Under the pieces are notes generated by a model. That model made no database searches. It was given only the letters and a program-made list of their open reading frames with translations, and had not been told where the DNA came from. Below are positions 1 through 64,000 of a DNA stretch of 64,000 nt, one piece after another; within the stretch, counting starts at the first letter, position 1; each line of letters opens with the position of its first letter. Source of the stretch: Verrucomicrobiota bacterium. GTDB lineage: Bacteria > Verrucomicrobiota > Verrucomicrobiia > Opitutales > Opitutaceae. The DNA lies in contig JACRKC010000042.1 of NCBI GenBank assembly GCA_016235555.1, forward strand, positions 62,001 to 126,000. Reading direction: 5' to 3'. The position numbers and the translations under genes are program-made.

Positions 1-55
1 GCGAACCGCTCTAATGAGATCACCTGAATATTTTGAAGTCTTGCACCAGCTCGTT

Positions 56-1429
56 ATGAAAAGTCTCCGCACCATCGGCAAACTCTCCGGCCTTGGCGCC
101 GCCCTAGTTGCCGCGATCAGCGGCTGCGCGCTGGCCCCATCAGCCGCGGAAAAACAGGCGCGCACCGAAGTCGCCCGGATCGGGACGGCAATTCGTCCCG
201 CCAGCCCAAAGCCGCCGCTGCCGGACCTACGCACCGATTCGCCGCTGACGGACTATGTGCACTTTGCCGTGCTCAATCATCCGCGCATCGAGGCCGCGTA
301 TCACGACTGGCGCGCCACCGTCTCCGTGATCGCGCCCACTCGCGCGTTGCCCGATCCGCAGGTCACGTTCGAGGCCGACATCGCGGACACTCTGATGACG
401 TTCATGCCGGGGTTGATGTTCGATTTCATGGCACCGGCCAAGCGCGCGGCGATGGGGCAGGAAGCCGTCGGGGCGAGTCGCGTGGCCTACCGGGTCTATG
501 CCGGGGAAGTGCTCGCGGTCGCCGCCAGCGTGCGCAAGGCGTGGCTGGAGCTGGCCTACGTGGACGAAGCACTGCGATTGCGCGAAAGTTCACTGCACGC
601 GTTCGACCTGGCCACCGCGGTCGCGGGCGCCGACTACACGACCGGGCGCGGCATGGGCACCTTGGAAATCCAAGTGCGGCTGGCAAACGATGCCGCCAAG
701 GTGCGTTCGGAACTCACCGCACTCGGCTACCGTCGCGACGCCGCACGAATTCGTTTCAGGTCCACGCTGGGGCTCGCGCCCACGGCAGCCGATCCGGCCT
801 GGCCCCAGGCGTCGCTCGCACCGACGACGCTCCCCAGCGAGGACGAACTCTGGCGCCGCGCGCAGGCGGCCAATCCCGAACTCGGCCGGATGCGCGCGAT
901 GGTGGAGATGGCGCTGGCCGGCATCGGCGTGGCCCGGCAGGGTGCGACCCCGGATTTTTCGCTCGGGGCGATGGCCGATTTCAAAGCCAGCCCGCTGATG
1001 GTGCGGCCGACCGCGACCGTCACGCTGCCGATCTGGCGCGAGAAAATTGCCGCGAACATCGCCGCCGCCGAAGCACGCCGCGACGCCGCGGTCGCCCGCG
1101 TGAATGCGGAGCAACTGAACCTCGCGGCCGAACTCGCGCAGATGCTCTACATGGTGCGCGAGAGCGAGCGCATGATCGCCTACATCGAGCAGTCGGCGCT
1201 GCCGAACTACGAGCGCGCCATCGCCACCCTCGAAGCCGGCTATCAGTCGGGCATGAACGGACCGGGAATGATTCCCGAGATCCGCATCATGGCGCTCGCG
1301 ATGCGGGTGGAGCGCGCCGCTGCGCTGCGCGACCGCGAGAGCGCGGTCACCGACCTGATGCTCCTGACGGCCGATGTCGCGCCGCCCGGCGCTCCGTTGC
1401 TCGCCGAATCCTCACTCTCCGCCCGCTGA
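56..1429 (+). CDS. TolC/CusC-like outer-membrane factor lipoprotein of a Cus-type efflux system
   Basis: Outer-membrane channel subunit of a tripartite metal efflux pump, expected to dock with the adaptor and RND pump encoded next. The N terminus from the ATG at 56 is a lipoprotein signal (Lys/Arg, hydrophobic run, then AISGC as lipobox), so I prefer it to the in-frame ATG at 14. The rest is long Ala/Glu/Arg-rich helices in two similar halves, as in the TolC/OEP family, and about 457 residues is the usual length. The next gene starts 19 nt downstream. Specificity comes from the CusA-like pump, not from this gene. The operon promoter lies at or before the window edge. Confidence 0.88.
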   Translation: MKSLRTIGKLSGLGAALVAAISGCALAPSAAEKQARTEVARIGTAIRPASPKPPLPDLRTDSPLTDYVHFAVLNHPRIEAAYHDWRATVSVIAPTRALPDPQVTFEADIADTLMTFMPGLMFDFMAPAKRAAMGQEAVGASRVAYRVYAGEVLAVAASVRKAWLELAYVDEALRLRESSLHAFDLATAVAGADYTTGRGMGTLEIQVRLANDAAKVRSELTALGYRRDAARIRFRSTLGLAPTAADPAWPQASLAPTTLPSEDELWRRAQAANPELGRMRAMVEMALAGIGVARQGATPDFSLGAMADFKASPLMVRPTATVTLPIWREKIAANIAAAEARRDAAVARVNAEQLNLAAELAQMLYMVRESERMIAYIEQSALPNYERAIATLEAGYQSGMNGPGMIPEIRIMALAMRVERAAALRDRESAVTDLMLLTADVAPPGAPLLAESSLSAR

Positions 1430-1448
1430 TTTCTTTTCCTGTCCAAAC

Positions 1449-3461
1449 ATGAACGCCTCCCTGCGCACCGTCGCATTCTTGACCCTCGGCCTGTTCGTCG
1501 CCGCCGCGCTGTTCGCGGCCGAGCAGCTCTACACCTGCGGGATGCACCCGCAGATCATCAAAAAGGAGCCGGGCAATTGCCCTGTCTGCGGCATGAAACT
1601 CACGCCGATCCGTGCCAACTCCTCCGGCCAGACGGCCGCAGGTGAGCGGAAGGCGAAATTCTACAAATCGACCATGATGGCTGGCGAAGTCAGCCCCAAG
1701 CCCGGCAAGGATTCGATGGGTATGGAGATGGTGCCCGTTTACGACGGCGGCGATTCTACGGCGACCAGCATCCAGATCGACGCTGCCACGATGCAGAAAA
1801 TGAATCTCCGCACGGCGCCGGTCGGCCACGGCCCGGTGCGCCGTGAAATCCGCGCAGTCGGCTCCGTCGCCTACAACGAGCAGGGTCTGCGCGACATCAC
1901 GACCAAGTATGAGGGCTGGCTGGAAAAGCTGCTCGTGAACGCCACGTGGGCCACCGTCAAGGCGGGCGACCCGCTGTTCGAGATTTACTCGCCGGACCTC
2001 TACAACGCGCAGCTCAACTACCTCGTCGCGCTCCGTTCCGAAGGCGAAGCCGGCGGCACCCTCACGCGCGCAGCCCTCGCGCGGCTGCAATTGTTCGACG
2101 TGCCGGCCGACGTGATCGCCGAGTTGAACCGGACCAGGGAGGCCCGGCGCACGATCATGTTTCGCGCCCCCGCCGATGGCGTGGTGATCGAGAAGATGGG
2201 TGTCGCCGGGCAGATGATGAAGCCGGGCGAGCGCATCTACCGACTCGCCGATCTTTCGTCGGTGTGGGTGCAGGCGGAGATTTACGAAAAAGATCTGCCG
2301 TTCATCCGCGTCGGCGCACCGGCCGCCGTGCGCACCAGCTATGGCCCGGAGCGCACGTTCGACGGCACGGTGGAATTGCTGTTGCCGCAGGTGCAGGAGC
2401 AGACCCGCACCGCCACCGCGCGCATCGTGCTCGCCAATCCCGATGGCGTTCTCCGGCCCGGCATGTTTGTGGAGGTGCGGTTCGGCGCCCAGCTCGCCGA
2501 CGATGCCGTGCTCGTGCCCGACACGGCGGTGCTGCGGAGCGGCGAGCGCAACACCGTCTTCGTCGCGCTGGACGGCGGCGCCTTCGAGCCGCGCGAAGTG
2601 AAGCTCGGTGCCCGCAGCGCCGGCGATGTCTATCAAGTCCTGAGTGGGTTGAGCGCGGGCGAGCGCGTCGTGATTTCGGGACAGTTCATGCTCGATTCGG
2701 AAAGCCAGCTTCGCGAAGCGATTCAAAAGATGCTCAAGCCCCCGAGCGCCGCAGCCGAGCCGGCCCCGGCCAGCGCGCCGGCTGCGCCCATGAAAAAGCA
2801 AAGCTCCGTCGTCGCGCCGGACGCCCTGAAGTCGCTCGCGCTCGCCGCCGCCGATGCCGCCTCCCCGCTCGCCCGCGACGACTTCGCCGGCTATCAGGTG
2901 CAACTTCCGGCACTGCGTGCGGCGTTCGCGGCGCTTTTCGCCGCCGACGAGCACGCGGCCCACGGCCCGCTCGGCGCGTTCAAGGACGGTCTCGCCGGAC
3001 CCTCGGACCTCAAGGCCGCGCGGCTGGCGTTCGCGCCCTTGAGTTCGGCCATTGCCGACGCCGTGAGGTCGGCCGGGCTTGTCGGCGACGCGGGCTTGCG
3101 AGTCTTCGAGTGCCCGATGGCGAAGGCCCGCTGGTTGCAGCGGGAGGCCGGCACCAAGAATCCTTTCTACGGCACCGCGATGCTGACGTGCGGCGACGAG
3201 ATCGACGTGGCAGTCACCAAGCCGAAAAAGACTGGCGCGCTCGTCGCACCGCCGCTCGATGCCCGTGCGATGGCCGCGCAATTGCCGCCCGGCCATCCGC
3301 CCATCGGGGCAGCCATGACGAGCCAGGATTTCCTGCGCTCGCAGATGGGCCTCGCTCCCGCCGGCAGCGCCGCCGGTGCCTCGGACGCGAGCTGCGGCAA
3401 CTGCGGCATGTCAGCCGCAGCGATGGCGGCGGGCGAACCCTGCGCACACGACAAAAAGTAA
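1449..3461 (+). CDS. cusB: RND efflux periplasmic adaptor (CusB-like) with heavy-metal-binding and DUF3347-like domains
   Basis: Membrane-fusion subunit linking the CusA-like pump to the outer-membrane factor. After a signal peptide ending near FAAEQ comes a heavy-metal-binding motif, CGMHPQ...CPVCGMKL, at about residues 29-57, then the HlyD/CusB barrel and hairpin domains (GSVAYNE, GWLEKL, YSPDLYNAQ). After about residue 455 an added C-terminal part resembles DUF3347 copper-binding domains (CPMAKARW...NPFYGTAMLTCGD), followed by a Cys-rich tail CGNCGMS...CAHDKK. The start at 1449 is chosen because it begins the signal peptide; the upstream in-frame codons overlap the previous gene. At 670 residues it is much longer than plain CusB because of the extra domains. 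Confidence 0.9.
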   Translation: MNASLRTVAFLTLGLFVAAALFAAEQLYTCGMHPQIIKKEPGNCPVCGMKLTPIRANSSGQTAAGERKAKFYKSTMMAGEVSPKPGKDSMGMEMVPVYDGGDSTATSIQIDAATMQKMNLRTAPVGHGPVRREIRAVGSVAYNEQGLRDITTKYEGWLEKLLVNATWATVKAGDPLFEIYSPDLYNAQLNYLVALRSEGEAGGTLTRAALARLQLFDVPADVIAELNRTREARRTIMFRAPADGVVIEKMGVAGQMMKPGERIYRLADLSSVWVQAEIYEKDLPFIRVGAPAAVRTSYGPERTFDGTVELLLPQVQEQTRTATARIVLANPDGVLRPGMFVEVRFGAQLADDAVLVPDTAVLRSGERNTVFVALDGGAFEPREVKLGARSAGDVYQVLSGLSAGERVVISGQFMLDSESQLREAIQKMLKPPSAAAEPAPASAPAAPMKKQSSVVAPDALKSLALAAADAASPLARDDFAGYQVQLPALRAAFAALFAADEHAAHGPLGAFKDGLAGPSDLKAARLAFAPLSSAIADAVRSAGLVGDAGLRVFECPMAKARWLQREAGTKNPFYGTAMLTCGDEIDVAVTKPKKTGALVAPPLDARAMAAQLPPGHPPIGAAMTSQDFLRSQMGLAPAGSAAGASDASCGNCGMSAAAMAAGEPCAHDKK

Positions 3462-3535
3462 CCGCCTCACTCGCAACTTGACCGCCCGAATCCGCGAAGC
3501 CCGCGGCGCACGGCGTCCCGAACCGCCCCTTCTCC

Positions 3536-6500
3536 ATGCTCAAAGCGATCATCGACTTCTCGCTCCGGAACAAATTCCTCGTGCTCGCCGGCACGGTGGC
3601 GCTCGTCTGCGGCGGCATCTTCGCCCTGCAACGGATTCCCCTCGACGCGATCCCGGACCTCTCCGACACGCAGGTCATCATCTACACCGAGTGGCCGGGA
3701 CAGGCGCCGCAGATCGTGCAGGATCAGGTGACCTATCCGATCACGACGAAGATGTTGTCGGTGCCGTCCGCGAAAGTGGTGCGCGGTTATTCCTTCTACG
3801 GCTTCTCGTTCGTTTACGTGATCTTCGAGGATGGCACCGACCCGTATTGGGCGCGCAGCCGCGTGCTGGAATACCTGAGCGGGCTCAGTGGCAGCCTGCC
3901 GGCGGGCGTGACGCCGCGCCTCGGGCCGGATGCGACGGGCGTGGGCTGGGCGTTCATGTATTCGCTCAACTCGAAGAACCACGACCTCGCGCAACTGCGC
4001 TCCATGCAGGATTGGTTCCTGCGCTATCAGCTCGCGAGCGTCGATGGCGTCGCCGAGATCGCCTCGGTCGGCGGCTTCGTGAAGCAATACCAGATCACGG
4101 TCGATCCGCACCGGCTGCACGCCTACAATCTGTCCATAGCCGAGGTCGCGATGGCGGTGCAGAAGAGCAACGGCGAGGTCGGCGGACGCTCGGTCGAGAT
4201 GGCCGAGAAGGAATTCATCCTCCGCGTGAAGGGCTACGTTTCCTCGGTGGAGGACCTGCGCAAGGTCGCCGTGGGCCGCGGTCCGGCCGGGACGCCCGTG
4301 TTGCTCGGCGAAGTCGCGAACGTCGGGCTCGGCCCCGACATGCGGCGCGGCATCGCCGAACTCAACGGCGAGGGCGAGACAGTCGGCGGCGTCGTGGTCG
4401 TGCGCTACGGCGTGGACACGCGCCAGGTCATCCAGGCGGTTCGCGCCAAGCTCGACCAGGCGATGAAAAGCCTGCCCGAAGGCGTCACCTATTCGGTGGC
4501 CTATGACCGCACCGCGCTGATCGACCGCGCGGTGCGCACCCTCAAGGAGAAGCTCATCGAGGAAAGCGTCGTCGTCGCCCTCGTGTGCCTCGTCTTCCTG
4601 ATGCACCTGCGCAGCTCGCTTGTGGCGATCATCATCCTGCCGATTGCCGTGCTCGCCTCGATTCTGATCATGTTTGGGCAGGGACTGAGCGCGAACATCA
4701 TGTCGCTCGGCGGTATCGCCATCGCCATCGGCGCGATGGTGGACGCGGTCATCATCATGATCGAAAACGCGCACAAGCACATGGAGCACGACGGCGGCAA
4801 GAAGCCGCATTGGGACATCATCCGCGATGCCTCCGTCGAGGTCGGCCCCACGTTGTTCTACTCGTTGCTCGTCATCACGGTCTCGTTTCTGCCGGTGTTC
4901 ACCTTGCAGGCGCAGGAAGGCCGCATGTTCAAGCCGCTCGCGTTCACCAAGACCTACTCGATGGGCGCGGCGGCGCTGCTCTCCATCACGCTCGCGCCGG
5001 TGCTGATGGGCTTTTTCATCCGCGGCAAAATTCCCGCCGAAGAAAAAAATCCGGTGAACCGTCTTCTCATCTGGATGTATCACCCGCTGCTGGATCGCAT
5101 GATCAAGTATCGCTGGATCGTGATCGCCGCGGCGGCGTTGATCGTGGGCTGGGTGTTCTTCCCGTGGAACGCGGTGGTGTCGCGCGTGCTGCCCGACGGC
5201 ACGGCCAAGGAGTTCGCCTTCAAGCTCGGGAAGGCGTTTCCCTATCAAAATATCGGCTCGGAGTTCATGCCGCCGCTCTACGAGGGCGACCTGCTCTACA
5301 TGCCGACGACGTTCCCCGGCATCTCGCCGACGAAGGCGCGGGAAATCATCCAGCAGACCGACCAGATCATCAAATCGTTTGCCGAGGTGCATCACGTCTT
5401 CGGCAAGATCGGGCGGGCGGAATCCGCGACCGACCCCGCGCCAATGGACATGATCGAGACGACCATCATGCTCAAACCCGAGGAGGAGTGGCCCGTCGTC
5501 GACTTCATGGACGACAACGGGAAGGTCATCGCCCATCGGCGGCGGACCATCGACGAACTCACGGCTGCGATGAACGGTGCCGTGCAGATTCCCGGTCTCA
5601 CGAACGCATGGACGATGCCGATCAAGACGCGCATCGACATGCTCGCCACGGGCATCAAGACGCCCGTCGGCATCAAGGTCGCCGGTTCCGATCTCCGCGA
5701 GCTGGAACGCATCGCCAGCGAAATTGAAGGCGTGATCCGGCGCGCACCCGGCACGAGCAGCGTGTTTGCCGAACGCGTGATGGGCGGCAACTACGTCGAG
5801 TTCGACATCGATCGCGACGCCATCGCCCGCTACGGCCTCACCGTCGGCGAGGTGCAGGAAACCTTGCAGGTCGCGCTCGGCGGGATGCCGCTGACGACGA
5901 CCGTCGAGGGTCTCGAACGCTACGGCGTGATTCTCCGCTACGAACGCGACTACCGCGAAAATCTCGAAGCCCTCCGCGAAATTCTGATTCCGGTGAAGGC
6001 GGGCGCGAAAGCCGGCGGGATGGGCGGCGCCGGGGGCGCAACGATGGCCCAGGTGCCGTTGAGCCAGCTCGCGAACGTGCGCGTGGTCGCCGCCCCGATG
6101 GGCGTGAAGAGCGAAGCCGCCGTGCCGAACGCATGGATCTACGTCGATGTGCAGGGCGTGGACATCGGCAACTACGTGCGCGGCGCGCAGCGCACCGTGA
6201 ACGACGCGATCCGCAGCGGCGAAATCAAGGTGCCGACCGGCTACAGCATTTTCTGGAGCGGCCAGTATGAATACATGCAGCGCGCCAAGGCGCGGCTCAT
6301 GATCGTGGTGCCGCTTACGCTCCTGATCATTATCTTCATCATCTACCTGAACACGCAGTCATGGATCAAAACGTCCATCGTGCTGCTCGCGGTGCCGTTC
6401 TCGCTGGTCGGGGCGTTCTGGGCGCTGCACCTGGCCGGCTACAACATGAGTGTAGCGGTGTGGGTCGGCATCATTGCCCTTGCCGGCCTCGACGCCGAGA

Positions 6501-6850
6501 CCGGCGTCGTGATGCTGCTCTATCTCGATCTCGCCTACGAGGACTGGAAAAAGAAAGGTCTGCTCACCTCGACCGCCGGTCTGCGCGATGCGATCTATCA
6601 CGGAGCCGTGAAGCGCGTGCGCCCGAAGGCGATGACGGCCGCCGTCATCATCGCTGGTCTCCTGCCGATCTTGTGGAGTCACGGCACCGGAGCCGACACG
6701 ATGAAACGCATCGCGCTGCCGATGGTCGGCGGCGTGGTCACTTCGACGCTGATGGAACTCCTCGTCTATCCCGCGATTTTCTTCCTGTGGCGCAAACGCA
6801 GTCTGCCGGCGCCGGACCCCGTCCCGCCGGGCGAGTTAGCTTCCCCATGA
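3536..6850 (+). CDS. cusA: CusA-type heavy-metal efflux RND pump
   Basis: Proton-driven inner-membrane pump of the HME-RND family, about 1104 residues with two sets of transmembrane helices and two large periplasmic loops. It begins MLKAIIDFSLRNKFLV, the canonical start of CusA/CzcA proteins. The fourth-helix motif AIGAMVDAVIIMIENAHKHME and the periplasmic segment FMPPLYEGDLLYMPTTFPGI are those of the copper/silver (CusA) branch rather than the Zn/Co/Ni branch. It follows the matching outer-membrane factor and adaptor and overlaps the next small gene by ATGA, so translation is probably coupled. Copper/silver specificity is inferred from these motifs; export of Cu(I)/Ag(I) was not tested. Confidence 0.93.
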   Translation: MLKAIIDFSLRNKFLVLAGTVALVCGGIFALQRIPLDAIPDLSDTQVIIYTEWPGQAPQIVQDQVTYPITTKMLSVPSAKVVRGYSFYGFSFVYVIFEDGTDPYWARSRVLEYLSGLSGSLPAGVTPRLGPDATGVGWAFMYSLNSKNHDLAQLRSMQDWFLRYQLASVDGVAEIASVGGFVKQYQITVDPHRLHAYNLSIAEVAMAVQKSNGEVGGRSVEMAEKEFILRVKGYVSSVEDLRKVAVGRGPAGTPVLLGEVANVGLGPDMRRGIAELNGEGETVGGVVVVRYGVDTRQVIQAVRAKLDQAMKSLPEGVTYSVAYDRTALIDRAVRTLKEKLIEESVVVALVCLVFLMHLRSSLVAIIILPIAVLASILIMFGQGLSANIMSLGGIAIAIGAMVDAVIIMIENAHKHMEHDGGKKPHWDIIRDASVEVGPTLFYSLLVITVSFLPVFTLQAQEGRMFKPLAFTKTYSMGAAALLSITLAPVLMGFFIRGKIPAEEKNPVNRLLIWMYHPLLDRMIKYRWIVIAAAALIVGWVFFPWNAVVSRVLPDGTAKEFAFKLGKAFPYQNIGSEFMPPLYEGDLLYMPTTFPGISPTKAREIIQQTDQIIKSFAEVHHVFGKIGRAESATDPAPMDMIETTIMLKPEEEWPVVDFMDDNGKVIAHRRRTIDELTAAMNGAVQIPGLTNAWTMPIKTRIDMLATGIKTPVGIKVAGSDLRELERIASEIEGVIRRAPGTSSVFAERVMGGNYVEFDIDRDAIARYGLTVGEVQETLQVALGGMPLTTTVEGLERYGVILRYERDYRENLEALREILIPVKAGAKAGGMGGAGGATMAQVPLSQLANVRVVAAPMGVKSEAAVPNAWIYVDVQGVDIGNYVRGAQRTVNDAIRSGEIKVPTGYSIFWSGQYEYMQRAKARLMIVVPLTLLIIIFIIYLNTQSWIKTSIVLLAVPFSLVGAFWALHLAGYNMSVAVWVGIIALAGLDAETGVVMLLYLDLAYEDWKKKGLLTSTAGLRDAIYHGAVKRVRPKAMTAAVIIAGLLPILWSHGTGADTMKRIALPMVGGVVTSTLMELLVYPAIFFLWRKRSLPAPDPVPPGELASP

Positions 6851-7119
6851 AAACCGGAATTTCCCACCGATGCATTCCCAGAGCACAACCGCGTGCGGCG
6901 GCGAACTGCGCTCTGTGCGACACACGACTCGCGCCCGACAGAGAGTTCTCGGTCGGCACCGCTGGCTCCAGAATCGGTGTGCGGTGCTGCCAGGAATGCG
7001 CCGGTCTTTTTGTCGTGTTCCTCGATGCACTCTTGGAGACGGCGAGAATTACTCCCGTCCCGTCGCACAACGACGTGCCGGCAAACGTCGACCCGTTCAG
7101 CCATGAATACTTCCGATGA
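6847..7119 (+). CDS. small Cys-rich protein, possible metallochaperone
   Basis: Ninety-residue protein whose ATG overlaps the cusA stop (ATGA), which is strong support for the start and for expression with the pump. It has no signal peptide or membrane helix, so it is probably cytosolic. It contains CALC near residue 22 and RCCQEC near residue 48, four to five thiols suited to a zinc or copper site, followed by a short hydrophobic helix. I do not recognise the family with certainty; it resembles short TRASH/YHS-like metal-binding modules. It could deliver copper to the pump or act as a sensor-like buffer. Confidence 0.6.
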   Translation: MKTGISHRCIPRAQPRAAANCALCDTRLAPDREFSVGTAGSRIGVRCCQECAGLFVVFLDALLETARITPVPSHNDVPANVDPFSHEYFR

Positions 7120-7339
7120 TTCCGGTGCAGAGACGTGTGTCGTCTGCGGCAAAGCCGTCGCCGGCACGAGCGGAGTGACTCACATCTATCACGACCGGCG
7201 CCCGTTCGCGCTGTGCTGCCCGATGTGCGTGGATATGTTCCAACGCGCACCCGCGCGTTTCGCCAGCGGCGAGCGACCGCAGAGCGTGGTCGAGGATCTG
7301 CTCGCCGACCTGAAGTGGAAAAACTCTTCCCGCTGGTAG
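7103..7339 (+). CDS. small TRASH/YHS-like Cys-rich metal-binding protein
   Basis: Seventy-eight-residue protein overlapping the preceding small gene by 17 nt. It has CVVCGK near residue 12, a conserved-looking HIYHDRRPFALCCPMC segment and FQRAPARFA, the pattern of TRASH/YHS treble-clef metal-binding domains (two Cys pairs separated by an aromatic/His segment and followed by an F...P.RF helix). It is probably cytosolic and the last gene of the Cus operon. With the previous gene it forms a pair of tiny thiol proteins attached to the pump. The role as copper chaperone or sink is inferred. Confidence 0.62.
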   Translation: MNTSDDSGAETCVVCGKAVAGTSGVTHIYHDRRPFALCCPMCVDMFQRAPARFASGERPQSVVEDLLADLKWKNSSRW

Positions 7340-7378
7340 TCGCACCGCCCGCGACCAATCGAAATCGCCCCATCCGAC

Positions 7379-7942
7379 CTATCGCTGCAAATCGCCGAGC
7401 AAGTCGCGCAGCTTCACCTTCGCGTGGTGGATGCGCAGCTCCACGGCCTTCGGGGTCGTGCCCATGATTTCCGCGGCCTCCTTCTGGCTTTTGCCTTCGA
7501 GGGAGCATAACATGAGCGGTAGCTTGAGCCGGTGTGGGAGCTGGTCGATGGCCCGTTGCAAGACTTTGAAGCGGTCCGCCTGCGCGCTCTGCTCGGACGG
7601 GATCGGCTGCGTGTCGGCGAGTTCGGTTCGCGCCCCGTCGTCTTCGGGCACGTCGAGCGGGATATCGTAGCGGTGCTTGCCGAGCCGGCGCAGACGGTCG
7701 CGGCAGAGGTTGACGGCGATCGTGTAGAGCCACGTCTTGACGGTCGATTGCGGCCTGAATGAAACCGCTTTGAAATACGCGCGCACAAACGTCTCCTGCG
7801 CCGCGTCGCGCGCCGCCGTCTCGTCCCGCAGGTAGCGGAACGCAAAACGGAAAAGCGGTTCGCGATGGCGTTGGATCAGTTCGTTCAGCGCCAAATCCTC
7901 GCCCGCCTTCAGGGCCTCGATCAGCGGCAGGTCCGGGTCCAC
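7379..7942 (-). CDS. cnrH: ECF sigma factor, CnrH-like
   Basis: Extracytoplasmic-function sigma-70 factor of 187 residues. Region 2 is LFRFAFRYLRDETAARDAAQETFVRAY...TWLYTIAVNLCRDRLRR and region 4 is LPHRLKLPLMLCSLEGKSQKEAAEIMGTTPKAVELRIHHAKVKLRDLL. I chose the GTG at 7942 because it lies 7 nt after the upstream sensor gene's stop and just before the conserved DLPLIEALKAGED segment; longer starts run into that gene. It is last in a minus-strand anti-sigma/sensor/sigma triad in the order of cnrYXH of Cupriavidus. It should direct transcription of its own operon and of the divergent RND operon through the paired promoters at 8735-8832. Confidence 0.9.
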   Translation of the reverse strand: MDPDLPLIEALKAGEDLALNELIQRHREPLFRFAFRYLRDETAARDAAQETFVRAYFKAVSFRPQSTVKTWLYTIAVNLCRDRLRRLGKHRYDIPLDVPEDDGARTELADTQPIPSEQSAQADRFKVLQRAIDQLPHRLKLPLMLCSLEGKSQKEAAEIMGTTPKAVELRIHHAKVKLRDLLGDLQR

Positions 7943-7949
7943 GGGTGAA

Positions 7950-8378
7950 TTACGGTGCGACGTCCAGACCTTGTTCGGCGAGTTGCAGCAGTTTGTCTCC
8001 CTGTGCGGGCGTGAGCACGCGGCGCATCTCAAAGATATGCGCAATCGAAGCGTTCTGCAGCTCGCCCATATGCAGGTGAATCTTGCCGACCGCCGCAGAA
8101 ATCTCGGGCGAGTCAGGCCGCCCCTGCCGGATGGCGAGCGCGAGCTCGTGGTTCGCCGCGCGCATCCGCTCGCGCAGAATCCGGTTCTGACTCGCGAACT
8201 TTTCCTCGATGGGCTCGAGCGCCTTGTGCTGTTCCGGGGTGATCTTCAGCTCCGCGTGCAGCCATTCGTGCGGATCGACTTTGGCGGCCCTTCGCGAATC
8301 CATCCAGCGGAGGGTGCAAAACGAGGAGAGCGCCGCGACCACCACGACCGCGACGAAGAATCCGATCAGGGTTTTCAT
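7950..8378 (-). CDS. cnrX: CnrX-like periplasmic Ni/Co sensor
   Basis: Membrane-anchored periplasmic metal sensor of 142 residues: one N-terminal transmembrane helix, then a four-helix hooked domain. The metal ligands reported for CnrX (H42, H46, E63, H119, M123) are all matched here as H37, H41, E58, H114 and M118, a constant offset of five, so the complete Ni/Co site appears conserved. It lies 3 nt after the anti-sigma gene and 7 nt before the sigma gene. Binding of Ni(II) or Co(II) should loosen the anti-sigma factor and free the sigma factor. Alternative: a related heavy-metal-resistance/Spy-like protein of another specificity, less likely given the ligands. Confidence 0.88.
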   Translation of the reverse strand: MKTLIGFFVAVVVVAALSSFCTLRWMDSRRAAKVDPHEWLHAELKITPEQHKALEPIEEKFASQNRILRERMRAANHELALAIRQGRPDSPEISAAVGKIHLHMGELQNASIAHIFEMRRVLTPAQGDKLLQLAEQGLDVAP

Positions 8379-8381
8379 GGG

Positions 8382-8720
8382 CTACTTGCGGACCGAGTGG
8401 GCGGTGGCGACCAGCACCAAAGGCGTGTCGGGCGAGAAAACCTCGAAGTGTAGCGAGTCGCGCGCGAGCAGCGCGTGATCGGCGGAGCGGGCCATTATCG
8501 CAGGCACCAGGCCGGCGAGCAGGGCGAGGCCGAGCGCGGACAGGGCCAGTCGCGGACGTTCGAGCAGCTCGCGCCAGTTCAGTCCGAGGAGCGTTCCCAG
8601 CCTGCGATGTCGCCGGTGTTCGATGTCCTTCCACACGTCCGCCGTAAACCGATCTGGCGCAGAGGGCAGTGGTTGCTTCGCGTAGGCGCTAAGCAGTTCG
8701 TCGAGCGGGTCGGAGTTCAT
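8382..8720 (-). CDS. cnrY: CnrY-like membrane anti-sigma factor
   Basis: A 112-residue protein with a cytoplasmic N-terminal part (LDELLSAYAKQPLPSAPDRFTADVWKDIEHRR, amphipathic helices suited to gripping a sigma factor), one transmembrane helix (LALSALGLALLAGLVPAI) and a short periplasmic tail. It is the first gene of the triad, and the next gene follows after 3 nt. Size, topology and position fit CnrY, which holds CnrH at the membrane until CnrX senses metal. Sequence similarity within this family is low, so the call leans on topology and synteny. The ATG lies about 15 nt below the -10 of its proposed ECF promoter. Confidence 0.82.
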   Translation of the reverse strand: MNSDPLDELLSAYAKQPLPSAPDRFTADVWKDIEHRRHRRLGTLLGLNWRELLERPRLALSALGLALLAGLVPAIMARSADHALLARDSLHFEVFSPDTPLVLVATAHSVRK

Positions 8721-8734
8721 GATTGTTAATCCAC

Positions 8735-8764
8735 TTAACGTAGGCGGGAGCCGTGATCCCTCAA
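8735..8764 (-). promoter_or_regulatory. ECF-type promoter of the cnrYXH-like operon
   Basis: On the minus strand the sequence reads TTGAGGGAT (8764-8756), a 15-nt spacer, then CGTTAA (8740-8735), about 15 nt before the anti-sigma ATG. The same two elements with the same spacing occur on the opposite strand at 8803-8832. This mirrored arrangement is seen directly in the sequence. That the CnrH-like sigma factor recognises them is inferred. Confidence 0.72.
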
Positions 8765-8802
8765 CCTTTCTTCCATCGGCGGGGCTGATCCGCGCAAAAA
8801 GT

Positions 8803-8832
8803 TTGAGGGATGAGGCCGGGTCGCAGCGTTAC
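8803..8832 (+). promoter_or_regulatory. ECF-type promoter of the RND efflux operon
   Basis: The plus strand carries TTGAGGGAT (8803-8811), a 15-nt spacer and CGTTAC (8827-8832), 17 nt before the ATG at 8849. It matches the divergent promoter at 8735-8764 in both boxes and in spacer length. The two -35 boxes form a 9-bp inverted repeat. It probably makes the outer-membrane factor/adaptor/pump operon part of the Ni/Co sigma-factor regulon. Confidence 0.72.
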
Positions 8833-8848
8833 ACGCAGCACACCCTTC

Positions 8849-10120
8849 ATGTTTCTCCGATTCGCCGTCGTTCTCTTTTCCCTTTCGGTCGCATTCAGCG
8901 TGGTGAGGGCAGCCGACCCGCTCACACTCGATGCAGCGGTTCAACACGCCTTGGCGCAGAACCGCGATCTCGCTGCCGCCGCCCTCGGAGCTGAGGCGGC
9001 CCGTGGACGCGTGGAGCAAGCGGGCCTGCGGCCCAACCCGGCGCTCGAGGCGGGAGCGCAGACAGACTTGCTTACAGGCAACAATGGGGCGCGCAAATTC
9101 GACTTGGGCCTGACCCAGGCGATCCCGCTCGGCAACCGTCTGCGCGAGGCCCAAGCCGTGGCTCGCGTTGGCATCGGTGCGGCGTCCGCCGCGCTGGCTG
9201 ATCGGCGGCGTTTGCTGGCGGGTGAAATCACCAAAATCTACGTCGATCTGTTCGCGCTCGACCAGGAAATCGCGCTGCGGGATCGGTTGATCAAGGCAAA
9301 CTCGCGGCTGGTCGAACTCGCCCGCTCCAAGGCAACGATCGGGGAAGTTTCTGCGGTCGAGGTGAACGCCGCCGCACTTGAGCAGGTAAAACTGGAGCAG
9401 GAGCGCACCAATCTGGCGGCCGAGCGCACGACGCGACTGCAAGACTTGAAGCCGTTGCTCGGCACACCGCCCGAAGAAGACTTGGCGGTGGCGGGCGATC
9501 TGCCCGGCCTGACGCAGGCGCTAGGGACCAATGCCGACGGCGAAAAATCGACGTGGAACCGTCCCGATCTGCGCTTGGCCGCGCTGGCCGTCGAACAGGT
9601 CGAGGCCGAACAGCGCCTCGCCCAAGTCGAGTCCAAAGGCGATCTCACCGTGGGCGCGACCTACGGCTACGACCGGAGTGCGGGAGGCGGAGCCGATCAC
9701 GTGCTCGGCGCAAAAATCTCCATCCCCCTGCCGGTGCGAAACAAAAATCAGGGGCGTCTGCGTGAGTTTCGCGCCGAGCGGACGCGCGCCCAACGCGAGG
9801 CCGCCGCGCTCGAATTCAGAGTGGCATCCGAGGTCGGCTCGGCCCGTCAGCGCGCCGAGCAGGCTCGGAAAATTCTGGAAGGCTATCGCGCGGTGGTTTT
9901 GCCCTTGGGCGAGGCATCGGAGCGCGCGTTGGCCGAGGCCTATCAGCAGGGCCAGTTGCCCCTTTTCCAAGTGATCCAAGGTCAGCAGCTACGCCTCGCG
10001 CTCGAATCCGGGGTGCTCGCGGCCAGCAGTGCCTACGCGAAAGCCCTGGCGGACTTGCAGACCGCCACGGGTCGGAATCCGCAGTTGATGAATCCGCCCG
10101 CGCTCAACGAACAGCCCTGA
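8849..10120 (+). CDS. CzcC/CnrC-like outer-membrane factor
   Basis: Outer-membrane channel subunit of the second RND system. The start at 8849 gives a clean signal peptide (MFLRFAVVLFSLSVAFSVVRAADP); the in-frame ATG at 8810 lies inside the proposed promoter and is rejected. The mature part has the TolC/OEP pattern of long helices in two repeats (LTLDAAVQHALAQNRDLAAAAL..., RPDLRLAALAVEQVEAEQRLAQVES) and a total of about 423 residues. It is followed after 49 nt by the adaptor gene. The CnrX-type sensor divergent from it suggests nickel/cobalt as the exported metal. Confidence 0.88.
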   Translation: MFLRFAVVLFSLSVAFSVVRAADPLTLDAAVQHALAQNRDLAAAALGAEAARGRVEQAGLRPNPALEAGAQTDLLTGNNGARKFDLGLTQAIPLGNRLREAQAVARVGIGAASAALADRRRLLAGEITKIYVDLFALDQEIALRDRLIKANSRLVELARSKATIGEVSAVEVNAAALEQVKLEQERTNLAAERTTRLQDLKPLLGTPPEEDLAVAGDLPGLTQALGTNADGEKSTWNRPDLRLAALAVEQVEAEQRLAQVESKGDLTVGATYGYDRSAGGGADHVLGAKISIPLPVRNKNQGRLREFRAERTRAQREAAALEFRVASEVGSARQRAEQARKILEGYRAVVLPLGEASERALAEAYQQGQLPLFQVIQGQQLRLALESGVLAASSAYAKALADLQTATGRNPQLMNPPALNEQP

Positions 10121-10169
10121 TCGGACCGCCCTCGCTCAATTTTCTGAACCGATTCCCCCCCGCCATTTC

Positions 10170-11186
10170 ATGAAAAGTCCGCTCTTTTTCTTCGCCGCCT
10201 TGACCGCCCTCTCGGTGCCTGCCGCGCGCGTGTCGGCCCATGAAGGCCACAACAAAGCGCCGGGCGAATCCGGTGCCGGCCCGCTTACCGGCCCGGTCAC
10301 ACTCACGGCGACCGCCGAAAAGAATCTCGGCTTGAAAACCGAGGCCGCCGAGCTGCGCACGCTGGAAAAAACGGTCGCCATCCTCGGTAACGTCGAACTC
10401 GACCCATCGCGCGTCGCGGCCATCGCCAGCCGCATCTCGGGGCGCATCACCCGGCTCGCGGTGAAGGAAGGCGACCGCGTGGCCGAAGGCGACTTCCTGC
10501 TCGAAGTCGAGAGCCGGCAGGTCGGCGACCCGCCGCCGAAACTGCAATTCAAGTCGCCCATCGCCGCCACCGTTTACGAGCAGCCGATCTTCACCGGCGA
10601 CAGCGTGGAACCCAACGCCCGCCTGCTTACGCTCGCCGACCTTTCCGAACTCTACCTCGTCGGCCGCCTCTACGAAGGCCAGGCCGCGCAGGTCAAGAAA
10701 GGCCAGACCGTCCGCATTCGGGCCGAGGCTTACCCCGAGGATCAATTCACCGGCACCGTCGAGGGCTACACACCGCGGCTTGATCCCGAGACCCGCACAC
10801 TCGGCGTGCGCGTGCGCGTCGCCAATCCCGACCAGAAACTGCTGCCGAACATGCGCGCCACCTTGCAGATAGTCACCGCGCAAGCCGACACCGTGATCAC
10901 CGTGCCGTTGTCGGCCGTGCTCGGCGAATCAGGCAATCTCTTCGTCTTCGTGCAGGACGATAAAGACCCGCACACGTTCACGCGCACGCCCGTCGTCGTC
11001 GGCCAGCGCGACGACCGTTACGCCGAAGTGATTGAGGGCGTGCTGCCCGGCGCGAACGTTGTGACCGTCGGCAACTATCAGCTTCAATACGTCGCGCCCA
11101 CACCACCGAAGGAAGCGCCGGCGGCGGCAACCGCCGCCACGAAGGCTCCCGCCGCGAAACCGGCCGACGACGGCCACAAGCACTGA
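10170..11186 (+). CDS. CzcB/CnrB-like RND periplasmic adaptor
   Basis: Membrane-fusion protein of 338 residues. A signal peptide ends near VSAHEGH. Then come barrel-sandwich and lipoyl-like segments ([45 protein letters not shown]), a beta-barrel region with [26 protein letters not shown], and the membrane-proximal domain. The hairpin is very short, as in some CzcB/CnrB homologues. The C terminus is an Ala/Pro/Lys linker ending in HKH. It has a short His stretch but no CPMHP heavy-metal module, unlike the Cus-type adaptor. The pump gene starts 10 nt later, so this is one operon. Confidence 0.88.
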
Positions 11187-11196
11187 GCCGCTCGCC

Positions 11197-14100
11197 ATGC
11201 TAAACCGGCTCATCGAATTCTCGCTGCGCAACCGCCTGTTCGTGCTGGCGGCGAACGCGCTCCTGCTCATCTACGGTGGTTTCGTCATCGCGAAACTGCC
11301 CGTCGATGTGTTCCCCGACCTGAACCGGCCGACGGTGAACATCATGACGGAGGCCACGGGCCTGGCGCCGGAGGAAGTCGAGACGCTCGTCAACCTGCCG
11401 ATGGAAACCGCGCTCAACGGCGCGCCAGGCGTGAAGCGCGTCCGCTCCGCCGCCGGCATCGGCCTTTCCATCCTCTACGTCGAATTCGATTGGGGCATGG
11501 ACATCTACCGCGCACGCCAGCTCGTGCAGGAACGCCTGCAACTCGCCGCGGAAAAACTCCCGCGCGGCGTCACGCCCACGATGGGACCGATCAGCTCCAT
11601 CATGGGCGAAATCATGCTCATCGGTCTGCGCAGCGAAAACGGCGCGACCGCGCCGATGGACATCCGCTCGCTCGCCGATTGGAACGTGCGCCAGCGGCTC
11701 CTCACGATTGCCGGCGTCTCGCAAGTCATCGCCATCGGTGGCGGCGTGAAGCAGTATCAGGTTCTGCCGGCGCCCGCGAAGATGGCCGCGCTCGGCGTGA
11801 GCCTCGAAGAGGTGCTGACCGCGGCGCGCGAAGCGCAGGAAAACAGCTCGGGCGGCTTCCTGGAAAATGCCAACAAGGAGGCGCTCATCCGCAACGTCGG
11901 CCGCACGACTTCGCTCGAAGACATCGGCAACTCCGTCGTGACCGTCCGCAAAGGCGTGCCCGTCCGCCTGCGCGATGTTGCCGAGGTGAAGTTTGGCCGC
12001 CAGGTCATGCGCGGCGATGCCGGCGTCAACGGCGAACCCGCCGTCATCCTCTCGGTGCAAAAGCAACCCGGCACCGATACGCTGACCCTCACGCGCCTGG
12101 TCGAGGCCGCCCTCGCCGAGATGGGCAAGACGCTCCCATCCGACGTGAAAATCATCACGCTCTTCAAGCAGGGAAATTTCATCTCGGCGGCGGTGCGCAA
12201 CGTCGAGGAGGCGATCCGCGACGGCGCCATCATGGTCGTGATCGTGCTGTTTCTCTTCCTGCTCAATTTTCGCACCACGCTCATCACGCTCACGGCCATT
12301 CCCCTCTCGTTCGTCGTCACCGGCCTCTATTTCAAGTTCGCCGGCATCACCATCAACACGATGACGCTCGGCGGCCTGGCCGTCGCCATCGGCATGGTCG
12401 TGGACGACGCCATTGTGGACGTGGAAAACGTCTTCCGCCGGCTGCGCGAGAATCGCCACGCCGCCCACCCACGCCCGGTCCTGCGAGTCATCGCCGAGGC
12501 TTCGTCGGAGGTGCGAAACTCCATCCTGTTCGCGACCCTGGTCATCATTCTCGTTTTCATCCCGCTCTTCGCGCTCGGCGGCATCGAGGGCCGGCTCTTC
12601 GCGCCCATCGGCGTGGCCACCATCGTCGCGATGATCGCATCATTCGTCGTGTCGCTCACGGTGATTCCGGCGCTCGCTTCCTACCTGCTGCCGAAGATGA
12701 AGCGCATGGAGCACGAAAATGACGGTTGGCTGGTGCGCGGACTGAAAGCGTTCGACCAAAGGCTCATTCTCGGCCCGTCCATGCGCCACCCGTGGGTCGT
12801 GATGGTCCTGGCGTTGCTGCTCGTCGCCGGCTCGTTCGCGCTCTACCCGCGCATGGGCAAGCTGTTCCTGCCGGAATTCAACGAGGGGACTTCGACCATC
12901 AACCTTCTCTCCGCCCCCGGCACCTCGCTCGCCGAATCCAACCGCGTCGGTGTGATTGCGGAAAAACTCGTGCTGGCCGTCCCCGAGGTCGCCTCGACGG
13001 GCCGCCGCACCGGGCGCGCCGAGTTGGACGAGCACGCCGAGGGCGTGCATTACACCGAGATCGACGTGGATTTCAAAAAGTCCACGCGTTCCCGCGAAGC
13101 GATCCTCGACGACATTCGCGAAAAGCTGGCGCAGATTCCCGGCGTCGTCAGCAATGTCGGCCAGCCGATCTCCCACCGCCTCGATCATCTGCTGTCCGGC
13201 GTGCGGGCACAGATCGCGGTGAAGATTTTCGGTCCCGACCTGGACAAACTTCGCACCTACGCGTCAGAGGCGGAAGCCGCGATGAACGACATTCCGGGGT
13301 TGGTCGATTTGCAGACGGAAAAGCAGGTGCTCATCGACCAGATCAAGATCGAGGTGAATCGCGAGAAGGCCGCCATGTATGGGCTCAAGACCGGCGCGCT
13401 GAACGAGCAGCTCGAAGCCGCGCTCAACGGCGCGACCGTCGCGCAGGTGCTCGAAGGCCAGCGCACCTACAATCTCGTGGTGCGGCTCAATGAACCGTCG
13501 CGGCTCAACGTTGCCGCGATTCGCGACATCCTTATCGACGCGCCGGTCGGCGGCAAAGTCCCGCTCTCGCTTGTCGCCGCGGTGCGCGAAAGCAAAGGCC
13601 CGAACGCGATCAACCGCGAGGATGTGCAGCGCCGGATCGTCGTCTCGGCGAACGTGTCGGGCCGCGACCTTGGTTCGGTCGTGGGTGAAATCCAAGCCGC
13701 GCTCACCGCCAAGCTGCACCTCGAAACCGGCTACTTCGTCAGCTACGAGGGCCAGTTCCAAAGCCAGCAGGAAGCGACGCGCGTCATCGGCATCCTCGCG
13801 ATCTTCACCTTCGGCACGATTTTTCTCCTCCTCTACTCGCACTTCCGCTCGGGGATGATCGTCGCGCAGATTCTGCTGAACATCCCGCTGGCGTTCATCG
13901 GTGCGCTTGGCCTGACCTATGTCATGGTAGGGCAGGTGTCGATCGCGACGCTCGTCGGCCTCATCACGCTCGCGGGCATCGCCTCGCGCAACACGATCAT
14001 GATGATCTCGCACTACCTCCACCTGATGGAGCACGAGGGCGAGAAGTTCGACGCCCACATGATCGTGCGCGGCTCGCTGGAGCGGCTCGTCCCGGTCACG

Positions 14101-14394
14101 ATGACCGCGCTCACCGCCGGCCTCGCGTTGATTCCGCTTGTGCTCGCCGCCGATCAACCGGGCAAGGAAATCCTGTATCCCGTTGCGGTGGTCATCCTCG
14201 GCGGGCTCGTCAGCTCCACGTTCTTGGACATGGCCGTGACGCCGGCGGTGTTTTTCAAATTCGGGCGTCGCGCCGCCGAGAAGTATCTCGAGCGCGCGAA
14301 AGTCGACCCGCTCGACGCCATCGCCCCGACCCCGTCAACGCCCGTCGCGGCCCCGGCATCACCCGCCGCCGCACCCGTGCTCGATTCTCGCTAG
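11197..14394 (+). CDS. CzcA/CnrA-like heavy-metal efflux RND pump
   Basis: HME-RND inner-membrane pump of 1065 residues, starting [20 protein letters not shown]. The fourth-helix motif [19 protein letters not shown] carries paired Asp residues plus Asp and Glu, clearly unlike the GAMVDAVIIMIEN of the CusA-type pump in this window. The segment [26 protein letters not shown] replaces the Met-rich CusA segment. It is therefore a divalent-cation-type or unassigned HME pump. With the CnrYXH-like regulators, nickel/cobalt is the likely substrate. The Pro/Ala-rich C-terminal tail after about residue 1040 is unusual but probably a harmless extension. Confidence 0.9.
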
Positions 14395-14415
14395 TTCAAA
14401 TCCAAACGCAAAAAC

Positions 14416-14883
14416 ATGAAAACATCCCTCGCACTCACCCGCGCGCTGCCGCTTCTGGCGGGAGCCGCGCTTTTGCTCACCGTCCCCGGCCTCCGCGCCG
14501 CGGACAAGAAAGCCGATCACGAACACGGCGCCGAAATGGCGAAACCGGCCACCGCCGCCGCTGCCCTCGACCAAGCCGGCAAGCTCCACATGGAGCTGGC
14601 CGCACAGGTGAAGGCCAAGAACCTAAAACCGGTGCATGAAACGGCGGAGAAACTCACCGGCGTGCTCAACGCGCTGCCGGCGCTCTCCAAGGATTTGCCC
14701 GCCGACAAAAAGACCCGTGTCGAGGGCACGGTGAAAAACCTGGCCAAGGCGCTCGATGCGTTGCACGACGCCGCCGACGAGGGCAACCAAGCCGGTTCCG
14801 AGAAGCAATTGGGGACAGTGGACTCCCTAATGAAGATGCTCACCGCCCAGTATCCCGCCGCCAAGGCCGCTCACGCGCACTAA
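14416..14883 (+). CDS. secreted helical His-containing protein of unknown function
   Basis: A 155-residue exported protein with a signal peptide ending near GLRAADKK, a short His-containing stretch DHEHGAEM, and a predicted helical body with LHMELAAQVKAKNLKPVHETAEKLTGVLNALPALSKDLPADKK and NLAKALDALHDAADEGNQ, ending AAHAH. The helical body is clearly related to the N-terminal half of the next protein (shared pattern KELPADK, NLAKALDA.HDAADE.NQ). It begins 21 nt after the pump gene and so is probably co-transcribed. It may be a periplasmic metal buffer; no known enzyme motif is visible. Confidence 0.7.
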   Translation: MKTSLALTRALPLLAGAALLLTVPGLRAADKKADHEHGAEMAKPATAAAALDQAGKLHMELAAQVKAKNLKPVHETAEKLTGVLNALPALSKDLPADKKTRVEGTVKNLAKALDALHDAADEGNQAGSEKQLGTVDSLMKMLTAQYPAAKAAHAH

Positions 14884-14906
14884 TCGCACGGCCACTTGTT
14901 TCCACC

Positions 14907-14934
14907 GCGCTCACCGCTTCGTCGCGGTGAGCGC
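14907..14934. other. 11-bp perfect stem-loop between two metal-protein genes
   Basis: GCGCTCACCGC (14907-14917) and GCGGTGAGCGC (14924-14934) form a perfect 11-bp stem with a 6-nt loop (TTCGTC) in the 71-nt gap between two related genes. There is no U-tract, so it is not a typical intrinsic terminator. It may be an mRNA processing or stabilising hairpin that sets the level of the downstream gene. Confidence 0.5.
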
Positions 14935-14954
14935 CCATCGACGCCAACGAAATC

Positions 14955-16325
14955 ATGATCTCCCATCGCCTCACTCAAACCTCGGCACTTGCGCTCGCCC
15001 TCGCATTGCAGGGCCTCACTTCGCCCGCATTCGCCGCCGCGGCTCCCGCCGCGCACGAACACTCCGCCGCCGCACCGGCCGCGCCCAAGTCGTCCGCGGA
15101 AGCGTGGGGCCGGATCAACGGACTTCGCGTCAGGCTCACCAGCTTGACCGAAAACAAGAAACTCGCCGAGCTGCATGACGTGACCGAGACCCTGACGGCG
15201 ACGTTGAAGGGATTGGTGAACGTCTCGAAAGAGCTCCCGGCGGACAAGCTGAGGCGGGCCGAGGGCGCGATCAGCAATCTGGCGAAGGCGCTCGACGCCG
15301 CGCATGACGCCGCGGATGAAAACAATCAGGCGGCCGTCGAAAAACAGCTCAAGGGTATCGACGCCCTGCTGAAGGTGCTGGCGGCGCAATATCCAGCCGA
15401 CATCGCCGCGACGCCGCCCATCGCCGTCGCGACCGGCCATGATCACGGCGATGAAGCCGGCCACAGCCACGCCTCGGCCGCGGAACCGACGACGACGGTG
15501 AACGTCGTCAGCCCCGGCCCCCTGCAGGCCGGGCAGCCGGCGCAAATCGCGGTGCGACTCGCGAACAAGCAGACCGGCAAGCCCGTCACGGCGGCCGATC
15601 TCGAGCTGGCGCACACGAAAAAAGTTCACCTCCTCATCGTCGATCCGAGCTTGAGCGACTACCACCACGAACATCCGGTGGAGACCGCGCCCGGCGTGTG
15701 GTCCTTCGCGTTTACGCCGCGTGCGGGCGGCGAATACGTCGTCTTTGCCGATCTGCTTCCGGTGGCGACTTCCGTGCAGGAATACGCCCGCAGCACCGTG
15801 AAGGTTGCGGGCTCGGCCCGCGCGCTCGACCTCCAGCCGACGCAGAGCGTGACGGTGGATGGCTACCGCTTCGACATGCAGATCGAGGGCGGAAAAATCC
15901 CGCTCGAAGGCGGTGCGATGGTGAAGGTGAGCGTGATCAGGCCCGACGGTTCGCTCGCGAAAAATTTGGAGCCGATCATGGGAGCGTTCGCCCACGGCGT
16001 CGGTTTCACCCCCGACCTGAAAACCGTGCTGCACGTTCACCCGCTCGGCGAAGAACCGACCAATGACAGCCAGCGCGGCGGCTCCGAGCTGCACTTCCAC
16101 ATCGCGCCTGCGGCAGCCGGCTACTACCGCTTCTACGTGCAGGTGCAGATCGACGGAAAGGACAAATTCGCCGGCTTTGGCATCAATGTGACGAACGAAC
16201 CGGCCGCCGCCGCCGCCCCGGCCTCGCTCTACTATTGCCCGATGCACCCGGACGTCACCTCGAAGACCTCCGGAGCCACTTGCCCGAAGTGCGGCGGCAT
16301 GAAGCTCGTGCCGAAAAGAACCTGA
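14955..16325 (+). CDS. periplasmic multidomain metal-binding protein
   Basis: A 456-residue exported protein. The order is: signal peptide to about residue 29; a helical domain homologous to the preceding small protein (about 45-140); a His-rich linker HDHGDEAGHSHA; a predicted beta-sandwich region (VVSPGPLQAGQPAQIAVRLAN...HLLIVDPSLSDYHHEHPVE...HVHPLGEE...LHFHIAP) rich in paired His residues; and a C-terminal heavy-metal-binding motif CPMHPDVTSKTSGATCPKCGGMKL. The last motif has CGGM instead of the usual CGM. The composition points to periplasmic copper (or other soft-metal) binding. No enzyme motif is recognised. It lies in the same transcription direction as the RND operon. Confidence 0.75.
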   Translation: MISHRLTQTSALALALALQGLTSPAFAAAAPAAHEHSAAAPAAPKSSAEAWGRINGLRVRLTSLTENKKLAELHDVTETLTATLKGLVNVSKELPADKLRRAEGAISNLAKALDAAHDAADENNQAAVEKQLKGIDALLKVLAAQYPADIAATPPIAVATGHDHGDEAGHSHASAAEPTTTVNVVSPGPLQAGQPAQIAVRLANKQTGKPVTAADLELAHTKKVHLLIVDPSLSDYHHEHPVETAPGVWSFAFTPRAGGEYVVFADLLPVATSVQEYARSTVKVAGSARALDLQPTQSVTVDGYRFDMQIEGGKIPLEGGAMVKVSVIRPDGSLAKNLEPIMGAFAHGVGFTPDLKTVLHVHPLGEEPTNDSQRGGSELHFHIAPAAAGYYRFYVQVQIDGKDKFAGFGINVTNEPAAAAAPASLYYCPMHPDVTSKTSGATCPKCGGMKLVPKRT

Positions 16326-16355
16326 CCACGACCTCGATCAACGCAGTTCGCAACG

Positions 16356-17117
16356 ATGGTGGATGATTTCCGCAGTTTCGAAAAGCAGCTCGCCGCCTCT
16401 TATCGCGACGTGGCGAGCCAGTATCGCCATGACGACGAGATCGAGGTTGCCACAAGCAATCACAGCAGGATTTGCGGAAATCTAGAGCGCGTCTCGTCAT
16501 CATTTGAACGGCCGATCCACGTGCTCGATGTCGGATGCGGCACGGGGCGATATTTCCACTGCCTGAAGAATGTGGAGTTGCTGGTCGGCGTGGACATTTC
16601 GGCGGAGATGCTGCGAGCAGCGGAGCAGCCGGTGAAGGGCGACAAGATCTCGGCGAAGACCATCCGGCTGCTCCAGCGCAATGTCTACGAGCACACATTT
16701 CCGTCCGAGATGTTCGACTTCATCTATTGCTTCGGCGTGTTCGGGCATGCGGCCAAGCTCACTAGTGAACTCTGTCGGAAGTTCCATCTCTGGCTGAGCC
16801 ATGACGGGCGCCTGTATTTCGATGCGATCGAATCGTCCGACGATCCGCCCCTGATCGCGGCGCGCCGCAAAATCAGGCAGGCGCTTCACCCGCTACTTCC
16901 CCAACGCGTCAGGCAAAAGCTAGATGAGCGTGCCGCGCACCTGCCGGTGTTCACGATGACACACGAAGAGCTTGGCTCGGTCATGTGTGAGGGCGGCTTT
17001 TCCGACTTCAGCATCTCGATGAATGACTGCCGCTCACCGCTTTGGCGCGGGGCGCATCTCGAATGCATCGCGACCAAGAGTCGTCGCGGGCACCGACCGC
17101 ACGCAGTCAGGCCATGA
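16356..17117 (+). CDS. class I SAM-dependent methyltransferase
   Basis: A 253-residue Rossmann methyltransferase with motif I VLDVGCGTGRYFHCL near residue 57, the acidic VGVDISAEML loop, and a later FDFIYCFGVFGH motif. No substrate-binding region is recognisable. It is cytosolic and lies 30 nt after the metal-binding protein. It shares the Rossmann motifs with the methyltransferase at 17624 but is otherwise different. The location suggests metal or metalloid handling, but neither arsenite methyltransferase Cys residues nor any other specific signature is seen. Confidence 0.78.
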   Translation: MVDDFRSFEKQLAASYRDVASQYRHDDEIEVATSNHSRICGNLERVSSSFERPIHVLDVGCGTGRYFHCLKNVELLVGVDISAEMLRAAEQPVKGDKISAKTIRLLQRNVYEHTFPSEMFDFIYCFGVFGHAAKLTSELCRKFHLWLSHDGRLYFDAIESSDDPPLIAARRKIRQALHPLLPQRVRQKLDERAAHLPVFTMTHEELGSVMCEGGFSDFSISMNDCRSPLWRGAHLECIATKSRRGHRPHAVRP

Positions 17118-17138
17118 TGCCTCCCTGATCTTCTATTC

Positions 17139-17627
17139 ATGAAAACTTACGCCAAGTTCCTCCTTCTTGTTCTTGCATTCCTCAAGCTCGCTCTGGCTGC
17201 TGCTCCTGCTGCCGATTCCGACGACACCGCCGCCGTGAAAGCCGTGCTGAAGGATTACAAGACCGCACTCGAAAAACGCGACGCCGCGCCGGCCGCAAAG
17301 CTATTTACGCCCGAAGCGCGGGTGTTCGAATCGGGTGGAGTCGAGGGCACGTTTGCCGACTATCTCGCACATCACATCGGCCCCGAGTTGGGCGAGTTCA
17401 AGGAGTTCTCGTTTCGCGACTACAAGGTCGACGTGCGGCTGGAACCGCCGCTCGCCCTGGCCACCGAGACCTACATCTACAAGATCGTGCTCAAGGAAGG
17501 CGCTCGCGTGATCGAGAAACGCGGCGTCGCCACCTCGGTGCTCAAGAAAATCGTGGGCGATTGGAAAATCATCCAGACGCACACTTCCTCGCGCAACCTG
17601 CCGAATACGAACTCAACCGCGAAATGA
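17139..17627 (+). CDS. exported NTF2-like (SnoaL/DUF4440-type) protein
   Basis: A 162-residue protein with a signal peptide (MKTYAKFLLLVLAFLKLALAAAPA) and an NTF2-like fold pattern: DDTAAVKAVLKDYKTALEKRDAAPAAKLFTPEARVFESGG, then strands ending with IVGDWKIIQTHTSSR. These proteins are small cone-shaped binding domains, often of unknown ligand. The stop overlaps the start of the next methyltransferase gene (ATGA), indicating coupling. No catalytic residues can be assigned. Confidence 0.75.
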   Translation: MKTYAKFLLLVLAFLKLALAAAPAADSDDTAAVKAVLKDYKTALEKRDAAPAAKLFTPEARVFESGGVEGTFADYLAHHIGPELGEFKEFSFRDYKVDVRLEPPLALATETYIYKIVLKEGARVIEKRGVATSVLKKIVGDWKIIQTHTSSRNLPNTNSTAK

Positions 17628-18277
17628 CTGCGCCCGAAACAATCAAGCCCGCGCTGGCCTACGACTGGCTCACGCCATTCTACGATCCGGTCGTGCGCTG
17701 GACGACGCGGGAGCGGACGTTCAAGTCCAGCCTGCTGGCTCAGGCAGGTATCGGCGCCGGGCACCGCGTCCTCGATGTCGGGTGCGGCACCGGCACGCTG
17801 GCGCTCGCCGCCAAACAGACGTGCCCCGGAGCGGCCGTGACCGGGCTCGACGCCGACCCCGCGGTGTTGGCGCGGGCCGCCCGCAAGATCGAGGCCGGTG
17901 GCGAAATCGTGAGACTGGTCGAAGGCCGTGCCGACTCGATGCCTTTCGCCAACGGCACCTTTGAACGTGCGATCAGCAGTTTGTTTTTCCATCACCTCGA
18001 TCGCGCCGCCAAGCAGCGTGTGTTCCGGGAAATCCACCGCCTGTTGGTGCCGGGCGGGGAACTCCATGTGGCCGATTGGGGGTGCCCGGAAAACGTGGCG
18101 ATGAGCGCGGCGTTTCTGGTCGTCCAGCTCCTCGATGGCTTTTCCACCACGGCGGACCACCGCCGCGGGTTGCTGCCGACCCTCATGCAGGAGGCCGGCT
18201 TTCGCGAAGTCGAGGTCACGCGCCACGTCAACACCCCCTGTGGCACGCTCTCACTTTTTCGCGCGGTGCGCGCATAA
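17624..18277 (+). CDS. class I SAM-dependent methyltransferase (UbiE-like)
   Basis: A 217-residue methyltransferase starting at the ATG that overlaps the previous stop; longer in-frame starts run back into that gene. Motif I is HRVLDVGCGTGTLALAAKQ, followed by VTGLDADPAVLARA, a FERAISSLFFHHLD post-II motif and LVPGGELHVADWG, the UbiE/Methyltransf_11 pattern. It is coupled to the exported NTF2-like gene and followed 18 nt later by a DUF3347-like gene, so it is part of the metal operon. The substrate is unknown. Confidence 0.8.
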   Translation: MTAPETIKPALAYDWLTPFYDPVVRWTTRERTFKSSLLAQAGIGAGHRVLDVGCGTGTLALAAKQTCPGAAVTGLDADPAVLARAARKIEAGGEIVRLVEGRADSMPFANGTFERAISSLFFHHLDRAAKQRVFREIHRLLVPGGELHVADWGCPENVAMSAAFLVVQLLDGFSTTADHRRGLLPTLMQEAGFREVEVTRHVNTPCGTLSLFRAVRA

Positions 18278-18295
18278 TTCAGACCCGTCCCAACC

Positions 18296-18769
18296 ATGAA
18301 ATCCAAATCCATTCGTATCCTCAAGGCCGCTGGCCTGTTCGCGCTGCTCGGTCTCACCGCGCAGGCGCACGACAAAAACGCGCCGCTCAACGACGCGCAG
18401 AAGACATTCCTATCCCAATACGAAGCCGTCCGCGCCGCCCTCGCAGCGGATGATCTCGCCGCCGCCAAAAAGGCCGCGACGGTCGTCGAAAAGGATCTCG
18501 CCGTCGTCGCCAAGGAAGACACCAAAGCGCAGCCCAGCGCCGACGCCGCGAAGAAACTCGCGAGTGCCGATTCACTGAAGACCGCCCGCGAGGCGTTCAA
18601 AGCCCTAAGCAAGCGCGCCGTCCATCTCGCCGGCAGTCAGAAGGGCTATTACATCGCAAACTGCCCGATGGTCGAGGGCGGCGAGGGCGATTGGGTTCAG
18701 CCCACGACGAAAATCAATAACCCGTATTTCGGCAAGGCGATGCTCACGTGTGGCAGCATCAAGGAATGA
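18296..18769 (+). CDS. exported DUF3347-like copper-binding protein
   Basis: A 157-residue protein with signal peptide (ending AQAHDKN) and the DUF3347-type pattern: an N-terminal helix pair (FLSQYEAVRAALAADDLAAAKKAA), FKALSKRAVHLA, then CPMVEGGEGDWVQPTTKINNPYFGKAMLTCGS. The paired Cys/Met segment and NPYFGKAMLTCG match the C-terminal extension of the CusB-like adaptor at 1449-3461, so the same domain occurs twice in this window, once fused and once free. It is probably a periplasmic copper-binding partner. Tandem hairpins follow it, suggesting the transcript ends here. Confidence 0.8.
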   Translation: MKSKSIRILKAAGLFALLGLTAQAHDKNAPLNDAQKTFLSQYEAVRAALAADDLAAAKKAATVVEKDLAVVAKEDTKAQPSADAAKKLASADSLKTAREAFKALSKRAVHLAGSQKGYYIANCPMVEGGEGDWVQPTTKINNPYFGKAMLTCGSIKE

Positions 18770-18776
18770 CGAGCTT

Positions 18777-18849
18777 CCACGGGGGAAACATTGGCCCTCG
18801 TGGCCTTGTGTGAAATCCAGTCATCCGGGTGCGAACCGGGTGGCTGGAT
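18777..18849 (+). terminator. tandem hairpins, probable transcription end
   Basis: Two stem-loops follow the DUF3347-like gene. The first pairs CCACGGGGG (18777-18785) with CCCTCGTGG (18795-18803), with one G-U pair. The second pairs ATCCAGTCATCCGG (18815-18828) with CCGGGTGGCTGGAT (18836-18849), with G-U pairs and a 7-nt loop, followed by CGTTTCGTTCG. The U-tract is weak, so termination is likely but not certain. Confidence 0.55.
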
Positions 18850-18912
18850 CGTTTCGTTCGTGATTCAAAGTGAGTTCACCGACGCCAACCTAAGAGACTC
18901 CATCGCCAGACG

Positions 18913-19143
18913 ATGATTACTGCTGACCAGCTTCTCCAAATCGCGTTGCGTGGCGACGGCGACGAATGGGAGCGGTTGCAAGAACTGTGCGCGGATCGTC
19001 CCACGGCGGAGCGGCTGGCCAGGGCGCTTGAACAGTCGGCATCGCTGCAGAGCGAAACCGCCAAATCATGGGCCGTCGTCTTGGAAGAAATGCACGACGG
19101 ACTGAAAGTGAACCTTCCCGTTGCGCCGCCAACTGCCGGCTGA
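18913..19143 (+). CDS. small hypothetical protein
   Basis: A 76-residue acidic-helical protein (MITADQLLQIALRGDGDEWERLQELCADRPTAERLARALEQ...) with no signal peptide, membrane helix or metal motif apart from one Cys. It sits after the tandem hairpins and 11 nt before the propeller-protein gene, so it may open a new transcript. I do not recognise the family. The ORF could be a leader peptide or a small cytosolic protein; the composition looks protein-like. Confidence 0.45.
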   Translation: MITADQLLQIALRGDGDEWERLQELCADRPTAERLARALEQSASLQSETAKSWAVVLEEMHDGLKVNLPVAPPTAG

Positions 19144-19154
19144 AATCCAATCTC

Positions 19155-20402
19155 ATGCGCATTCGACTGAGTCCTCTTGTCATCTTTGCAACGTGCTGGT
19201 TCACGCCGGCACCGCTGCACGCGCAGCCGGGCGGCACCAGTTCCAAACCCCTCACGGCTGCGGTGAAGTATGTGGATTCACCAGCCGGCCCCGATTCGAT
19301 GGGCTCGTCGCTCACGACTTCGGCCGAGGGAGTGACGTGGCTCTCGTGGATCGAGTCCGCCGGGGAAAAGCAAAATGCCCTCAAGTGCGCGCGCTTCGAC
19401 CTGGCGAACCAGCGATGGGGTGAGGCCCGGCTGATCGCCCGCGGGGCGGACTGGTTCGTCAATTGGGCGGACTTTCCGGTGATGGCCGCGCACGGCGACC
19501 GATTGCTCGCGGTGTGGTTTGTCGGTTCGCCCGACAGCGATCACGATCACTCGGGCTATCGCGCGGAATTCAGCGCGTCGAAAGACGGAGGAAACACCTG
19601 GAGCAAGCCGGAGCCTATCACCCGCGACAGCACGTCGGTCGAATTCGTGGCGCTCCAGCCGTTGTCCAACGGTCACATTCTCGCCGCGTGGCTCGATGGT
19701 CGGGGTCGCGGCGCGGGCGCGCTCGGGCGGCAGGCGCTCTACGCGCGCCTCGTCGGCGAATCTGGTCCCGACGCAATCGTCGATCCTTCGGTCTGTGATT
19801 GCTGCCAGCTTTCGCTGGTGCCGACGCCCGACGGCGGTGCGCTCCTCGCCTATCGGGGGCGCTCGGCCGAAGAAGTGAGGGACATGCGCGTCGCGCAGTA
19901 TCGCAATGGTCGCTGGGGCACCCCGCGCACGCTGCACCACGACGGCTGGAAAATCGCCGCGTGTCCAGTGAACGGCCCGCAGCTCGCCACGAGCGGCGGC
20001 CACGTCGGCGCGGTTTGGTTCACGGCGGCCAACAATCAGGCGCGCGTGTATGCCGCCCGCGCCGAGACGAGCGCGCCCAATTTCGGCGAGGCCACCGTGG
20101 TCGATCTCGGTCGTCCGCTCGGCCGGGTGGACAACGTGATGCTGTCCGACCGCACGCACCTGATCGTCTGGCTCGAAGGCTCCGACAAGGAAAAGGAAGG
20201 CGGCCTCTACCTGCGCACGATTAGCGCGGACGGGACGCCGTCGAAGCCGGCCCTGATCGCGCCGACCACCACGGCGCGGGCAGGCGGGTTCCCCCGCATC
20301 GTGCTGCTGCGCGACGGCCCGCAACCTCAACTGCTCCTCAGTTTCACGCGCGATGGCCAGCCGCGGCAGGTCGTGACCGCCGTCGTCACCGCGGAGCGAT
20401 AG
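19155..20402 (+). CDS. exported sialidase-fold (BNR/beta-propeller) protein
   Basis: A 415-residue protein starting at 19155 with a signal peptide (ending near LHAQPGG). It has recurring Asp-box-like and WS/WN-rich strands (FSASKDGGNTWSKPEPITRD) typical of the six-bladed sialidase/BNR propeller. It also has VDPSVCDCCQLS, a Cys cluster characteristic of a propeller subfamily found near copper and haem genes. No complete sialidase catalytic set (Arg triad, Tyr) can be assigned, so enzymatic sialidase activity is doubtful. It is more likely a periplasmic binding or structural protein. PepSY-type membrane genes follow. Confidence 0.72.
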   Translation: MRIRLSPLVIFATCWFTPAPLHAQPGGTSSKPLTAAVKYVDSPAGPDSMGSSLTTSAEGVTWLSWIESAGEKQNALKCARFDLANQRWGEARLIARGADWFVNWADFPVMAAHGDRLLAVWFVGSPDSDHDHSGYRAEFSASKDGGNTWSKPEPITRDSTSVEFVALQPLSNGHILAAWLDGRGRGAGALGRQALYARLVGESGPDAIVDPSVCDCCQLSLVPTPDGGALLAYRGRSAEEVRDMRVAQYRNGRWGTPRTLHHDGWKIAACPVNGPQLATSGGHVGAVWFTAANNQARVYAARAETSAPNFGEATVVDLGRPLGRVDNVMLSDRTHLIVWLEGSDKEKEGGLYLRTISADGTPSKPALIAPTTTARAGGFPRIVLLRDGPQPQLLLSFTRDGQPRQVVTAVVTAER

Positions 20403-20444
20403 CAATCGCACGCTCGGAAACACGCCCTCACGCTCACGTTGTCC

Positions 20445-21062
20445 ATGACGCGATTTTATCCGGCGACACGCGACCTGCACCTCTACGTCGGACTCTTCCT
20501 GAGTCCGTTCATCCTCCTCTTCGCTATCAGCACGCTGGTATTAAATCATCCGCCAGCGCCGGGATCGGGCGCCGTCGACGCGGGAGCGACGCCAAAGAAA
20601 ACGGTTCCCATCGAGGTGCCGCCCGAACCCGGCACGCTCGGTCAGGCGCGGCAGATTCTGGATCAACTGCGCGTCACCGGTGAAATCGACTATGTGCATC
20701 ACAATGCAAAAGCCGGACGGTTGACGATTCCAGTCACAAAACCCGGCGAGACCGCGCGCGTCGAAGTCGACCTCCGGGCCAAATCCGCCACGGTCGAACG
20801 TCAGGCACCGGGGCTCGGCGCGGCCCTTGTTTACCTGCACAAGATGCCTGGCCCGCACAACGCGAGTGTGCGGGGAAATTGGGTTTACATGGTCTGGTGG
20901 AAAATCGCGGCCGATGCTGTCGTGTATGGCACGTTATTCCTGACTGTCTCCGGCCTCTATCTCTGGTGGGTTCTCAGGGCCGAACGCCGCATCGGCTGGG
21001 CGTTGCTCGGTGCCGGCATCTTTTCGGTCGTGGCGCTGGTGGGCGCCATCGTCACGGCATGA
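20445..21062 (+). CDS. PepSY-associated transmembrane protein
   Basis: A 205-residue membrane protein with an N-terminal helix (DLHLYVGLFLSPFILLFAISTLVLNHPPAP), a periplasmic PepSY-like domain, and two C-terminal helices after HKMPGPHN. The H-x-Y-x-G-L-F pattern with conserved His residues is that of PepSY_TM proteins, found in metal or siderophore reduction and uptake. I start at the ATG at 20445, not the TTG six bases upstream. Its stop overlaps the next, homologous gene (ATGA), so the two are translated together and may form a heterodimer. Confidence 0.78.
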   Translation: MTRFYPATRDLHLYVGLFLSPFILLFAISTLVLNHPPAPGSGAVDAGATPKKTVPIEVPPEPGTLGQARQILDQLRVTGEIDYVHHNAKAGRLTIPVTKPGETARVEVDLRAKSATVERQAPGLGAALVYLHKMPGPHNASVRGNWVYMVWWKIAADAVVYGTLFLTVSGLYLWWVLRAERRIGWALLGAGIFSVVALVGAIVTA

Positions 21063-21721
21063 CCGCAAACGAAATTCTCCGCCCCATGTCATCGTCCGGT
21101 CATCAGCGCTTCAAAACATGGAATCAAAAATTCCACATCTACCTCGGTCTCTATTTTCTCGTTTTCCTCTGGCTGTTCGCGGTCTCGGGGCTGCTGCTCA
21201 ACCATGCGTGGGGATTCACGGACTTCTGGAGCAAGCGCCAGCAATCGACGAGCGATCATCCCATCGCTCCGCCGCAGGCATCCGACGATCTTGGCCGTGC
21301 GCGCGACTTGATGCGGCAATTGAACCTCGCGGGCGAGCTGGAGTGGACGACGACGCAGGCGACACCGGGCCGTTTCGACTTTCGGGTCGCGCGCCCCGGC
21401 CGCACGGTGGAGGTGAAAGCTGACTTCACGAAGGGAACCGCGACGCTCCAGGAGATTCGCGTCAACGGGTGGGGCGTGTTTCGGACGCTGCACACCTTCA
21501 CCGGGGTGCGCGCCAACGATCCGCGCGCCGAGCGCGACTGGTCGCTGACGAAATTGTGGAGCTTGTCGATGGACGCCCTGGCCGTGGGCCTGATCGCGCT
21601 CGTCGCAACCAGCGCAGTCATGGCTTATCAGCGAAGGGAAAAATGGCTGGGCTCGAGTATCGCGTTGGCCCTCGGCCTCGTCGTGTGCGGTTTCTTCGTC
21701 TTCGGACTCCGCTGGATGTAG
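21059..21721 (+). CDS. PepSY-associated transmembrane protein, second copy
   Basis: A 220-residue paralogue of the preceding protein, starting at the overlapping ATG. It has FHIYLGLYFLVFLWLFAVSGLLLNHAW as first helix, a periplasmic PepSY-like domain (GRARDLMRQLNLAGELEWTTTQ), a conserved LHTFTGVR segment, and two C-terminal helices. The pair duplicates one topology, and conserved His residues near the membrane could bind haem or metal. Context suggests a periplasmic metal-reduction or assembly role; this is inference. The ECF sigma gene follows 17 nt later. Confidence 0.78.
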   Translation: MTANEILRPMSSSGHQRFKTWNQKFHIYLGLYFLVFLWLFAVSGLLLNHAWGFTDFWSKRQQSTSDHPIAPPQASDDLGRARDLMRQLNLAGELEWTTTQATPGRFDFRVARPGRTVEVKADFTKGTATLQEIRVNGWGVFRTLHTFTGVRANDPRAERDWSLTKLWSLSMDALAVGLIALVATSAVMAYQRREKWLGSSIALALGLVVCGFFVFGLRWM

Positions 21722-21738
21722 CAACACCCTCCCGTCCC

Positions 21739-22344
21739 GTGACCAACGCCGCCGAAAGATCGCTCGCGTTACCCGAAACCGCTGTGGCGGCGCTCGTGGC
21801 CGAGCACGCGGCGTTTCGCCGCTTTCTCGTGGCGCGGCTGGGCAACGCCGCCGATGCAGACGACATCCTGCAACAAGCCCTGCTGCGGGCCATGACGCAC
21901 GGCGGCTCGCTGCGCCGCGACGAACGGGTCGTGGCGTGGTTCTACCGCGTGCTGCGCAACGCGCTCACCGACCATCTGCGGAAAAAACAGGCGGATGCCC
22001 GCCGAGCCGGACGCGTGCTGGACGATCTGCGGGCCAACGAAGCGGGCGTGGTCACGCCATCGCATGATTGGGAGACGGCGGTCTGCGCGTGCTTCGGCGG
22101 GTTGCTCCCATCGCTCAAGCCGCGCTATGCCGAATTGATTCGCCGCGTCGATCTGGGCGGCGAGGCCAGGGCGGAGGTCGCCCGCGACCTAAAGCTCTCA
22201 CGGGCGCAATTCGATGTCACCCTCCACCGGGCGCGCGGCGCCCTGCGGCGGCGGCTGGAAGTATTCTGCGGAGCGTGCAGCCGGGAAAGCTGTCTGGCCT
22301 GCGCCTGCGGCACCGCGCCGAAAAAGAACCGGGAAAAAGTGTAA
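21739..22344 (+). CDS. ECF sigma factor with C-terminal Cys-rich domain (CorE-like)
   Basis: A 201-residue sigma-70 family factor starting with GTG at 21739, just after the PepSY gene. Region 2 is [24 protein letters not shown]...[21 protein letters not shown]; region 4 is [52 protein letters not shown]. After region 4 the protein ends in a Cys-rich tail with C177, C180, C185, C188 and C190 (CGAC...CLACAC), plus CAC in the linker. That is the layout of CorE-type sigma factors, where the tail directly senses copper and no anti-sigma is needed. No anti-sigma gene is adjacent; copA follows directly. Confidence 0.82.
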
Positions 22345-22373
22345 GATCGCGGAGACTGTTCCGTCAGCCGGGT

Positions 22374-24764
22374 ATGAACCACGAACACTGCAAACACTCC
22401 GGGCCTGGGAAAGGTCACAATCACGCCGGGCATCGCGCGTCCGTCCACGACCACGGCAAGCCGGGGGATGACCAACCCGGCGGACACGAATGCTGCGGCC
22501 ACCACGGGCACAGCATCGAGGTGAAACCGTCCGCCGGTGCGGCTTATTATTGCCCGATGTGCGAAGGTGTGGAGTCCGATAAACTCGGCGATTGCCCGAA
22601 GTGCGGCATGGCGCTGGAGCGAAACCCCGCCGTGCCTCTGGCCGGAAAGACCATCTACACCTGCCCGATGCACCCGCAGGTCGAACAGGATCACGCCGGA
22701 GCGTGCCCGATCTGCGGGATGGCGCTCGAACCCAAGATCGTGAGCGCGGGCGAGGTCGAAGAGGAGAACACCGAACTTCGCGACATGACGCGGCGGCTGT
22801 GGATCGGCGGCGCTTTGAGTTTGCCGGTCTTCGTGCTCGCGATGGCGCACCTCGTGCCGGCATTCGCTCACGTGGCCAACGGGACGATCAGCCGGTGGAT
22901 TCAATTTCTCTTTTCGACTCCGGTGGTCTTGTGGGCCGGGTGGCCGTTCTTCGTGCGCGGGGCGCGGTCGTTCCGCAACGGCCACTGGAACATGTTCACG
23001 CTGATCGCGCTCGGCGTGGGTGCGGCGTGGATTTATAGTGTGGTCGCATTCTTCCTTCCCGGCGTGTTTCCGCCGGCCATGCGGATGCACGAGGGCGTGG
23101 TGGATGTTTATTTCGAGGCCGCCGCCGTCATTGTCGTATTGGTGCTGCTCGGTCAGGTGCTTGAACTCCGCGCGAGGGCGCGCACCTCCAGCGCGATCAA
23201 GGCGCTCCTGAATTTGGCTCCGCCGACGGCGATCCGTGTGACTGACACCGGCGACGCGGAGGTCGCACTGTCGGAAGTCAAAACCGGCGACCGTCTGCGC
23301 GTGCGCCCCGGCGAGAAAGTTCCGGTGGATGGAGTCATTGAGGAAGGCACATCGTCGATCGATGAATCCATGCTCACGGGAGAATCGCTGCCCGTGGAGA
23401 AAAAGGCTGGCGACGCCGTGACGGGCGGCACCGTCAACGGCACGGGCGGATTCATCCTTCGCGCGGGCAAGGTTGGAGCGGATTCGTTGTTGTCCCGCAT
23501 CGTGCAAATGGTCGCCGACGCGCAACGCAGCCGCGCCCCGATTCAGGGACTGGCCGACAAGGTGGCCGGCATCTTCGTGCCTGCGGTCGCGGCGATCGCC
23601 GTCCTGACGTTTTTGATTTGGTATTTCTTCGGCCCCGAGCCGCGTCTGGCCTACGCCATCGTCAACGCCGTCGCCGTGCTCATCATCGCCTGCCCGTGTG
23701 CGCTGGGCCTGGCCACGCCGATGGCGATCATGGTCGGCGTCGGGCGCGGTGCGCAGGCCGGCGTGCTCGTGAAGAACGCGGAAGCGCTCGAACACCTCGG
23801 CAAAGTCACCTATCTTGTCGTGGACAAAACGGGCACGCTCACAGAAGGGAAACCGCGTCTCACGGATGTTCTGCCGATTGCCGGCTGGGACGAAAACACC
23901 TTGCTGCAATCGGCAGCTTCGCTCGAACGCTCATCCGAGCATCCCCTCGCTGCGGCCATCGTGCGCGGAGCAGATGAGAAGAAAGTGGCGCTGCGCGATG
24001 TCGTCGATTTTCGCTCGGTCACTGCGGGCGGGGTGGTCGGAACGGTCGACGGAAAAATAATTCACGTCGGCAAATCCAAATTCCTCGAAGCCGAAGGCAT
24101 CGCCTTAAACACGATCCTCCAGGCGCGGGCTGCCGCGCTTCAAGCCGACGGTAAGACCGTGCTATTTGTCGGCGTGGACGGGAATATCGCCGGCCTGCTA
24201 GCGGTGGCCGATCCAATCAAGGAATCCACCCCCGAAGCCATCGCGCTGCTGCACGAACTCGGCGTGAAGCTCGTCATGGCCACGGGCGACAACCGGCGCA
24301 CAGCCGAAGCCGTGGCCCGCAAACTGGGTCTCGACCAATTCGAGGCCGAGGTCGAACCCGCCGACAAGATCGAGCAGGTCAACACGCTCAAACGCGGCGG
24401 CCAGGTTGTCGCGATGGCTGGCGACGGTATCAACGACGCGCCCGCCCTTGCCGCCGCCGACGTGGGGATCGCGATGGGCACCGGCACCGATGTCGCGATG
24501 GAGAGCGCGGGGATCACCCTCATCAAAGGCGACCTGCGCGGTATCGCGAAGGCGATTCGGCTCTCCCGCGCCACCCTGCGCAACATCCGGCAAAATCTCT
24601 TCTTCGCGTTCGTTTACAACGCGCTCGGCGTCCCGATTGCGGCCGGGATTCTCTATCCGTTCTTTGGCGTGCTGCTGAGCCCGATGATCGCCGGGGCGGC
24701 GATGTCACTTTCCTCCGTTTCCGTCATCACGAACGCGCTCCGGCTGCGGCGAGTTCGCCTGTGA
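22374..24764 (+). CDS. copA: P1B-type Cu(I)-translocating ATPase CopA
   Basis: A 796-residue metal ATPase. The N terminus is His-rich ([18 protein letters not shown]...[10 protein letters not shown]). It then has two heavy-metal-binding modules (YYCPMCEG...[17 protein letters not shown]...CPICGMALE) instead of a classic HMA domain. The core has CPC at 440-442 ([13 protein letters not shown]), phosphorylation motif DKTGT at 484, TGES, the HP motif (SSEHPLA), [10 protein letters not shown], and C-terminal helices with [11 protein letters not shown] and [16 protein letters not shown], the Cu(I) subtype signature. It exports Cu(I) from the cytosol. It lies 29 nt after the CorE-like sigma factor gene, implying joint copper control. 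Confidence 0.95.
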
Positions 24765-25043
24765 GCAGCGCGAGTGCTTCGCCGGGAATCCCGGCCCAAT
24801 GAGCGCGTCCGCGCCGTTGAGACAAGTATTCCGCCCCGCCTGATTTCCCATCCTGCCACGCCGGTCAAGGTAGTCCGCGCTCCGCGCGGCTCCACCTTTC
24901 CGGGCGGGCGCTTCCCCCTCGTCGCTGCGCTCCTCGGCGCTTCCGCCCGTGACTCGGCGTGCAGGGGAAAGCCGGGCGCGGTTGCACCGCCGATCTCCCG
25001 GAAGGGTTCCGGGAAAGCGCACGGCAGCCGCCGCCCGACTAAC
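24765..25043. other. GC-rich non-coding stretch before the radC fragment
   Basis: About 280 nt between copA and the radC 5' part. Overlapping minus-strand reading frames exist but have skewed composition and no recognisable domain. A short GCCGGGA/TCCCGGC dyad at 24781-24795 has no U-tract. No promoter is convincing. It may mark the edge between the copper genes and the radC-bearing island. Confidence 0.45.
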
Positions 25044-25322
25044 ATGAGGATCTACGAAGCCAGCATCGCCTACAACCTGGTTCAACTCGGCGACGTGCAG
25101 GCGCTCACCACTCCGGACAAGATCGCGGAGTATCTACGCGACGGTTACGCCAAGAACCCCTGCCAGGAAAGCCTGTGGGTGGTCTGTCTCGACCGGAAGA
25201 ACAAGCCCATCAGCCGCACGATGGTCACGCTGGGGACGCTCACATGCGCTCTCGCGCACCCGCGCGAGGTGTTCAAGATAGCGATTCTGGCGTCGGCTGC
25301 CGCGATTGTGGTTTCGCACAAC
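25044..25322 (+). pseudogene. radC: radC-like gene, 5' part (interrupted)
   Basis: The first 93 codons of a RadC/JAB-domain protein: ESLWVVCLDRKNKPISRTMVTLGTLTCALAHPREVFK..AILASAAAIVVSHN. The reading is cut at the second residue of the JAMM motif HNHPSGD. The missing part (HPSGD...GLL, stop) continues in frame at 30044-30223 on the other side of the recombinase element. Joined, the two parts make a 150-residue protein, the length of short island-borne RadC proteins. Such short RadC proteins are common on plasmids and genomic islands; their function is uncertain. Confidence 0.9.
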
Positions 25323-25323
25323 C
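25317..25323. repeat. left junction, 7-bp core CACAACC
   Basis: CACAACC is shared with the right junction at 30044-30050. The left flank is radC coding sequence (codons for VVSHN) and the right flank is element DNA (TATGTGCTGCG). It is probably the crossover (overlap) region of the tyrosine recombinases, or a target duplication. Confidence 0.8.
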
Positions 25324-25434
25324 TATGTGCTGCGACACATAGATTGTGTTATGTTGCGCGCAGACCTATGTGGAGTGGACAGCCGCTTGTCGGAGTCACT
25401 TCGCTCTACGTGGCAGCGAAATCGCTACACATAA
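25324..25434. repeat. left terminal inverted-repeat region of the RIT element
   Basis: Contains TATGTG-type sites at 25324, 25336 (inverted, CACATA), 25367 and 25428 (inverted). The block from 25343, TTGTGTTATGTTGC...CTATGTGGAGTGGAC, matches the right end inverted (TTGTGTTATGTGTTGC...CTATGTGGAGTGAAC), and CGCT-CACATA near 25424 matches too. CACAACCTATGTG and CACATAGATTGTG form a 13-bp dyad around CTGCGA (25317-25348). These are probably recombinase-binding sites. Confidence 0.78.
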
Positions 25435-25446
25435 CTGGGCAGACAA

Positions 25447-25935
25447 TCAGGCGAGGCTGACGCGTTCTGCGGTGGCGCGCTTGACGGCAGCCTTGACGTT
25501 GCCGAGGCAGCACGAGCCTTGGGGGTTGCGAATCTCGCAGGCGCAAAAATCAGCCTTCATCTCCGCGGCGATGCGCTCGATCACGGTGGATTTTCCGGTG
25601 GCAACAAGTTCTTCGCGAATCATCGCGGGCGTGAAGCCGAAGCAATAGCACACCGGCGCATGCGCGGGATCTTTTTGAGTGACCGGGCGGCGAACGTTGC
25701 CGGTAGTCAGAACCGCTCCAACGGCGCTGAAATAAACAACCGGGCACTCCGGCGTGGGGCAGAAGTGAAATCCCCCCGCATTTACGGTCGGCAAAAGCTG
25801 GGACTTAACTTGGTGCTTGAGCGTGAGGGTCGAGACCGGACGACCGGCGTGCCCGCAGCGCGGGCAGGACGCCTTCGCGGTTGATTCCTTCACCGACGAG
25901 CACTCGTCACCTTTCGTTGAGCAACAATCGGACAT
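25447..25935 (-). CDS. Cys-rich putative [2Fe-2S]/zinc metallochaperone (CopZ-like, mer-associated)
   Basis: A 162-residue cytosolic protein. The N-terminal half has CPRCGHAG..., VNAGGFHFCPTPECPVVYF, a zinc-ribbon-like pattern; the C-terminal half has CYCFGFT...MKADFCACEIRNPQGSCCLGN, the four-Cys pattern of BFD/CopZ-type [2Fe-2S] domains. This two-domain layout is that of the iron-sulfur metallochaperones seen in CopZ and in some mer operons. It lies 5 nt downstream of merTP in the same direction. It probably accepts the imported metal from MerTP. The extra N-terminal Cys (CCSTKGDEC) are unusual. It is the last cargo gene before the left end of the element. Confidence 0.82.
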   Translation of the reverse strand: MSDCCSTKGDECSSVKESTAKASCPRCGHAGRPVSTLTLKHQVKSQLLPTVNAGGFHFCPTPECPVVYFSAVGAVLTTGNVRRPVTQKDPAHAPVCYCFGFTPAMIREELVATGKSTVIERIAAEMKADFCACEIRNPQGSCCLGNVKAAVKRATAERVSLA

Positions 25936-25940
25936 GGTGG

Positions 25941-26531
25941 TCAGTTTAGCGGCTCCGCTTTGAAGCCCGTGGCGTCGATCTTGGCGATCACCGCCGTCGC
26001 AGAAATCACGGCAGGATTGTAAACGACCTCAGCTTCTTTCGTCGCGTAGCGGACGACCGCCGTGCGGATACCCGGAACCCGCTGCAGCGTGCCGGCGATG
26101 CCGACGGCACAGGCGGCGCAGTCCATGGAGGGGATGCGCACGCGCAGCACGCGGTCATCCGCCGGCGTGGTGCTTGCGACCGTGGAGTGGCCGACGACGG
26201 TTTGTGCAAGCTGCGGAAACAGAGCGACCGCACCAACAACCACCGTGCTAAAAATCAAAACGCCGAGGGTCCACCGACTCGCTTGCGGCGTCGCACAGGT
26301 GCCGTCCGCGCAGGCAATGCGGCGGGCTCGCAGGGTCAGCACCCACGCGAGGGCAAGGAGCGCAACGGTGATGCCGAGAAAAACCGGCCGCCAGCGTTCG
26401 AACCAGCCGGCGGCGACAAAACTGCCCGCGCCCGCGACGACCGCCACCAGCGGCCCGATGCAGCAAAGCGAGGCCGCCACGGCGGACAAAAATCCGCCTG
26501 TCAGAATCCACGATTGCTTCACCGGCTTCAT
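25941..26531 (-). CDS. merTP: MerT-MerP fusion, mercuric ion transport protein
   Basis: A 196-residue inner-membrane protein. The MerT part has three membrane helices, the paired Cys C23-C24 in helix 1 (SLCCIGP) and a second pair C74/C79 in the loop (CADGTC). After a third helix it continues into an HMA/MerP domain with MDCAAC (C138, C141). In separate systems MerP is periplasmic and hands Hg(II) to MerT; here they are one chain. The start lies only 48 nt from the divergent merR start, with the shared operator between. No merA reductase is present in the element, so the fate of imported Hg(II) is unexplained. Confidence 0.9.
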   Translation of the reverse strand: MKPVKQSWILTGGFLSAVAASLCCIGPLVAVVAGAGSFVAAGWFERWRPVFLGITVALLALAWVLTLRARRIACADGTCATPQASRWTLGVLIFSTVVVGAVALFPQLAQTVVGHSTVASTTPADDRVLRVRIPSMDCAACAVGIAGTLQRVPGIRTAVVRYATKEAEVVYNPAVISATAVIAKIDATGFKAEPLN

Positions 26532-26544
26532 GGACTCAGCTTAC

Positions 26545-26569
26545 ACCCTGTAGTATGGTATAAGGTCAA
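26545..26569 (-). promoter_or_regulatory. MerR-type operator/promoter between merR and merTP
   Basis: The interval holds an imperfect 22-bp dyad (ACCCTGTAGTATGGTATAAG... with end GT, 26545-26566). On the minus strand TTGACC (26569-26564) is a -35 followed, after 18 to 19 bp, by TGTAAG/GTAAGC as weak -10. An over-long spacer containing a dyad is the hallmark of MerR-controlled promoters. The transcript would start only a few nt before the merTP ATG, so it may be nearly leaderless. Confidence 0.65.
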
Positions 26570-26579
26570 CCGCCATGTC

Positions 26580-26984
26580 ATGACTATCGGAGAACTCGCC
26601 AAAGCCGCCGAAGTAAATGTCCAGACCGTCCGCTACTATGAGCGAATGGAACTCTTGCCGGCGACCCACCGCTGGCCGGGATCGGGTTACCGGGACTTTG
26701 ACGATGAAGCCCTGAGCCGGCTGCGGTTCATCCGGTCGGCGAAAGACCTCGGGTTCACCCTGCGGGAGATCAAGGAGTTGATGGAAATGCAATTTTTACC
26801 GGGCGAGTCGTGCGCCGAAGTGAAACGCCTTTTGGAGGGCAAGCAGCAGGAGCTTGATCGGCGCATGCTGGAGATGCGTCGGTTGCACCGCGCCTTGGGA
26901 AAACTCATCACGGCTTGCCGGCGGCGATCCGCGAAGACGACGTGCCCGGCCCTCTGGGCGATCGCGTTTAGGGCGGGAAATTAG
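26580..26984 (+). CDS. merR: MerR, Hg(II)-responsive transcription regulator
   Basis: A 134-residue MerR-family regulator: winged helix MTIGELAKAAEVNVQTVRYYERMELLPATHR..GSGYRDFDDEALSRLRFI, coiled dimer helix, and metal loop. Cys residues C78, C113 and C122 correspond to C79, C114 and C123 of Tn501 MerR with a constant offset of one (ACRRRSAKTTCPAL), so the mercury site is intact. It is divergent from merTP across the dyad operator. Its stop codon overlaps the convergent stop of a recombinase gene by 3 nt, so cargo and recombinases are packed tightly. Confidence 0.92.
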   Translation: MTIGELAKAAEVNVQTVRYYERMELLPATHRWPGSGYRDFDDEALSRLRFIRSAKDLGFTLREIKELMEMQFLPGESCAEVKRLLEGKQQELDRRMLEMRRLHRALGKLITACRRRSAKTTCPALWAIAFRAGN

Positions 26985-27994
26985 AGCGTGGAAAGCCAGG
27001 AGAGGATGTCCTTGTTCGCGCGCCATGATGTCGCCGATGACTTCATTTTGGGCAGAAGTTTTTCGGCCGAGGCGAGGGTCTTTTGCTTCATCTCCAGGTC
27101 GATCTCGACGTAGGTGTTGGTGGTCTCGATGGAGGCGTGGCCCAGCCAGGAGCGGATCATGGCGAGGTCCACGTTGGATTGAAGGAGGTGCATGGCGGTT
27201 GTGTGGCGCCATGTGTGCGGGGTGATCGGTCGCGTGAGCAACGGAGGACACCGTTGCGCCGCTGCACGCACGCGATGAGTGACGATGTAGCGCACCCCGT
27301 AGCGCGTGAGCCGGTCCCCGTCGGTGTTGAGGAAGAGCGGCACCGCATCGGTGTGCCGAATGGCTCGCGTCTGAAGGTAACGCTTAAGCGAGCTGACGGT
27401 CTCCGCCCAGAGCGGGCAGACCCGCTCCTTGCGGCCCTTGCCATGAATCAGAACCGTAAAGGGTCGCGTGATGCGAACATGCCGGACATCGAGATCGACC
27501 ACTTCCTGCGCGCGCATGCCGGTGTTGTAGAGCATCCGCAGGAGGGCGTCGTCACGCTGGCCGAGCAAAGTCCGGCAATCGATCTGGCGGAAAATCGCCT
27601 GCACTTCGTCTCGCTCCAGATACTGCGCGACACGATGCGGCCGGCGCTTGAATGGCACATCAAAAATCGCCTGGCAGTGAACCAGGTGCCTAGGATCGAC
27701 GGTTGTGAGGTAGCGGAAAAAAGAATGGATCGCTGCCAGCCGGAGGTTGCGAGTCACCACCCGGTTGTGGCGGTCGTCCTCAAGATGAGTGAGAAACCGA
27801 CGGACCAGCTCCGGCGTGAGGTCGTCGAGCACGAAGTCGTTCACCTGCTTGCGTGGTTGCCGGCAGGCAAACTCCAGCAGCAGTTTGAACGTGTCGCGAT
27901 ACGATACGACGGTGTGACCGCTGAGACCTCGTTGCGACACGAGGTGCTGATCGAAAAAGCCCCGGATCAACGATGCGAAGTCGGAGGGTGGCAT
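26981..27994 (-). CDS. tyrosine recombinase, third gene of the trio (RitC-like)
   Basis: A 337-residue phage-integrase-family recombinase. The N-terminal SAM-like core-binding domain has FFDQHLVSQRGLSGHTVVSYRDTF. Catalytic residues are visible: Arg in YNTGMRAQEVVDL, Lys in HGKGRKERV, H-x-x-R in ITPHTWRHTTA, His in SWLGHASIETT and Tyr in NTYVEI. It overlaps the second recombinase gene by 28 nt. All active residues are present, so it should be functional. It is last in the minus-strand trio, and its stop touches the merR stop. Confidence 0.92.
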   Translation of the reverse strand: MPPSDFASLIRGFFDQHLVSQRGLSGHTVVSYRDTFKLLLEFACRQPRKQVNDFVLDDLTPELVRRFLTHLEDDRHNRVVTRNLRLAAIHSFFRYLTTVDPRHLVHCQAIFDVPFKRRPHRVAQYLERDEVQAIFRQIDCRTLLGQRDDALLRMLYNTGMRAQEVVDLDVRHVRITRPFTVLIHGKGRKERVCPLWAETVSSLKRYLQTRAIRHTDAVPLFLNTDGDRLTRYGVRYIVTHRVRAAAQRCPPLLTRPITPHTWRHTTAMHLLQSNVDLAMIRSWLGHASIETTNTYVEIDLEMKQKTLASAEKLLPKMKSSATSWRANKDILSWLSTL

Positions 27995-28953
27995 AGCCTG
28001 CTGGCCGCCGGGACGGCGAAATGATCGTGGAAGCGTTGGCCGGTGCTCTCCATCAACTCCACCGTGGCGTGGAGATAAACCTCGGTGCCGGTCACGGTGC
28101 TGTGGCCAAGGTAGGTCGATAAGGTCGGGAGTTTAGCGAAAAGATTATCGCCCGCCCGGTGCCACGCCAGCAGCCGGGAAACGGCGAAGGAGTGGCGCAG
28201 ATCGTGAATCCGTGGACCACGTTGGCCGGAGGGACCGCGAAGCCCGAGGCGTCGGAGGATCTGCAGGAAGGTGGTCGTGAACGTCGGCACGTGATAACGC
28301 CCGCCCGACGCCGCCGGGAAAAAGGGCGCGGTTGGCTCCTGCGAGAAGCCTGCGTTGCGCCTCTGCCGGAGATAGAATGCGAGGTGTTCCACGGTCGAAG
28401 GTGCCAGCGGCACATACCGCGTCTTCTGGAACTTGGTCTGCCGAATCAGGATGAGGGCACGCTTCAGTTCCACGTCCGCCAGGTTGAGCTTCACCGCTTC
28501 ACCGACGCGCAGTCCGGTGGCGTAGAGGAATCCCACGATGGTCGCGAACACGGCGGGGCGAAGGGCATCGCGCGAGCGCACCGCCTTGCCGGCGGTCATG
28601 ATGCGGCACACCTCCTGTCGAGTATAGATGTGCGGCATCGGCCGGTTGCGCCTCGGCAGAAACATCCGATGCACGATGCACGTGCGCGGATCGAAATGGC
28701 TCAGGTAGCGACAAAACTGCCGCAGCACGGACATCCGGTTGATCCGCGTCCCGGGCGCAAGGTGCTCCATGCTCTTGAACCAACCCTCCGCGGCCTGGCG
28801 GGTGATCGTGTCGCCGGGCTTCACCGCACCCATCAGGAAGCGATCCAGGCAGCAGAGAATCTTAAAAGTCGGTGGACGCTTCGCGGCCGGGCGGGCCTCC
28901 AGAAAACACTGGAGGCGGAAAGCGAGCGGACTGCGGAAAGAACACGTGGCCAT
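27967..28953 (-). CDS. tyrosine recombinase, second gene of the trio (RitB-like)
   Basis: A 328-residue tyrosine recombinase. Visible are TGLRVGEAVKLNLADV (first Arg), RQTKFQKTRYVPL (Lys region), RIHDLRHSFAVSRLL (H-x-x-R), YLGHSTVTGTEVYLHAT (His and Tyr). The chain between H-x-x-R and LGH is longer than usual (AWHRAGDNLFAKLPTLSTY), a feature of the RitB-type branch of the trio. It starts 3 nt after the stop of the first recombinase and overlaps the third by 28 nt, so the three are expressed together. Each probably acts on different positions of the element ends. Confidence 0.91.
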   Translation of the reverse strand: MATCSFRSPLAFRLQCFLEARPAAKRPPTFKILCCLDRFLMGAVKPGDTITRQAAEGWFKSMEHLAPGTRINRMSVLRQFCRYLSHFDPRTCIVHRMFLPRRNRPMPHIYTRQEVCRIMTAGKAVRSRDALRPAVFATIVGFLYATGLRVGEAVKLNLADVELKRALILIRQTKFQKTRYVPLAPSTVEHLAFYLRQRRNAGFSQEPTAPFFPAASGGRYHVPTFTTTFLQILRRLGLRGPSGQRGPRIHDLRHSFAVSRLLAWHRAGDNLFAKLPTLSTYLGHSTVTGTEVYLHATVELMESTGQRFHDHFAVPAASRLCHPPTSHR

Positions 28954-28956
28954 CGC

Positions 28957-29889
28957 TCACCTCCGCGGCCACGGCATTGCGACTTGCCGGAGTGTCTTCA
29001 AGTCCGCCTTGGCGTAGATGTAAGTTGTATCGATGTAGCGATGACCGAGAACATCGGCGATGGCCTTGATCGGCTGGTCGTGCTCCAGCGCCCGGATCGC
29101 CCAGGAATGACGCAAGCTGTGCGCCCCGCGTCCGGGTTGGTGAACACCGGCTTTGAGCATGTAGTGCTTTACGACGTTGGAAACGGCCATGCTGCTGAGG
29201 GAGCCGTGGGGCGCCTTGGTGCTGAGAAAAACCTCGCGATACGGTGTCCGAGGATCGCGGTGCCGGAGCCACTGAATGATCGCTTCGCCGACGGCATCGA
29301 GGAGTGGAACAAGCACCTCTTTGCCACCCTTTTGGGCGCGAAAACGAATCTTGGCCTGTGGCCAGTCGAGGTCTTCGAGCGACAAGTGTGCGGCGGAAAC
29401 GGCCCGGACACCGTAAGCCATCAAAACGAGAATGATCGCGTAGGGATCAAGGAGCCAGCTATGCTTCGTGATGACTGGAGCCGGCCGTGGGAACGCCATG
29501 ACCTTGATCGCTTCGAGATAGAGGAAAAGGTGCTTGAGGTGGGCCAGGCAGTTATCGCGCGGCCTGTAGCGCGAACACGTGCTGCGCACCTCGCCCAGAT
29601 ATGCCGCCAGAAACTCTCCAACTAGCGCGTCGGAGATCGCCGCGAGGTCTTTGATGCCGCGCTCGATCAGGAACGCGTTAAACACACAGCATGGGCCGAG
29701 GATTATGCACGCAGTCTTGTTGGCATATCCGTTATGCTTCAGGCCGGCAGCGAAGCCGTCAAAGTAACCACCCAGAGGCCCGCGTCTGAAATCGGCCAGC
29801 GCGCGCCGGTCGATGTAGAAATACTCCAACCCCTTTTCATCCGACGGCGCCGAGGGATAGAACGGCTTGCGCATGACCCAGCTCATCAC
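28957..29889 (-). CDS. tyrosine recombinase, first gene of the trio (RitA-like)
   Basis: A 310-residue tyrosine recombinase. Catalytic signature: YGVRAVSAAHLSLEDL (Arg), RAQKGGKEVLVPL (Lys), GAHSLRHSWAIRAL (H-x-x-R), VLGHRYIDTTYIYAKAD (His and Tyr). The N-terminal part carries several Cys and aromatic residues (YANKTACIILGPCCVFN). It is the promoter-proximal gene, starting about 160 nt inside the right end of the element. The upstream 70 nt hold a small dyad (29925-29945) but no clear promoter. Length and motif set are normal. Confidence 0.91.
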   Translation of the reverse strand: MMSWVMRKPFYPSAPSDEKGLEYFYIDRRALADFRRGPLGGYFDGFAAGLKHNGYANKTACIILGPCCVFNAFLIERGIKDLAAISDALVGEFLAAYLGEVRSTCSRYRPRDNCLAHLKHLFLYLEAIKVMAFPRPAPVITKHSWLLDPYAIILVLMAYGVRAVSAAHLSLEDLDWPQAKIRFRAQKGGKEVLVPLLDAVGEAIIQWLRHRDPRTPYREVFLSTKAPHGSLSSMAVSNVVKHYMLKAGVHQPGRGAHSLRHSWAIRALEHDQPIKAIADVLGHRYIDTTYIYAKADLKTLRQVAMPWPRR

Positions 29890-29959
29890 GCGTCAACGCC
29901 GAGGAAAAGCACGCTACCGTCAGAACTCTGCTAAAAAGCAGGAGTAAACCACGGAGAAC

Positions 29960-30043
29960 TATGTGCAGCGAATGAGCCCACTCGCCAAGAGGGGCGAAGG
30001 CGAAAATGCACGTTCACTCCACATAGCTCGGAGCAACACATAA
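29960..30043. repeat. right terminal inverted-repeat region of the RIT element
   Basis: Carries TATGTG at 29960 and, inverted, CACATA at 30020 and 30037. Read on the minus strand from 30050 it runs GGTTGTGTTATGTG-TTGC..., then CTATGTGGAGTGAAC, matching the left end (25343-25380) with one gap and few mismatches; CGCTGCACATAG near 29960 matches the inner left site. The middle, about 40 bp, has diverged. Probably recombinase arm sites. Confidence 0.78.
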
Positions 30044-30050
30044 CACAACC
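30044..30050. repeat. right junction, 7-bp core CACAACC
   Basis: Second copy of CACAACC. To the left is element DNA (ACACATAA), to the right radC coding sequence resumes (CATCCGAGCGGG, residues HPSG). Together with the left copy it marks the exact insertion. Confidence 0.8.
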
Positions 30051-30223
30051 ATCCGAGCGGGGATCCGGCGCCGAGTTCCGCCGACATCCAGCTCACCCGC
30101 CAGCTGCGGGAGGCCGCAAAGATCATCGGGATCGACCTCATCGACCACGTCATCGTCGGCACGGCGGAGGACGATCCGCTCCACGTGGGATTCTATTCCT
30201 TTCGAAACGCAGGACTCCTCTGA
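30044..30223 (+). pseudogene. radC: radC-like gene, 3' part (interrupted)
   Basis: Fifty-nine in-frame codons reading [16 protein letters not shown]...[19 protein letters not shown]...[16 protein letters not shown] and a TGA. It contains the JAMM metal motif [14 protein letters not shown] and continues exactly where the 5' part (25044-25322) stops. No start codon or promoter of its own is evident, so the protein is presumably not made unless the element excises. Confidence 0.9.
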
Positions 30224-30302
30224 GTCGCGCACCTGCTCTCCGCACGAGGATGGAGCAACTTGTGCAAGATTGGTTTGGGTGCAGAAAGCCACTCATTGGC
30301 TC

Positions 30303-30338
30303 ACTTAAATCTCGCCACTTTCTTTAAGTTTACTTAAA
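30303..30338. promoter_or_regulatory. ACTTAAA operator cluster upstream of the defence operon
   Basis: TTTAAGT-TT-ACTTAAA (30323-30338) is a perfect palindrome with 7-bp arms, and a third ACTTAAA lies at 30303-30309. The cluster ends 11 nt before the HTH gene's start codon. It is AT-rich against a GC-rich background. A likely autoregulatory operator of the HTH protein; binding is inferred. Confidence 0.7.
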
Positions 30339-30349
30339 CATCTCAGCTT

Positions 30350-30997
30350 GTGAACGCACTTGGTGAGACAATCCGTATTTTGATGGGTCGCCGGAAATTA
30401 ACCGGTGCGCAGTTGGCGGAAGACATTGGTCTGAGTGCTACTTCAGTAAGTCGCATCATCACGGGCCATTCGAAGCCAAAGCAGGTCACGTTAACCCGCC
30501 TCATGAAGCGGCTATGTGCCGGACCGGATGATGAACAAATGGTTCTGCGTGCATTTTCCGGACTGAAGGCTCCGTCCGCAGAAGAGCCAATTTCAGATGA
30601 TCCGCGTAACGCAACCGAGGAGCGTGATCGCGTCGAACGGTGGTTAGAGGCGCGCACCCAGGCGATCACCTTTAAGGATGCTGTTGCTCGTGAACTCGAC
30701 AAAGCCGGAATCGCCTATCGTCGCGACATGTGTGAAGGCATCGCATCCGCTGATTTCCTGATCGAACGCGGATCGAAGCGGCTCGCAGTAGAGTGCAAAT
30801 TCAACGTCAGCCGCGATTTTGACAAAACAGTCGGTATCGCACGGTTACTGTGTGAGCTGCTCCGCTGTCATAGCGTTATCATCGTCGTTCCATTTGTCGG
30901 TTCGTTTGCGGACGGCATCGTTGTCGGACCTCATGCGGTTGCTGTCTGCACTCCGGCTGAAGTTGCCGTGCAAATTGAGAAATGGGCCGCCGTCTGA
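30350..30997 (+). CDS. XRE-type HTH protein fused to a PD-(D/E)XK nuclease-like domain
   Basis: A 215-residue protein starting with GTG. Residues 1-60 form a Cro/XRE helix-turn-helix ([37 protein letters not shown]). The C-terminal half (about 100-190) looks like a restriction-endonuclease fold: [28 protein letters not shown] supplies the D...ExK pattern (Asp in ADF, Glu and Lys in VECK). It is first in the defence operon, immediately downstream of the ACTTAAA palindrome, and 2 nt before the helicase gene. It may repress the operon and sense or cut DNA. The nuclease activity is not certain; the domain could bind DNA ends only. Confidence 0.75.
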
Positions 30998-30999
30998 CC

Positions 31000-34520
<3,521 letters not shown>

Positions 34521-34524
<4 letters not shown>

Positions 34525-35897
34525 CTCCAACTAAACCACATACGCGATTAGATTCGTTGACCCTGAGGAACTATCGCTGCTTCCCGGAACTTGAGGTTAA
34601 GTTTCATCCTGCCCTCACGGTCGTGGTGGCGCCGAACGGCAGCGGTAAGACCGCGATTCTGGATGCCGTAGCCGTGGCGTTCCGCCTCTTCGTCGATACG
34701 ATCCAGACTCGAGAGGGATCACTAGGCTTCGATCATGCCGATATACGCCGACAACTCGGTTCGGACGGCACGATGTATTCCGTTCTCCCGACCAATTTTC
34801 ATGCTCAGGGCGCAATCGGAAACAATCCCTTACGCTGGTCTCGCGCCTTGGAGTCGGATAAACCGCGCGCCAAAACTACATTCGTTGACGCGGCCTCCAT
34901 CAAAGACGCCGCGACTACGCTACGCAAACACCTTCAAGACTTCGCCGATACTAAGCGCACGGACTCTCCGGTGCTCCCGCTCCTCGCATACTACGGCACC
35001 GGGCGACTCTTCGGCGCACATAAGCTCACGAAAAAGAAAGCAGAGGGTGGCACCAACCGGCTTCTCGGCTACGAGGACTGCCTCACCTCGGCTTCGCGTT
35101 ACAAATTTTTCGAGGACTGGTTTGAACGCTTTTCCCGAGTCGCCCAGCAAGATAAGACTGACGGCAAGCAGTCTGCCCACGCGCCTCGGGAAAAACTGGA
35201 AGCCGTCACCAATGCGGTGAACGCGCTTCTCGCGCCCAGTGGTTGGCAGAATCTTTCCTGGGATTTTGCCGAGAACCAGATCGTCGCCACTCACCTAGAA
35301 CACGGAACGCTGCCCGTTGATCATCTCTCCGACGGTATCCGTAACATGATTGGGATGGTGGGGGACATCGCCCATCGCTGCACCCGTCTCAATCCGCAGC
35401 TCGGCGTCGAGGCGGCCCGTCAAACTCACGGCATCGTGATGATCGACGAAGTCGACATGCACCTCCACCCCGAGTGGCAGCAGGTAGTTATTCAGTCCCT
35501 CCGCGATGCGTTTCCGCTCCTCCAGTTCATTGTCTCCACTCACAGTCCCCAAGTGCTGACGACGGTTAAGAGCGAGAACATCCGCGTGCTTGGGCGTAAC
35601 GCCGCCGGCACGTGGGAAGCATTGCCGCCTCCACAGGAAATCAAAGGCGTCGAAAGCGCTGTGGCGCTCAACAATGTCATGGGCGTCAACCCCATCCCGC
35701 CCGTCGACGAGGCGAAGTGGCTGGCGGACTACATCGCTCACGTCGAAAACGGCACCCATACCACGCCGGTGGCCGTCACCCTGCACAGTAAGCTTCTTAA
35801 TCTCTACGGCCCGGCACATCCCGTCTTGCTCGACGTGGATCGGCTCACCCGCTTCCAGGCCTTCAAGCTTCGCAAGGGCGCTTCGCCTCAACCCTGA
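34521..35897 (+). CDS. RecF/SMC-like AAA ATPase, PtuA-like
   Basis: A 458-residue ABC-type ATPase: [40 protein letters not shown] (Walker A near 37-44), signature-like region [18 protein letters not shown], Walker [17 protein letters not shown] with D309/E310, and [12 protein letters not shown] (H-loop). This is the AAA_21/AAA_23 type that pairs with HNH proteins in Septu. It has no TOPRIM domain, so it is not an OLD nuclease. It starts within the helicase stop codon and is followed 5 nt later by an HNH gene. Likely role: ATP-dependent sensor that controls the HNH nuclease. Confidence 0.85.
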
Positions 35898-35902
35898 TCG
35901 CG

Positions 35903-36619
35903 ATGCACAAGCTTGATCGTTCTTCCGTATCCGCTCCCGTTTGCCTAGCTGGCTACGACTATCGCACTCAGACTTGGGCCGATCTCGACCCCGGCTGTAA
36001 ACGCCAGGTGCGCCTCGCACTTCAGCGCATCCAAGGCCAGCAAATCGCCACCGGCGAGGCCGAAGACAGTGCCGAGTTTATCTTGGGTTTGCGTTGTGCC
36101 TACTGCGAAGGGGCGATTCGGCACGGCGGCCATTTGGAGCACTTCCGACGCAAAAATCGTAGCCATCCGAACGGCTATCCCGAACTCACCTTTGCATGGG
36201 AAAACCTGTTCCTCGCCTGCGCTTCCCAAGCACACTGTGGACATTACAAGGATCGTCCCGGAGCAGATGCCTACGACCCGGACGACCTCGTCAAACCCGA
36301 CATCCACGACCCTGACGCTTTTTTCTACTTCCACTCCACGGGCGAGGTCATGGTTCGCAACACCCGTCCCGGGATGACCGATGACGAGCGTCGGCGGGCT
36401 TCCGAAACTATCCGCGTGTTTAACCTCGATTGCAGCACCCTCCGAGGTGCCCGCTCGCGGGCACTGAAAACCTACAGCGACAGAAACCGCGGCATCCTGG
36501 AGTTCCTTATGGCGTGCGAAGTTGCCGACCGCGAAGCCTTCATTCGCGGCGAGATCGAGGCTACGTGCTGGGAACCCTACGCCATCACGATCAAACACTT
36601 TTTCGAAAAAGCAGCCTGA
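35903..36619 (+). CDS. HNH endonuclease family protein (TIGR02646/PtuB-like)
   Basis: A 238-residue protein with CAYCEG at 65-70, [11 protein letters not shown] as the conserved His-containing strand, [17 protein letters not shown] and a distal helical domain ending [12 protein letters not shown]. These C-x2-C...H...N/H features are the HNH pattern of the TIGR02646/PtuB type. It is directly behind the RecF-like ATPase and overlaps the next start (TGATG), so ATPase and HNH form a Septu-like toxin/nuclease pair embedded in a larger operon. Possible target: phage or tRNA/DNA; unknown for this protein. Confidence 0.82.
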
Positions 36620-39510
36620 TGTCCGCCCATCCGATCAAATCTCCCCGCAAGCTAATCGAGGTCGCGTTGCCGCTCGATGCGATCAACGTCGCTTCGGCGC
36701 GGGAAAAATCCATCCGTCACGGGCATCCGTCTACCCTTCACCTCTGGTGGGCACGTCGCCCTCTCGCCGCTGCTCGTGCCGTCATATTTGCCCAGCTCGT
36801 CAATGATCCCGGCTACCAGCAGGGGCAGGGCTTCAAATACGGCGTCAACAAGCAGGAGGCCGCAAAGAAACGGCAGGAGTTGTTCAAAATCATCGAGGAC
36901 CTCGTGCAGTGGGAAAACACTACGAACGAAGCAGTGTTGAGGCGCGCCCGGGCTGAGATTCGCCGCTCGTGGCGCGAGGTCTGCGAACTCAACAAGGACC
37001 ACCCGCAGGCCACCGAACTCTTTAACCCGGAGAAACTCCCAGCCCTGCATGATCCCTTCGCCGGTGGCGGGGCCATTCCGCTGGAGGCGCAGCGGCTCGG
37101 TCTGGAGGCCTACGCCTCCGACCTCAACCCCGTTCCGGTGCTCATCAACAAGGCCATGATCGAGATCCCGCCCAAATTTGCCGGGCGGCCTCCTGTCAAT
37201 CCTGCCACCCGTGCCAAGATCGGCGGTGGCTCCGGCTCCTGGCCCGGCGCCGCTGGACTCGCCGAGGACGTGCGCCACTACGGCGCGCGGATGCGCGCCG
37301 AGGCGGAGAAACGCATCGGCCACCTCTACCCTCCGGTAGAAATCACCAACGACACGGCTCGTGAGCGGCCCGACCTCAAACCCCTCGTCGGCCAAAAACT
37401 CACCGTCATTGCCTGGCTCTGGGCGCGCACCGTGAAAAGCCCCAACCCTGCCTTTTCCCACGTGGACGTGCCGCTCGCCTCCACGTTCATCCTGTCGAGC
37501 AAGGAGGGCAAAGAGAGCTACGTGCAGCCCGTAATCGAGGGCGACCGCTATCACTTCACCGTCAAGATGGGCACGCCACCAATGGAGGCCAAAGCGGGCA
37601 CCAAGCTCGCACGCGGGGCCAATTTCCGTTGCCTGCTCTCCGATGCCGCGATCGAGCCGACCTATATCAAGGCTGAAGGTATCGCCAAACGCATGGGCGC
37701 GCGGCTTATGGCCGTGGTCGCCGAGGGCGCTCGTGGTCGTGTTTATCTCGCCCCGACTGACGCGATGGAGGCGGTCGCCGCCCAAGCTCGGCCGACGTGG
37801 AGACCGGAACTCTCCTTGCCCGATGACCCACGCAACTTTTGGACGCTCAACTACGGCCTCACTACCTACAGCGACCTCTTCACACCTCGGCAGTTGGTGG
37901 CCTTGACGACGTTCAGCGATTTGGTTGGCGAGGCCCGGGAGCGTATCCGCCAAGACGCCATCGCCGCTGGTCTACCCGACGACGCGCTCGGCCTTGAATT
38001 CGGCGGCACGGGCGCTCAAGCCTATGCCGAAGCCGTCAGTGTGTATCTGGCTTTCTTAGTATGCCAGGTAGCGAATCACTCTGCCACAATTTGCGGATGG
38101 AACCATCCCAACACTCAAATGCGCTCCGTCTTCGCGAGACAGGCGTTGCCTATGACTTGGGACTATGCCGAGGCAAATGTCTTTAGCGATTCGTCCGGCA
38201 GCTACAATAACTTGTTTGAGCGTCAGATTAAGGGCTTCGAGGCTCTGGGATACGGGAACTATCCTGGTGTAGTGGCTCAGGCCGACGCTCAATCGCAGAG
38301 CATCTCGGCAAACAAGCTCATCTCCACCGACCCGCCGTATTACGACAATATCGGATACGCTGATCTCTCGGATTTTTTCTATCTCTGGCTTCGCAGGGCA
38401 TTGCGGGATTTTTTTCCCACACTGCTTTCCACGATGAGCGTTCCGAAGATGGAGGAGCTGGTCGCGACTCCTTACAGGCATGGCAGTAAGGAAAAAGCCG
38501 AGCGGTTTTTCCTGAATGGAATGACTGATGCGATGCGACGGCTGGCCGAACTTTCGCATCCCGGCGCACCAGTGGCTATATATTACGCGTTCAAGCAAAG
38601 CGAACTGGATGGTGACAACGCGACCTCGTCGACCGGCTGGGAAACATTCCTCAGCGCGGTAAACGCGTCCGGCTTCGCATTAACCGGCACATGGCCGATA
38701 CGCACCGAAAAAGAAGGACGTGTTATTGGAAATGGCACGAACTCTCTCGCCTCCAGCATTGTTCTCGTCTGCCGCAAACGCTCCGCTGACGCACAGACCG
38801 TCTCGCGCCGCGACTTCATCCGCGAACTCAACGCCGTCCTCCCCGAGGCACTCGACGAAATGACCAAGGGTTCAGCCGACGGTCGCTCACCCGTCGCCCC
38901 GGTGGACTTGTCCCAAGCCATCATCGGCCCCGGCATGGCGATCTTCTCCAAATACGCCGCTGTGCTCGAAGCCGACGGCACTCCCATGAGCGTCCGCACC
39001 GCTCTCCAGCTCATCAATCGCTTCCTCGCCGAAGACGACTTCGACCCCGACACCCAGTGGTGCCTCGCATGGTTCGAGCAGAACGAGTGGAACGAAGGCC
39101 TCTACGGCGAAGCCGATGTGCTTGCCCGCTCCAAGTCCATTAGCGTCGGCGGCCTCGCCGAAGCCGGTGTCGTCGCCAGCGGGGGCGGCAAGGTTCGCCT
39201 CCTTAAATGGGCCGACTACCCTGCCGATTGGGACCCGCGAAGAGACCCCCGCCAGCCCATTTGGGAAACGCTCCACCACCTCATCCGAGCACTCAAGCAG
39301 GATGGCGAAAGCGCCGCCGGCCAGCTCCTCGGCGCGGTGAAATCCAAGAGCGAGGCCACCCGCCAGCTCGCCTACCGACTCTACACCCTTTGCGAACGCC
39401 AAGGTTGGGCCGAGGACGCCCGCGCCTACAACGAACTCATCACCTCCTGGACTGCTATCGAGACTGCCGCAGGCCAAGTCCCCGAAGGCCAAGGCGAACT
39501 TTTTAATTAA
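36619..39510 (+). CDS. DUF1156-containing DNA methyltransferase
   Basis: A 963-residue DNA methyltransferase. The N terminus ([53 protein letters not shown]) is DUF1156. SAM motif I is [13 protein letters not shown] near 145, and catalytic [20 protein letters not shown] near 571, of the N4-C/N6-A type (DPPY). The long tail after about 800 is unassigned. The start overlaps the HNH stop, so the Septu-like pair is translationally coupled to it. In defence islands DUF1156 proteins are paired with DUF499 ATPases and SNF2 helicases; the methyl mark probably protects host DNA. Confidence 0.9.
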
Positions 39511-39522
39511 AAACACCCTCTC

Positions 39523-42357
39523 ATGAAACCTTGGCGCGAAGTAGCCCATCCTCATCCCGACGTGCTCGAAGGCACGTTCCAGCAATCCGAGTTTGCGGCC
39601 GACATCACCGCCGTCCGCACCGGCAAGGCGACCAAGGAGTATCAGGACGCCGCGTCATTCTTCGAGCGCACCTTTATTACCGAGGGCATGCGCCTGCTCC
39701 TCACGTCCGTTGCCAAGCGTCTCAACGGTCAGGGCGGCGATCCGGTCATCCAACTCCAGACCGCCTTCGGCGGCGGCAAGACGCACACCATGCTGGCGGT
39801 TTACCACCTCGCCACTCGGTCATGCCCGATCAAAGACCTCGTCGGCGTGCCCGCGCTGCTCGATCAGGCCGGGCTCATGGATGTGCCCAAGTCGCGCATC
39901 GCCGTGCTCGACGGCACCAACCTGGCTCCCGGTCAGCCGTGGAAACAAGGCACCCAGACGATCAACACTCTCTGGGGTGAATTAGCTTGGCAGCTCGGCG
40001 GCGAAACCGGATTTGCCTTGGTAAAGGACGCCGACGCCAACGGCACCTCGCCCGGCAAGGACGTGCTCAAAACCCTGCTGGAGCGACATGCCCCCTGCGT
40101 GGTGCTCATCGACGAGTTGGTTGCCTACATCCGCCAGTTCCCCGACAGCCTGCAAATCAGCGGTGGCAGCTACGACTCCAACCTCTCCTTCGTCCAAGCC
40201 CTCACCGAGGCCGCCAAACTGGTGCCCAATGCACTACTTCTCGCCTCGCTGCCCGAGTCCGAGGTCGAGGCCGGCAGCTCCAAGGGACAAGCTGCGCTCG
40301 CCGCCTTGGAGAAAACCTTTGGCCGGGTGCAGGCGCTCTGGAAACCCGTCGCCACCGAAGAGGCTTTCGAGATCGTGCGCCGCCGCCTCTTCGAGCCGGT
40401 CGCCGATGTTACCGCCCGCGAAGCGGTGTGCCGGGCCTTCGCCCAGGCCTACATCGCTGAGGGTGCCAAGCTCCCGGGCGAGACCCAGGAGGCTCGCTAC
40501 TACAATCGCCTCGTCCAAGCCTACCCGATCCATCCCGAACTCTTCGACCGCCTCTACGAAGATTGGACCACCATTCAGGGATTTCAGCGCACCCGTGGCG
40601 TGCTCAAACTCATGGCCAAGGTGATCTATCGCCTGTGGAAGGACAACAACGCCGACTTGATGATCCTCCCGGGCAGCCTGCCGCTCTACGAGGGCAGCAC
40701 CCGCAACGAACTCACCTACTACCTCGCCGCCGGTTGGGACGCTGTGCTCGATAAGGACATCGACGGCGATCGCGCCGAGACCACCGAGCTAGAAAACAAG
40801 GAACCCCGCTTCGGCTCATTCAACGCCGCCCGACGCGTCGCCCGCACCCTGTTCCTCGGCAGCGCGCCCGCCGCCGCCGGAGCCAAGCCCGGTATTCGCG
40901 GCCTCGATCGCGCCCGCGTTCTCCTTGGCTGCATACAGCCCGGTCAAACCACCTCGACCTATGTGGACGCTTTAGGTCGCCTCGCCGACCGCCTGCATTA
41001 CCTCAATTCCTCGGGCGATAAGGCGCAGGACGCCACACGTTTCTGGTTCGATACCCGCGCCAACCTCCGCCGCGAGATGGAGGACCGCAAATCCCGCTTT
41101 AATGACCAGAACGAGGTGCGCGGCAAACTCGCGGAAGTTCTGCGCAAGCTCGCCGGCTCCGGCGGTGGCTTCGACGGAGTTCATGTCTTCACTCCGCACG
41201 CCGACGTGCCCGATGACGGTGCGCTCCGCCTCTGCTTCCTTCCGCCGGAAAAGTATTACCTCAAAAGCGACGCCAGACTCGCAGCCGACGAGGTTTTCGA
41301 GTTTGTCCGCAACAACGGCACCAAGCCTCGCTATCGTGGTAACCGCCTGATTTTCGTCGCCCCCGATCAAGGGTCGCTCGCACGACTGCGCGACTGCATT
41401 CGCACGGCGCTGGCCTGGGCCTCGATCACTGACGACGTCAAAGATGGCCGGCTCAACATCGACCGCCTACAGGAGCAGCAGGCCAGGAAGGAGCAGATGA
41501 CGGCCGACGACGTGCTCCCACGCGTCGCGCGCGAATGCTACAAATGGCTGCTCTGCCCGGTCATGGCCCAGCCCACTGATCGCCAGCCGACCGTCGAAGC
41601 TTTTCCGCTGAATCCCGGTGGCAATACTTACTCGGCGGAAATCGAACGCGTCTGTGTCGAAAACGAACTCATCATCACGACGTGGTCGCCCGTTCACCTC
41701 CGCAACAAACTGCGCGAACTCTATTGGAAGCCGGATCGCGTGGCGGCCGGTGCGATGGCCTTCTGGGACGACACTCAACGCTATCTTTATCTACCTCGGC
41801 TGAAGAGTCGGGATGTTTTGGGTCAAGCCATCGTCAAGGGAGCGGGGACGAAGGACTTTTTTGCCACCGCCTACGCGCAAACCGGTGAGGCGTTTGAGGG
41901 CTTCAAATTTGGCGACGCCAACATTCAATTTGATGACACACTTCTCCTCATTTCACCGGAGGCAGGGCAGACCTACGAGGCAGCGCTCGCGGCCAAAACA
42001 GCCGCACTGCCAACGCCGATCACCCCAGGTGCGACCCCGCCCGGAGTTCCGGCGCCCGCGCCACTTGGAAGCGGTGGTTCGGTTCCCTCCGCCACCGGTG
42101 CAATTCCCGGGACAACTCCCCAACCGAAAGCGCGGTCGTTCTACGGGTCCGCCGAGGTAAACGCAGCCACGGCCAAGATGCGTTTGGTGCAGATCGCCGA
42201 AGAAATCATCGCCGTCCTTGCCTCCGACCCAAACGCCAAGGTTTCCGTCTCGGTCGAAATCAACGCGGAGTATCCGAACGGAGCATCCGACCAAATCAAA
42301 CGCGCCGTCTCGGAGAACGCCGGCAGCTTGGCCTTCAAGACGAAGACGTGGGAGTGA
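39523..42357 (+). CDS. DUF499 AAA+ ATPase
   Basis: A 944-residue P-loop ATPase. [16 protein letters not shown] (Walker A, GGGKTHT at 83-89) and [14 protein letters not shown] (Walker B, D197/E198) are typical of DUF499. The middle carries many helices with [19 protein letters not shown]. After a Pro/Gly/Ala linker (about 830-860) there is a C-terminal domain [33 protein letters not shown]..., also typical. It starts 12 nt after the methylase stop. Probably the motor that works with the methylase and helicase on invading DNA. Confidence 0.9.
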
Positions 42358-42399
42358 CACGCCTCCACAAAACCGGCTTTCAGGTATCATTAAATTTTC

Positions 42400-43227
42400 A
42401 TGGGCAAGAATTCCCATATTGAGTGGACGCACCACACGTTCAATCCGTGGTGGGGTTGCGCCAAGGTTTCTCCAGCGTGCAAACATTGTTATGCGGAAGC
42501 GCTCGCGCGGCGGTTCGGTGGTGCCGAGTGGGGCACACGTGGTGCGCGGCGCTTCTTCGGAGACGCGCATTGGGCAGAACCGCTGAAATGGAATAAGGAG
42601 GCTGCGACCGCCGGTGTCCGTTATCGGGTGTTTTGTGCCTCGATGGCGGATGTTTACGAGGATCGTGCGGACCTCGTGACCGAGCGCGCCAAACTGTGGA
42701 AGCTCATCTCCCAAACTCCGGCCCTGGATTGGCTCCTGCTGACAAAGCGTCCCGAAAATGCGCAACGTATGTCGCCCTACGGGGCTGACTGGCCTGAAAA
42801 TGTTTGGCTCGGCACGTCGGTCGAAGATCAGGAATGGGCGGAGAAGCGGATTCCACTCATCAACGCCGTGCCAGCGAAAGTCCGATTTCTATCCTGCGAA
42901 CCATTGCTGGGGCCGCTGGACCTTTCCGCCCTTTCCAAAAAAGGCAGCATTCATTGGATCATCGCCGGCGGGGAAAGCGGTCCCGGATCACGACCGATGA
43001 ATCCTTCCTGGGTTCGCGGATTGCGCGACTATTGCGCCAAGCAGAAAATCGCCTTCCACTTCAAGCAATGGGGCCATTGGGCGCCGGCAACGAGCAAATC
43101 GGCGCGGGCGCAGGCGTCATTCACATTCGAAGATGAGGAACACGCGATGAGACCATTGGGGAAGGCGCTGAGCGGACGGAAACTCGACGGCCAGACCCAT
43201 GATGATTTTCCCGCTTCCGCCGCGTAA
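42400..43227 (+). CDS. DUF5131/Gp37-type three-Cys (radical-SAM-like) protein
   Basis: A 275-residue protein beginning SHIEWTHHTFNPWWGCAKVSPACKHCYAE. The three Cys C20, C27 and C30 form the characteristic three-Cys motif of phage Gp37/DUF5131 proteins, thought to hold an Fe-S cluster as in radical-SAM enzymes. Other conserved parts: FCASMADVYED, WLLLTKRPEN, WLGTSVEDQ, FLSCEPLLGPL, IIAGGESGPGSRPM and FHFKQWG. It is 42 nt behind the DUF499 gene and 15 nt before the TcmP gene, its usual partner. The reaction is unknown; nucleic-acid or ribonucleoprotein modification is a guess. Confidence 0.85.
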   Translation: MGKNSHIEWTHHTFNPWWGCAKVSPACKHCYAEALARRFGGAEWGTRGARRFFGDAHWAEPLKWNKEAATAGVRYRVFCASMADVYEDRADLVTERAKLWKLISQTPALDWLLLTKRPENAQRMSPYGADWPENVWLGTSVEDQEWAEKRIPLINAVPAKVRFLSCEPLLGPLDLSALSKKGSIHWIIAGGESGPGSRPMNPSWVRGLRDYCAKQKIAFHFKQWGHWAPATSKSARAQASFTFEDEEHAMRPLGKALSGRKLDGQTHDDFPASAA

Positions 43228-43242
43228 CCAAGTCGCCAGCAC

Positions 43243-44541
43243 ATGAGCAAGAAATCCGACCACGAACGTTTCTTCTGGAAATATTGGCAGTCGGGTAAAT
43301 TGCCGGAGCTCGAAGACCACAGCGAAAAGAAACTAGATCTCCTCCACGACTACCTGGTCCTCTATCTGGAAATTGTGCTCAAGACGACGGCCGCAACCGG
43401 CAAGGAAGTGCAGGAGATCGCCTTAATTGATGGATTTGCCGGCGGCGGACAGTATGCGAACAACAAAGTCGGGTCTCCTATCGCCATTCTTCGTGCTGTT
43501 AAGGAAGCCGAGTTTCGGATCAACAGGGGACGGGACAAACTCACGCGCATCGTTCCGATTTGTTATTTTATCGAGCAGGACGCTGACGCTTTTGCCTCGC
43601 TCGAGTCGACCTTGAGAGCGAACGGATATGGCGATCAAATCGGAAAAAACATCCGCTTACGTCGCGATAATTTTGAGAAATGCGTTCCCGAAATCATCGC
43701 GGACGTGAATGCCCGGCATAAGAAAGGCGGGAATCGGACGATTTTCTTTCTCGACCAGTGCGGCTGGACGGAGATTTCGGCGAAGACCATCCGTCACATC
43801 TACGAGCAACTGCACCACCGGCCCGAGTTTATCGTCAATTTCGCGATTAGCTGGCTCACGGATTTCCTGTCCGCCAAGACCCAGGCGTCCATCGAGCAGT
43901 CGCTTCAGGGATTGGGACTGAATCAGCACGTCAACATTCCATCCATGATGCGCCTGCAAAGCGATCTTGGCGGACGCTGGGAGCACGCCGTTGAAGCCCA
44001 CATTGGGCAGGGATTTCACGGGGCCACCGGCATTCCCTATTTCTCGCCATTCTACATCGAACCGAAGGGCAATCATCGGGGATACTGGTTGCTGCACTTG
44101 GCGGGAAGCGCACGGGCTCGGTCGGCGATGACCGAGATTCACTGGAGTAAGGCCAACCGCTCCAAGCACTATGGGCATCTCGGCTATGATATGCTCTCCT
44201 ATAAGCCGACGCTAGATCAGACACTCTTTATCGACGGCATGTCGTTTGACGATGAGGCGAAACTGAAATGCGGCGACGTGCTGAGGTCGGATTTTGCGCG
44301 ACTACTCCGTGACCACCACGCCGAAGGCATCACGTTTAAGGGATTCGTCGATCAAATCAGCAACAAGGTCATGGCGACGGCTCCCATGGTCGAAAACGTA
44401 GTATGGGAACTCTGCCAGACACGTGACTTCGAGGTGATCACACCGACAGGGCGTGCGAAAAAGAAACCTTCGTTTGCTGATGACGATCGGATATTGCCCC
44501 GACGGCAGTTCATCCTGCCCGGCTTGCCCATCGCGGGCTAG
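43243..44541 (+). CDS. tcmP: three-Cys-motif partner protein TcmP
   Basis: A 432-residue protein starting KSDHERFFWKYWQSGKLPELEDHSEKKLDLLHDYLVLYLEIV. IALIDGFAGGGQY (DGFAGGG near 63) resembles SAM-binding motif I of methyltransferases, and IFFLDQCGWTEI near 170 corresponds to a motif IV-like FLD-x-x-G segment. These are the two landmarks of the TcmP family. TcmP genes are found beside DUF5131 three-Cys proteins, as here. The last 130 residues form a helical domain (LRSDFARLLRDHHAEGITFKGF). Inference: a methyltransferase-like partner of the radical-SAM-like protein, last in the defence operon. Confidence 0.85.
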   Translation: MSKKSDHERFFWKYWQSGKLPELEDHSEKKLDLLHDYLVLYLEIVLKTTAATGKEVQEIALIDGFAGGGQYANNKVGSPIAILRAVKEAEFRINRGRDKLTRIVPICYFIEQDADAFASLESTLRANGYGDQIGKNIRLRRDNFEKCVPEIIADVNARHKKGGNRTIFFLDQCGWTEISAKTIRHIYEQLHHRPEFIVNFAISWLTDFLSAKTQASIEQSLQGLGLNQHVNIPSMMRLQSDLGGRWEHAVEAHIGQGFHGATGIPYFSPFYIEPKGNHRGYWLLHLAGSARARSAMTEIHWSKANRSKHYGHLGYDMLSYKPTLDQTLFIDGMSFDDEAKLKCGDVLRSDFARLLRDHHAEGITFKGFVDQISNKVMATAPMVENVVWELCQTRDFEVITPTGRAKKKPSFADDDRILPRRQFILPGLPIAG

Positions 44542-44571
44542 ATTTGCTGCTGCCTTTGCTCGATTGCTCCA

Positions 44572-45474
44572 TCAAGGATGCAACCTTAGCGAATTGAATT
44601 TGGCGTCGAAGACCAAGCGTCCTGTTCCTGCACCCGACGAAAATAGCCCACGCACCACGGCGTCCTGCAACTGACGCTCAATCGTCTGTCGCAATGGCCG
44701 GGCTCCGAGTTGCGGATGAAATCCCTCGCGGATCAGGAACTCCAGCGCCTCGCGCGAAACCTCCAGATCGAAGCCCACCGACTTGAGCCGCGCGACTTCG
44801 TTGGCCAGGTGCAGCTCGGCGATTTCGCGCTGCACCTCGGGGGCAAGCCGAGCGAACACGAGCTTGTCCGGGACGCGCGCCAGAAGCTCCGGCCGCAAGG
44901 ATTCCGCCACCCGTCGAAGCACAGCTTGCTCGACGCTCGCGGGGCTCGAGTTGGCCATACGCATCGACTCGTTCGCGCCGAGGTTGGAGGTGAACGCAAC
45001 GTAGTCCGGCCGAAGGGAGACGGTTTCTCCGTTCGCTAGAGTGACATGCCCCGGCTCAAGCATCTGGATAAAAAGGTCCAAGACTTTGGGGTGGGCCTTT
45101 TCCAACTCGTCGAAGAGCCACACGCGCGGGGAGACGCCGAACGCCGCCCGCCCGATCGCGCCCGGGTCTGACGCGTCGCTGCCGAGCAGCCGCTCAACGG
45201 CATCCGCTCGCTGATACTCCGACAGATCGAAGCGCCTCACCCGATCCTCACCGAAAAGGTAGCGGGCTGCTAGGAGCACGAGTTCGGTCTTGCCGGTGCC
45301 GGTTGGCCCGACCGCCAGGAACGCGCCGCGCGGGCCGTCGGCCCTCACCAACCCCAATTCACCCCGCGTAAACACCGCCGCGGCCCGGGCGAGGACGTGG
45401 TCCTGCCCCCGCAGATGGGTGCGCAGGTGCGATTCCAGACCCCGCAGGTGGGCGATGTGCGCCGCGTTAGCCAC
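44572..45474 (-). CDS. ClpA/ClpB-like AAA+ ATPase (single domain)
   Basis: A 300-residue protein starting with GTG at 45474, overlapping the upstream gene's stop by 8 nt (GTGGCTAA); the longer frame to 45657 only shadows that gene. It has VGPTGTGKTELVLLAARYLFG (Walker A), DLSEYQRADAVERLLG, VWLFDELEKAHPKVLDLFIQMLEPG (Walker B), FTSNLGANE, and the C-terminal D2-small domain LIREGFHPQLGARPLRQTIERQLQD. It is a lone second Clp/Hsp100 AAA domain without N-domain or first ring. Its link to the divergent secretion genes suggests a plasmid-type accessory role; the function is unknown. Confidence 0.82.
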   Translation of the reverse strand: MANAAHIAHLRGLESHLRTHLRGQDHVLARAAAVFTRGELGLVRADGPRGAFLAVGPTGTGKTELVLLAARYLFGEDRVRRFDLSEYQRADAVERLLGSDASDPGAIGRAAFGVSPRVWLFDELEKAHPKVLDLFIQMLEPGHVTLANGETVSLRPDYVAFTSNLGANESMRMANSSPASVEQAVLRRVAESLRPELLARVPDKLVFARLAPEVQREIAELHLANEVARLKSVGFDLEVSREALEFLIREGFHPQLGARPLRQTIERQLQDAVVRGLFSSGAGTGRLVFDAKFNSLRLHP

Positions 45475-45955
45475 GTGCTTTGGCCCTCTGTTCAAGCCGT
45501 AGCTTCGAGAGTCCGCGCGGCTTGTTCGGGAAATCCTCCAGGAACTTCGCCACGGCCGGTGCCAGAGCCTTGCCGTCCGGTGAGGCCCGCAGAATGGCCC
45601 GCACCACGTAGGCACGGGTGGCGACGATCTTGGCCTTGGCGAGGCGAGCCACGACACCGTCGAGTTTCTTCACGTCGTCCTTCGGCAGATTCACGGTCGG
45701 ATGACCGGCGATGACGTCATCGTCGGACGTGGCCACCCCTAGCGCGCTGTCGCCGGCGAGCCGGACGGCATGGGCGATCATCTCTGCGGGCGAGGTAAGG
45801 TGGATCAACGCGCGCAGGAGCGTCGCGCTACGGGCGTTAACGCCCGCCTTCTGGAGTCCCGCCACTCGTTCGTCCAGGGCAGCCATATCGGCCGCGTAGA
45901 AGGAGAAACTGTTCTTGATGGGGCGGGAGTCAGCCATGCCCAATCTAAAAGCCAT
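45467..45955 (-). CDS. hypothetical protein next to the VirB locus
   Basis: A 162-residue Ala/Lys-rich helical protein (FYAADMAALDERVAGLQKAGVNARSATLLRALIHLTSPAEMIAHAV...LPKDDVKKLDGVVARLAKAKIVATRAYVVRAILRASPDG) with no signal or membrane helix. Two similar halves carry a helix-turn-helix/ribbon-helix-helix-like rhythm (LDERV..LQ...VNARSATLLRALI and LDGVVARLAKAKIVATRAYVVRAIL), so it may bind DNA as a tandem repeat. Start at 45955 lies in the inverted repeat; the ATG at 45937 is equally possible. Possibly an autoregulator of the divergent operons. Confidence 0.6.
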   Translation of the reverse strand: MAFRLGMADSRPIKNSFSFYAADMAALDERVAGLQKAGVNARSATLLRALIHLTSPAEMIAHAVRLAGDSALGVATSDDDVIAGHPTVNLPKDDVKKLDGVVARLAKAKIVATRAYVVRAILRASPDGKALAPAVAKFLEDFPNKPRGLSKLRLEQRAKARG

Positions 45956-45997
45956 ACGATAGTGTTTGACAAGTTATGATTTTCGTATGGCTTTTAG
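45945..45997. repeat. 15-bp perfect inverted repeat between divergent secretion-locus operons
   Basis: CTAAAAGCCATACGA (45945-45959) is the exact reverse complement of TCGTATGGCTTTTAG (45983-45997), with a 23-bp spacer. Each arm contains an ATG, so both divergent frames would begin with the same residues MAFR. The arms are AT-richer than the surroundings. Probably a symmetric operator for both directions; a recombination site is an alternative. Confidence 0.75.
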
Positions 45998-46307
45998 AAG
46001 CATGACGACTTTGTCCCTGCTCGCTGCGCTCCGTGTGACGCCGGATTTGCGCCTCCCGAGTCCCGTCCTGGCGCAACTACAGCAGGTCCGGGACGGTTTC
46101 GGCTCGGCTCTCGTGCTCGTGTTCATGGTCGGGTTCTTCTGGGGCATCATCAAAATCTGGGGAGGCGCCAACGCGATCTCCAAGGGCGACAGCGAGGGCA
46201 AGGGCGGGATTCTGGCTGGCATCATCATCGCAGCCGCCGCCGCCATCATGGCGGCGCTGTTCACCATCTTTGGGATGCAGGACGCGGTCCTGACTCCTCG
46301 GTTCTGA
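45987..46307 (+). CDS. VirB2/TrbC-like pilin of a type IV secretion system
   Basis: A 106-residue protein with an N-terminal signal-like segment (LSLLAALR...PSPVLAQ), then two transmembrane helices separated by a short polar loop: ALVLVFMVGFFWGIIKIWGGANAIS and GILAGIIIAAAAAIMAALFTIFG. Size, two-helix topology and position before the VirB4 gene are those of VirB2/TrbC conjugative pilins. The start at 45987 is in the right arm of the inverted repeat; an ATG at 46002 is possible. It is the first gene of the secretion operon. Confidence 0.8.
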   Translation: MAFRSMTTLSLLAALRVTPDLRLPSPVLAQLQQVRDGFGSALVLVFMVGFFWGIIKIWGGANAISKGDSEGKGGILAGIIIAAAAAIMAALFTIFGMQDAVLTPRF

Positions 46308-46323
46308 GGCGGCGAGGAAGACG

Positions 46324-49221
46324 ATGAGCGACCTACGTTTCACGGACACCAATGCGGCAGATGACTCCCCCGGCCGGGTCTTCGGCCTGGAGGGTGACCT
46401 CTACCTCCCCGTGGTGGGGGGATTCGTGGCCGGAGTCCTGCTTTTCGCGGGACTTGGGTTCGTCGGCACGGGCTATCCGCTGGCCGGCATGGTCGCTGGC
46501 GTTCCGGTTGCGGGCTCGCTCGTATGGGTTTTAGGATTCCGGCAGGGAAAGCCGTCTGGCTATGATCGCGACCGGCTGGATCAGGCTTTGGGCGGGGCCA
46601 ACTTCACCCGCAGCTCCGAGCCTAAAACCCATACGCGCTCGCATGCCGATGCCCCCGACGGTCGATTCGTGGACGGGATGCTGGTCTTTGGTTCGCCGGA
46701 GCGGGGCGGGCTGGTCGCAAAGGGCTTCCGGCTGGAACCGCCCGATCTGCGGGGAGCGAGCTTTGATCAACTGAACGCCTTTCAGGACCGGGTGCGGGCG
46801 CTGCTCGCCTTGGTCGCGCCCGGACGCCGACTGCAAATTCAGTGGTGGCCCGACTCCGACTACCGGCAGGCCCTGCTTGCCTATCACGCCCGGACGCAGG
46901 AGGTGGCGGACCCCACGGTCCGCGCCATGCGCAATGAGCGGTTCACGCGCTACTGGCCCCGGACCCTGGACGGCAGCCTCCGGCGGGAGCATCTCGCGGT
47001 GTTCCTCTCCATCGAGATCGACGCCTACGCCGGCAATGTGCGCGGTCACGATGGGCTCCAGCATCACTACGCCGGATTGCTGCGGGAGTTGACGGCCCAA
47101 TTCGAGGACTTCGCCGGCACCCTGCGCACGGTCTTCGGGCCAGAGACGCCCGTTCACCCGATGGACGACGCGGAGCATTGCGCCTGCCTACGGCGGTTCC
47201 TGAACCCCAGCCACGCCCGGCGCACGGCAGAGTCGGCGGCCGAGTGGTTCGATTCCACCCTTACCCTGCAAGAGAACTGCTGGCATGGCGAAGGCGTCGG
47301 CCAAACCGGCGGCGGGTTCTTCCTCGATGGGCACTACCACGCCGTGCTCGCCCTCAGTCGCTGGCCCCAGCGGACGCGCCCGGGAATCGTGACCCACCTC
47401 ACCGGCCTGCCATTTCTGGATTATGCCATCACGGTCAACGTGACCCCGGTCGCCGGGCGGCAAGAAATCAGCCGGGAGGAGAAGGCGACCGAGCGTCTGC
47501 GCGGCGAATACGCCGAGAAGCCCCGTGCCTCGCTCCTGGTTGCGCTGCGCAAGAAGGAGCGAAAGGTTGAGGCACTCGCAGGCGGATTCACGCGGCCCTT
47601 CCACGTGACCTACCTGCTGCGGGTGTGGGCACCGACGCCGGAAGCGTTGCGCGAGAAAGTCGCGGCGGTGCAGGCGGCGGTGAACGCGATGGATGGCGCG
47701 CAATCCTTCGAGTGCGCGTTACCCACGACGGCGAAGAAGCTGTTTTTCTCCTCCTGGCCGGGCTGGACGCATTCGTCCTACCACCACCGCGAACTCTACG
47801 CGGAGGACAGTTACCTTGCCGACCTGCTGCCTTTCTCCGCGACCTTCGTGGGATCGTTGGAGCACGCGGAGGCCCTCTACGATGGCAGTCACGGTAATCT
47901 GGTCGGAGTCAGCGCGAATGTCGGCGGCTCGCCCCAACACGCGGTGCTGATCGGCATGACCGGCGCCGGCAAGTCGGCCTTCGTTGAAGACCTGCTGTTC
48001 CAGACGGCGGACCATTTCGCGCACTCCCTGCTCATCGAAGAAGGATTCTCCTACAAGCGCTTCACGGTGGCGATGGGCGAGACGCCCATCGTCATCCATC
48101 CGGACGCCGCCCTCACGCTCAACTATCTCGACACGCAGCGGCTGCCCCTGACCCAGCTGCACCTCGCGACCGCGGTCGCGCTGCTCGCCCGGATGGTCGG
48201 GCAGCCGGAACAGGCCCAGGAACTCGCACTGCGGCAGGCCCAGCTCACGCAATACCTGCACCAGCTCTACCGCGACGCGTTTACCGATTGGTCAAGGCGT
48301 CATGCGGCGAAGGCGGACGATGTGCGCCGGTGGGCGTGCGCCGTGCACGGCTGGCGGTCGAAACTCGGCGGCGCGACGCCCTTGGAGGCATTCGTCGATC
48401 TCCGCGACCGTCACGCTAATCGGGAAGACGAAGCCCTCGCCTTCCTTGCGGGCCTCACGGAACAGGCGATCACGCGCTTTGCCCAAGACCCGGCGACGGA
48501 GCGGCTCGTGGCGCAGACGGCATGCGCGTTCTACTCGCCGGAGGAGTTTCCGACCCACAGCGCGCTCGTCGAACTCTTGGCCTACGCGCGGTTCCCCGAG
48601 CACAACCGCGATGAAATCGACCGGCTCGCGACGCTCTTACGGGCGTGGACCGCCGATGGGCAATACGGCCGGCTGTTCGACGGGATCACGAATGTCTCGC
48701 TGCAAAGGAAGATCGCCCACTTCGAATTGGGTTTCATCCCGGAGCAGGCGGTCGAACTGAAGACGGCGGCCGGACTGCTCATCAGCGGACTCGGCCGGCA
48801 GCATATTCTCGCGCTGCCGCGGACGCAGCGGAAACGCATCCTCTTCGAGGAGCTGGCCCGGTTCCTCGATACTCCGGGCGGCGAACACATCGTCGCGGAG
48901 AGCTACGCGCAGTTGCGCAAACACAACTGCTGGGCGGTGTCGGTGATCCAGCAATACGCGCGGTTCAAGGGCTCGCGCATCCGCGCCGCCGTCATCGGCA
49001 ATGCCAAACAGTTCTTCCTGATGCGGCAGAACGACCGCGGCGATCTCGCCGATCTCGCGCACGATCTGCCCCTGCCGGAAACGGCGCTCGACGCCATCCA
49101 GCGCTATCCGCTGCCCGAGCAATTGGCCGCCGACCAGCGGCACTCGTCCCTCTGTTTCTTCAACCCCGCCGCGCAGCCGCCGCAATGCGGCACCCTGCGC
49201 CACTTCCAGAAGGAACCATGA
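46324..49221 (+). CDS. VirB4/TrbE ATPase with fused VirB3-like N terminus
   Basis: A 965-residue protein. The first about 90 residues have two hydrophobic segments (LYLPVVGGFVAGVLLFAGLGFVG; MVAGVPVAGSLVWVLGF) like VirB3, so it looks like a VirB3-VirB4 fusion. The VirB4/CagE domain follows; Walker A GMTGAGKS at 544-551, and ILFEELARFLD near 839 as the Walker B region, where the usual Asp is not evident. It is the core energising ATPase of the conjugation channel. The stop overlaps the next gene (ATGA). Confidence 0.9.
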   Translation: MSDLRFTDTNAADDSPGRVFGLEGDLYLPVVGGFVAGVLLFAGLGFVGTGYPLAGMVAGVPVAGSLVWVLGFRQGKPSGYDRDRLDQALGGANFTRSSEPKTHTRSHADAPDGRFVDGMLVFGSPERGGLVAKGFRLEPPDLRGASFDQLNAFQDRVRALLALVAPGRRLQIQWWPDSDYRQALLAYHARTQEVADPTVRAMRNERFTRYWPRTLDGSLRREHLAVFLSIEIDAYAGNVRGHDGLQHHYAGLLRELTAQFEDFAGTLRTVFGPETPVHPMDDAEHCACLRRFLNPSHARRTAESAAEWFDSTLTLQENCWHGEGVGQTGGGFFLDGHYHAVLALSRWPQRTRPGIVTHLTGLPFLDYAITVNVTPVAGRQEISREEKATERLRGEYAEKPRASLLVALRKKERKVEALAGGFTRPFHVTYLLRVWAPTPEALREKVAAVQAAVNAMDGAQSFECALPTTAKKLFFSSWPGWTHSSYHHRELYAEDSYLADLLPFSATFVGSLEHAEALYDGSHGNLVGVSANVGGSPQHAVLIGMTGAGKSAFVEDLLFQTADHFAHSLLIEEGFSYKRFTVAMGETPIVIHPDAALTLNYLDTQRLPLTQLHLATAVALLARMVGQPEQAQELALRQAQLTQYLHQLYRDAFTDWSRRHAAKADDVRRWACAVHGWRSKLGGATPLEAFVDLRDRHANREDEALAFLAGLTEQAITRFAQDPATERLVAQTACAFYSPEEFPTHSALVELLAYARFPEHNRDEIDRLATLLRAWTADGQYGRLFDGITNVSLQRKIAHFELGFIPEQAVELKTAAGLLISGLGRQHILALPRTQRKRILFEELARFLDTPGGEHIVAESYAQLRKHNCWAVSVIQQYARFKGSRIRAAVIGNAKQFFLMRQNDRGDLADLAHDLPLPETALDAIQRYPLPEQLAADQRHSSLCFFNPAAQPPQCGTLRHFQKEP

Positions 49222-49415
49222 AGACCGTCCTCCTGATTCCGCTCCTCTGTCTCGGACTCGCCGGTTGCGCGACGCCGGCCCGCCAGACCGACCGCGAAGC
49301 TGCCGCCGAAGCTCGCGGCTACGAGCGCGGCTACCGGCAGGCCGTGAAGGAGCAGTATTGGCTGATCCAAAACCAACAACGCCGGCCCGCGCCGGCTGAA
49401 CCCACCACACCATGA
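49218..49415 (+). CDS. small lipoprotein (TrbK/VirB7-like)
   Basis: A 65-residue lipoprotein: MKTVLLIPLLCLGLAGC with lipobox LAGC at residues 14-17, followed by a charged tail. The start overlaps the VirB4 stop and the end overlaps the next gene's start. In conjugation loci a short lipoprotein in this region anchors the core complex in the outer membrane (VirB7/TrbK); family similarity of such short proteins is weak, so the role is positional. Confidence 0.75.
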   Translation: MKTVLLIPLLCLGLAGCATPARQTDREAAAEARGYERGYRQAVKEQYWLIQNQQRRPAPAEPTTP

Positions 49416-50221
49416 AACACCTCGTTCTCTTCCTCGTGCTGTGCGCGGCGGCCCGTGCGCAGTGGATCGTCAACGATCCGGTTAACACTGCGGTGAACTC
49501 CGCCGTGCAGGCCGGGCAGGCCGCAAATCACATCGAAATCCTCCGGCAGTGGGCCGCGCAATTGGAGCAGCTCAATCGCCAGCTGCGTGAACTCGAAGCG
49601 CAGCTCGCCGTGCAGCAGCGCATCCGCGATGTCATTGGTAGTCCGACGGCGGCCGGCGCCGGCATGGTGCTGCGTGACCTCGGTGCCACCGACCTCGTCC
49701 GCACCTATGGCGACACGCTCGCGGCCACGCGCCGGCTTGCGAACGCCATCGAGTCGTTGCAGCGCACGTCCGACGGGATCTACCAAAAACTCGACGACCG
49801 CACGGCACTCGGCCGGGACTTTGTGCGGCAGGAGCCGCGCTACCGACGCTACGCCGCGGTCGAACGGCAGGCTGACAACCTCACCGCTGCTCACGCGGAA
49901 ACCAACACGCGGTCGGTCGCGTTGCAGGGAGAAATCGCCACGACGGTGGAGCAGCTGCGCGGCGCGTCGACCCAGGCTGAGGTCGACAAACACAACGCCA
50001 AACTCGCAGTGCTCGCCGGCCAGGTCGCCCACCTCGACGCCAAACGCCGCGACGAGGCGGACAAGCTTCAGGCCCAGCAAATCCTGAACGAGAATCAGGC
50101 GGCAAAGGAGCGGCAGGATTTTTTGGAACGCCAGCTCGCCGAGGAGCGCCAGACCCTGGCCATCGTCGGGACCTGGCAGCAGTCCGTAAAGGTGACGCCG
50201 ACCAGCTACGTGCGCCCATGA
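49412..50221 (+). CDS. VirB5/TrbJ-like secreted protein
   Basis: A 269-residue exported protein: signal peptide MKHLVLFLVLCAAARA, then long helices with heptad-like spacing (AANHIEILRQWAAQLEQLNRQLRELEAQLAVQQRIRDVIG) and a second coiled stretch near the C terminus. This all-helical, Gln/Leu-rich arrangement with the TrbJ-like Q-A-x-N-H-I start is typical of VirB5/TrbJ minor pilus-tip proteins. It overlaps its neighbours at both ends (ATGA). Confidence 0.82.
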   Translation: MKHLVLFLVLCAAARAQWIVNDPVNTAVNSAVQAGQAANHIEILRQWAAQLEQLNRQLRELEAQLAVQQRIRDVIGSPTAAGAGMVLRDLGATDLVRTYGDTLAATRRLANAIESLQRTSDGIYQKLDDRTALGRDFVRQEPRYRRYAAVERQADNLTAAHAETNTRSVALQGEIATTVEQLRGASTQAEVDKHNAKLAVLAGQVAHLDAKRRDEADKLQAQQILNENQAAKERQDFLERQLAEERQTLAIVGTWQQSVKVTPTSYVRP

Positions 50222-50502
50222 AGCGGATGCACCTCATCATTGTCGCAGTCGTGGTTGCGCTTGCCTTGGCCGGGCTGCTCGCGGTTCGCCATGCCGTGCG
50301 GACTGCCGCGACCGTGCCGCCGGTTTCCGATCTCCCCGCGCCGCCGAAGAAAAAGGCGTCCCAGCCGATGGACGTCTGGCAGGGGTCGATCAAGGCCGAC
50401 ACCCGGACCGACTACGCCCCGGACCCGGCAGCGAAAGCACGGCTCATGGAGAAGCTGCGGCAGGAAGAATTGCGCCAGCGTCCGCGGGAGGGCCGCAACT
50501 GA
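50218..50502 (+). CDS. small single-pass membrane protein of the secretion operon
   Basis: A 94-residue protein with one N-terminal transmembrane helix (LIIVAVVVALALAGLLAVRHAV) and a Pro/Lys-rich, then charged, tail (LPAPPKKKASQPMDVW...). It overlaps the VirB5-like stop and the VirB6-like start. No family is recognised; it could be a small accessory such as an entry-exclusion-type or assembly protein of the channel. Confidence 0.7.
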   Translation: MKRMHLIIVAVVVALALAGLLAVRHAVRTAATVPPVSDLPAPPKKKASQPMDVWQGSIKADTRTDYAPDPAAKARLMEKLRQEELRQRPREGRN

Positions 50503-51554
50503 TGGAAAACTTCGCTCCAGGACTGCGGGAGAGTATTCTCTCCCTGACCGACGCGCTGCGGTTGATCGTATTCTTTGTCTGCGTCGTCGGGCTGGTGCTG
50601 CAAATCCAGCAGGCCCGCGCCGACGTCGAAGGCATCACCCGGCCGCTCGTTCGCGCCACGGTGATTGTCGGCCTCGTGGCCACCTTGCCGTATTGGTTTA
50701 GTTTCACGGAACGGGTCTTCCTCACGGTCGCGAACACCGTCCATGAGGGTTACACCGAGCACCCGATGCGGACCGCGACGCGGCTGCGGGAAACGGTCAG
50801 CGGCAGTGGCACGGACTTCAGCCTGCGGCGGATCGGCGAGAGCGTTTACCAGGCGTTCCTCTACGGCGCCGCGAAGCTCGTCGTCCTGATTGGGAGCCTG
50901 CTGCAACTGCCGTTCCTCGTTCTGCAGTTCGTGCTCAAGCTCCTGTGCTATCTGTTTCTGCCGATCGCGCTCGGACTCTTTATGATTCCGTCGCAGGCGC
51001 AGCTCGCGACCCGCTACGTGCAGCAGACGCTCGCCGTGTTGGCGTGGCCAGTCGGATTCGCGGTCACGGAGTTGGTCGCCTACCATTTGCTCACCGCTTA
51101 CGCGGACAATCTGGCGACGGCTTACGACCTCACGCCGGGCGAGATCGATGCGGCGTCGTTCGCAAGCCTGCTCGGCGGCCTCCTTGCCGCTCTCTGGCTC
51201 GTCATCGGCACCATCGCGACGCCGTTTCTGATGCAGGGACTCATCTGCTCGGGTTCGCCCATCTCCGGCGGTGGCGGGACCGCGCTGCAACAGCTCTTCG
51301 CGCTCCAGCAGATCGCCGCGGTGATGAAGACGATCAAGACCGGCGGCGCCGCGGCACCGGCCTTGATCGCGCAAGCTGCCGCCAAATCCGGCCGAGGAAA
51401 TAGCGGCGGCGGTCCGGGGATTTCTCCGCCGTCGGCCACGCCACCACCACCGCCACCACCCGCAGCACCAGCTCCCGCTGATCAGAGCGGCGACGCGAGA
51501 GCCGCCGCGGCTCTCGGTCTGGCTCAACTGCCCACGCCTCACACCTCGATCTGA
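50502..51554 (+). CDS. VirB6/TrbL-like inner-membrane protein
   Basis: A 350-residue polytopic membrane protein with about six hydrophobic segments (LRLIVFFVCVVGLVLQI; ATVIVGLVATLPYWFSF; KLVVLIGSLLQLPFLVLQFVLKLLCYLFLPIALGLFMI; VLAWPVGFAVTELVAYHLL; LGGLLAALWLVIGTIATPFLMQGLI), followed by a Gly/Pro/Ala-rich tail (PPPPPPPAAP). This is the VirB6/TrbL pattern. It starts on the last base of the previous stop codon. It would form the channel in the inner membrane of the conjugation machine. Confidence 0.83.
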   Translation: MENFAPGLRESILSLTDALRLIVFFVCVVGLVLQIQQARADVEGITRPLVRATVIVGLVATLPYWFSFTERVFLTVANTVHEGYTEHPMRTATRLRETVSGSGTDFSLRRIGESVYQAFLYGAAKLVVLIGSLLQLPFLVLQFVLKLLCYLFLPIALGLFMIPSQAQLATRYVQQTLAVLAWPVGFAVTELVAYHLLTAYADNLATAYDLTPGEIDAASFASLLGGLLAALWLVIGTIATPFLMQGLICSGSPISGGGGTALQQLFALQQIAAVMKTIKTGGAAAPALIAQAAAKSGRGNSGGGPGISPPSATPPPPPPPAAPAPADQSGDARAAAALGLAQLPTPHTSI

Positions 51555-51570
51555 ATTTTTCATCCCAACC

Positions 51571-52227
51571 ATGACCACACTGCGCGAAACGCCCGCACCG
51601 CATGTGCGACCCGATCCGGCCCAACGGTCGCGACGGGCCTGGCGCCCGTTGGAACTCTTTGCCGATCACGCGATGGCCGCCCGCCTCTGGTGTGTTGTGG
51701 CCCTGATCGCGGTTACGCTCTGCGCCCTGCAACCGTTCCTCGTGATTCGCGCGTATCGCGAACGCGAACGCGTGATCGTGCTCGATCCGAGTGGAACGTT
51801 TCATGTCAGTCCGCTCCTCGGATTCGAGGAGGCATCGAAGCTGCACGAGCAGCATGCGCTGCTGGCGTGTCTCGCCTTGTTCCAGCGCAATCCGACCGGC
51901 TTCGACTTCCCGGAGTTGCTCGACAAACTTTTTCTGCCGGAGGCGGCACGCAAGGTTCGCGCTGCGGCGACCGGCAGCGCGGAAGAGTTCACGGCGAAGG
52001 CCCTGCATCAAAAGCCGGAGGTGTTGAAGCTTACCGTCCTCGAGACGCGGGAGAACGTCGTGATCGTGCAGGCCGAGGGCCAGTTGGTCCGCACCGGCCT
52101 CGTCGGCGGACAGGTTTTCGGCGAAGCCGCGCCCTTCACCGTGCGATTCCAGTTCGCACGCAACCCCAACCTGGCGGCCAACGGCCGCTACCCTCTTGCC
52201 GTATGGACCTACGACGTTTCCTCCTGA
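51571..52227 (+). CDS. VirB8-like assembly factor
   Basis: A 218-residue bitopic protein: short cytoplasmic N terminus, transmembrane helix (LWCVVALIAVTLCALQPFLVIRAY), then a periplasmic domain with the VirB8/TrbF NTF2-like features (RERERVIVLDPSGTFHVSPLLGF; PFTVRFQFARNPNLAANGRYPLAVW). The next gene starts 25 nt before its stop. It nucleates assembly of the core channel. Confidence 0.78.
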   Translation: MTTLRETPAPHVRPDPAQRSRRAWRPLELFADHAMAARLWCVVALIAVTLCALQPFLVIRAYRERERVIVLDPSGTFHVSPLLGFEEASKLHEQHALLACLALFQRNPTGFDFPELLDKLFLPEAARKVRAAATGSAEEFTAKALHQKPEVLKLTVLETRENVVIVQAEGQLVRTGLVGGQVFGEAAPFTVRFQFARNPNLAANGRYPLAVWTYDVSS

Positions 52228-53003
52228 CGTTTTTGGGCACCGTTGCAGTGGTGGGTGCGGTTCCGACCCAGAGCTACCCGCTCGACGACCGTTCGGTCTA
52301 CACCGTCCGGCTGTCCCACGAGGCGCCGACCACTTGTGTCTTTCCGGCGGGGGTAACGGCCATCATCGGCGCCAACGCCTCGACCAAGATTGAGGACAAT
52401 CCGGCGGTGCTTTTGTCGCACGAAGCGGGCTCGGAGTATTTCTCGCTGCGGGCGCTGAAGGACGACGCCAAGGCCGCGCTCAACATCCTGTTTCGCGGCC
52501 GGGTCTACGCGCTCTCCCTTACGACCGACGGCGAAGCGGATCGCTCCGTGGTCTTTCTCGACGAACCACTGGCTGGCGGCGGCCCGCGGAAGTTATCAGC
52601 CGATTCGTTGCGGGCGCTCATCGACCGCGCCCGCCAACGGGATCGTGCGTCCTTCGCGCTGCCCGGCATGGACGTAACGACCGATCGCGCCGAGCCGGCG
52701 ACCGTCACCGCCTACCGCAACTTCACCGCGACGATTGAAGCAGTCACCCGGTTCGAGGCCGAGGACGCGCTCGTGTTTCGGATCAAACTGGAGAACGCGC
52801 TTAGCGTCGCCGTGCCCTACGATCCGCAGGGCCTCGCGATCCGCCTCGACCGGGAATTCTTCCCGGCTGCTTTGGCGGAAGCTTCGGGTGCCATCCCAGC
52901 CCGGGGCGTCTCGCTGGCCTACTTCGTCATCTCCGGCGGCCCGCACGGACGGGCCAATCTCACGGTGCGAGAGAAGTTCTCCGTGATCGTGCCACGGCCA
53001 TGA
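52203..53003 (+). CDS. VirB9/TrbG-like core-complex protein
   Basis: A 266-residue exported protein starting at 52203 inside the end of the VirB8 gene (longer frames are shadows). Signal peptide LTFLGTVAVVGAVPTQS, then beta-rich sequence with YPLDDRSVYTVRLSHEAPTTCVFPAGVTAIIGANAS... and a C-terminal VTAYRNFTATIEAVTRFEAEDALVFRIKLENALSVAVPYDPQGLAIRLDREFF region that fits the VirB9/CagX layout. It overlaps the VirB10 start (ATGA). Confidence 0.72.
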   Translation: MDLRRFLLTFLGTVAVVGAVPTQSYPLDDRSVYTVRLSHEAPTTCVFPAGVTAIIGANASTKIEDNPAVLLSHEAGSEYFSLRALKDDAKAALNILFRGRVYALSLTTDGEADRSVVFLDEPLAGGGPRKLSADSLRALIDRARQRDRASFALPGMDVTTDRAEPATVTAYRNFTATIEAVTRFEAEDALVFRIKLENALSVAVPYDPQGLAIRLDREFFPAALAEASGAIPARGVSLAYFVISGGPHGRANLTVREKFSVIVPRP

Positions 53004-54001
53004 AATTCAACCGTGACTTTCTCACCTCGGGCACCGGGCAGGTGCTGCTCGTCGGAGCCGTGTTGCTCCTAGGCGTGCTGGCCGTGCGCTGGCAGAACCA
53101 GCGTCGCCCCGCGCCGGCGTTACCGGCGGCGAAGGCAGCACCGTCGCCGGTGCTGCCGAAAACTCTCACCCGTGAGGGCGCACGTTTCGTCAAGCCGCCG
53201 ACACCGCCGAGTCCGGTCGCAAGCAATGCGACGACTACGACGGCGACCGCGGCCAAGATCGAGGCGCCGCGGGCGATGCCTCTGCTGATTGTCGCCGCGC
53301 CGCGCGCACTGCCGCCGGTTCCGGTGGCACCGTCCGCGCCTTTCGGTCGGCTGATCCCTTGCGAAACCGTGGTGGCGCTGGAGTCCAACCGGCTGGACAC
53401 ACCCGTAATTGGCCTGGTCACGGCGGATGTCTGGCATGATGGCCAGTTGGTCATCCCGGCCGGGGCGGAAGTCCACGGGCGCGCGGCGCTGGATCGGACC
53501 CGCGAGCGGCTCGCCGTCCAAGGCGAATGGAAGATCGTTTGGCGGACTCCGACCGCCGACAACGGCACCGAGATCGCGGTGCAGGGTCTCGCGCTGGATC
53601 GCGAATTTGACGCCGGCACCGAGCGCTTTGGTGAACGCGACGGTTCTGCCGGACTGCGGGGCCAAATCGTCAAAACCAATGACGACCGTGAACTGAAGCT
53701 CTTCGCCGCGACGTTTCTCGCGACCGCTACCGCGGCCCTGCAAGAGGTCCGGCCGACCGCCGGGTTGCTCGGCGATGCCTCGGTTCCAACGGCGACCGCG
53801 CGCAACGCAGTGCTGGCCGGCACCGGTGCGGTGCTCCGCGAGCAAGCCCAAGCGATCCGTGAGGCCATTGCCCGCGACGGCTTCTACCTCCGCGTGCCCG
53901 CGGGGAAGCCCTTCTACCTCTACGTCACCCAAACCCTCGACCTGAGCCAGGCCCGGCGCAGCCCATCGCTCGCGCATCGTGCCGCTCCCTCCCGCCCATG
54001 A
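53000..54001 (+). CDS. VirB10/TrbI-like core-complex protein
   Basis: A 333-residue protein with one N-terminal transmembrane helix (GQVLLVGAVLLLGVLAVRW), a Pro/Ala-rich periplasmic spacer, and a beta-barrel VirB10 domain: RLIPCETVVALESNRLDTPVIGLVTADVW, then AGAEVHGRAALDRTRERLAVQGEWKIVW and the C-terminal RVPAGKPFYLYVTQTLDL. VirB10 bridges both membranes. It overlaps the next lipoprotein gene (ATGA), so the secretion and pilus parts are one operon. Confidence 0.86.
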   Translation: MKFNRDFLTSGTGQVLLVGAVLLLGVLAVRWQNQRRPAPALPAAKAAPSPVLPKTLTREGARFVKPPTPPSPVASNATTTTATAAKIEAPRAMPLLIVAAPRALPPVPVAPSAPFGRLIPCETVVALESNRLDTPVIGLVTADVWHDGQLVIPAGAEVHGRAALDRTRERLAVQGEWKIVWRTPTADNGTEIAVQGLALDREFDAGTERFGERDGSAGLRGQIVKTNDDRELKLFAATFLATATAALQEVRPTAGLLGDASVPTATARNAVLAGTGAVLREQAQAIREAIARDGFYLRVPAGKPFYLYVTQTLDLSQARRSPSLAHRAAPSRP

Positions 54002-54660
54002 AACACCTCCTCCTTCTGCTCCTCGTCGGACTAGCCGGGTGCCAGTCTTCTCCTGCGCCCTCCGTCTTGCCGGCGCCTTCCGCTCAAACGGCGGCTCCTG
54101 TGCCGGTCCCGGTTCGACCCGCAGTCCCCGCGGCACCTTCCACCAACGGGCTCGAACTGAAGGTCCGTCAGCAGGCCCAATACATTGAAGCACTGATCAG
54201 CCAGAACGATGCCCTGACGGCCAAGCTGGCGGCGACGAATGCCTCGCCACCATCCGCCGTGTCCAGCGTCACGCTCCCGCCAGAGCCTGCGCCCACGCCG
54301 CGGCCTCCGGTGACGACGTCGCCCGTTTCCGCCGAGCCGACGCTGACCCCGAACGCCGACAACGTCATCGACCTTGTGGCGGCGATTGTGACGGAGAAGT
54401 CGGGCGAGCCGGTGAATCCCTTCACGGTGCGCACCGTGCCGCCCGAGGCCATGCGGGAAGTGAGCCTGCAGGTCGGCGGTATCGTGGCCGGGCCGATGGC
54501 GTGCGCGGTCGTCAACGATCGCTTGGTGCAAGTCGGCGAGATCGTCGAATCGCTCGCCGTGGAGCGGATCGAACCTGACGCGGTGCTGCTCCGGCACAGC
54601 GGAAAACTGCTGCGCCTGCCCGTCGCCGAAAAAGCCATCCGCGTGCGGCTGCCCCTCTGA
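53998..54660 (+). CDS. PilP/GspC-like lipoprotein
   Basis: A 220-residue lipoprotein: MKHLLLLLLVGLAGC with lipobox LAGC, a Pro/Ala-rich spacer, a short coiled segment (VRQQAQYIEALISQNDALTAKLAA), and a C-terminal small beta domain GGIVAGPMACAVVNDRLVQVGEIVESLAVERIEPDAVLLRHSGKLLRLPV, the homology-region fold of PilP/GspC proteins that contact the secretin. It links the type IV secretion genes with the pilus genes that follow; the next gene starts 1 nt after its stop. Confidence 0.75.
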   Translation: MKHLLLLLLVGLAGCQSSPAPSVLPAPSAQTAAPVPVPVRPAVPAAPSTNGLELKVRQQAQYIEALISQNDALTAKLAATNASPPSAVSSVTLPPEPAPTPRPPVTTSPVSAEPTLTPNADNVIDLVAAIVTEKSGEPVNPFTVRTVPPEAMREVSLQVGGIVAGPMACAVVNDRLVQVGEIVESLAVERIEPDAVLLRHSGKLLRLPVAEKAIRVRLPL

Positions 54661-54661
54661 C

Positions 54662-55864
54662 ATGCCTGCCTTCGCCATCAATGCCATCGACCGCGCGGGC
54701 ACGCGCCGGTTCTTCCGCGAGGATGCGCCCAGTGAGGCGGAGCTGCGTCTCCAACTCCGTGCGAAATCGCTCTGGCCCGTGCGGATTCGCACGGTCGCCG
54801 AGAACCGGAAGCTCGCGCGCCTGGTGCTGCCGGCGCCGGAATTCATCGGGATGCTCCACCAATTGGAGCTTCAACTTCGCGCTGGGGTGAATGCCGATAC
54901 CGCGCTGGGCCAACTGGCCGCGGATGCACCGCCCGGCGCCATGCGGCTCATGCTGGAGAAGATCCATCGCGAGGTGGCGCAAGGCACACCCATTCACGTC
55001 GCCTGCCGATTCTTCGCGCGCCAGTTCCCGCCGCATCTCGCGGCCGTCGTAGCCGCAGGCGAGGCGTCGGCGCAATTGCCCGAGGCGATCCGGGCGTTGG
55101 CCGCTCACGTCAACGGCCACGCTGAACTGCGCCGCACGGCCCGTCGCGCGATGATCTATCCCGTCGTGGTGTTGGTCGCGACCTCGGCACTAGTGGCGTT
55201 TCTGCTCGGCGGAGTCGTTCCGCAGTTCGCGGAAATCTTCGCCTCCCTCCATCTTTCGCTACCGGCTGTCACTGTCGCGCTCATCGCGATCAGTCAGGCG
55301 GTCCGGCATGGCTGGCCGATTGGGTTGGTGGTCGTCGTCCTCGGAGTTGTCCTGGTCAGTGCCGCGGCACGGTCGCCTCGGCTGCAGCGTCTTCGGGATC
55401 GGCTGCTGCTCCGTCTGCCCGTGCTCGGCGAGGTCATCCGGCATCTCGCCACGGCCCGGTTTGCTGCACATTGCCGGCTGCTGCACGAAGCGGGTATTCC
55501 GCTCTTGGAGGCGCTGCGCACCGGCGCGGAACTTACCGGCAACTCCGTCATGGCGGCACAGCTCCTCGCCGCGCGGGAACGCGTGGCTGTGGGGCAGCCG
55601 CTCTACGCGGCGCTTCCGAAGAAGCATGCGTTCCCGGCCTTCATCGTGCCGGCGCTGAAGTCGGGGGAAACCACCGGACAACTCGGCGCGGCTCTCCGGC
55701 ACATCGAGGAATATGCGGCGACACGTGCCCGCGAACGCCTCGCGACCGCACTGGCCCTCCTCGAGCCCGCGCTGCTCGCGACCCTCACCGGGATCGTGGG
55801 GTTGATCGCGCTCTCGTTCTTTCTCCCGCTCTTCTCGCTGCTCGGCGGCGTGAACGCCCGTTGA
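54662..55864 (+). CDS. GspF/PilC-type inner-membrane platform protein
   Basis: A 400-residue polytopic protein with two T2SSF domains: FIGMLHQLELQLRAGVNADTALGQLA...GEASAQLPEAIRALAAHV and RFAAHCRLLHEAGIPLLEALRTGAELTGN...ALKSGETTGQLGAALRHIEEY, and three membrane helices (MIYPVVVLVATSALVAFLLGGVV; WPIGLVVVVLGVVLVSAA; LEPALLATLTGIVGLIALSFFLPLF). It is the platform on which the GspE-type ATPase drives pilus assembly or secretion. Confidence 0.9.
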   Translation: MPAFAINAIDRAGTRRFFREDAPSEAELRLQLRAKSLWPVRIRTVAENRKLARLVLPAPEFIGMLHQLELQLRAGVNADTALGQLAADAPPGAMRLMLEKIHREVAQGTPIHVACRFFARQFPPHLAAVVAAGEASAQLPEAIRALAAHVNGHAELRRTARRAMIYPVVVLVATSALVAFLLGGVVPQFAEIFASLHLSLPAVTVALIAISQAVRHGWPIGLVVVVLGVVLVSAAARSPRLQRLRDRLLLRLPVLGEVIRHLATARFAAHCRLLHEAGIPLLEALRTGAELTGNSVMAAQLLAARERVAVGQPLYAALPKKHAFPAFIVPALKSGETTGQLGAALRHIEEYAATRARERLATALALLEPALLATLTGIVGLIALSFFLPLFSLLGGVNAR

Positions 55865-55866
55865 CG

Positions 55867-56814
55867 ATGTTCACTGTTGCCCAACGTCAGCGCGGCAAGC
55901 CTCGCGTCGTCCGGAGCCGCCTCCACACCGGTGGATTCACGCTGCTGGAAGTCGTGCTCGTGCTGTTCGTTCTGGGCGCGCTTGCCGCCGTGTTGGCGCC
56001 TTCGGTGCGCGACATCATTGAGCGCAGTCGGCGCGAAGCGGAGGGGCGAGCCCTCGAAGAATTGGCCGGCACAATCACGGCTTCGTTCGAGAACACCGAC
56101 CTCAGCAATCTCAACGTCGCGGCTTTGCCCGGAACGATTGCGACGGCGGATTCGCCGACTCTGTTCTCCACGTCGACCAGCGGACTCTACACGACAACCG
56201 ATAACTCGGCCTGGTTTGCCAAGGTCGCGCGCTTGCGCGGCCTTACTCCGCAGATCGGCACTACACCGTCTGCACAGCCGGAACTGGCGCGCATCACCTT
56301 CAACGCGCTCGGCAATTCCCGGCTGTTGTTCGCCGCGCCGGACGAAGCGGGTCGACAACGTTTCCTGCTCGTCAGCCTCGTCGCCCGCAGCGAGCAGCTC
56401 GCGTTGCCGACTTACGAAAACAGTGCCGCGTGGTTCGATGCCATCTGGAACCACGATTGGGAGAGTCGCACCGCGGCGCTCCCGGCTCTCTGGCAGAGCC
56501 GCCTCAGCGTGTCCCAGATCGCCGCGTGGCAGCAGGGCAGTGGCGGACTGACCCAGGTGCATCGCTTCGCGGTGCGCCGCATCGTGCTCCCGAAATTCCG
56601 GGTCACGGTGAACAGCAACCACCCGACCGAACAGGCGTTCGTGTCGTTCAATAACACGCCGAACGCGTTCACCGCGGCGGCGAACTCAGGAGCCACGAGC
56701 ACGCCGGAGATCCTCGGCGGCCGGCTCATCACCATCAACCGCGGCACCGCGTGGCCCGGCGTGGAGGCGTTGCGCTTCCACCTGCGGGAGAACGCGACCG
56801 TCACCGTCCAATGA
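55867..56814 (+). CDS. type IV pilin/pseudopilin-like protein
   Basis: A 315-residue prepilin with leader ...HTGG followed by FTLLEVVLVLFVLGALAAVLAP: cleavage after G23 makes F24 residue +1 and E28 the conserved Glu5. The mature part is large for a pilin and carries a beta-rich C-terminal domain. Start at 55867 fits the short leader and lies 2 nt behind gspF. It overlaps the adhesin start (ATGA). Likely a minor pilin or the stalk subunit of a thin pilus on the conjugation apparatus; a prepilin peptidase gene is not in the window. Confidence 0.85.
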   Translation: MFTVAQRQRGKPRVVRSRLHTGGFTLLEVVLVLFVLGALAAVLAPSVRDIIERSRREAEGRALEELAGTITASFENTDLSNLNVAALPGTIATADSPTLFSTSTSGLYTTTDNSAWFAKVARLRGLTPQIGTTPSAQPELARITFNALGNSRLLFAAPDEAGRQRFLLVSLVARSEQLALPTYENSAAWFDAIWNHDWESRTAALPALWQSRLSVSQIAAWQQGSGGLTQVHRFAVRRIVLPKFRVTVNSNHPTEQAFVSFNNTPNAFTAAANSGATSTPEILGGRLITINRGTAWPGVEALRFHLRENATVTVQ

Positions 56815-59800
56815 AGCATCTCATTTCGTTCATCTCCTGTCTGTTTGCGCTCGCTGCCTTCTCCACGTCCGCCCGCGCGCAGGCTGTCAGCTCCGCTGCG
56901 TTCGGTTCGACCGTCGCGGTGTATTCCGGGCACACCACCGTGCGCGAACGGGTTGACGCCGGGGTCAACGAGCGCATCGAACTTTGGAACCGCACTTGGA
57001 TCGTCAGCCCCTCGGGCCAAGTCTACAGCAACACCGACCACTGGGGCTTCAATGCCCCCGATGGCTATGCCGCCACGACGATCACGTTCAACGAGACTGG
57101 GCGCTGGTCGTATTGGGCGTCCGACGGGGGTTCGATCGACAACTTCGTCTACGGAGACGGACCTTCGGATTGGTATATCTGGCCGCACAATCCACCCAAC
57201 GGTGTCGGTTACGGCGGCTGGGGCCGGCGGCTGACCACCTATATTGACATCGGCGCCGCGAACAACGCGCCGACTATCACATGGACCTCGACACCGGGAA
57301 CCGTCGGCAGCGGACAAAGCTATTCCGTCACAGCGCATGGTCACGATGCCGACGGCAATCTGACGCAGGTGAATATCTGGAAAAACGGCGCCGGCTTTGC
57401 CTTCGCAGGAGGCGGGAACGGAACCGACGGTGACTCGGGCAACGCGACCTCCGACAACGGTCCAGCCACGATTACGTTTACGGCCAATGCCGTGGACTCC
57501 AACGGCGCGACGTCCGCGACGATTTCTCAAACGGTAACAATCACCGCCGCAAACTCCGCGCCCACGATTGTGTGGACCGCGACACCGGGTTCCGTGGCCA
57601 GCGGGCAGAGCTACACGGTGAGTGCCCACGGGCACGACGCCGACGGCAACCTCACCCAGGTGAATATCTGGAAGAACGGGGTCGGCTTCGCGTTCGCCGG
57701 CGGCGGCAACGGCACCGATGGCGACTCCGATAACTCCACGTCGGACATCGGACCGACCACCATCACGTTCACCGCCAATGCCGTCGATTCCAACGGTGTG
57801 AGCTCCGGCACGATCTCTCAGACGGTATCCGTCGGTGCGCCGCCGTCGGTGTCAGCCTCGATCAGCGTCAGTCCTACAAGTGCGACGGCTCCGGGCTCAG
57901 TAATCGTGACATGGTCGAGCGCTAACGCGACCGCCGTATCCGTAACCGGCACAAGCGTGGCGAGTTCATCGGCGAGTGGCAGTCAGGTGGTCGGAGGGCT
58001 GCCAGCCGGTTCCCATACCTTTTCCATCACCGCGCAAGGTCCCAGTGGTCCCGTCACGCAGACGGCCACCGTGACGGTGAGTCCGCCGGCCAACACGGCG
58101 CCCACCATCGCGTGGACTGCGACGCCGGGCACGGTCGCGAGCGGTCAGAATTATACCATCTCTGCCCATGGTCACGATGCCGACGGCAATCTGACGCAGG
58201 TGAATATCTGGAAAAACGGCGTCGGCTTTGCGTTCGCCGGAGGCGGCGACGGCACCGATGGCGATTCCGGCAACTCCACGTCGGACAGCGGACCGTCCAC
58301 CGTCACCTTCACCGCCAACGCCGTTGATTCAAACGGTGCGACTTCGGGCACGATTTCGCAGACGGTCACGATCACTGCACCGGCAACCGTGTTGGCTTCG
58401 ATCTCGGCCAGTCCGTCTACCGGCACCGCACCGGGCTCAACAACGATCACGTGGTCCACCGCGAACGCGTCCGCCGTTGCGGTTTCGGGCAGCGGCCTCG
58501 CCAGCTCGGCTACGAGTGGCAGTCAGACCGTGAGCGGCCTGCCCGTCGGCACGCATACTTACACGGTGACCGCGCAGGGGGCCGGGGGGCCGGTTACGCA
58601 AACGGCGACGTTCACGGTTGGCCCGCCGGCCAACACCCCGCCGACCATTTCGTGGAATACGACTCCCGGCACGGTCGCGAGCGGCCAAAGTTATTCCATC
58701 TCCGCCCATGGTCACGATCCGGACGGAAATCTCACGGAAGTGAATGTCTGGCGCAACGGTGTGCCCTACGCGTTTGCCGGTGGTGGCAACGGCACCGACG
58801 GCGACTCCGGCAACCCCAGCACAGACACCGGTCCGTTGACCGTCACCTACACCGCCGACGCCGTGGACTCCAATGGTGCGCGGTCCAGCACGATTTCCCA
58901 GACGGTGACGATCAGCGCCCCGGCCACGGTGGCCGCTTCCATCAGCGCAAGCCCTACGACTGCGACCGCGCAAGGTTTGACCACCATCTCATGGTCCAGC
59001 GTCAATGCCACGTCGGTATCGGTCAGCGGCAACGGACTCGCCAGTTCCGCCTCGAACGGCAGCCAAACGGTGTCCGGTCTTCCGGCCGGCGTTCATAGCT
59101 ACACGATCACCGCCCAAGGTCCCGGCGGACCTGTGACGCAATCGGCCACGTTTACGGTGACCGTGGCGGCTTCTGTCAGCGCATCGATCAACGCCACTCC
59201 CAGCAGTGCCGCGGCCCCCGCTGCGGCCACGATCACCTGGTCGAGTGCGAATGCCACGGCGGTCTCGGTGTCCGGGCCGGGCCTCAGCAGCGCAGCTACG
59301 ACCGGGAACCAGTCTGTCAGCGGACTCCTAGCGGGCGTTCACACTTACACCATCACTGCCCAAGGACCAAACGGTCCCGCGACCGAGACGGCCACGGTCT
59401 CTGTTTCCGCTGCACCCAACTCCGCCCCGACGATCGCGTGGAATTCGACGCCAGGAACGGTAGCCAGCGGTCAGAGCTATACCATCTCGGCGCACGGTCA
59501 CGACCCGGACGGCAATCTGACGAACGTGAATGTCTGGCGGAACGGCGCGCCGTATGCGTTCGCGGGCGGTGGCAACGGCACCGACAACGACTCCGGCAAC
59601 CCCAGCACTGACTCGGGGCCTTTGACTGTCGTCTACACGGCCCAGGCAACGGATGCCGCCGGACTTAGTTCGGCGACGATTTCCCAAACGGTAACGGTGA
59701 CGGCGCCGCCGGCCGTTTCCGGTTCGATCAGCGCGAGTCCGAGCACCACGACGGCACCGGGATCGGCGACCGTCACGTGGAGCACGGCGAACGCGACCTC

Positions 59801-61457
59801 AGTGAGCGTTTCCGGCAATGGCCTGAGCAGCACAGCGAGCAGCGGCAGCCAGACGGTGAGTGGCCTCGCGGCGGGTTCCTACACCTATACGCTCACCGCT
59901 CAGGGACCGGGCGGTCCCGTGACGCAGACCGCGACCGTCACTGTAACCGGCGGAGCAAATGTCTCCGGTTCCATCAGTGTGTCGCCGGGGAGCATGGCTT
60001 GGGGTGGCACGGCGACGGTGACGTGGACCACGGCCAATGCGACGAATGTCCGCGTGGCGGGCTACGGTATCACCGGCACGCCGTATGAAAGCTCGGCCAA
60101 CTTCACCGTCAATGTAGGCGGGCTGAACCCGGGGCAGACCACTTGGACACTCATCGCCGAGGGACCGGGCGGCCCAGTCACGCGCACCGCCACGATCAAC
60201 GTGACAACGAGCGACGGCCTCTATGGCTCCCTCACCGCCAGCCCAACGGTCATCTACTCGAATCAATCGGCGACCCTGAATTGGACCACGACGGGAACGG
60301 GCTTTCGGTGGGTGCATGGCTATCAGCCAGGGCTGAACGGCGTGAACGTGTATCCCGCGGCTGTTACCGGCTCATCCACGGTGTCCGGTCTTAGTCCGGG
60401 CAACTACCGATTCGTGATCGAATACGGCCCCGGTTCCTCGACCACGCGCATGTCGTTCGCGGACCTGACCGTGCTGGGAGTGAATCGCACGGTGGTGACG
60501 TCGACGTCGCCCGTAGGTGCGGGATCTGTCACCGGCGCGGGCATCTATATGGAAGGGACGTCCGCCACTTTGGTCGCCGTCCCGGACGCCACCCATGTTT
60601 TTGCCGGATGGACGGGCGATCTCACGAGCGCCGCCAATCCCGTCGTCTTCACCGTCGGTGCGCAGAACTACAACGTGGTCGCGAACTTTGCGCTCCGGAC
60701 CTTTGCCGTCACCGCCGCGGCATCTCCGGTCGGTGCCGGGACGATCACCGGCGGCGGCAATTACCCCGTTGGGACGGTCGCCACGCTGACCGCGACACCA
60801 GACCCGACACACACCTTCGCCGGTTGGAGCGGTGACCTTGCGAGTGCGGCCAATCCTCTGGCGTTCACCGTTACCAGCGCGACGAACCTGATCGCGAACT
60901 TCACGCCAACCAGCTTCGCGCTGACGACGACGGCAGGAAACGGCGGCACCGTTACAGCCGGCGGCACCTACGCGGCTGGCACCGTCGTCACCGTGGGCGC
61001 AACGCCGGATGCCACCCACCGTTTCAGTGGCTGGGCGGGCGACGCGAGCGGTCTGGCGACTTCCGTCGCTGTTACGATGGACCGGGCGAAGTTTGTGCAG
61101 GCCAACTTTGCGTCAAAGGCGCCCCAAACGATCACGTTCAATTCCCCGGGCGATCTAGGACTGGCGTCTCCGCCGTTCACGCTGGTGGCGAATGCAACCT
61201 CCGGTCTGCCGGTCAGCTTCTCCCTTCTCAGCGGTCCGGCCATTTTGACCGGCAATTCCGTGGAGGTAACCGGCACCGGCCCCGTCACGATTCAGGCGAG
61301 CCAGCTAGGTGACGCGTTCTTCCTGCCCGCCGCGCCCGTTACCCAAAACTTCAACGTGATTGCCGCGGCTACGCTCAAGTATCGCGGCCAGTCACGCACG
61401 CTCCTGCGGGACGCCACCACGCGCGAGGCTCCTCCCTTCGTCCTCGAAAAACCCTGA
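56811..61457 (+). CDS. large secreted repeat-containing adhesin-like protein
   Basis: A 1548-residue secreted protein starting at 56811 (overlapping the pilin stop), with signal peptide (MKHLISFISC...STSARAQA). A unique N-terminal domain (about 25-148; aromatic-rich) is followed by two kinds of repeats: about five copies of a 95-residue unit with SAHGHDADGNLTQVNIWKNG and GGNGTDGDS, and six to seven Ig-like units of about 80 residues (SASPSTxTAPGSxTITWSS...GGPVTQTATVTV). Three bacterial-repeat units (SPVGAG.ITGGGxY..G, FAGWxGD, NLIANF) and a final small domain end it. There is no membrane anchor or autotransporter domain. It is probably a tip or surface adhesin. Confidence 0.83.
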   Translation: MKHLISFISCLFALAAFSTSARAQAVSSAAFGSTVAVYSGHTTVRERVDAGVNERIELWNRTWIVSPSGQVYSNTDHWGFNAPDGYAATTITFNETGRWSYWASDGGSIDNFVYGDGPSDWYIWPHNPPNGVGYGGWGRRLTTYIDIGAANNAPTITWTSTPGTVGSGQSYSVTAHGHDADGNLTQVNIWKNGAGFAFAGGGNGTDGDSGNATSDNGPATITFTANAVDSNGATSATISQTVTITAANSAPTIVWTATPGSVASGQSYTVSAHGHDADGNLTQVNIWKNGVGFAFAGGGNGTDGDSDNSTSDIGPTTITFTANAVDSNGVSSGTISQTVSVGAPPSVSASISVSPTSATAPGSVIVTWSSANATAVSVTGTSVASSSASGSQVVGGLPAGSHTFSITAQGPSGPVTQTATVTVSPPANTAPTIAWTATPGTVASGQNYTISAHGHDADGNLTQVNIWKNGVGFAFAGGGDGTDGDSGNSTSDSGPSTVTFTANAVDSNGATSGTISQTVTITAPATVLASISASPSTGTAPGSTTITWSTANASAVAVSGSGLASSATSGSQTVSGLPVGTHTYTVTAQGAGGPVTQTATFTVGPPANTPPTISWNTTPGTVASGQSYSISAHGHDPDGNLTEVNVWRNGVPYAFAGGGNGTDGDSGNPSTDTGPLTVTYTADAVDSNGARSSTISQTVTISAPATVAASISASPTTATAQGLTTISWSSVNATSVSVSGNGLASSASNGSQTVSGLPAGVHSYTITAQGPGGPVTQSATFTVTVAASVSASINATPSSAAAPAAATITWSSANATAVSVSGPGLSSAATTGNQSVSGLLAGVHTYTITAQGPNGPATETATVSVSAAPNSAPTIAWNSTPGTVASGQSYTISAHGHDPDGNLTNVNVWRNGAPYAFAGGGNGTDNDSGNPSTDSGPLTVVYTAQATDAAGLSSATISQTVTVTAPPAVSGSISASPSTTTAPGSATVTWSTANATSVSVSGNGLSSTASSGSQTVSGLAAGSYTYTLTAQGPGGPVTQTATVTVTGGANVSGSISVSPGSMAWGGTATVTWTTANATNVRVAGYGITGTPYESSANFTVNVGGLNPGQTTWTLIAEGPGGPVTRTATINVTTSDGLYGSLTASPTVIYSNQSATLNWTTTGTGFRWVHGYQPGLNGVNVYPAAVTGSSTVSGLSPGNYRFVIEYGPGSSTTRMSFADLTVLGVNRTVVTSTSPVGAGSVTGAGIYMEGTSATLVAVPDATHVFAGWTGDLTSAANPVVFTVGAQNYNVVANFALRTFAVTAAASPVGAGTITGGGNYPVGTVATLTATPDPTHTFAGWSGDLASAANPLAFTVTSATNLIANFTPTSFALTTTAGNGGTVTAGGTYAAGTVVTVGATPDATHRFSGWAGDASGLATSVAVTMDRAKFVQANFASKAPQTITFNSPGDLGLASPPFTLVANATSGLPVSFSLLSGPAILTGNSVEVTGTGPVTIQASQLGDAFFLPAAPVTQNFNVIAAATLKYRGQSRTLLRDATTREAPPFVLEKP
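57260..60470 (+). repeat. tandem DNA/protein repeats in the adhesin gene
   Basis: Type A units start near 57260, 57548, 58096, 58633 and 59418; type B (Ig-like) units fill the spaces from about 57850 to 60205, with a weaker one to about 60470. Some units are nearly identical as DNA: 57336-57390 and 58167-58221 share 55 identical bases. This points to recent duplication or gene conversion and likely repeat-number variation. Confidence 0.85.
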
Positions 61458-61469
61458 CCGATTCCTCCC

Positions 61470-62870
61470 ATGAAAATTACTCTTTGCTTCGTTCTCTTGT
61501 TCGCGTTCGCCGTGGCCGGTGAACCGCCGGCCCTCGAACAGCCCGTCGGTCCGCTCCGCTTCGAGAAGACCCCGTTGCCCTCCGCGCTGCGTGCGCTGGC
61601 CCGCACGGGCAAGACGACGATCCACGTCGAGCCGGGCATTGCCGGTGAGGTCACCGTCGATTTCTCCGGCGGCACGGTGCGTAGCGCGCTGACCGCTCTC
61701 GTGGAGCCGGTCGGACTCTATTTCGAGGAGACGCCCGCAGGGATCGTGGTGCGTCAGCGGAAGACGGTGCTCTACCTGATCGACTATCCGCAGCTCACGC
61801 GCAGCGGCTCCGGCAGCGCCTCGATTACGCTCGGCGGCGCGCCGGGCGGCAGCGGCGGAAACTTGAACGGCTCCACGGCGCTCTCGCCGCAGCAATCACT
61901 CGCCAGCGGCAACACGGCGTCCGACGCGACCCAGGTTTCCATCTCGCAGGAAAATCAGAACACGTTCTGGACCACGTTGGAGGCCGAGCTGCGCAGCATG
62001 GTGAAGGACGGCGACAGTCTCGTCCTCAATCGCTTCAGCGGTGTGGCGCAAATCACGGCCCCGGTGAAGCGGCACGAATCCATCCGGGCGTTTATCGAGC
62101 TGGTGAACCGTCGGATCACGCAGCAGGTCGAGATTGAGGCCCGACTCGTCGAGGTGACCTTGCGCGACGAGCAGAAGCTCGGCGTCGACTGGGATCAGGC
62201 GGCCACCTCACTCGAAGGCGTGCGCGTGGTGGCGCGCGCCCCGCTTGATGTCGCCGGAGTCGGAGGCACCGTCCTGGGCGCCAATACCTTCGCGGCGACG
62301 CTGGGGTTCGGACGAGCGTCCGCGGTCATCCAGGCGCTCAAGCAGCAAGGCGAGGTGAAGACCGTCGCCCAGCCGCGGTTGCGCGCCCTCAACAATCAGA
62401 CCGCATTTATCAAGGTCGGCGAAGACCGTCCATTTTTCAGGCTGCAACAGACCACCACGCTCCAGCAGCCCGGAGCGACGACGGCTTTCAACCAGACGCA
62501 GGAGAATTTCTCGGTCTCGACGATCACCATCGGGACGATCCTCGCCGTGACCCCGCAGATCGACGGGGACAAGACGATCACGCTCGACGTGCTGCCGGCC
62601 ATCACGCGGTTGCAAGCCATCGTCACGAGCCCCGACGGTCGACAGACTGCGCCGGTCACCGAAGTGAAACAGGCTTCGACCATCGTGCGGCTGCGTGACG
62701 GCGAAACCGCGATCATCGGCGGGCTCATTTCGGAGGAGACAGGCGAAACCGAGCGGCGGGTTCCGGTGCTCGGGAAACTTCCGGTCGTCGGTGCTGCGTT
62801 CCGCAGCCGCGCGAACCTCCGCGCCCGGACCGAACTCGTGATCTTCCTCACGCCCCGCCTCGTCCGCTGA
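61470..62870 (+). CDS. secretin, MshL/PilN/GspD-like
   Basis: A 466-residue outer-membrane secretin: signal peptide (MKITLCFVLLFAFAVAG), a short N-terminal STN/N0-like domain (RFEKTPLPSALRALARTGKTTIHVEPGIAGEVTVDFSGG), a Gly/Ser-rich linker, and the secretin domain (RRITQQVEIEARLVEVTLRDEQKLGVDW...; VAQPRLRALNNQTAFIKVGEDRPF; ending VIIGGLISEETGETERRVPVLGKLPVVGAAFRSR...TELVIFLTPRLV). The short periplasmic part is of the MshL/type IVb class. It forms the outer-membrane pore of the pilus or secretion machine. Confidence 0.9.
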   Translation: MKITLCFVLLFAFAVAGEPPALEQPVGPLRFEKTPLPSALRALARTGKTTIHVEPGIAGEVTVDFSGGTVRSALTALVEPVGLYFEETPAGIVVRQRKTVLYLIDYPQLTRSGSGSASITLGGAPGGSGGNLNGSTALSPQQSLASGNTASDATQVSISQENQNTFWTTLEAELRSMVKDGDSLVLNRFSGVAQITAPVKRHESIRAFIELVNRRITQQVEIEARLVEVTLRDEQKLGVDWDQAATSLEGVRVVARAPLDVAGVGGTVLGANTFAATLGFGRASAVIQALKQQGEVKTVAQPRLRALNNQTAFIKVGEDRPFFRLQQTTTLQQPGATTAFNQTQENFSVSTITIGTILAVTPQIDGDKTITLDVLPAITRLQAIVTSPDGRQTAPVTEVKQASTIVRLRDGETAIIGGLISEETGETERRVPVLGKLPVVGAAFRSRANLRARTELVIFLTPRLVR

Positions 62871-62872
62871 CC

Positions 62873-64000
62873 ATGCTCGATTTTCTCCAGAATCTGCGCG
62901 GCCGAAATCCATCGGCATCCGCTGTGGTTGAATCCGGCGGCGACCCGACGCGCACCTTTGACGCGATCCTCCGCGCGGCGGCGGGTGAAGGGGCGAGCGA
63001 CATTCACTTCGAGCCCAAGGAGGACGGCCTTTTTGTGCGCTTCCGGCTCGACGGTGAAATGCACAGCCATGCGCGGTTGCCGGTGGCGCAACGCGAGGCG
63101 CTGCTGGCGCGGGGCAAGATTTTCGGCGGCATGGACATTACGGAAAAACGGCTGCCTCAGGATGGCCGGGCTGTGCTCAAGGAACGCGGACGGCGTTTCC
63201 ACCTCCGGCTGAGCACGCTGCCGACGGTGCATGGCGAGAGCCTCGTCATCCGGCTGCTGGATCAAACGATGCCGGGACAGGACTTCGCACAGTTGGGCCT
63301 CGCGGCGCCCCAGGCGGACGCGTTGCGCGCGGCGCTGGCCGGTCCGGCAGGCTTGATCTACCTCACCGGCCCGACGGGTTCGGGCAAGACCACGACACTG
63401 CACGCGGCACTCCATGCCCTCGATCACGAGGGGCGCGTCATCCACACGCTGGAGGACCCGGTGGAGTATGAGTTCCCCGGCATTCGGCAGACGGAGATTC
63501 GCGAGAAGATCGGACTCACCTTTGCGACCTCGCTGCGCGCTCTGCTGCGGCAGAATCCCGATATTCTGCTGGTCGGCGAAACGCGGGATGCGGAGACGGC
63601 CCAACTCGCGATTCGCGCGGCGCTCACGGGCCATCTCGTGTTGTCGACGTTGCACACCAACGATGCCCTCGCGGCCATTCCGCGTCTGCGGGATCTCGGG
63701 GTGGAGAGTTTTCTGTTGGCCGCGTCGCTGCGCCTGGTCGCGGCCCAGCGGCTGGTTCGCCGGCTTTGCCCGGAGTGTAGGGAGCCGCACCCCGAGAATT
63801 CGCGCCTTCGGGAGGAGCACCGGATGCCCGATGCAGAGTTCTGCCGGGGAGTCGGATGTCCCGCCTGTCGCGGGCGTGGATTCCAAGGACGGCTGGCGAT
63901 TCACGAAGTTATCTCTGCCGAAAAGTATCTACCGCTGATCGCGGCCGACGCGCCCCTCGGCGATCTGGCCGCGGTGCGGGATCGCGAAGGCACCGCCACC
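62873..64000 (+). CDS. GspE/PilB-type secretion ATPase (cut by the window end)
   Basis: Open to the window end without stop (376 codons). N-terminal AAGEGASDIHFEPKEDGLFVRFRLDGEMH, then Walker A GPTGSGKTTT at 166-175, Asp box LEDPVEYE, Walker B ILLVGETRDAETA, His box GHLVLSTLHTNDA, and the tetracysteine zinc site CPEC (299-302) and CPAC (329-332). This is a full PilB/GspE assembly ATPase with a shortened N-terminal domain. It starts 2 nt after the secretin stop. It is the hexameric motor for the pilin and GspF-like platform. Confidence 0.93.
   Translation, partial: MLDFLQNLRGRNPSASAVVESGGDPTRTFDAILRAAAGEGASDIHFEPKEDGLFVRFRLDGEMHSHARLPVAQREALLARGKIFGGMDITEKRLPQDGRAVLKERGRRFHLRLSTLPTVHGESLVIRLLDQTMPGQDFAQLGLAAPQADALRAALAGPAGLIYLTGPTGSGKTTTLHAALHALDHEGRVIHTLEDPVEYEFPGIRQTEIREKIGLTFATSLRALLRQNPDILLVGETRDAETAQLAIRAALTGHLVLSTLHTNDALAAIPRLRDLGVESFLLAASLRLVAAQRLVRRLCPECREPHPENSRLREEHRMPDAEFCRGVGCPACRGRGFQGRLAIHEVISAEKYLPLIAADAPLGDLAAVRDREGTAT

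Follow-up and report, generated by a model that had tools for sequence, protein, structure and literature searches.

A cargo-bearing recombinase-in-trio element in the radC gene of an Opitutaceae bacterium, as read from its sequence and near copies

The closest described relatives of the locus studied here are the recombinase-in-trio (RIT) elements of Cupriavidus metallidurans CH34, Bordetella petrii and Aromatoleum aromaticum EbN1, in which three adjacent tyrosine recombinase genes lie between inverted ends. RIT elements are given as about 3.5 kb long with gene overlaps of 4-8 bp (PMC3414803), their terminal inverted repeats as about 34 bp (table note in PMC10214605), and their RitA protein as possessing two sequential core-binding domains (PMC8138268). 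Insertion of a RIT element into radC, with inactivation of the gene, has been in print since 2010 and again in 2012 (PMC2864759, PMC3414803). PMC3414803 describes an inverted repeat and a palindrome at the ends of these elements but nothing else convincing there, and Table 1 of PMC10214605 lists their target specificity, empty site and mode of movement as "not tested".

Three further systems share traits with this locus. Members of the Tn554 family (Tn554, Tn558, Tn559, Tn6188) are likewise recombinase-driven, carry resistance genes and prefer radC as a site (PMC3788773, PMC9616846), with a hexamer printed as TACTCA / GATGTA (PMC9616846). They differ by their tnpA-tnpB-tnpC gene set and 6-bp core, and their reported hosts are Firmicutes. 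We take GATGTA to be the D-V codons just after HNHPSG, so that the Tn554 site would presumably lie a few codons from the H-N site described below; we know of no 32-bp palindrome in this family. GInts are site-specific and combine three recombinase-like genes with cargo, but they need a fourth gene (ginD), have a GinC protein without the first arginine, are bounded by direct imperfect repeats and carry 2.5-70 kb of cargo (PMC5385486). Strand-biased circularizing integrative elements (SEs) also have more than one recombinase gene, form a circle and keep a short core as a fingerprint; they differ in being gammaproteobacterial intA-tfp-intB-srap elements with a 6-bp spacer that use a single strand (PMC10214605).

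The DNA analysed, hereafter the window, is a stretch of 64,000 nucleotides from an Opitutaceae genome of the phylum Verrucomicrobiota (contig JACRKC010000042.1, positions 62,001 to 126,000). In it, a radC gene is split at the heptamer CACAACC, which stands on both sides of a 4,727-bp segment (Table 1). Joining the radC flanks at this shared core yields 150 codons with 0 stops, and the split falls in the JAMM motif, just as a sequence-only reading of the window had proposed. An uninterrupted relative of the joined gene, which that reading had named as a check, was recovered by protein search: a homologue with 89% amino acid identity, aligned gap-free over 453 of 453 bases and with CACAACC intact. 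At the DNA level, the radC 5' part matched only itself among 38 relatives.

Table 1. Features of the split radC gene and of the segment within it (window positions).
Feature	Position	Strand	Basis
radC 5' part	25044..25323	+	ends S-H-N (codons to 25322), including core CACAACC; Pfam RadC profile 2-72 of 121; joined frame
Target core CACAACC, left copy (codons H-N + C)	25317..25323	+	sequence reading
32-bp near-palindrome: core, TATGTG-CTGCGA-CACATA, inverted core GATTGTG	25317..25348	+	13/16 base pairs
Left terminal inverted repeat; half-sites TTATGTT, CTATGTG 17 bp apart	25344..25380	+	arm comparison
CopZ-like putative iron-sulfur metallochaperone, 162 aa	25447..25935	-	NF047645 137.9 bits (cut-off 100); zf_CopZ
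MerT-MerP fusion-like transporter, 196 aa	25941..26531	-	MerT + HMA over Pfam cut-off; NF033556 109.9 bits, below cut-off 180
MerR-family regulator	26580..26984	+	best NCBIfam TIGR02051 MerR 112.5 bits, below cut-off 150.85
RitC tyrosine recombinase, 337 aa	26981..27994	-	Phage_integrase (Pfam); EbN1 counterpart match
RitB tyrosine recombinase, 328 aa	27967..28953	-	Phage_integrase (Pfam); EbN1 counterpart match
RitA tyrosine recombinase, 310 aa, without 127 internal residues present in G430, G099	28957..29889	-	Phage_integrase (Pfam); alignments
Right terminal inverted repeat	30012..30048	-	arm comparison
Target core CACAACC, right copy	30044..30050	+	sequence reading
radC 3' part	30044..30223	+	in-frame HNHPSGD... 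to stop at 30223; Pfam RadC profile 71-119 of 121

Judged by its anatomy, ends, target and near copies, the segment can be assigned as a RIT transposon that sits in radC and carries a metal cargo of three genes. Each recombinase finds its best match in the corresponding member of a trio on plasmid 2 of A. aromaticum EbN1 (RitA, 42.5% identity over 160 residues; RitB, 38.5% over 265; RitC, 39.9% over 306), which bears out the RIT assignment of the sequence-only reading; this plasmid is named as a RIT carrier in PMC3414803, and equating the matched trio with those RITs rests on the plasmid name. RitA, RitB and RitC all possess the possible catalytic motif RH-Y of RIT recombinases, seen as H-x-x-R and G-H...Y; the first arginine was identified by visual inspection of the protein sequences. 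The ritA and ritB genes are separated by 3 nt while ritB and ritC overlap by 28 nt, a spacing that does not match the short RIT overlaps, and the element exceeds the usual RIT length because of its cargo, MerR, MerTP and CopZ-like genes. Membership of the Tn554 family was rejected: the tnpA, tnpB (about 637 aa), tnpC set is absent, and the three proteins present, of 310, 328 and 337 aa, are all tyrosine recombinases.

We found the same element in two other genomes of the family, G099 and G430. Four radC genes of G099 each hold a cargo-bearing copy; these copies match without a difference over 5,090 bp, and two lie in each orientation. G430 contains three insertions in three radC genes, and cargo was seen in the one that is assembled through. 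In each of the seven insertions a different radC gene is interrupted, always at the same codons, with CACAAYC at the four G099 border pairs and at three left and three right G430 borders. Between the window and G430, the element is 97.4% (4,095 bp) and 98.1% (574 bp) identical in DNA while the matching radC flanks reach 79.1% and 76.8%, so that across two genera the identity of the element is far above that of its flanks. Collectively, the near copies suggest that the element moves as a unit, cargo included, and favours radC genes, and both the movement as a unit and the ends at this heptamer had been anticipated from the window alone. Among 17 plasmid records, none covering 80% of the query and the 10 listed ones covering at most 4%, there was no near copy; in a tblastn search with RitA, 969 plasmid records matched, none reaching 60% identity, and 28 of them cover at least 80% of the query.

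The inverted ends consist of 37-nt arms that are 81% complementary (local score 16 vs. at most 9 in 300 shuffles), comparable to the terminal inverted repeats of RIT elements, and on shuffle controls a chance origin of ends and palindromes was rejected. The left border is spanned by a 32-bp near-palindrome, and for this reason the left arm starts over 20 bp inward from the left CACAACC. This palindrome is perfect in three of the four G099 copies and has one mismatched pair in the fourth. It lies on the radC-5' side in all four of them, whatever their orientation, and in G430 it occurs at 3/3 radC-5' junctions and 0/3 radC-3' junctions. A degenerate pattern of the radC-type palindrome (one mismatch allowed) was found in three of 384 genomes of the class (once in G000, four times in G099 and once in G486), and the same pattern read backwards in none of the 384.

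These data are probably best accommodated by the following model, built on sequence comparison. The three recombinases would excise the element as a circle in which the inverted ends meet around a short palindrome, and the circle junction would form an att site that is a single long palindrome, each of its arms holding a 7-nt core (CACAAYC). Recombination with the CACAAYC at the H-N codons of radC could proceed through either of these cores, and the use of either would place the palindrome on the radC-5' side in both orientations and leave one core at each border; it is this constancy of the radC-5' side from which a long palindromic junction is predicted. For one G099 copy, the predicted junction is palindromic about its centre at 33 of 33 positions. 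The core would be exchanged as a heteroduplex, a core mismatch segregating to either border, and both segregations are found (L038 with CACAATC at the 5' and CACAACC at the 3' border, L037 with the reverse). The window copy would have been inserted in this manner and RitA-deleted afterwards. Some data run against the simple form of the model. The predicted junction of the window copy is palindromic at 24/33 positions only; its outer cores are both CACAACC while the inner arm has CACAATC, so that simple segregation would need a repair step. A circle with a long perfect palindrome is, moreover, expected to be unstable as double-stranded DNA.

A rival is a strand-biased copy-out, as in SEs and perhaps Tn554, with one strand exchanged, the palindrome acting as a single-stranded hairpin and the donor staying in place; we consider it unlikely though worth weighing. 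In its favour, one strand of the near-perfect palindrome could fold on itself. All RadC-family genes found in G099 are split by identical copies, which fits copying, and such movement or its footprints are on record for SEs and Tn554 (PMC10214605). However, one G099 copy has the core mismatch at its left border and another has it at its right, which strict strand bias would not produce, and the G099 copies occur in both orientations. A genomic island of the GInt type, with three integrases, ginD and cargo, is far less probable still. The three recombinase-like genes with cargo resemble one, and a gin operon is reported from Opitutus terrae (PMC5385486). Nevertheless, ritC meets merR (positions 26981 and 26984), so that a fourth gene would not fit between them, all three proteins retain H-x-x-R, the tyrosine and, as judged by eye, the first arginine that GinC lacks, the recombinases match one-to-one a trio on a plasmid named for RITs, and the ends are inverted repeats, a term absent from the GInt paper (PMC5385486). 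On the lack of room and the inverted ends, a GInt identity was rejected.

Under the preferred reading of excision and either-core insertion, the shortened RitA of the window would be a later event. The 437-aa RitA of G430 aligns with the 310 residues of the window protein with one difference, and the missing 127 residues correspond to positions 150-276 in G430, 165-291 in G099 and 134-260 at locus L055. The missing stretch is bounded by CTACGC. Phage_int_SAM_1 matches fall almost wholly within it in L055 (132-209, E 4.3e-7) and in G099 (163-241, E 1.8e-4, just under the cut-off), with E 0.12 in L052 and no match in the RitA of G430. The window RitA, whose shortening could not be read from the window alone, would thus have lost a region with one core-binding domain by a 381-bp deletion between 6-bp repeats, and departs from the two-domain RitA while the sister copies are full length. 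Without these residues, the window copy is probably not autonomous any longer.

The sequence-only reading had described the cargo as a mercury cargo of merR, merTP and a metallochaperone gene. The three genes stand; the metal is less certain, since MerR and MerTP score below their NCBIfam cut-offs. The Hg(II)-responsive MerR of Tn501 has three metal-binding cysteines spaced by 35 and 9 residues. Cysteines 78, 113 and 122 of the window MerR fit this spacing, yet the protein stays under the curated MerR cut-off. No merA is among the element's own genes, and no MerA match passed the TIGR02053 cut-off of 454.45 in the two genomes searched (best 390.4 in G000, 377.9 in G099), so that mercury resistance is unproven. 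Most likely, the MerR-controlled MerTP and CopZ-like chaperone would act on a soft metal, either Hg(II) or one like it, and would do so with no reductase of their own. Among 374 sampled genomes of the phylum, a sample without G430, one other (G099) encodes a 90% relative of the CopZ-like protein, and three more have relatives at 30-33%.

The same reading had called cargo-bearing RIT elements rare, and a limited survey agrees. Its first part reduced 95 loci to 68 that had both RitA and RitC and scored at least 18 for their ends (the 27 dropped were on short contigs, missed RitA or RitC, or had no ends); its second reduced 79 loci, none with a RadC fragment, to 63 with RitC and RitA and to 53 with resolved and 10 with unresolved ends. 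Further RIT elements occur on viral contigs. Among the 68 + 53 elements with resolved ends, cargo was found only in the four G099 copies, with one doubtful other, and hence cargo looks rare in RIT elements. Ends were sought up to 1.5 kb upstream from RitA and up to 8 kb downstream from RitC; cargo that is larger or on the RitA side would escape this search, and some may be hidden at loci whose ends stayed unresolved. The relatives sampled are the best 80 of 553 and lean toward the query, with neither C. metallidurans nor B. petrii among these 80 loci, and the counts include duplicates (L040 equals L081, L108 and L301 look alike, several viral contigs repeat); a 6,507-bp gap at L246 in the second survey looks spurious, its near twins L247 and L255 giving 57. 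The 94 of 387 genomes with matches at E 1e-50 are not a RIT count, as these matches reach apparent XerC/XerD proteins. That the cargo entered separately, or by two nested insertions, with the RIT not its mover, would suit the near absence of cargo elsewhere, but is a very improbable explanation, contradicted by the inverted ends enclosing the cargo in the window, in each of the four G099 copies and in the assembled G430 copy, and by identical cargo-bearing copies at different radC genes.

A similar palindromic feature with other cores is present in most surveyed RIT elements; counting against the model, it was absent at threshold in 13 of the 56 with both ends readable, and found at both ends in four (L054, with a visible palindrome scoring 8, counts as none). 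We therefore put forward tentatively, leaning slightly towards doubt, that RITs as a class may have a self-complementary att site, a long palindromic junction and a changeable 7-nt core in each arm. Such a design would enable insertion in either orientation, in-place inversion (inner vs. far core) and a drift to new targets in which the two arms change singly. The cargo-bearing branch in the Opitutaceae would then have become a radC specialist able to fill every radC of its host. Cargo-bearing RITs or the palindrome rule may already be described in earlier RIT literature.

Identical copies at different radC genes fix the ends exactly and supply a core, an orientation rule and predicted junctions open to test by ordinary PCR. 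Neither G099 (one contig) nor G283 (draft) yielded an unsplit radC, which bears on the role of RadC. The cargo, for its part, indicates that a RIT element is able to carry accessory genes between genera.

The sequence-only reading had described a radC gene split at CACAACC, within its JAMM motif, by a cargo-bearing RIT (recombinase-in-trio) element, and this finding is confirmed. In the window (positions 62001-126000 of contig C3 of G000, an 8.03-Mb draft genome), the CACAACC core is present on both sides of a 4,727-bp unit, the radC fragments join at it into a frame of 150 codons without a stop, and both halves are recognised by the Pfam RadC profile. An uninterrupted relative exists as well: genome G160 encodes an unbroken homologue with 89% identity across residues 1-150 of the joined RadC protein, and the DNA alignment spans 453 of 453 bases with 0 gaps (81%), CACAACCATCC being intact. 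A DNA search of 38 relatives with the radC 5' part alone yielded no match except itself. RadC matches at E 1e-10 or better occur in 59 of the 61 genomes of the family; G000 itself carries three unsplit matches and one fragment (Pfam RadC, E 0.001).

Coordinates of the split radC gene, the inserted element and neighbouring genes in the window
Feature	Position	Remarks
radC 5' part	25044 to S-H-N at 25322	direct reading
radC 3' part	HNHPSGD from 30044, end 30223	direct reading
Core CACAACC	25317-25323 and 30044-30050	either side of insert
Inverted ends	25344-25380 / 30012-30048	37 nt, 81%
Three tyrosine recombinases		minus strand; then MerR (+), MerTP (-), CopZ-like (-)
Heavy-metal P-type ATPase	about 22500-24764	directly upstream of split radC; translation, by eye
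HTH regulator, then helicase	30350-34524	1,180-aa helicase with NO VEIN C-terminal domain
PtuA-like ATPase, then small gene	34521-36619	ATPase 279 bits, below cut-off 500

Among the neighbouring genes, the helicase resembles DISARM DrmD (370 bits, below the cut-off of 610), and the PtuA-like gene is followed by a small gene that looks HNH nuclease-like by eye, so that the two possibly form a Septu-like defence pair.

The assignment to the RIT type is borne out by the recombinases and by the ends. Each recombinase finds its best match in its own counterpart among a trio encoded on plasmid 2 of Aromatoleum aromaticum EbN1, a plasmid named as a RIT carrier in PMC3414803. The inverted ends score 16, versus at most 9 among 300 shuffles, and each contains two TATGT half-sites 17 bp apart. 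The literature describes RIT ends as 34-bp inverted repeats (PMC10214605) or as a 28-9 bp inverted repeat with an overlapping palindrome (PMC3414803), and already reports RIT insertion into radC (PMC2864759, PMC3414803).

Near copies of the element are present in two further genomes. G099, presumably Opitutus terrae PB90-1, is assembled as one contig of 5,957,605 bp and contains four copies that match each other exactly across 5,090 bp and bear the same cargo as the window's, each in a different radC gene and two in each orientation. These copies support the interpretation that the element moved as a unit together with its cargo, and, since they split radC at the same codons as in the window, the proposed ends hold in related copies. 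All eight Pfam RadC matches of G099 at E 0.001 are halves (four genes) split by the element, and no unsplit radC was found at this threshold in the single contig. In G430, from another genus of the family, the same element (97.4% over 4,095 bp and 98.1% over 574 bp relative to the window) adjoins three radC 5' halves and three 3' halves, from which we count three insertions; the cargo was observed in one copy, the only one assembled through, and four other RadC matches (E 0.001) are kept besides the split halves. Because the matching radC flanks of the window and G430 are only 79.1% and 76.8% identical, the spread of the element most likely postdates the divergence of the genomes. The assembled G430 element (L179, contig C58) lies between opposed radC 3' halves (5807-5983 and 11060-11236) with a palindrome at neither border, reflecting either recombination between two copies or misassembly.

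Unless the deletion in its RitA is an assembly fault, the window copy itself probably lacks autonomy. Its RitA comprises 310 residues, versus 437 in G430 and 452 in G099; it lacks a single in-frame segment of 127 residues (381 bases) bounded by two CTACGC repeats, and its 310 residues differ from G430 at 1 aligned position. Two core-binding domains are described for RitA proteins in PMC8138268. The SAM-like matches of the RitA proteins of G099 and the RIT locus L055 fall almost entirely inside the missing stretch; a profile search of G430 RitA gave no SAM-like match.

Mercury is the likeliest, though not proven, metal of the cargo. MerR has cysteines at positions 78, 113 and 122, a spacing of 35 and 9 as in Tn501 MerR, and its best family is MerR, below the cut-off. 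MerTP, also below its cut-off, has a Cys-Cys pair near the start and an HMA domain; the CopZ-like protein lies above its family cut-off. By eye, TTGACC-N19-GTAAGC with an ACC...GGT dyad lies between merT and merR. A search of two genomes, G000 and G099, gave no MerA match over the cut-off.

That such cargo is rare among RITs, as had been proposed, agrees with a survey of 95 loci (the best 80 of 553 relatives from a RitC-alignment genome scan, plus 15 from a family and phylum search). Among the 68 with RitA, RitC and resolved ends, the gap from RitC to the inverted end exceeded 400 bp in four, all of them the G099 copies (1,606 bp); the cargo-bearing window and G430 copies stand outside both counts. 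Of another 79 loci, taken from viral contigs and ten regions, 53 had resolved ends; their gaps were at most 208 bp except in L215 (354), L236 (536) and L246 (6,507, probably spurious). The sample is skewed toward relatives of the query and contains duplicates, and the survey is blind to cargo more than 8 kb after RitC, more than 1.5 kb before RitA or where ends were not found. Five draft contigs (L063, L083, L105, L113, L115) hold little beyond one RIT element, as expected where identical copies break assembly.

The copies also reveal a rule at the element border. On the left in the window, CACAACC-TATGTG-CTGCGA-CACATA-GATTGTG precedes the inverted end; three of the G099 copies have a perfect 32-bp palindrome at this place, and in the fourth a single pair is mismatched. 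All four carry it on the 5' side of radC, whichever way the element points; in G430 it occurs at 3/3 radC-5' versus 0/3 radC-3' junctions. The same side, with less perfect palindromes, is seen in four cargo-free elements split at the same motif in Verrucomicrobia, Desulfuromonadaceae and Geobacter (L052, L054, L055, L056; the L054 radC 3' half by eye only). A degenerate pattern of this palindrome matched 3 of 384 genomes of the class (G000, G099, G486; G430 lies outside the sample), the reversed pattern none of the 384. The zero-mismatch match in G486, from another family (C31, 102-133, near the contig start), is probably one more radC-directed RIT.

Palindromes extend beyond radC. At a score of at least 10 (maximum 9 in 1,000 shuffles), the 56 elements of the 95-locus survey with both ends readable had a palindrome at one end in 39 cases (including the four G099 copies, L052, L055 and L056), at both in 4 and at neither in 13; with the G099 copies and L052, L054, L055 and L056 left out, 36 of 48 had at least one. 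Cores vary widely (e.g., CGGCTA, GTTTTCC, TTGCCC, GAGCGC, TCGGCC). The L053 target reads by eye like an IS1380-type transposase; L098 and L100, from one Cupriavidus necator record, are alike elements in two targets, and in L098 the outer core differs from the inner arm. The both-end cases (L042, L064, L109, L116), some with long inverted flanks, may reflect tandem insertion, population inversion or an assembly effect.

At radC itself, G283 (draft; L039) carries a cargo-free RIT, its RitC 37% identical to the window's, which by eye splits the only radC found (both Pfam matches at E 0.001 are halves) a few codons beyond the window's site and in the opposite direction, with its palindrome on the radC-3' side. 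The JAMM motif is thus a target of at least two RIT lines. Tn554-family transposons share this target gene, according to PMC9616846 and PMC3788773.

A palindromic att (recombination) site would account for both insertion orientations and the fixed palindrome side. With borders joined at the core, the predicted junction is palindromic about its centre at 33/33 positions in one G099 copy and at 24/33 in the window. Core mismatches segregate in opposite ways in two loci (CACAATC on the left and CACAACC on the right in L038, the other way round in L037), the outcome expected when replication resolves a heteroduplex core. The window, with CACAACC in both outer cores versus CACAATC in the inner arm, departs from simple segregation and requires a repair step or later change. 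Both the window and G430 lack symmetry in the central six bases of the palindrome. Next to the cargo-side end, the window has CTGCGA and G430 (L178) has TCGCAG; next to the RitA-side end, L181 and L182 have CTGCGA. The element body has therefore turned relative to the palindrome between lineages, which in-place inversion between inner and far cores would achieve.

The papers searched, with the two founding RIT papers outside their scope, describe no RIT with cargo, fixed palindrome side or palindromic circle junction, and the novelty of the end anatomy is provisional. The element belongs to a known kind, RIT, as a variant with cargo; of wider importance is the att anatomy brought to light by its copies.
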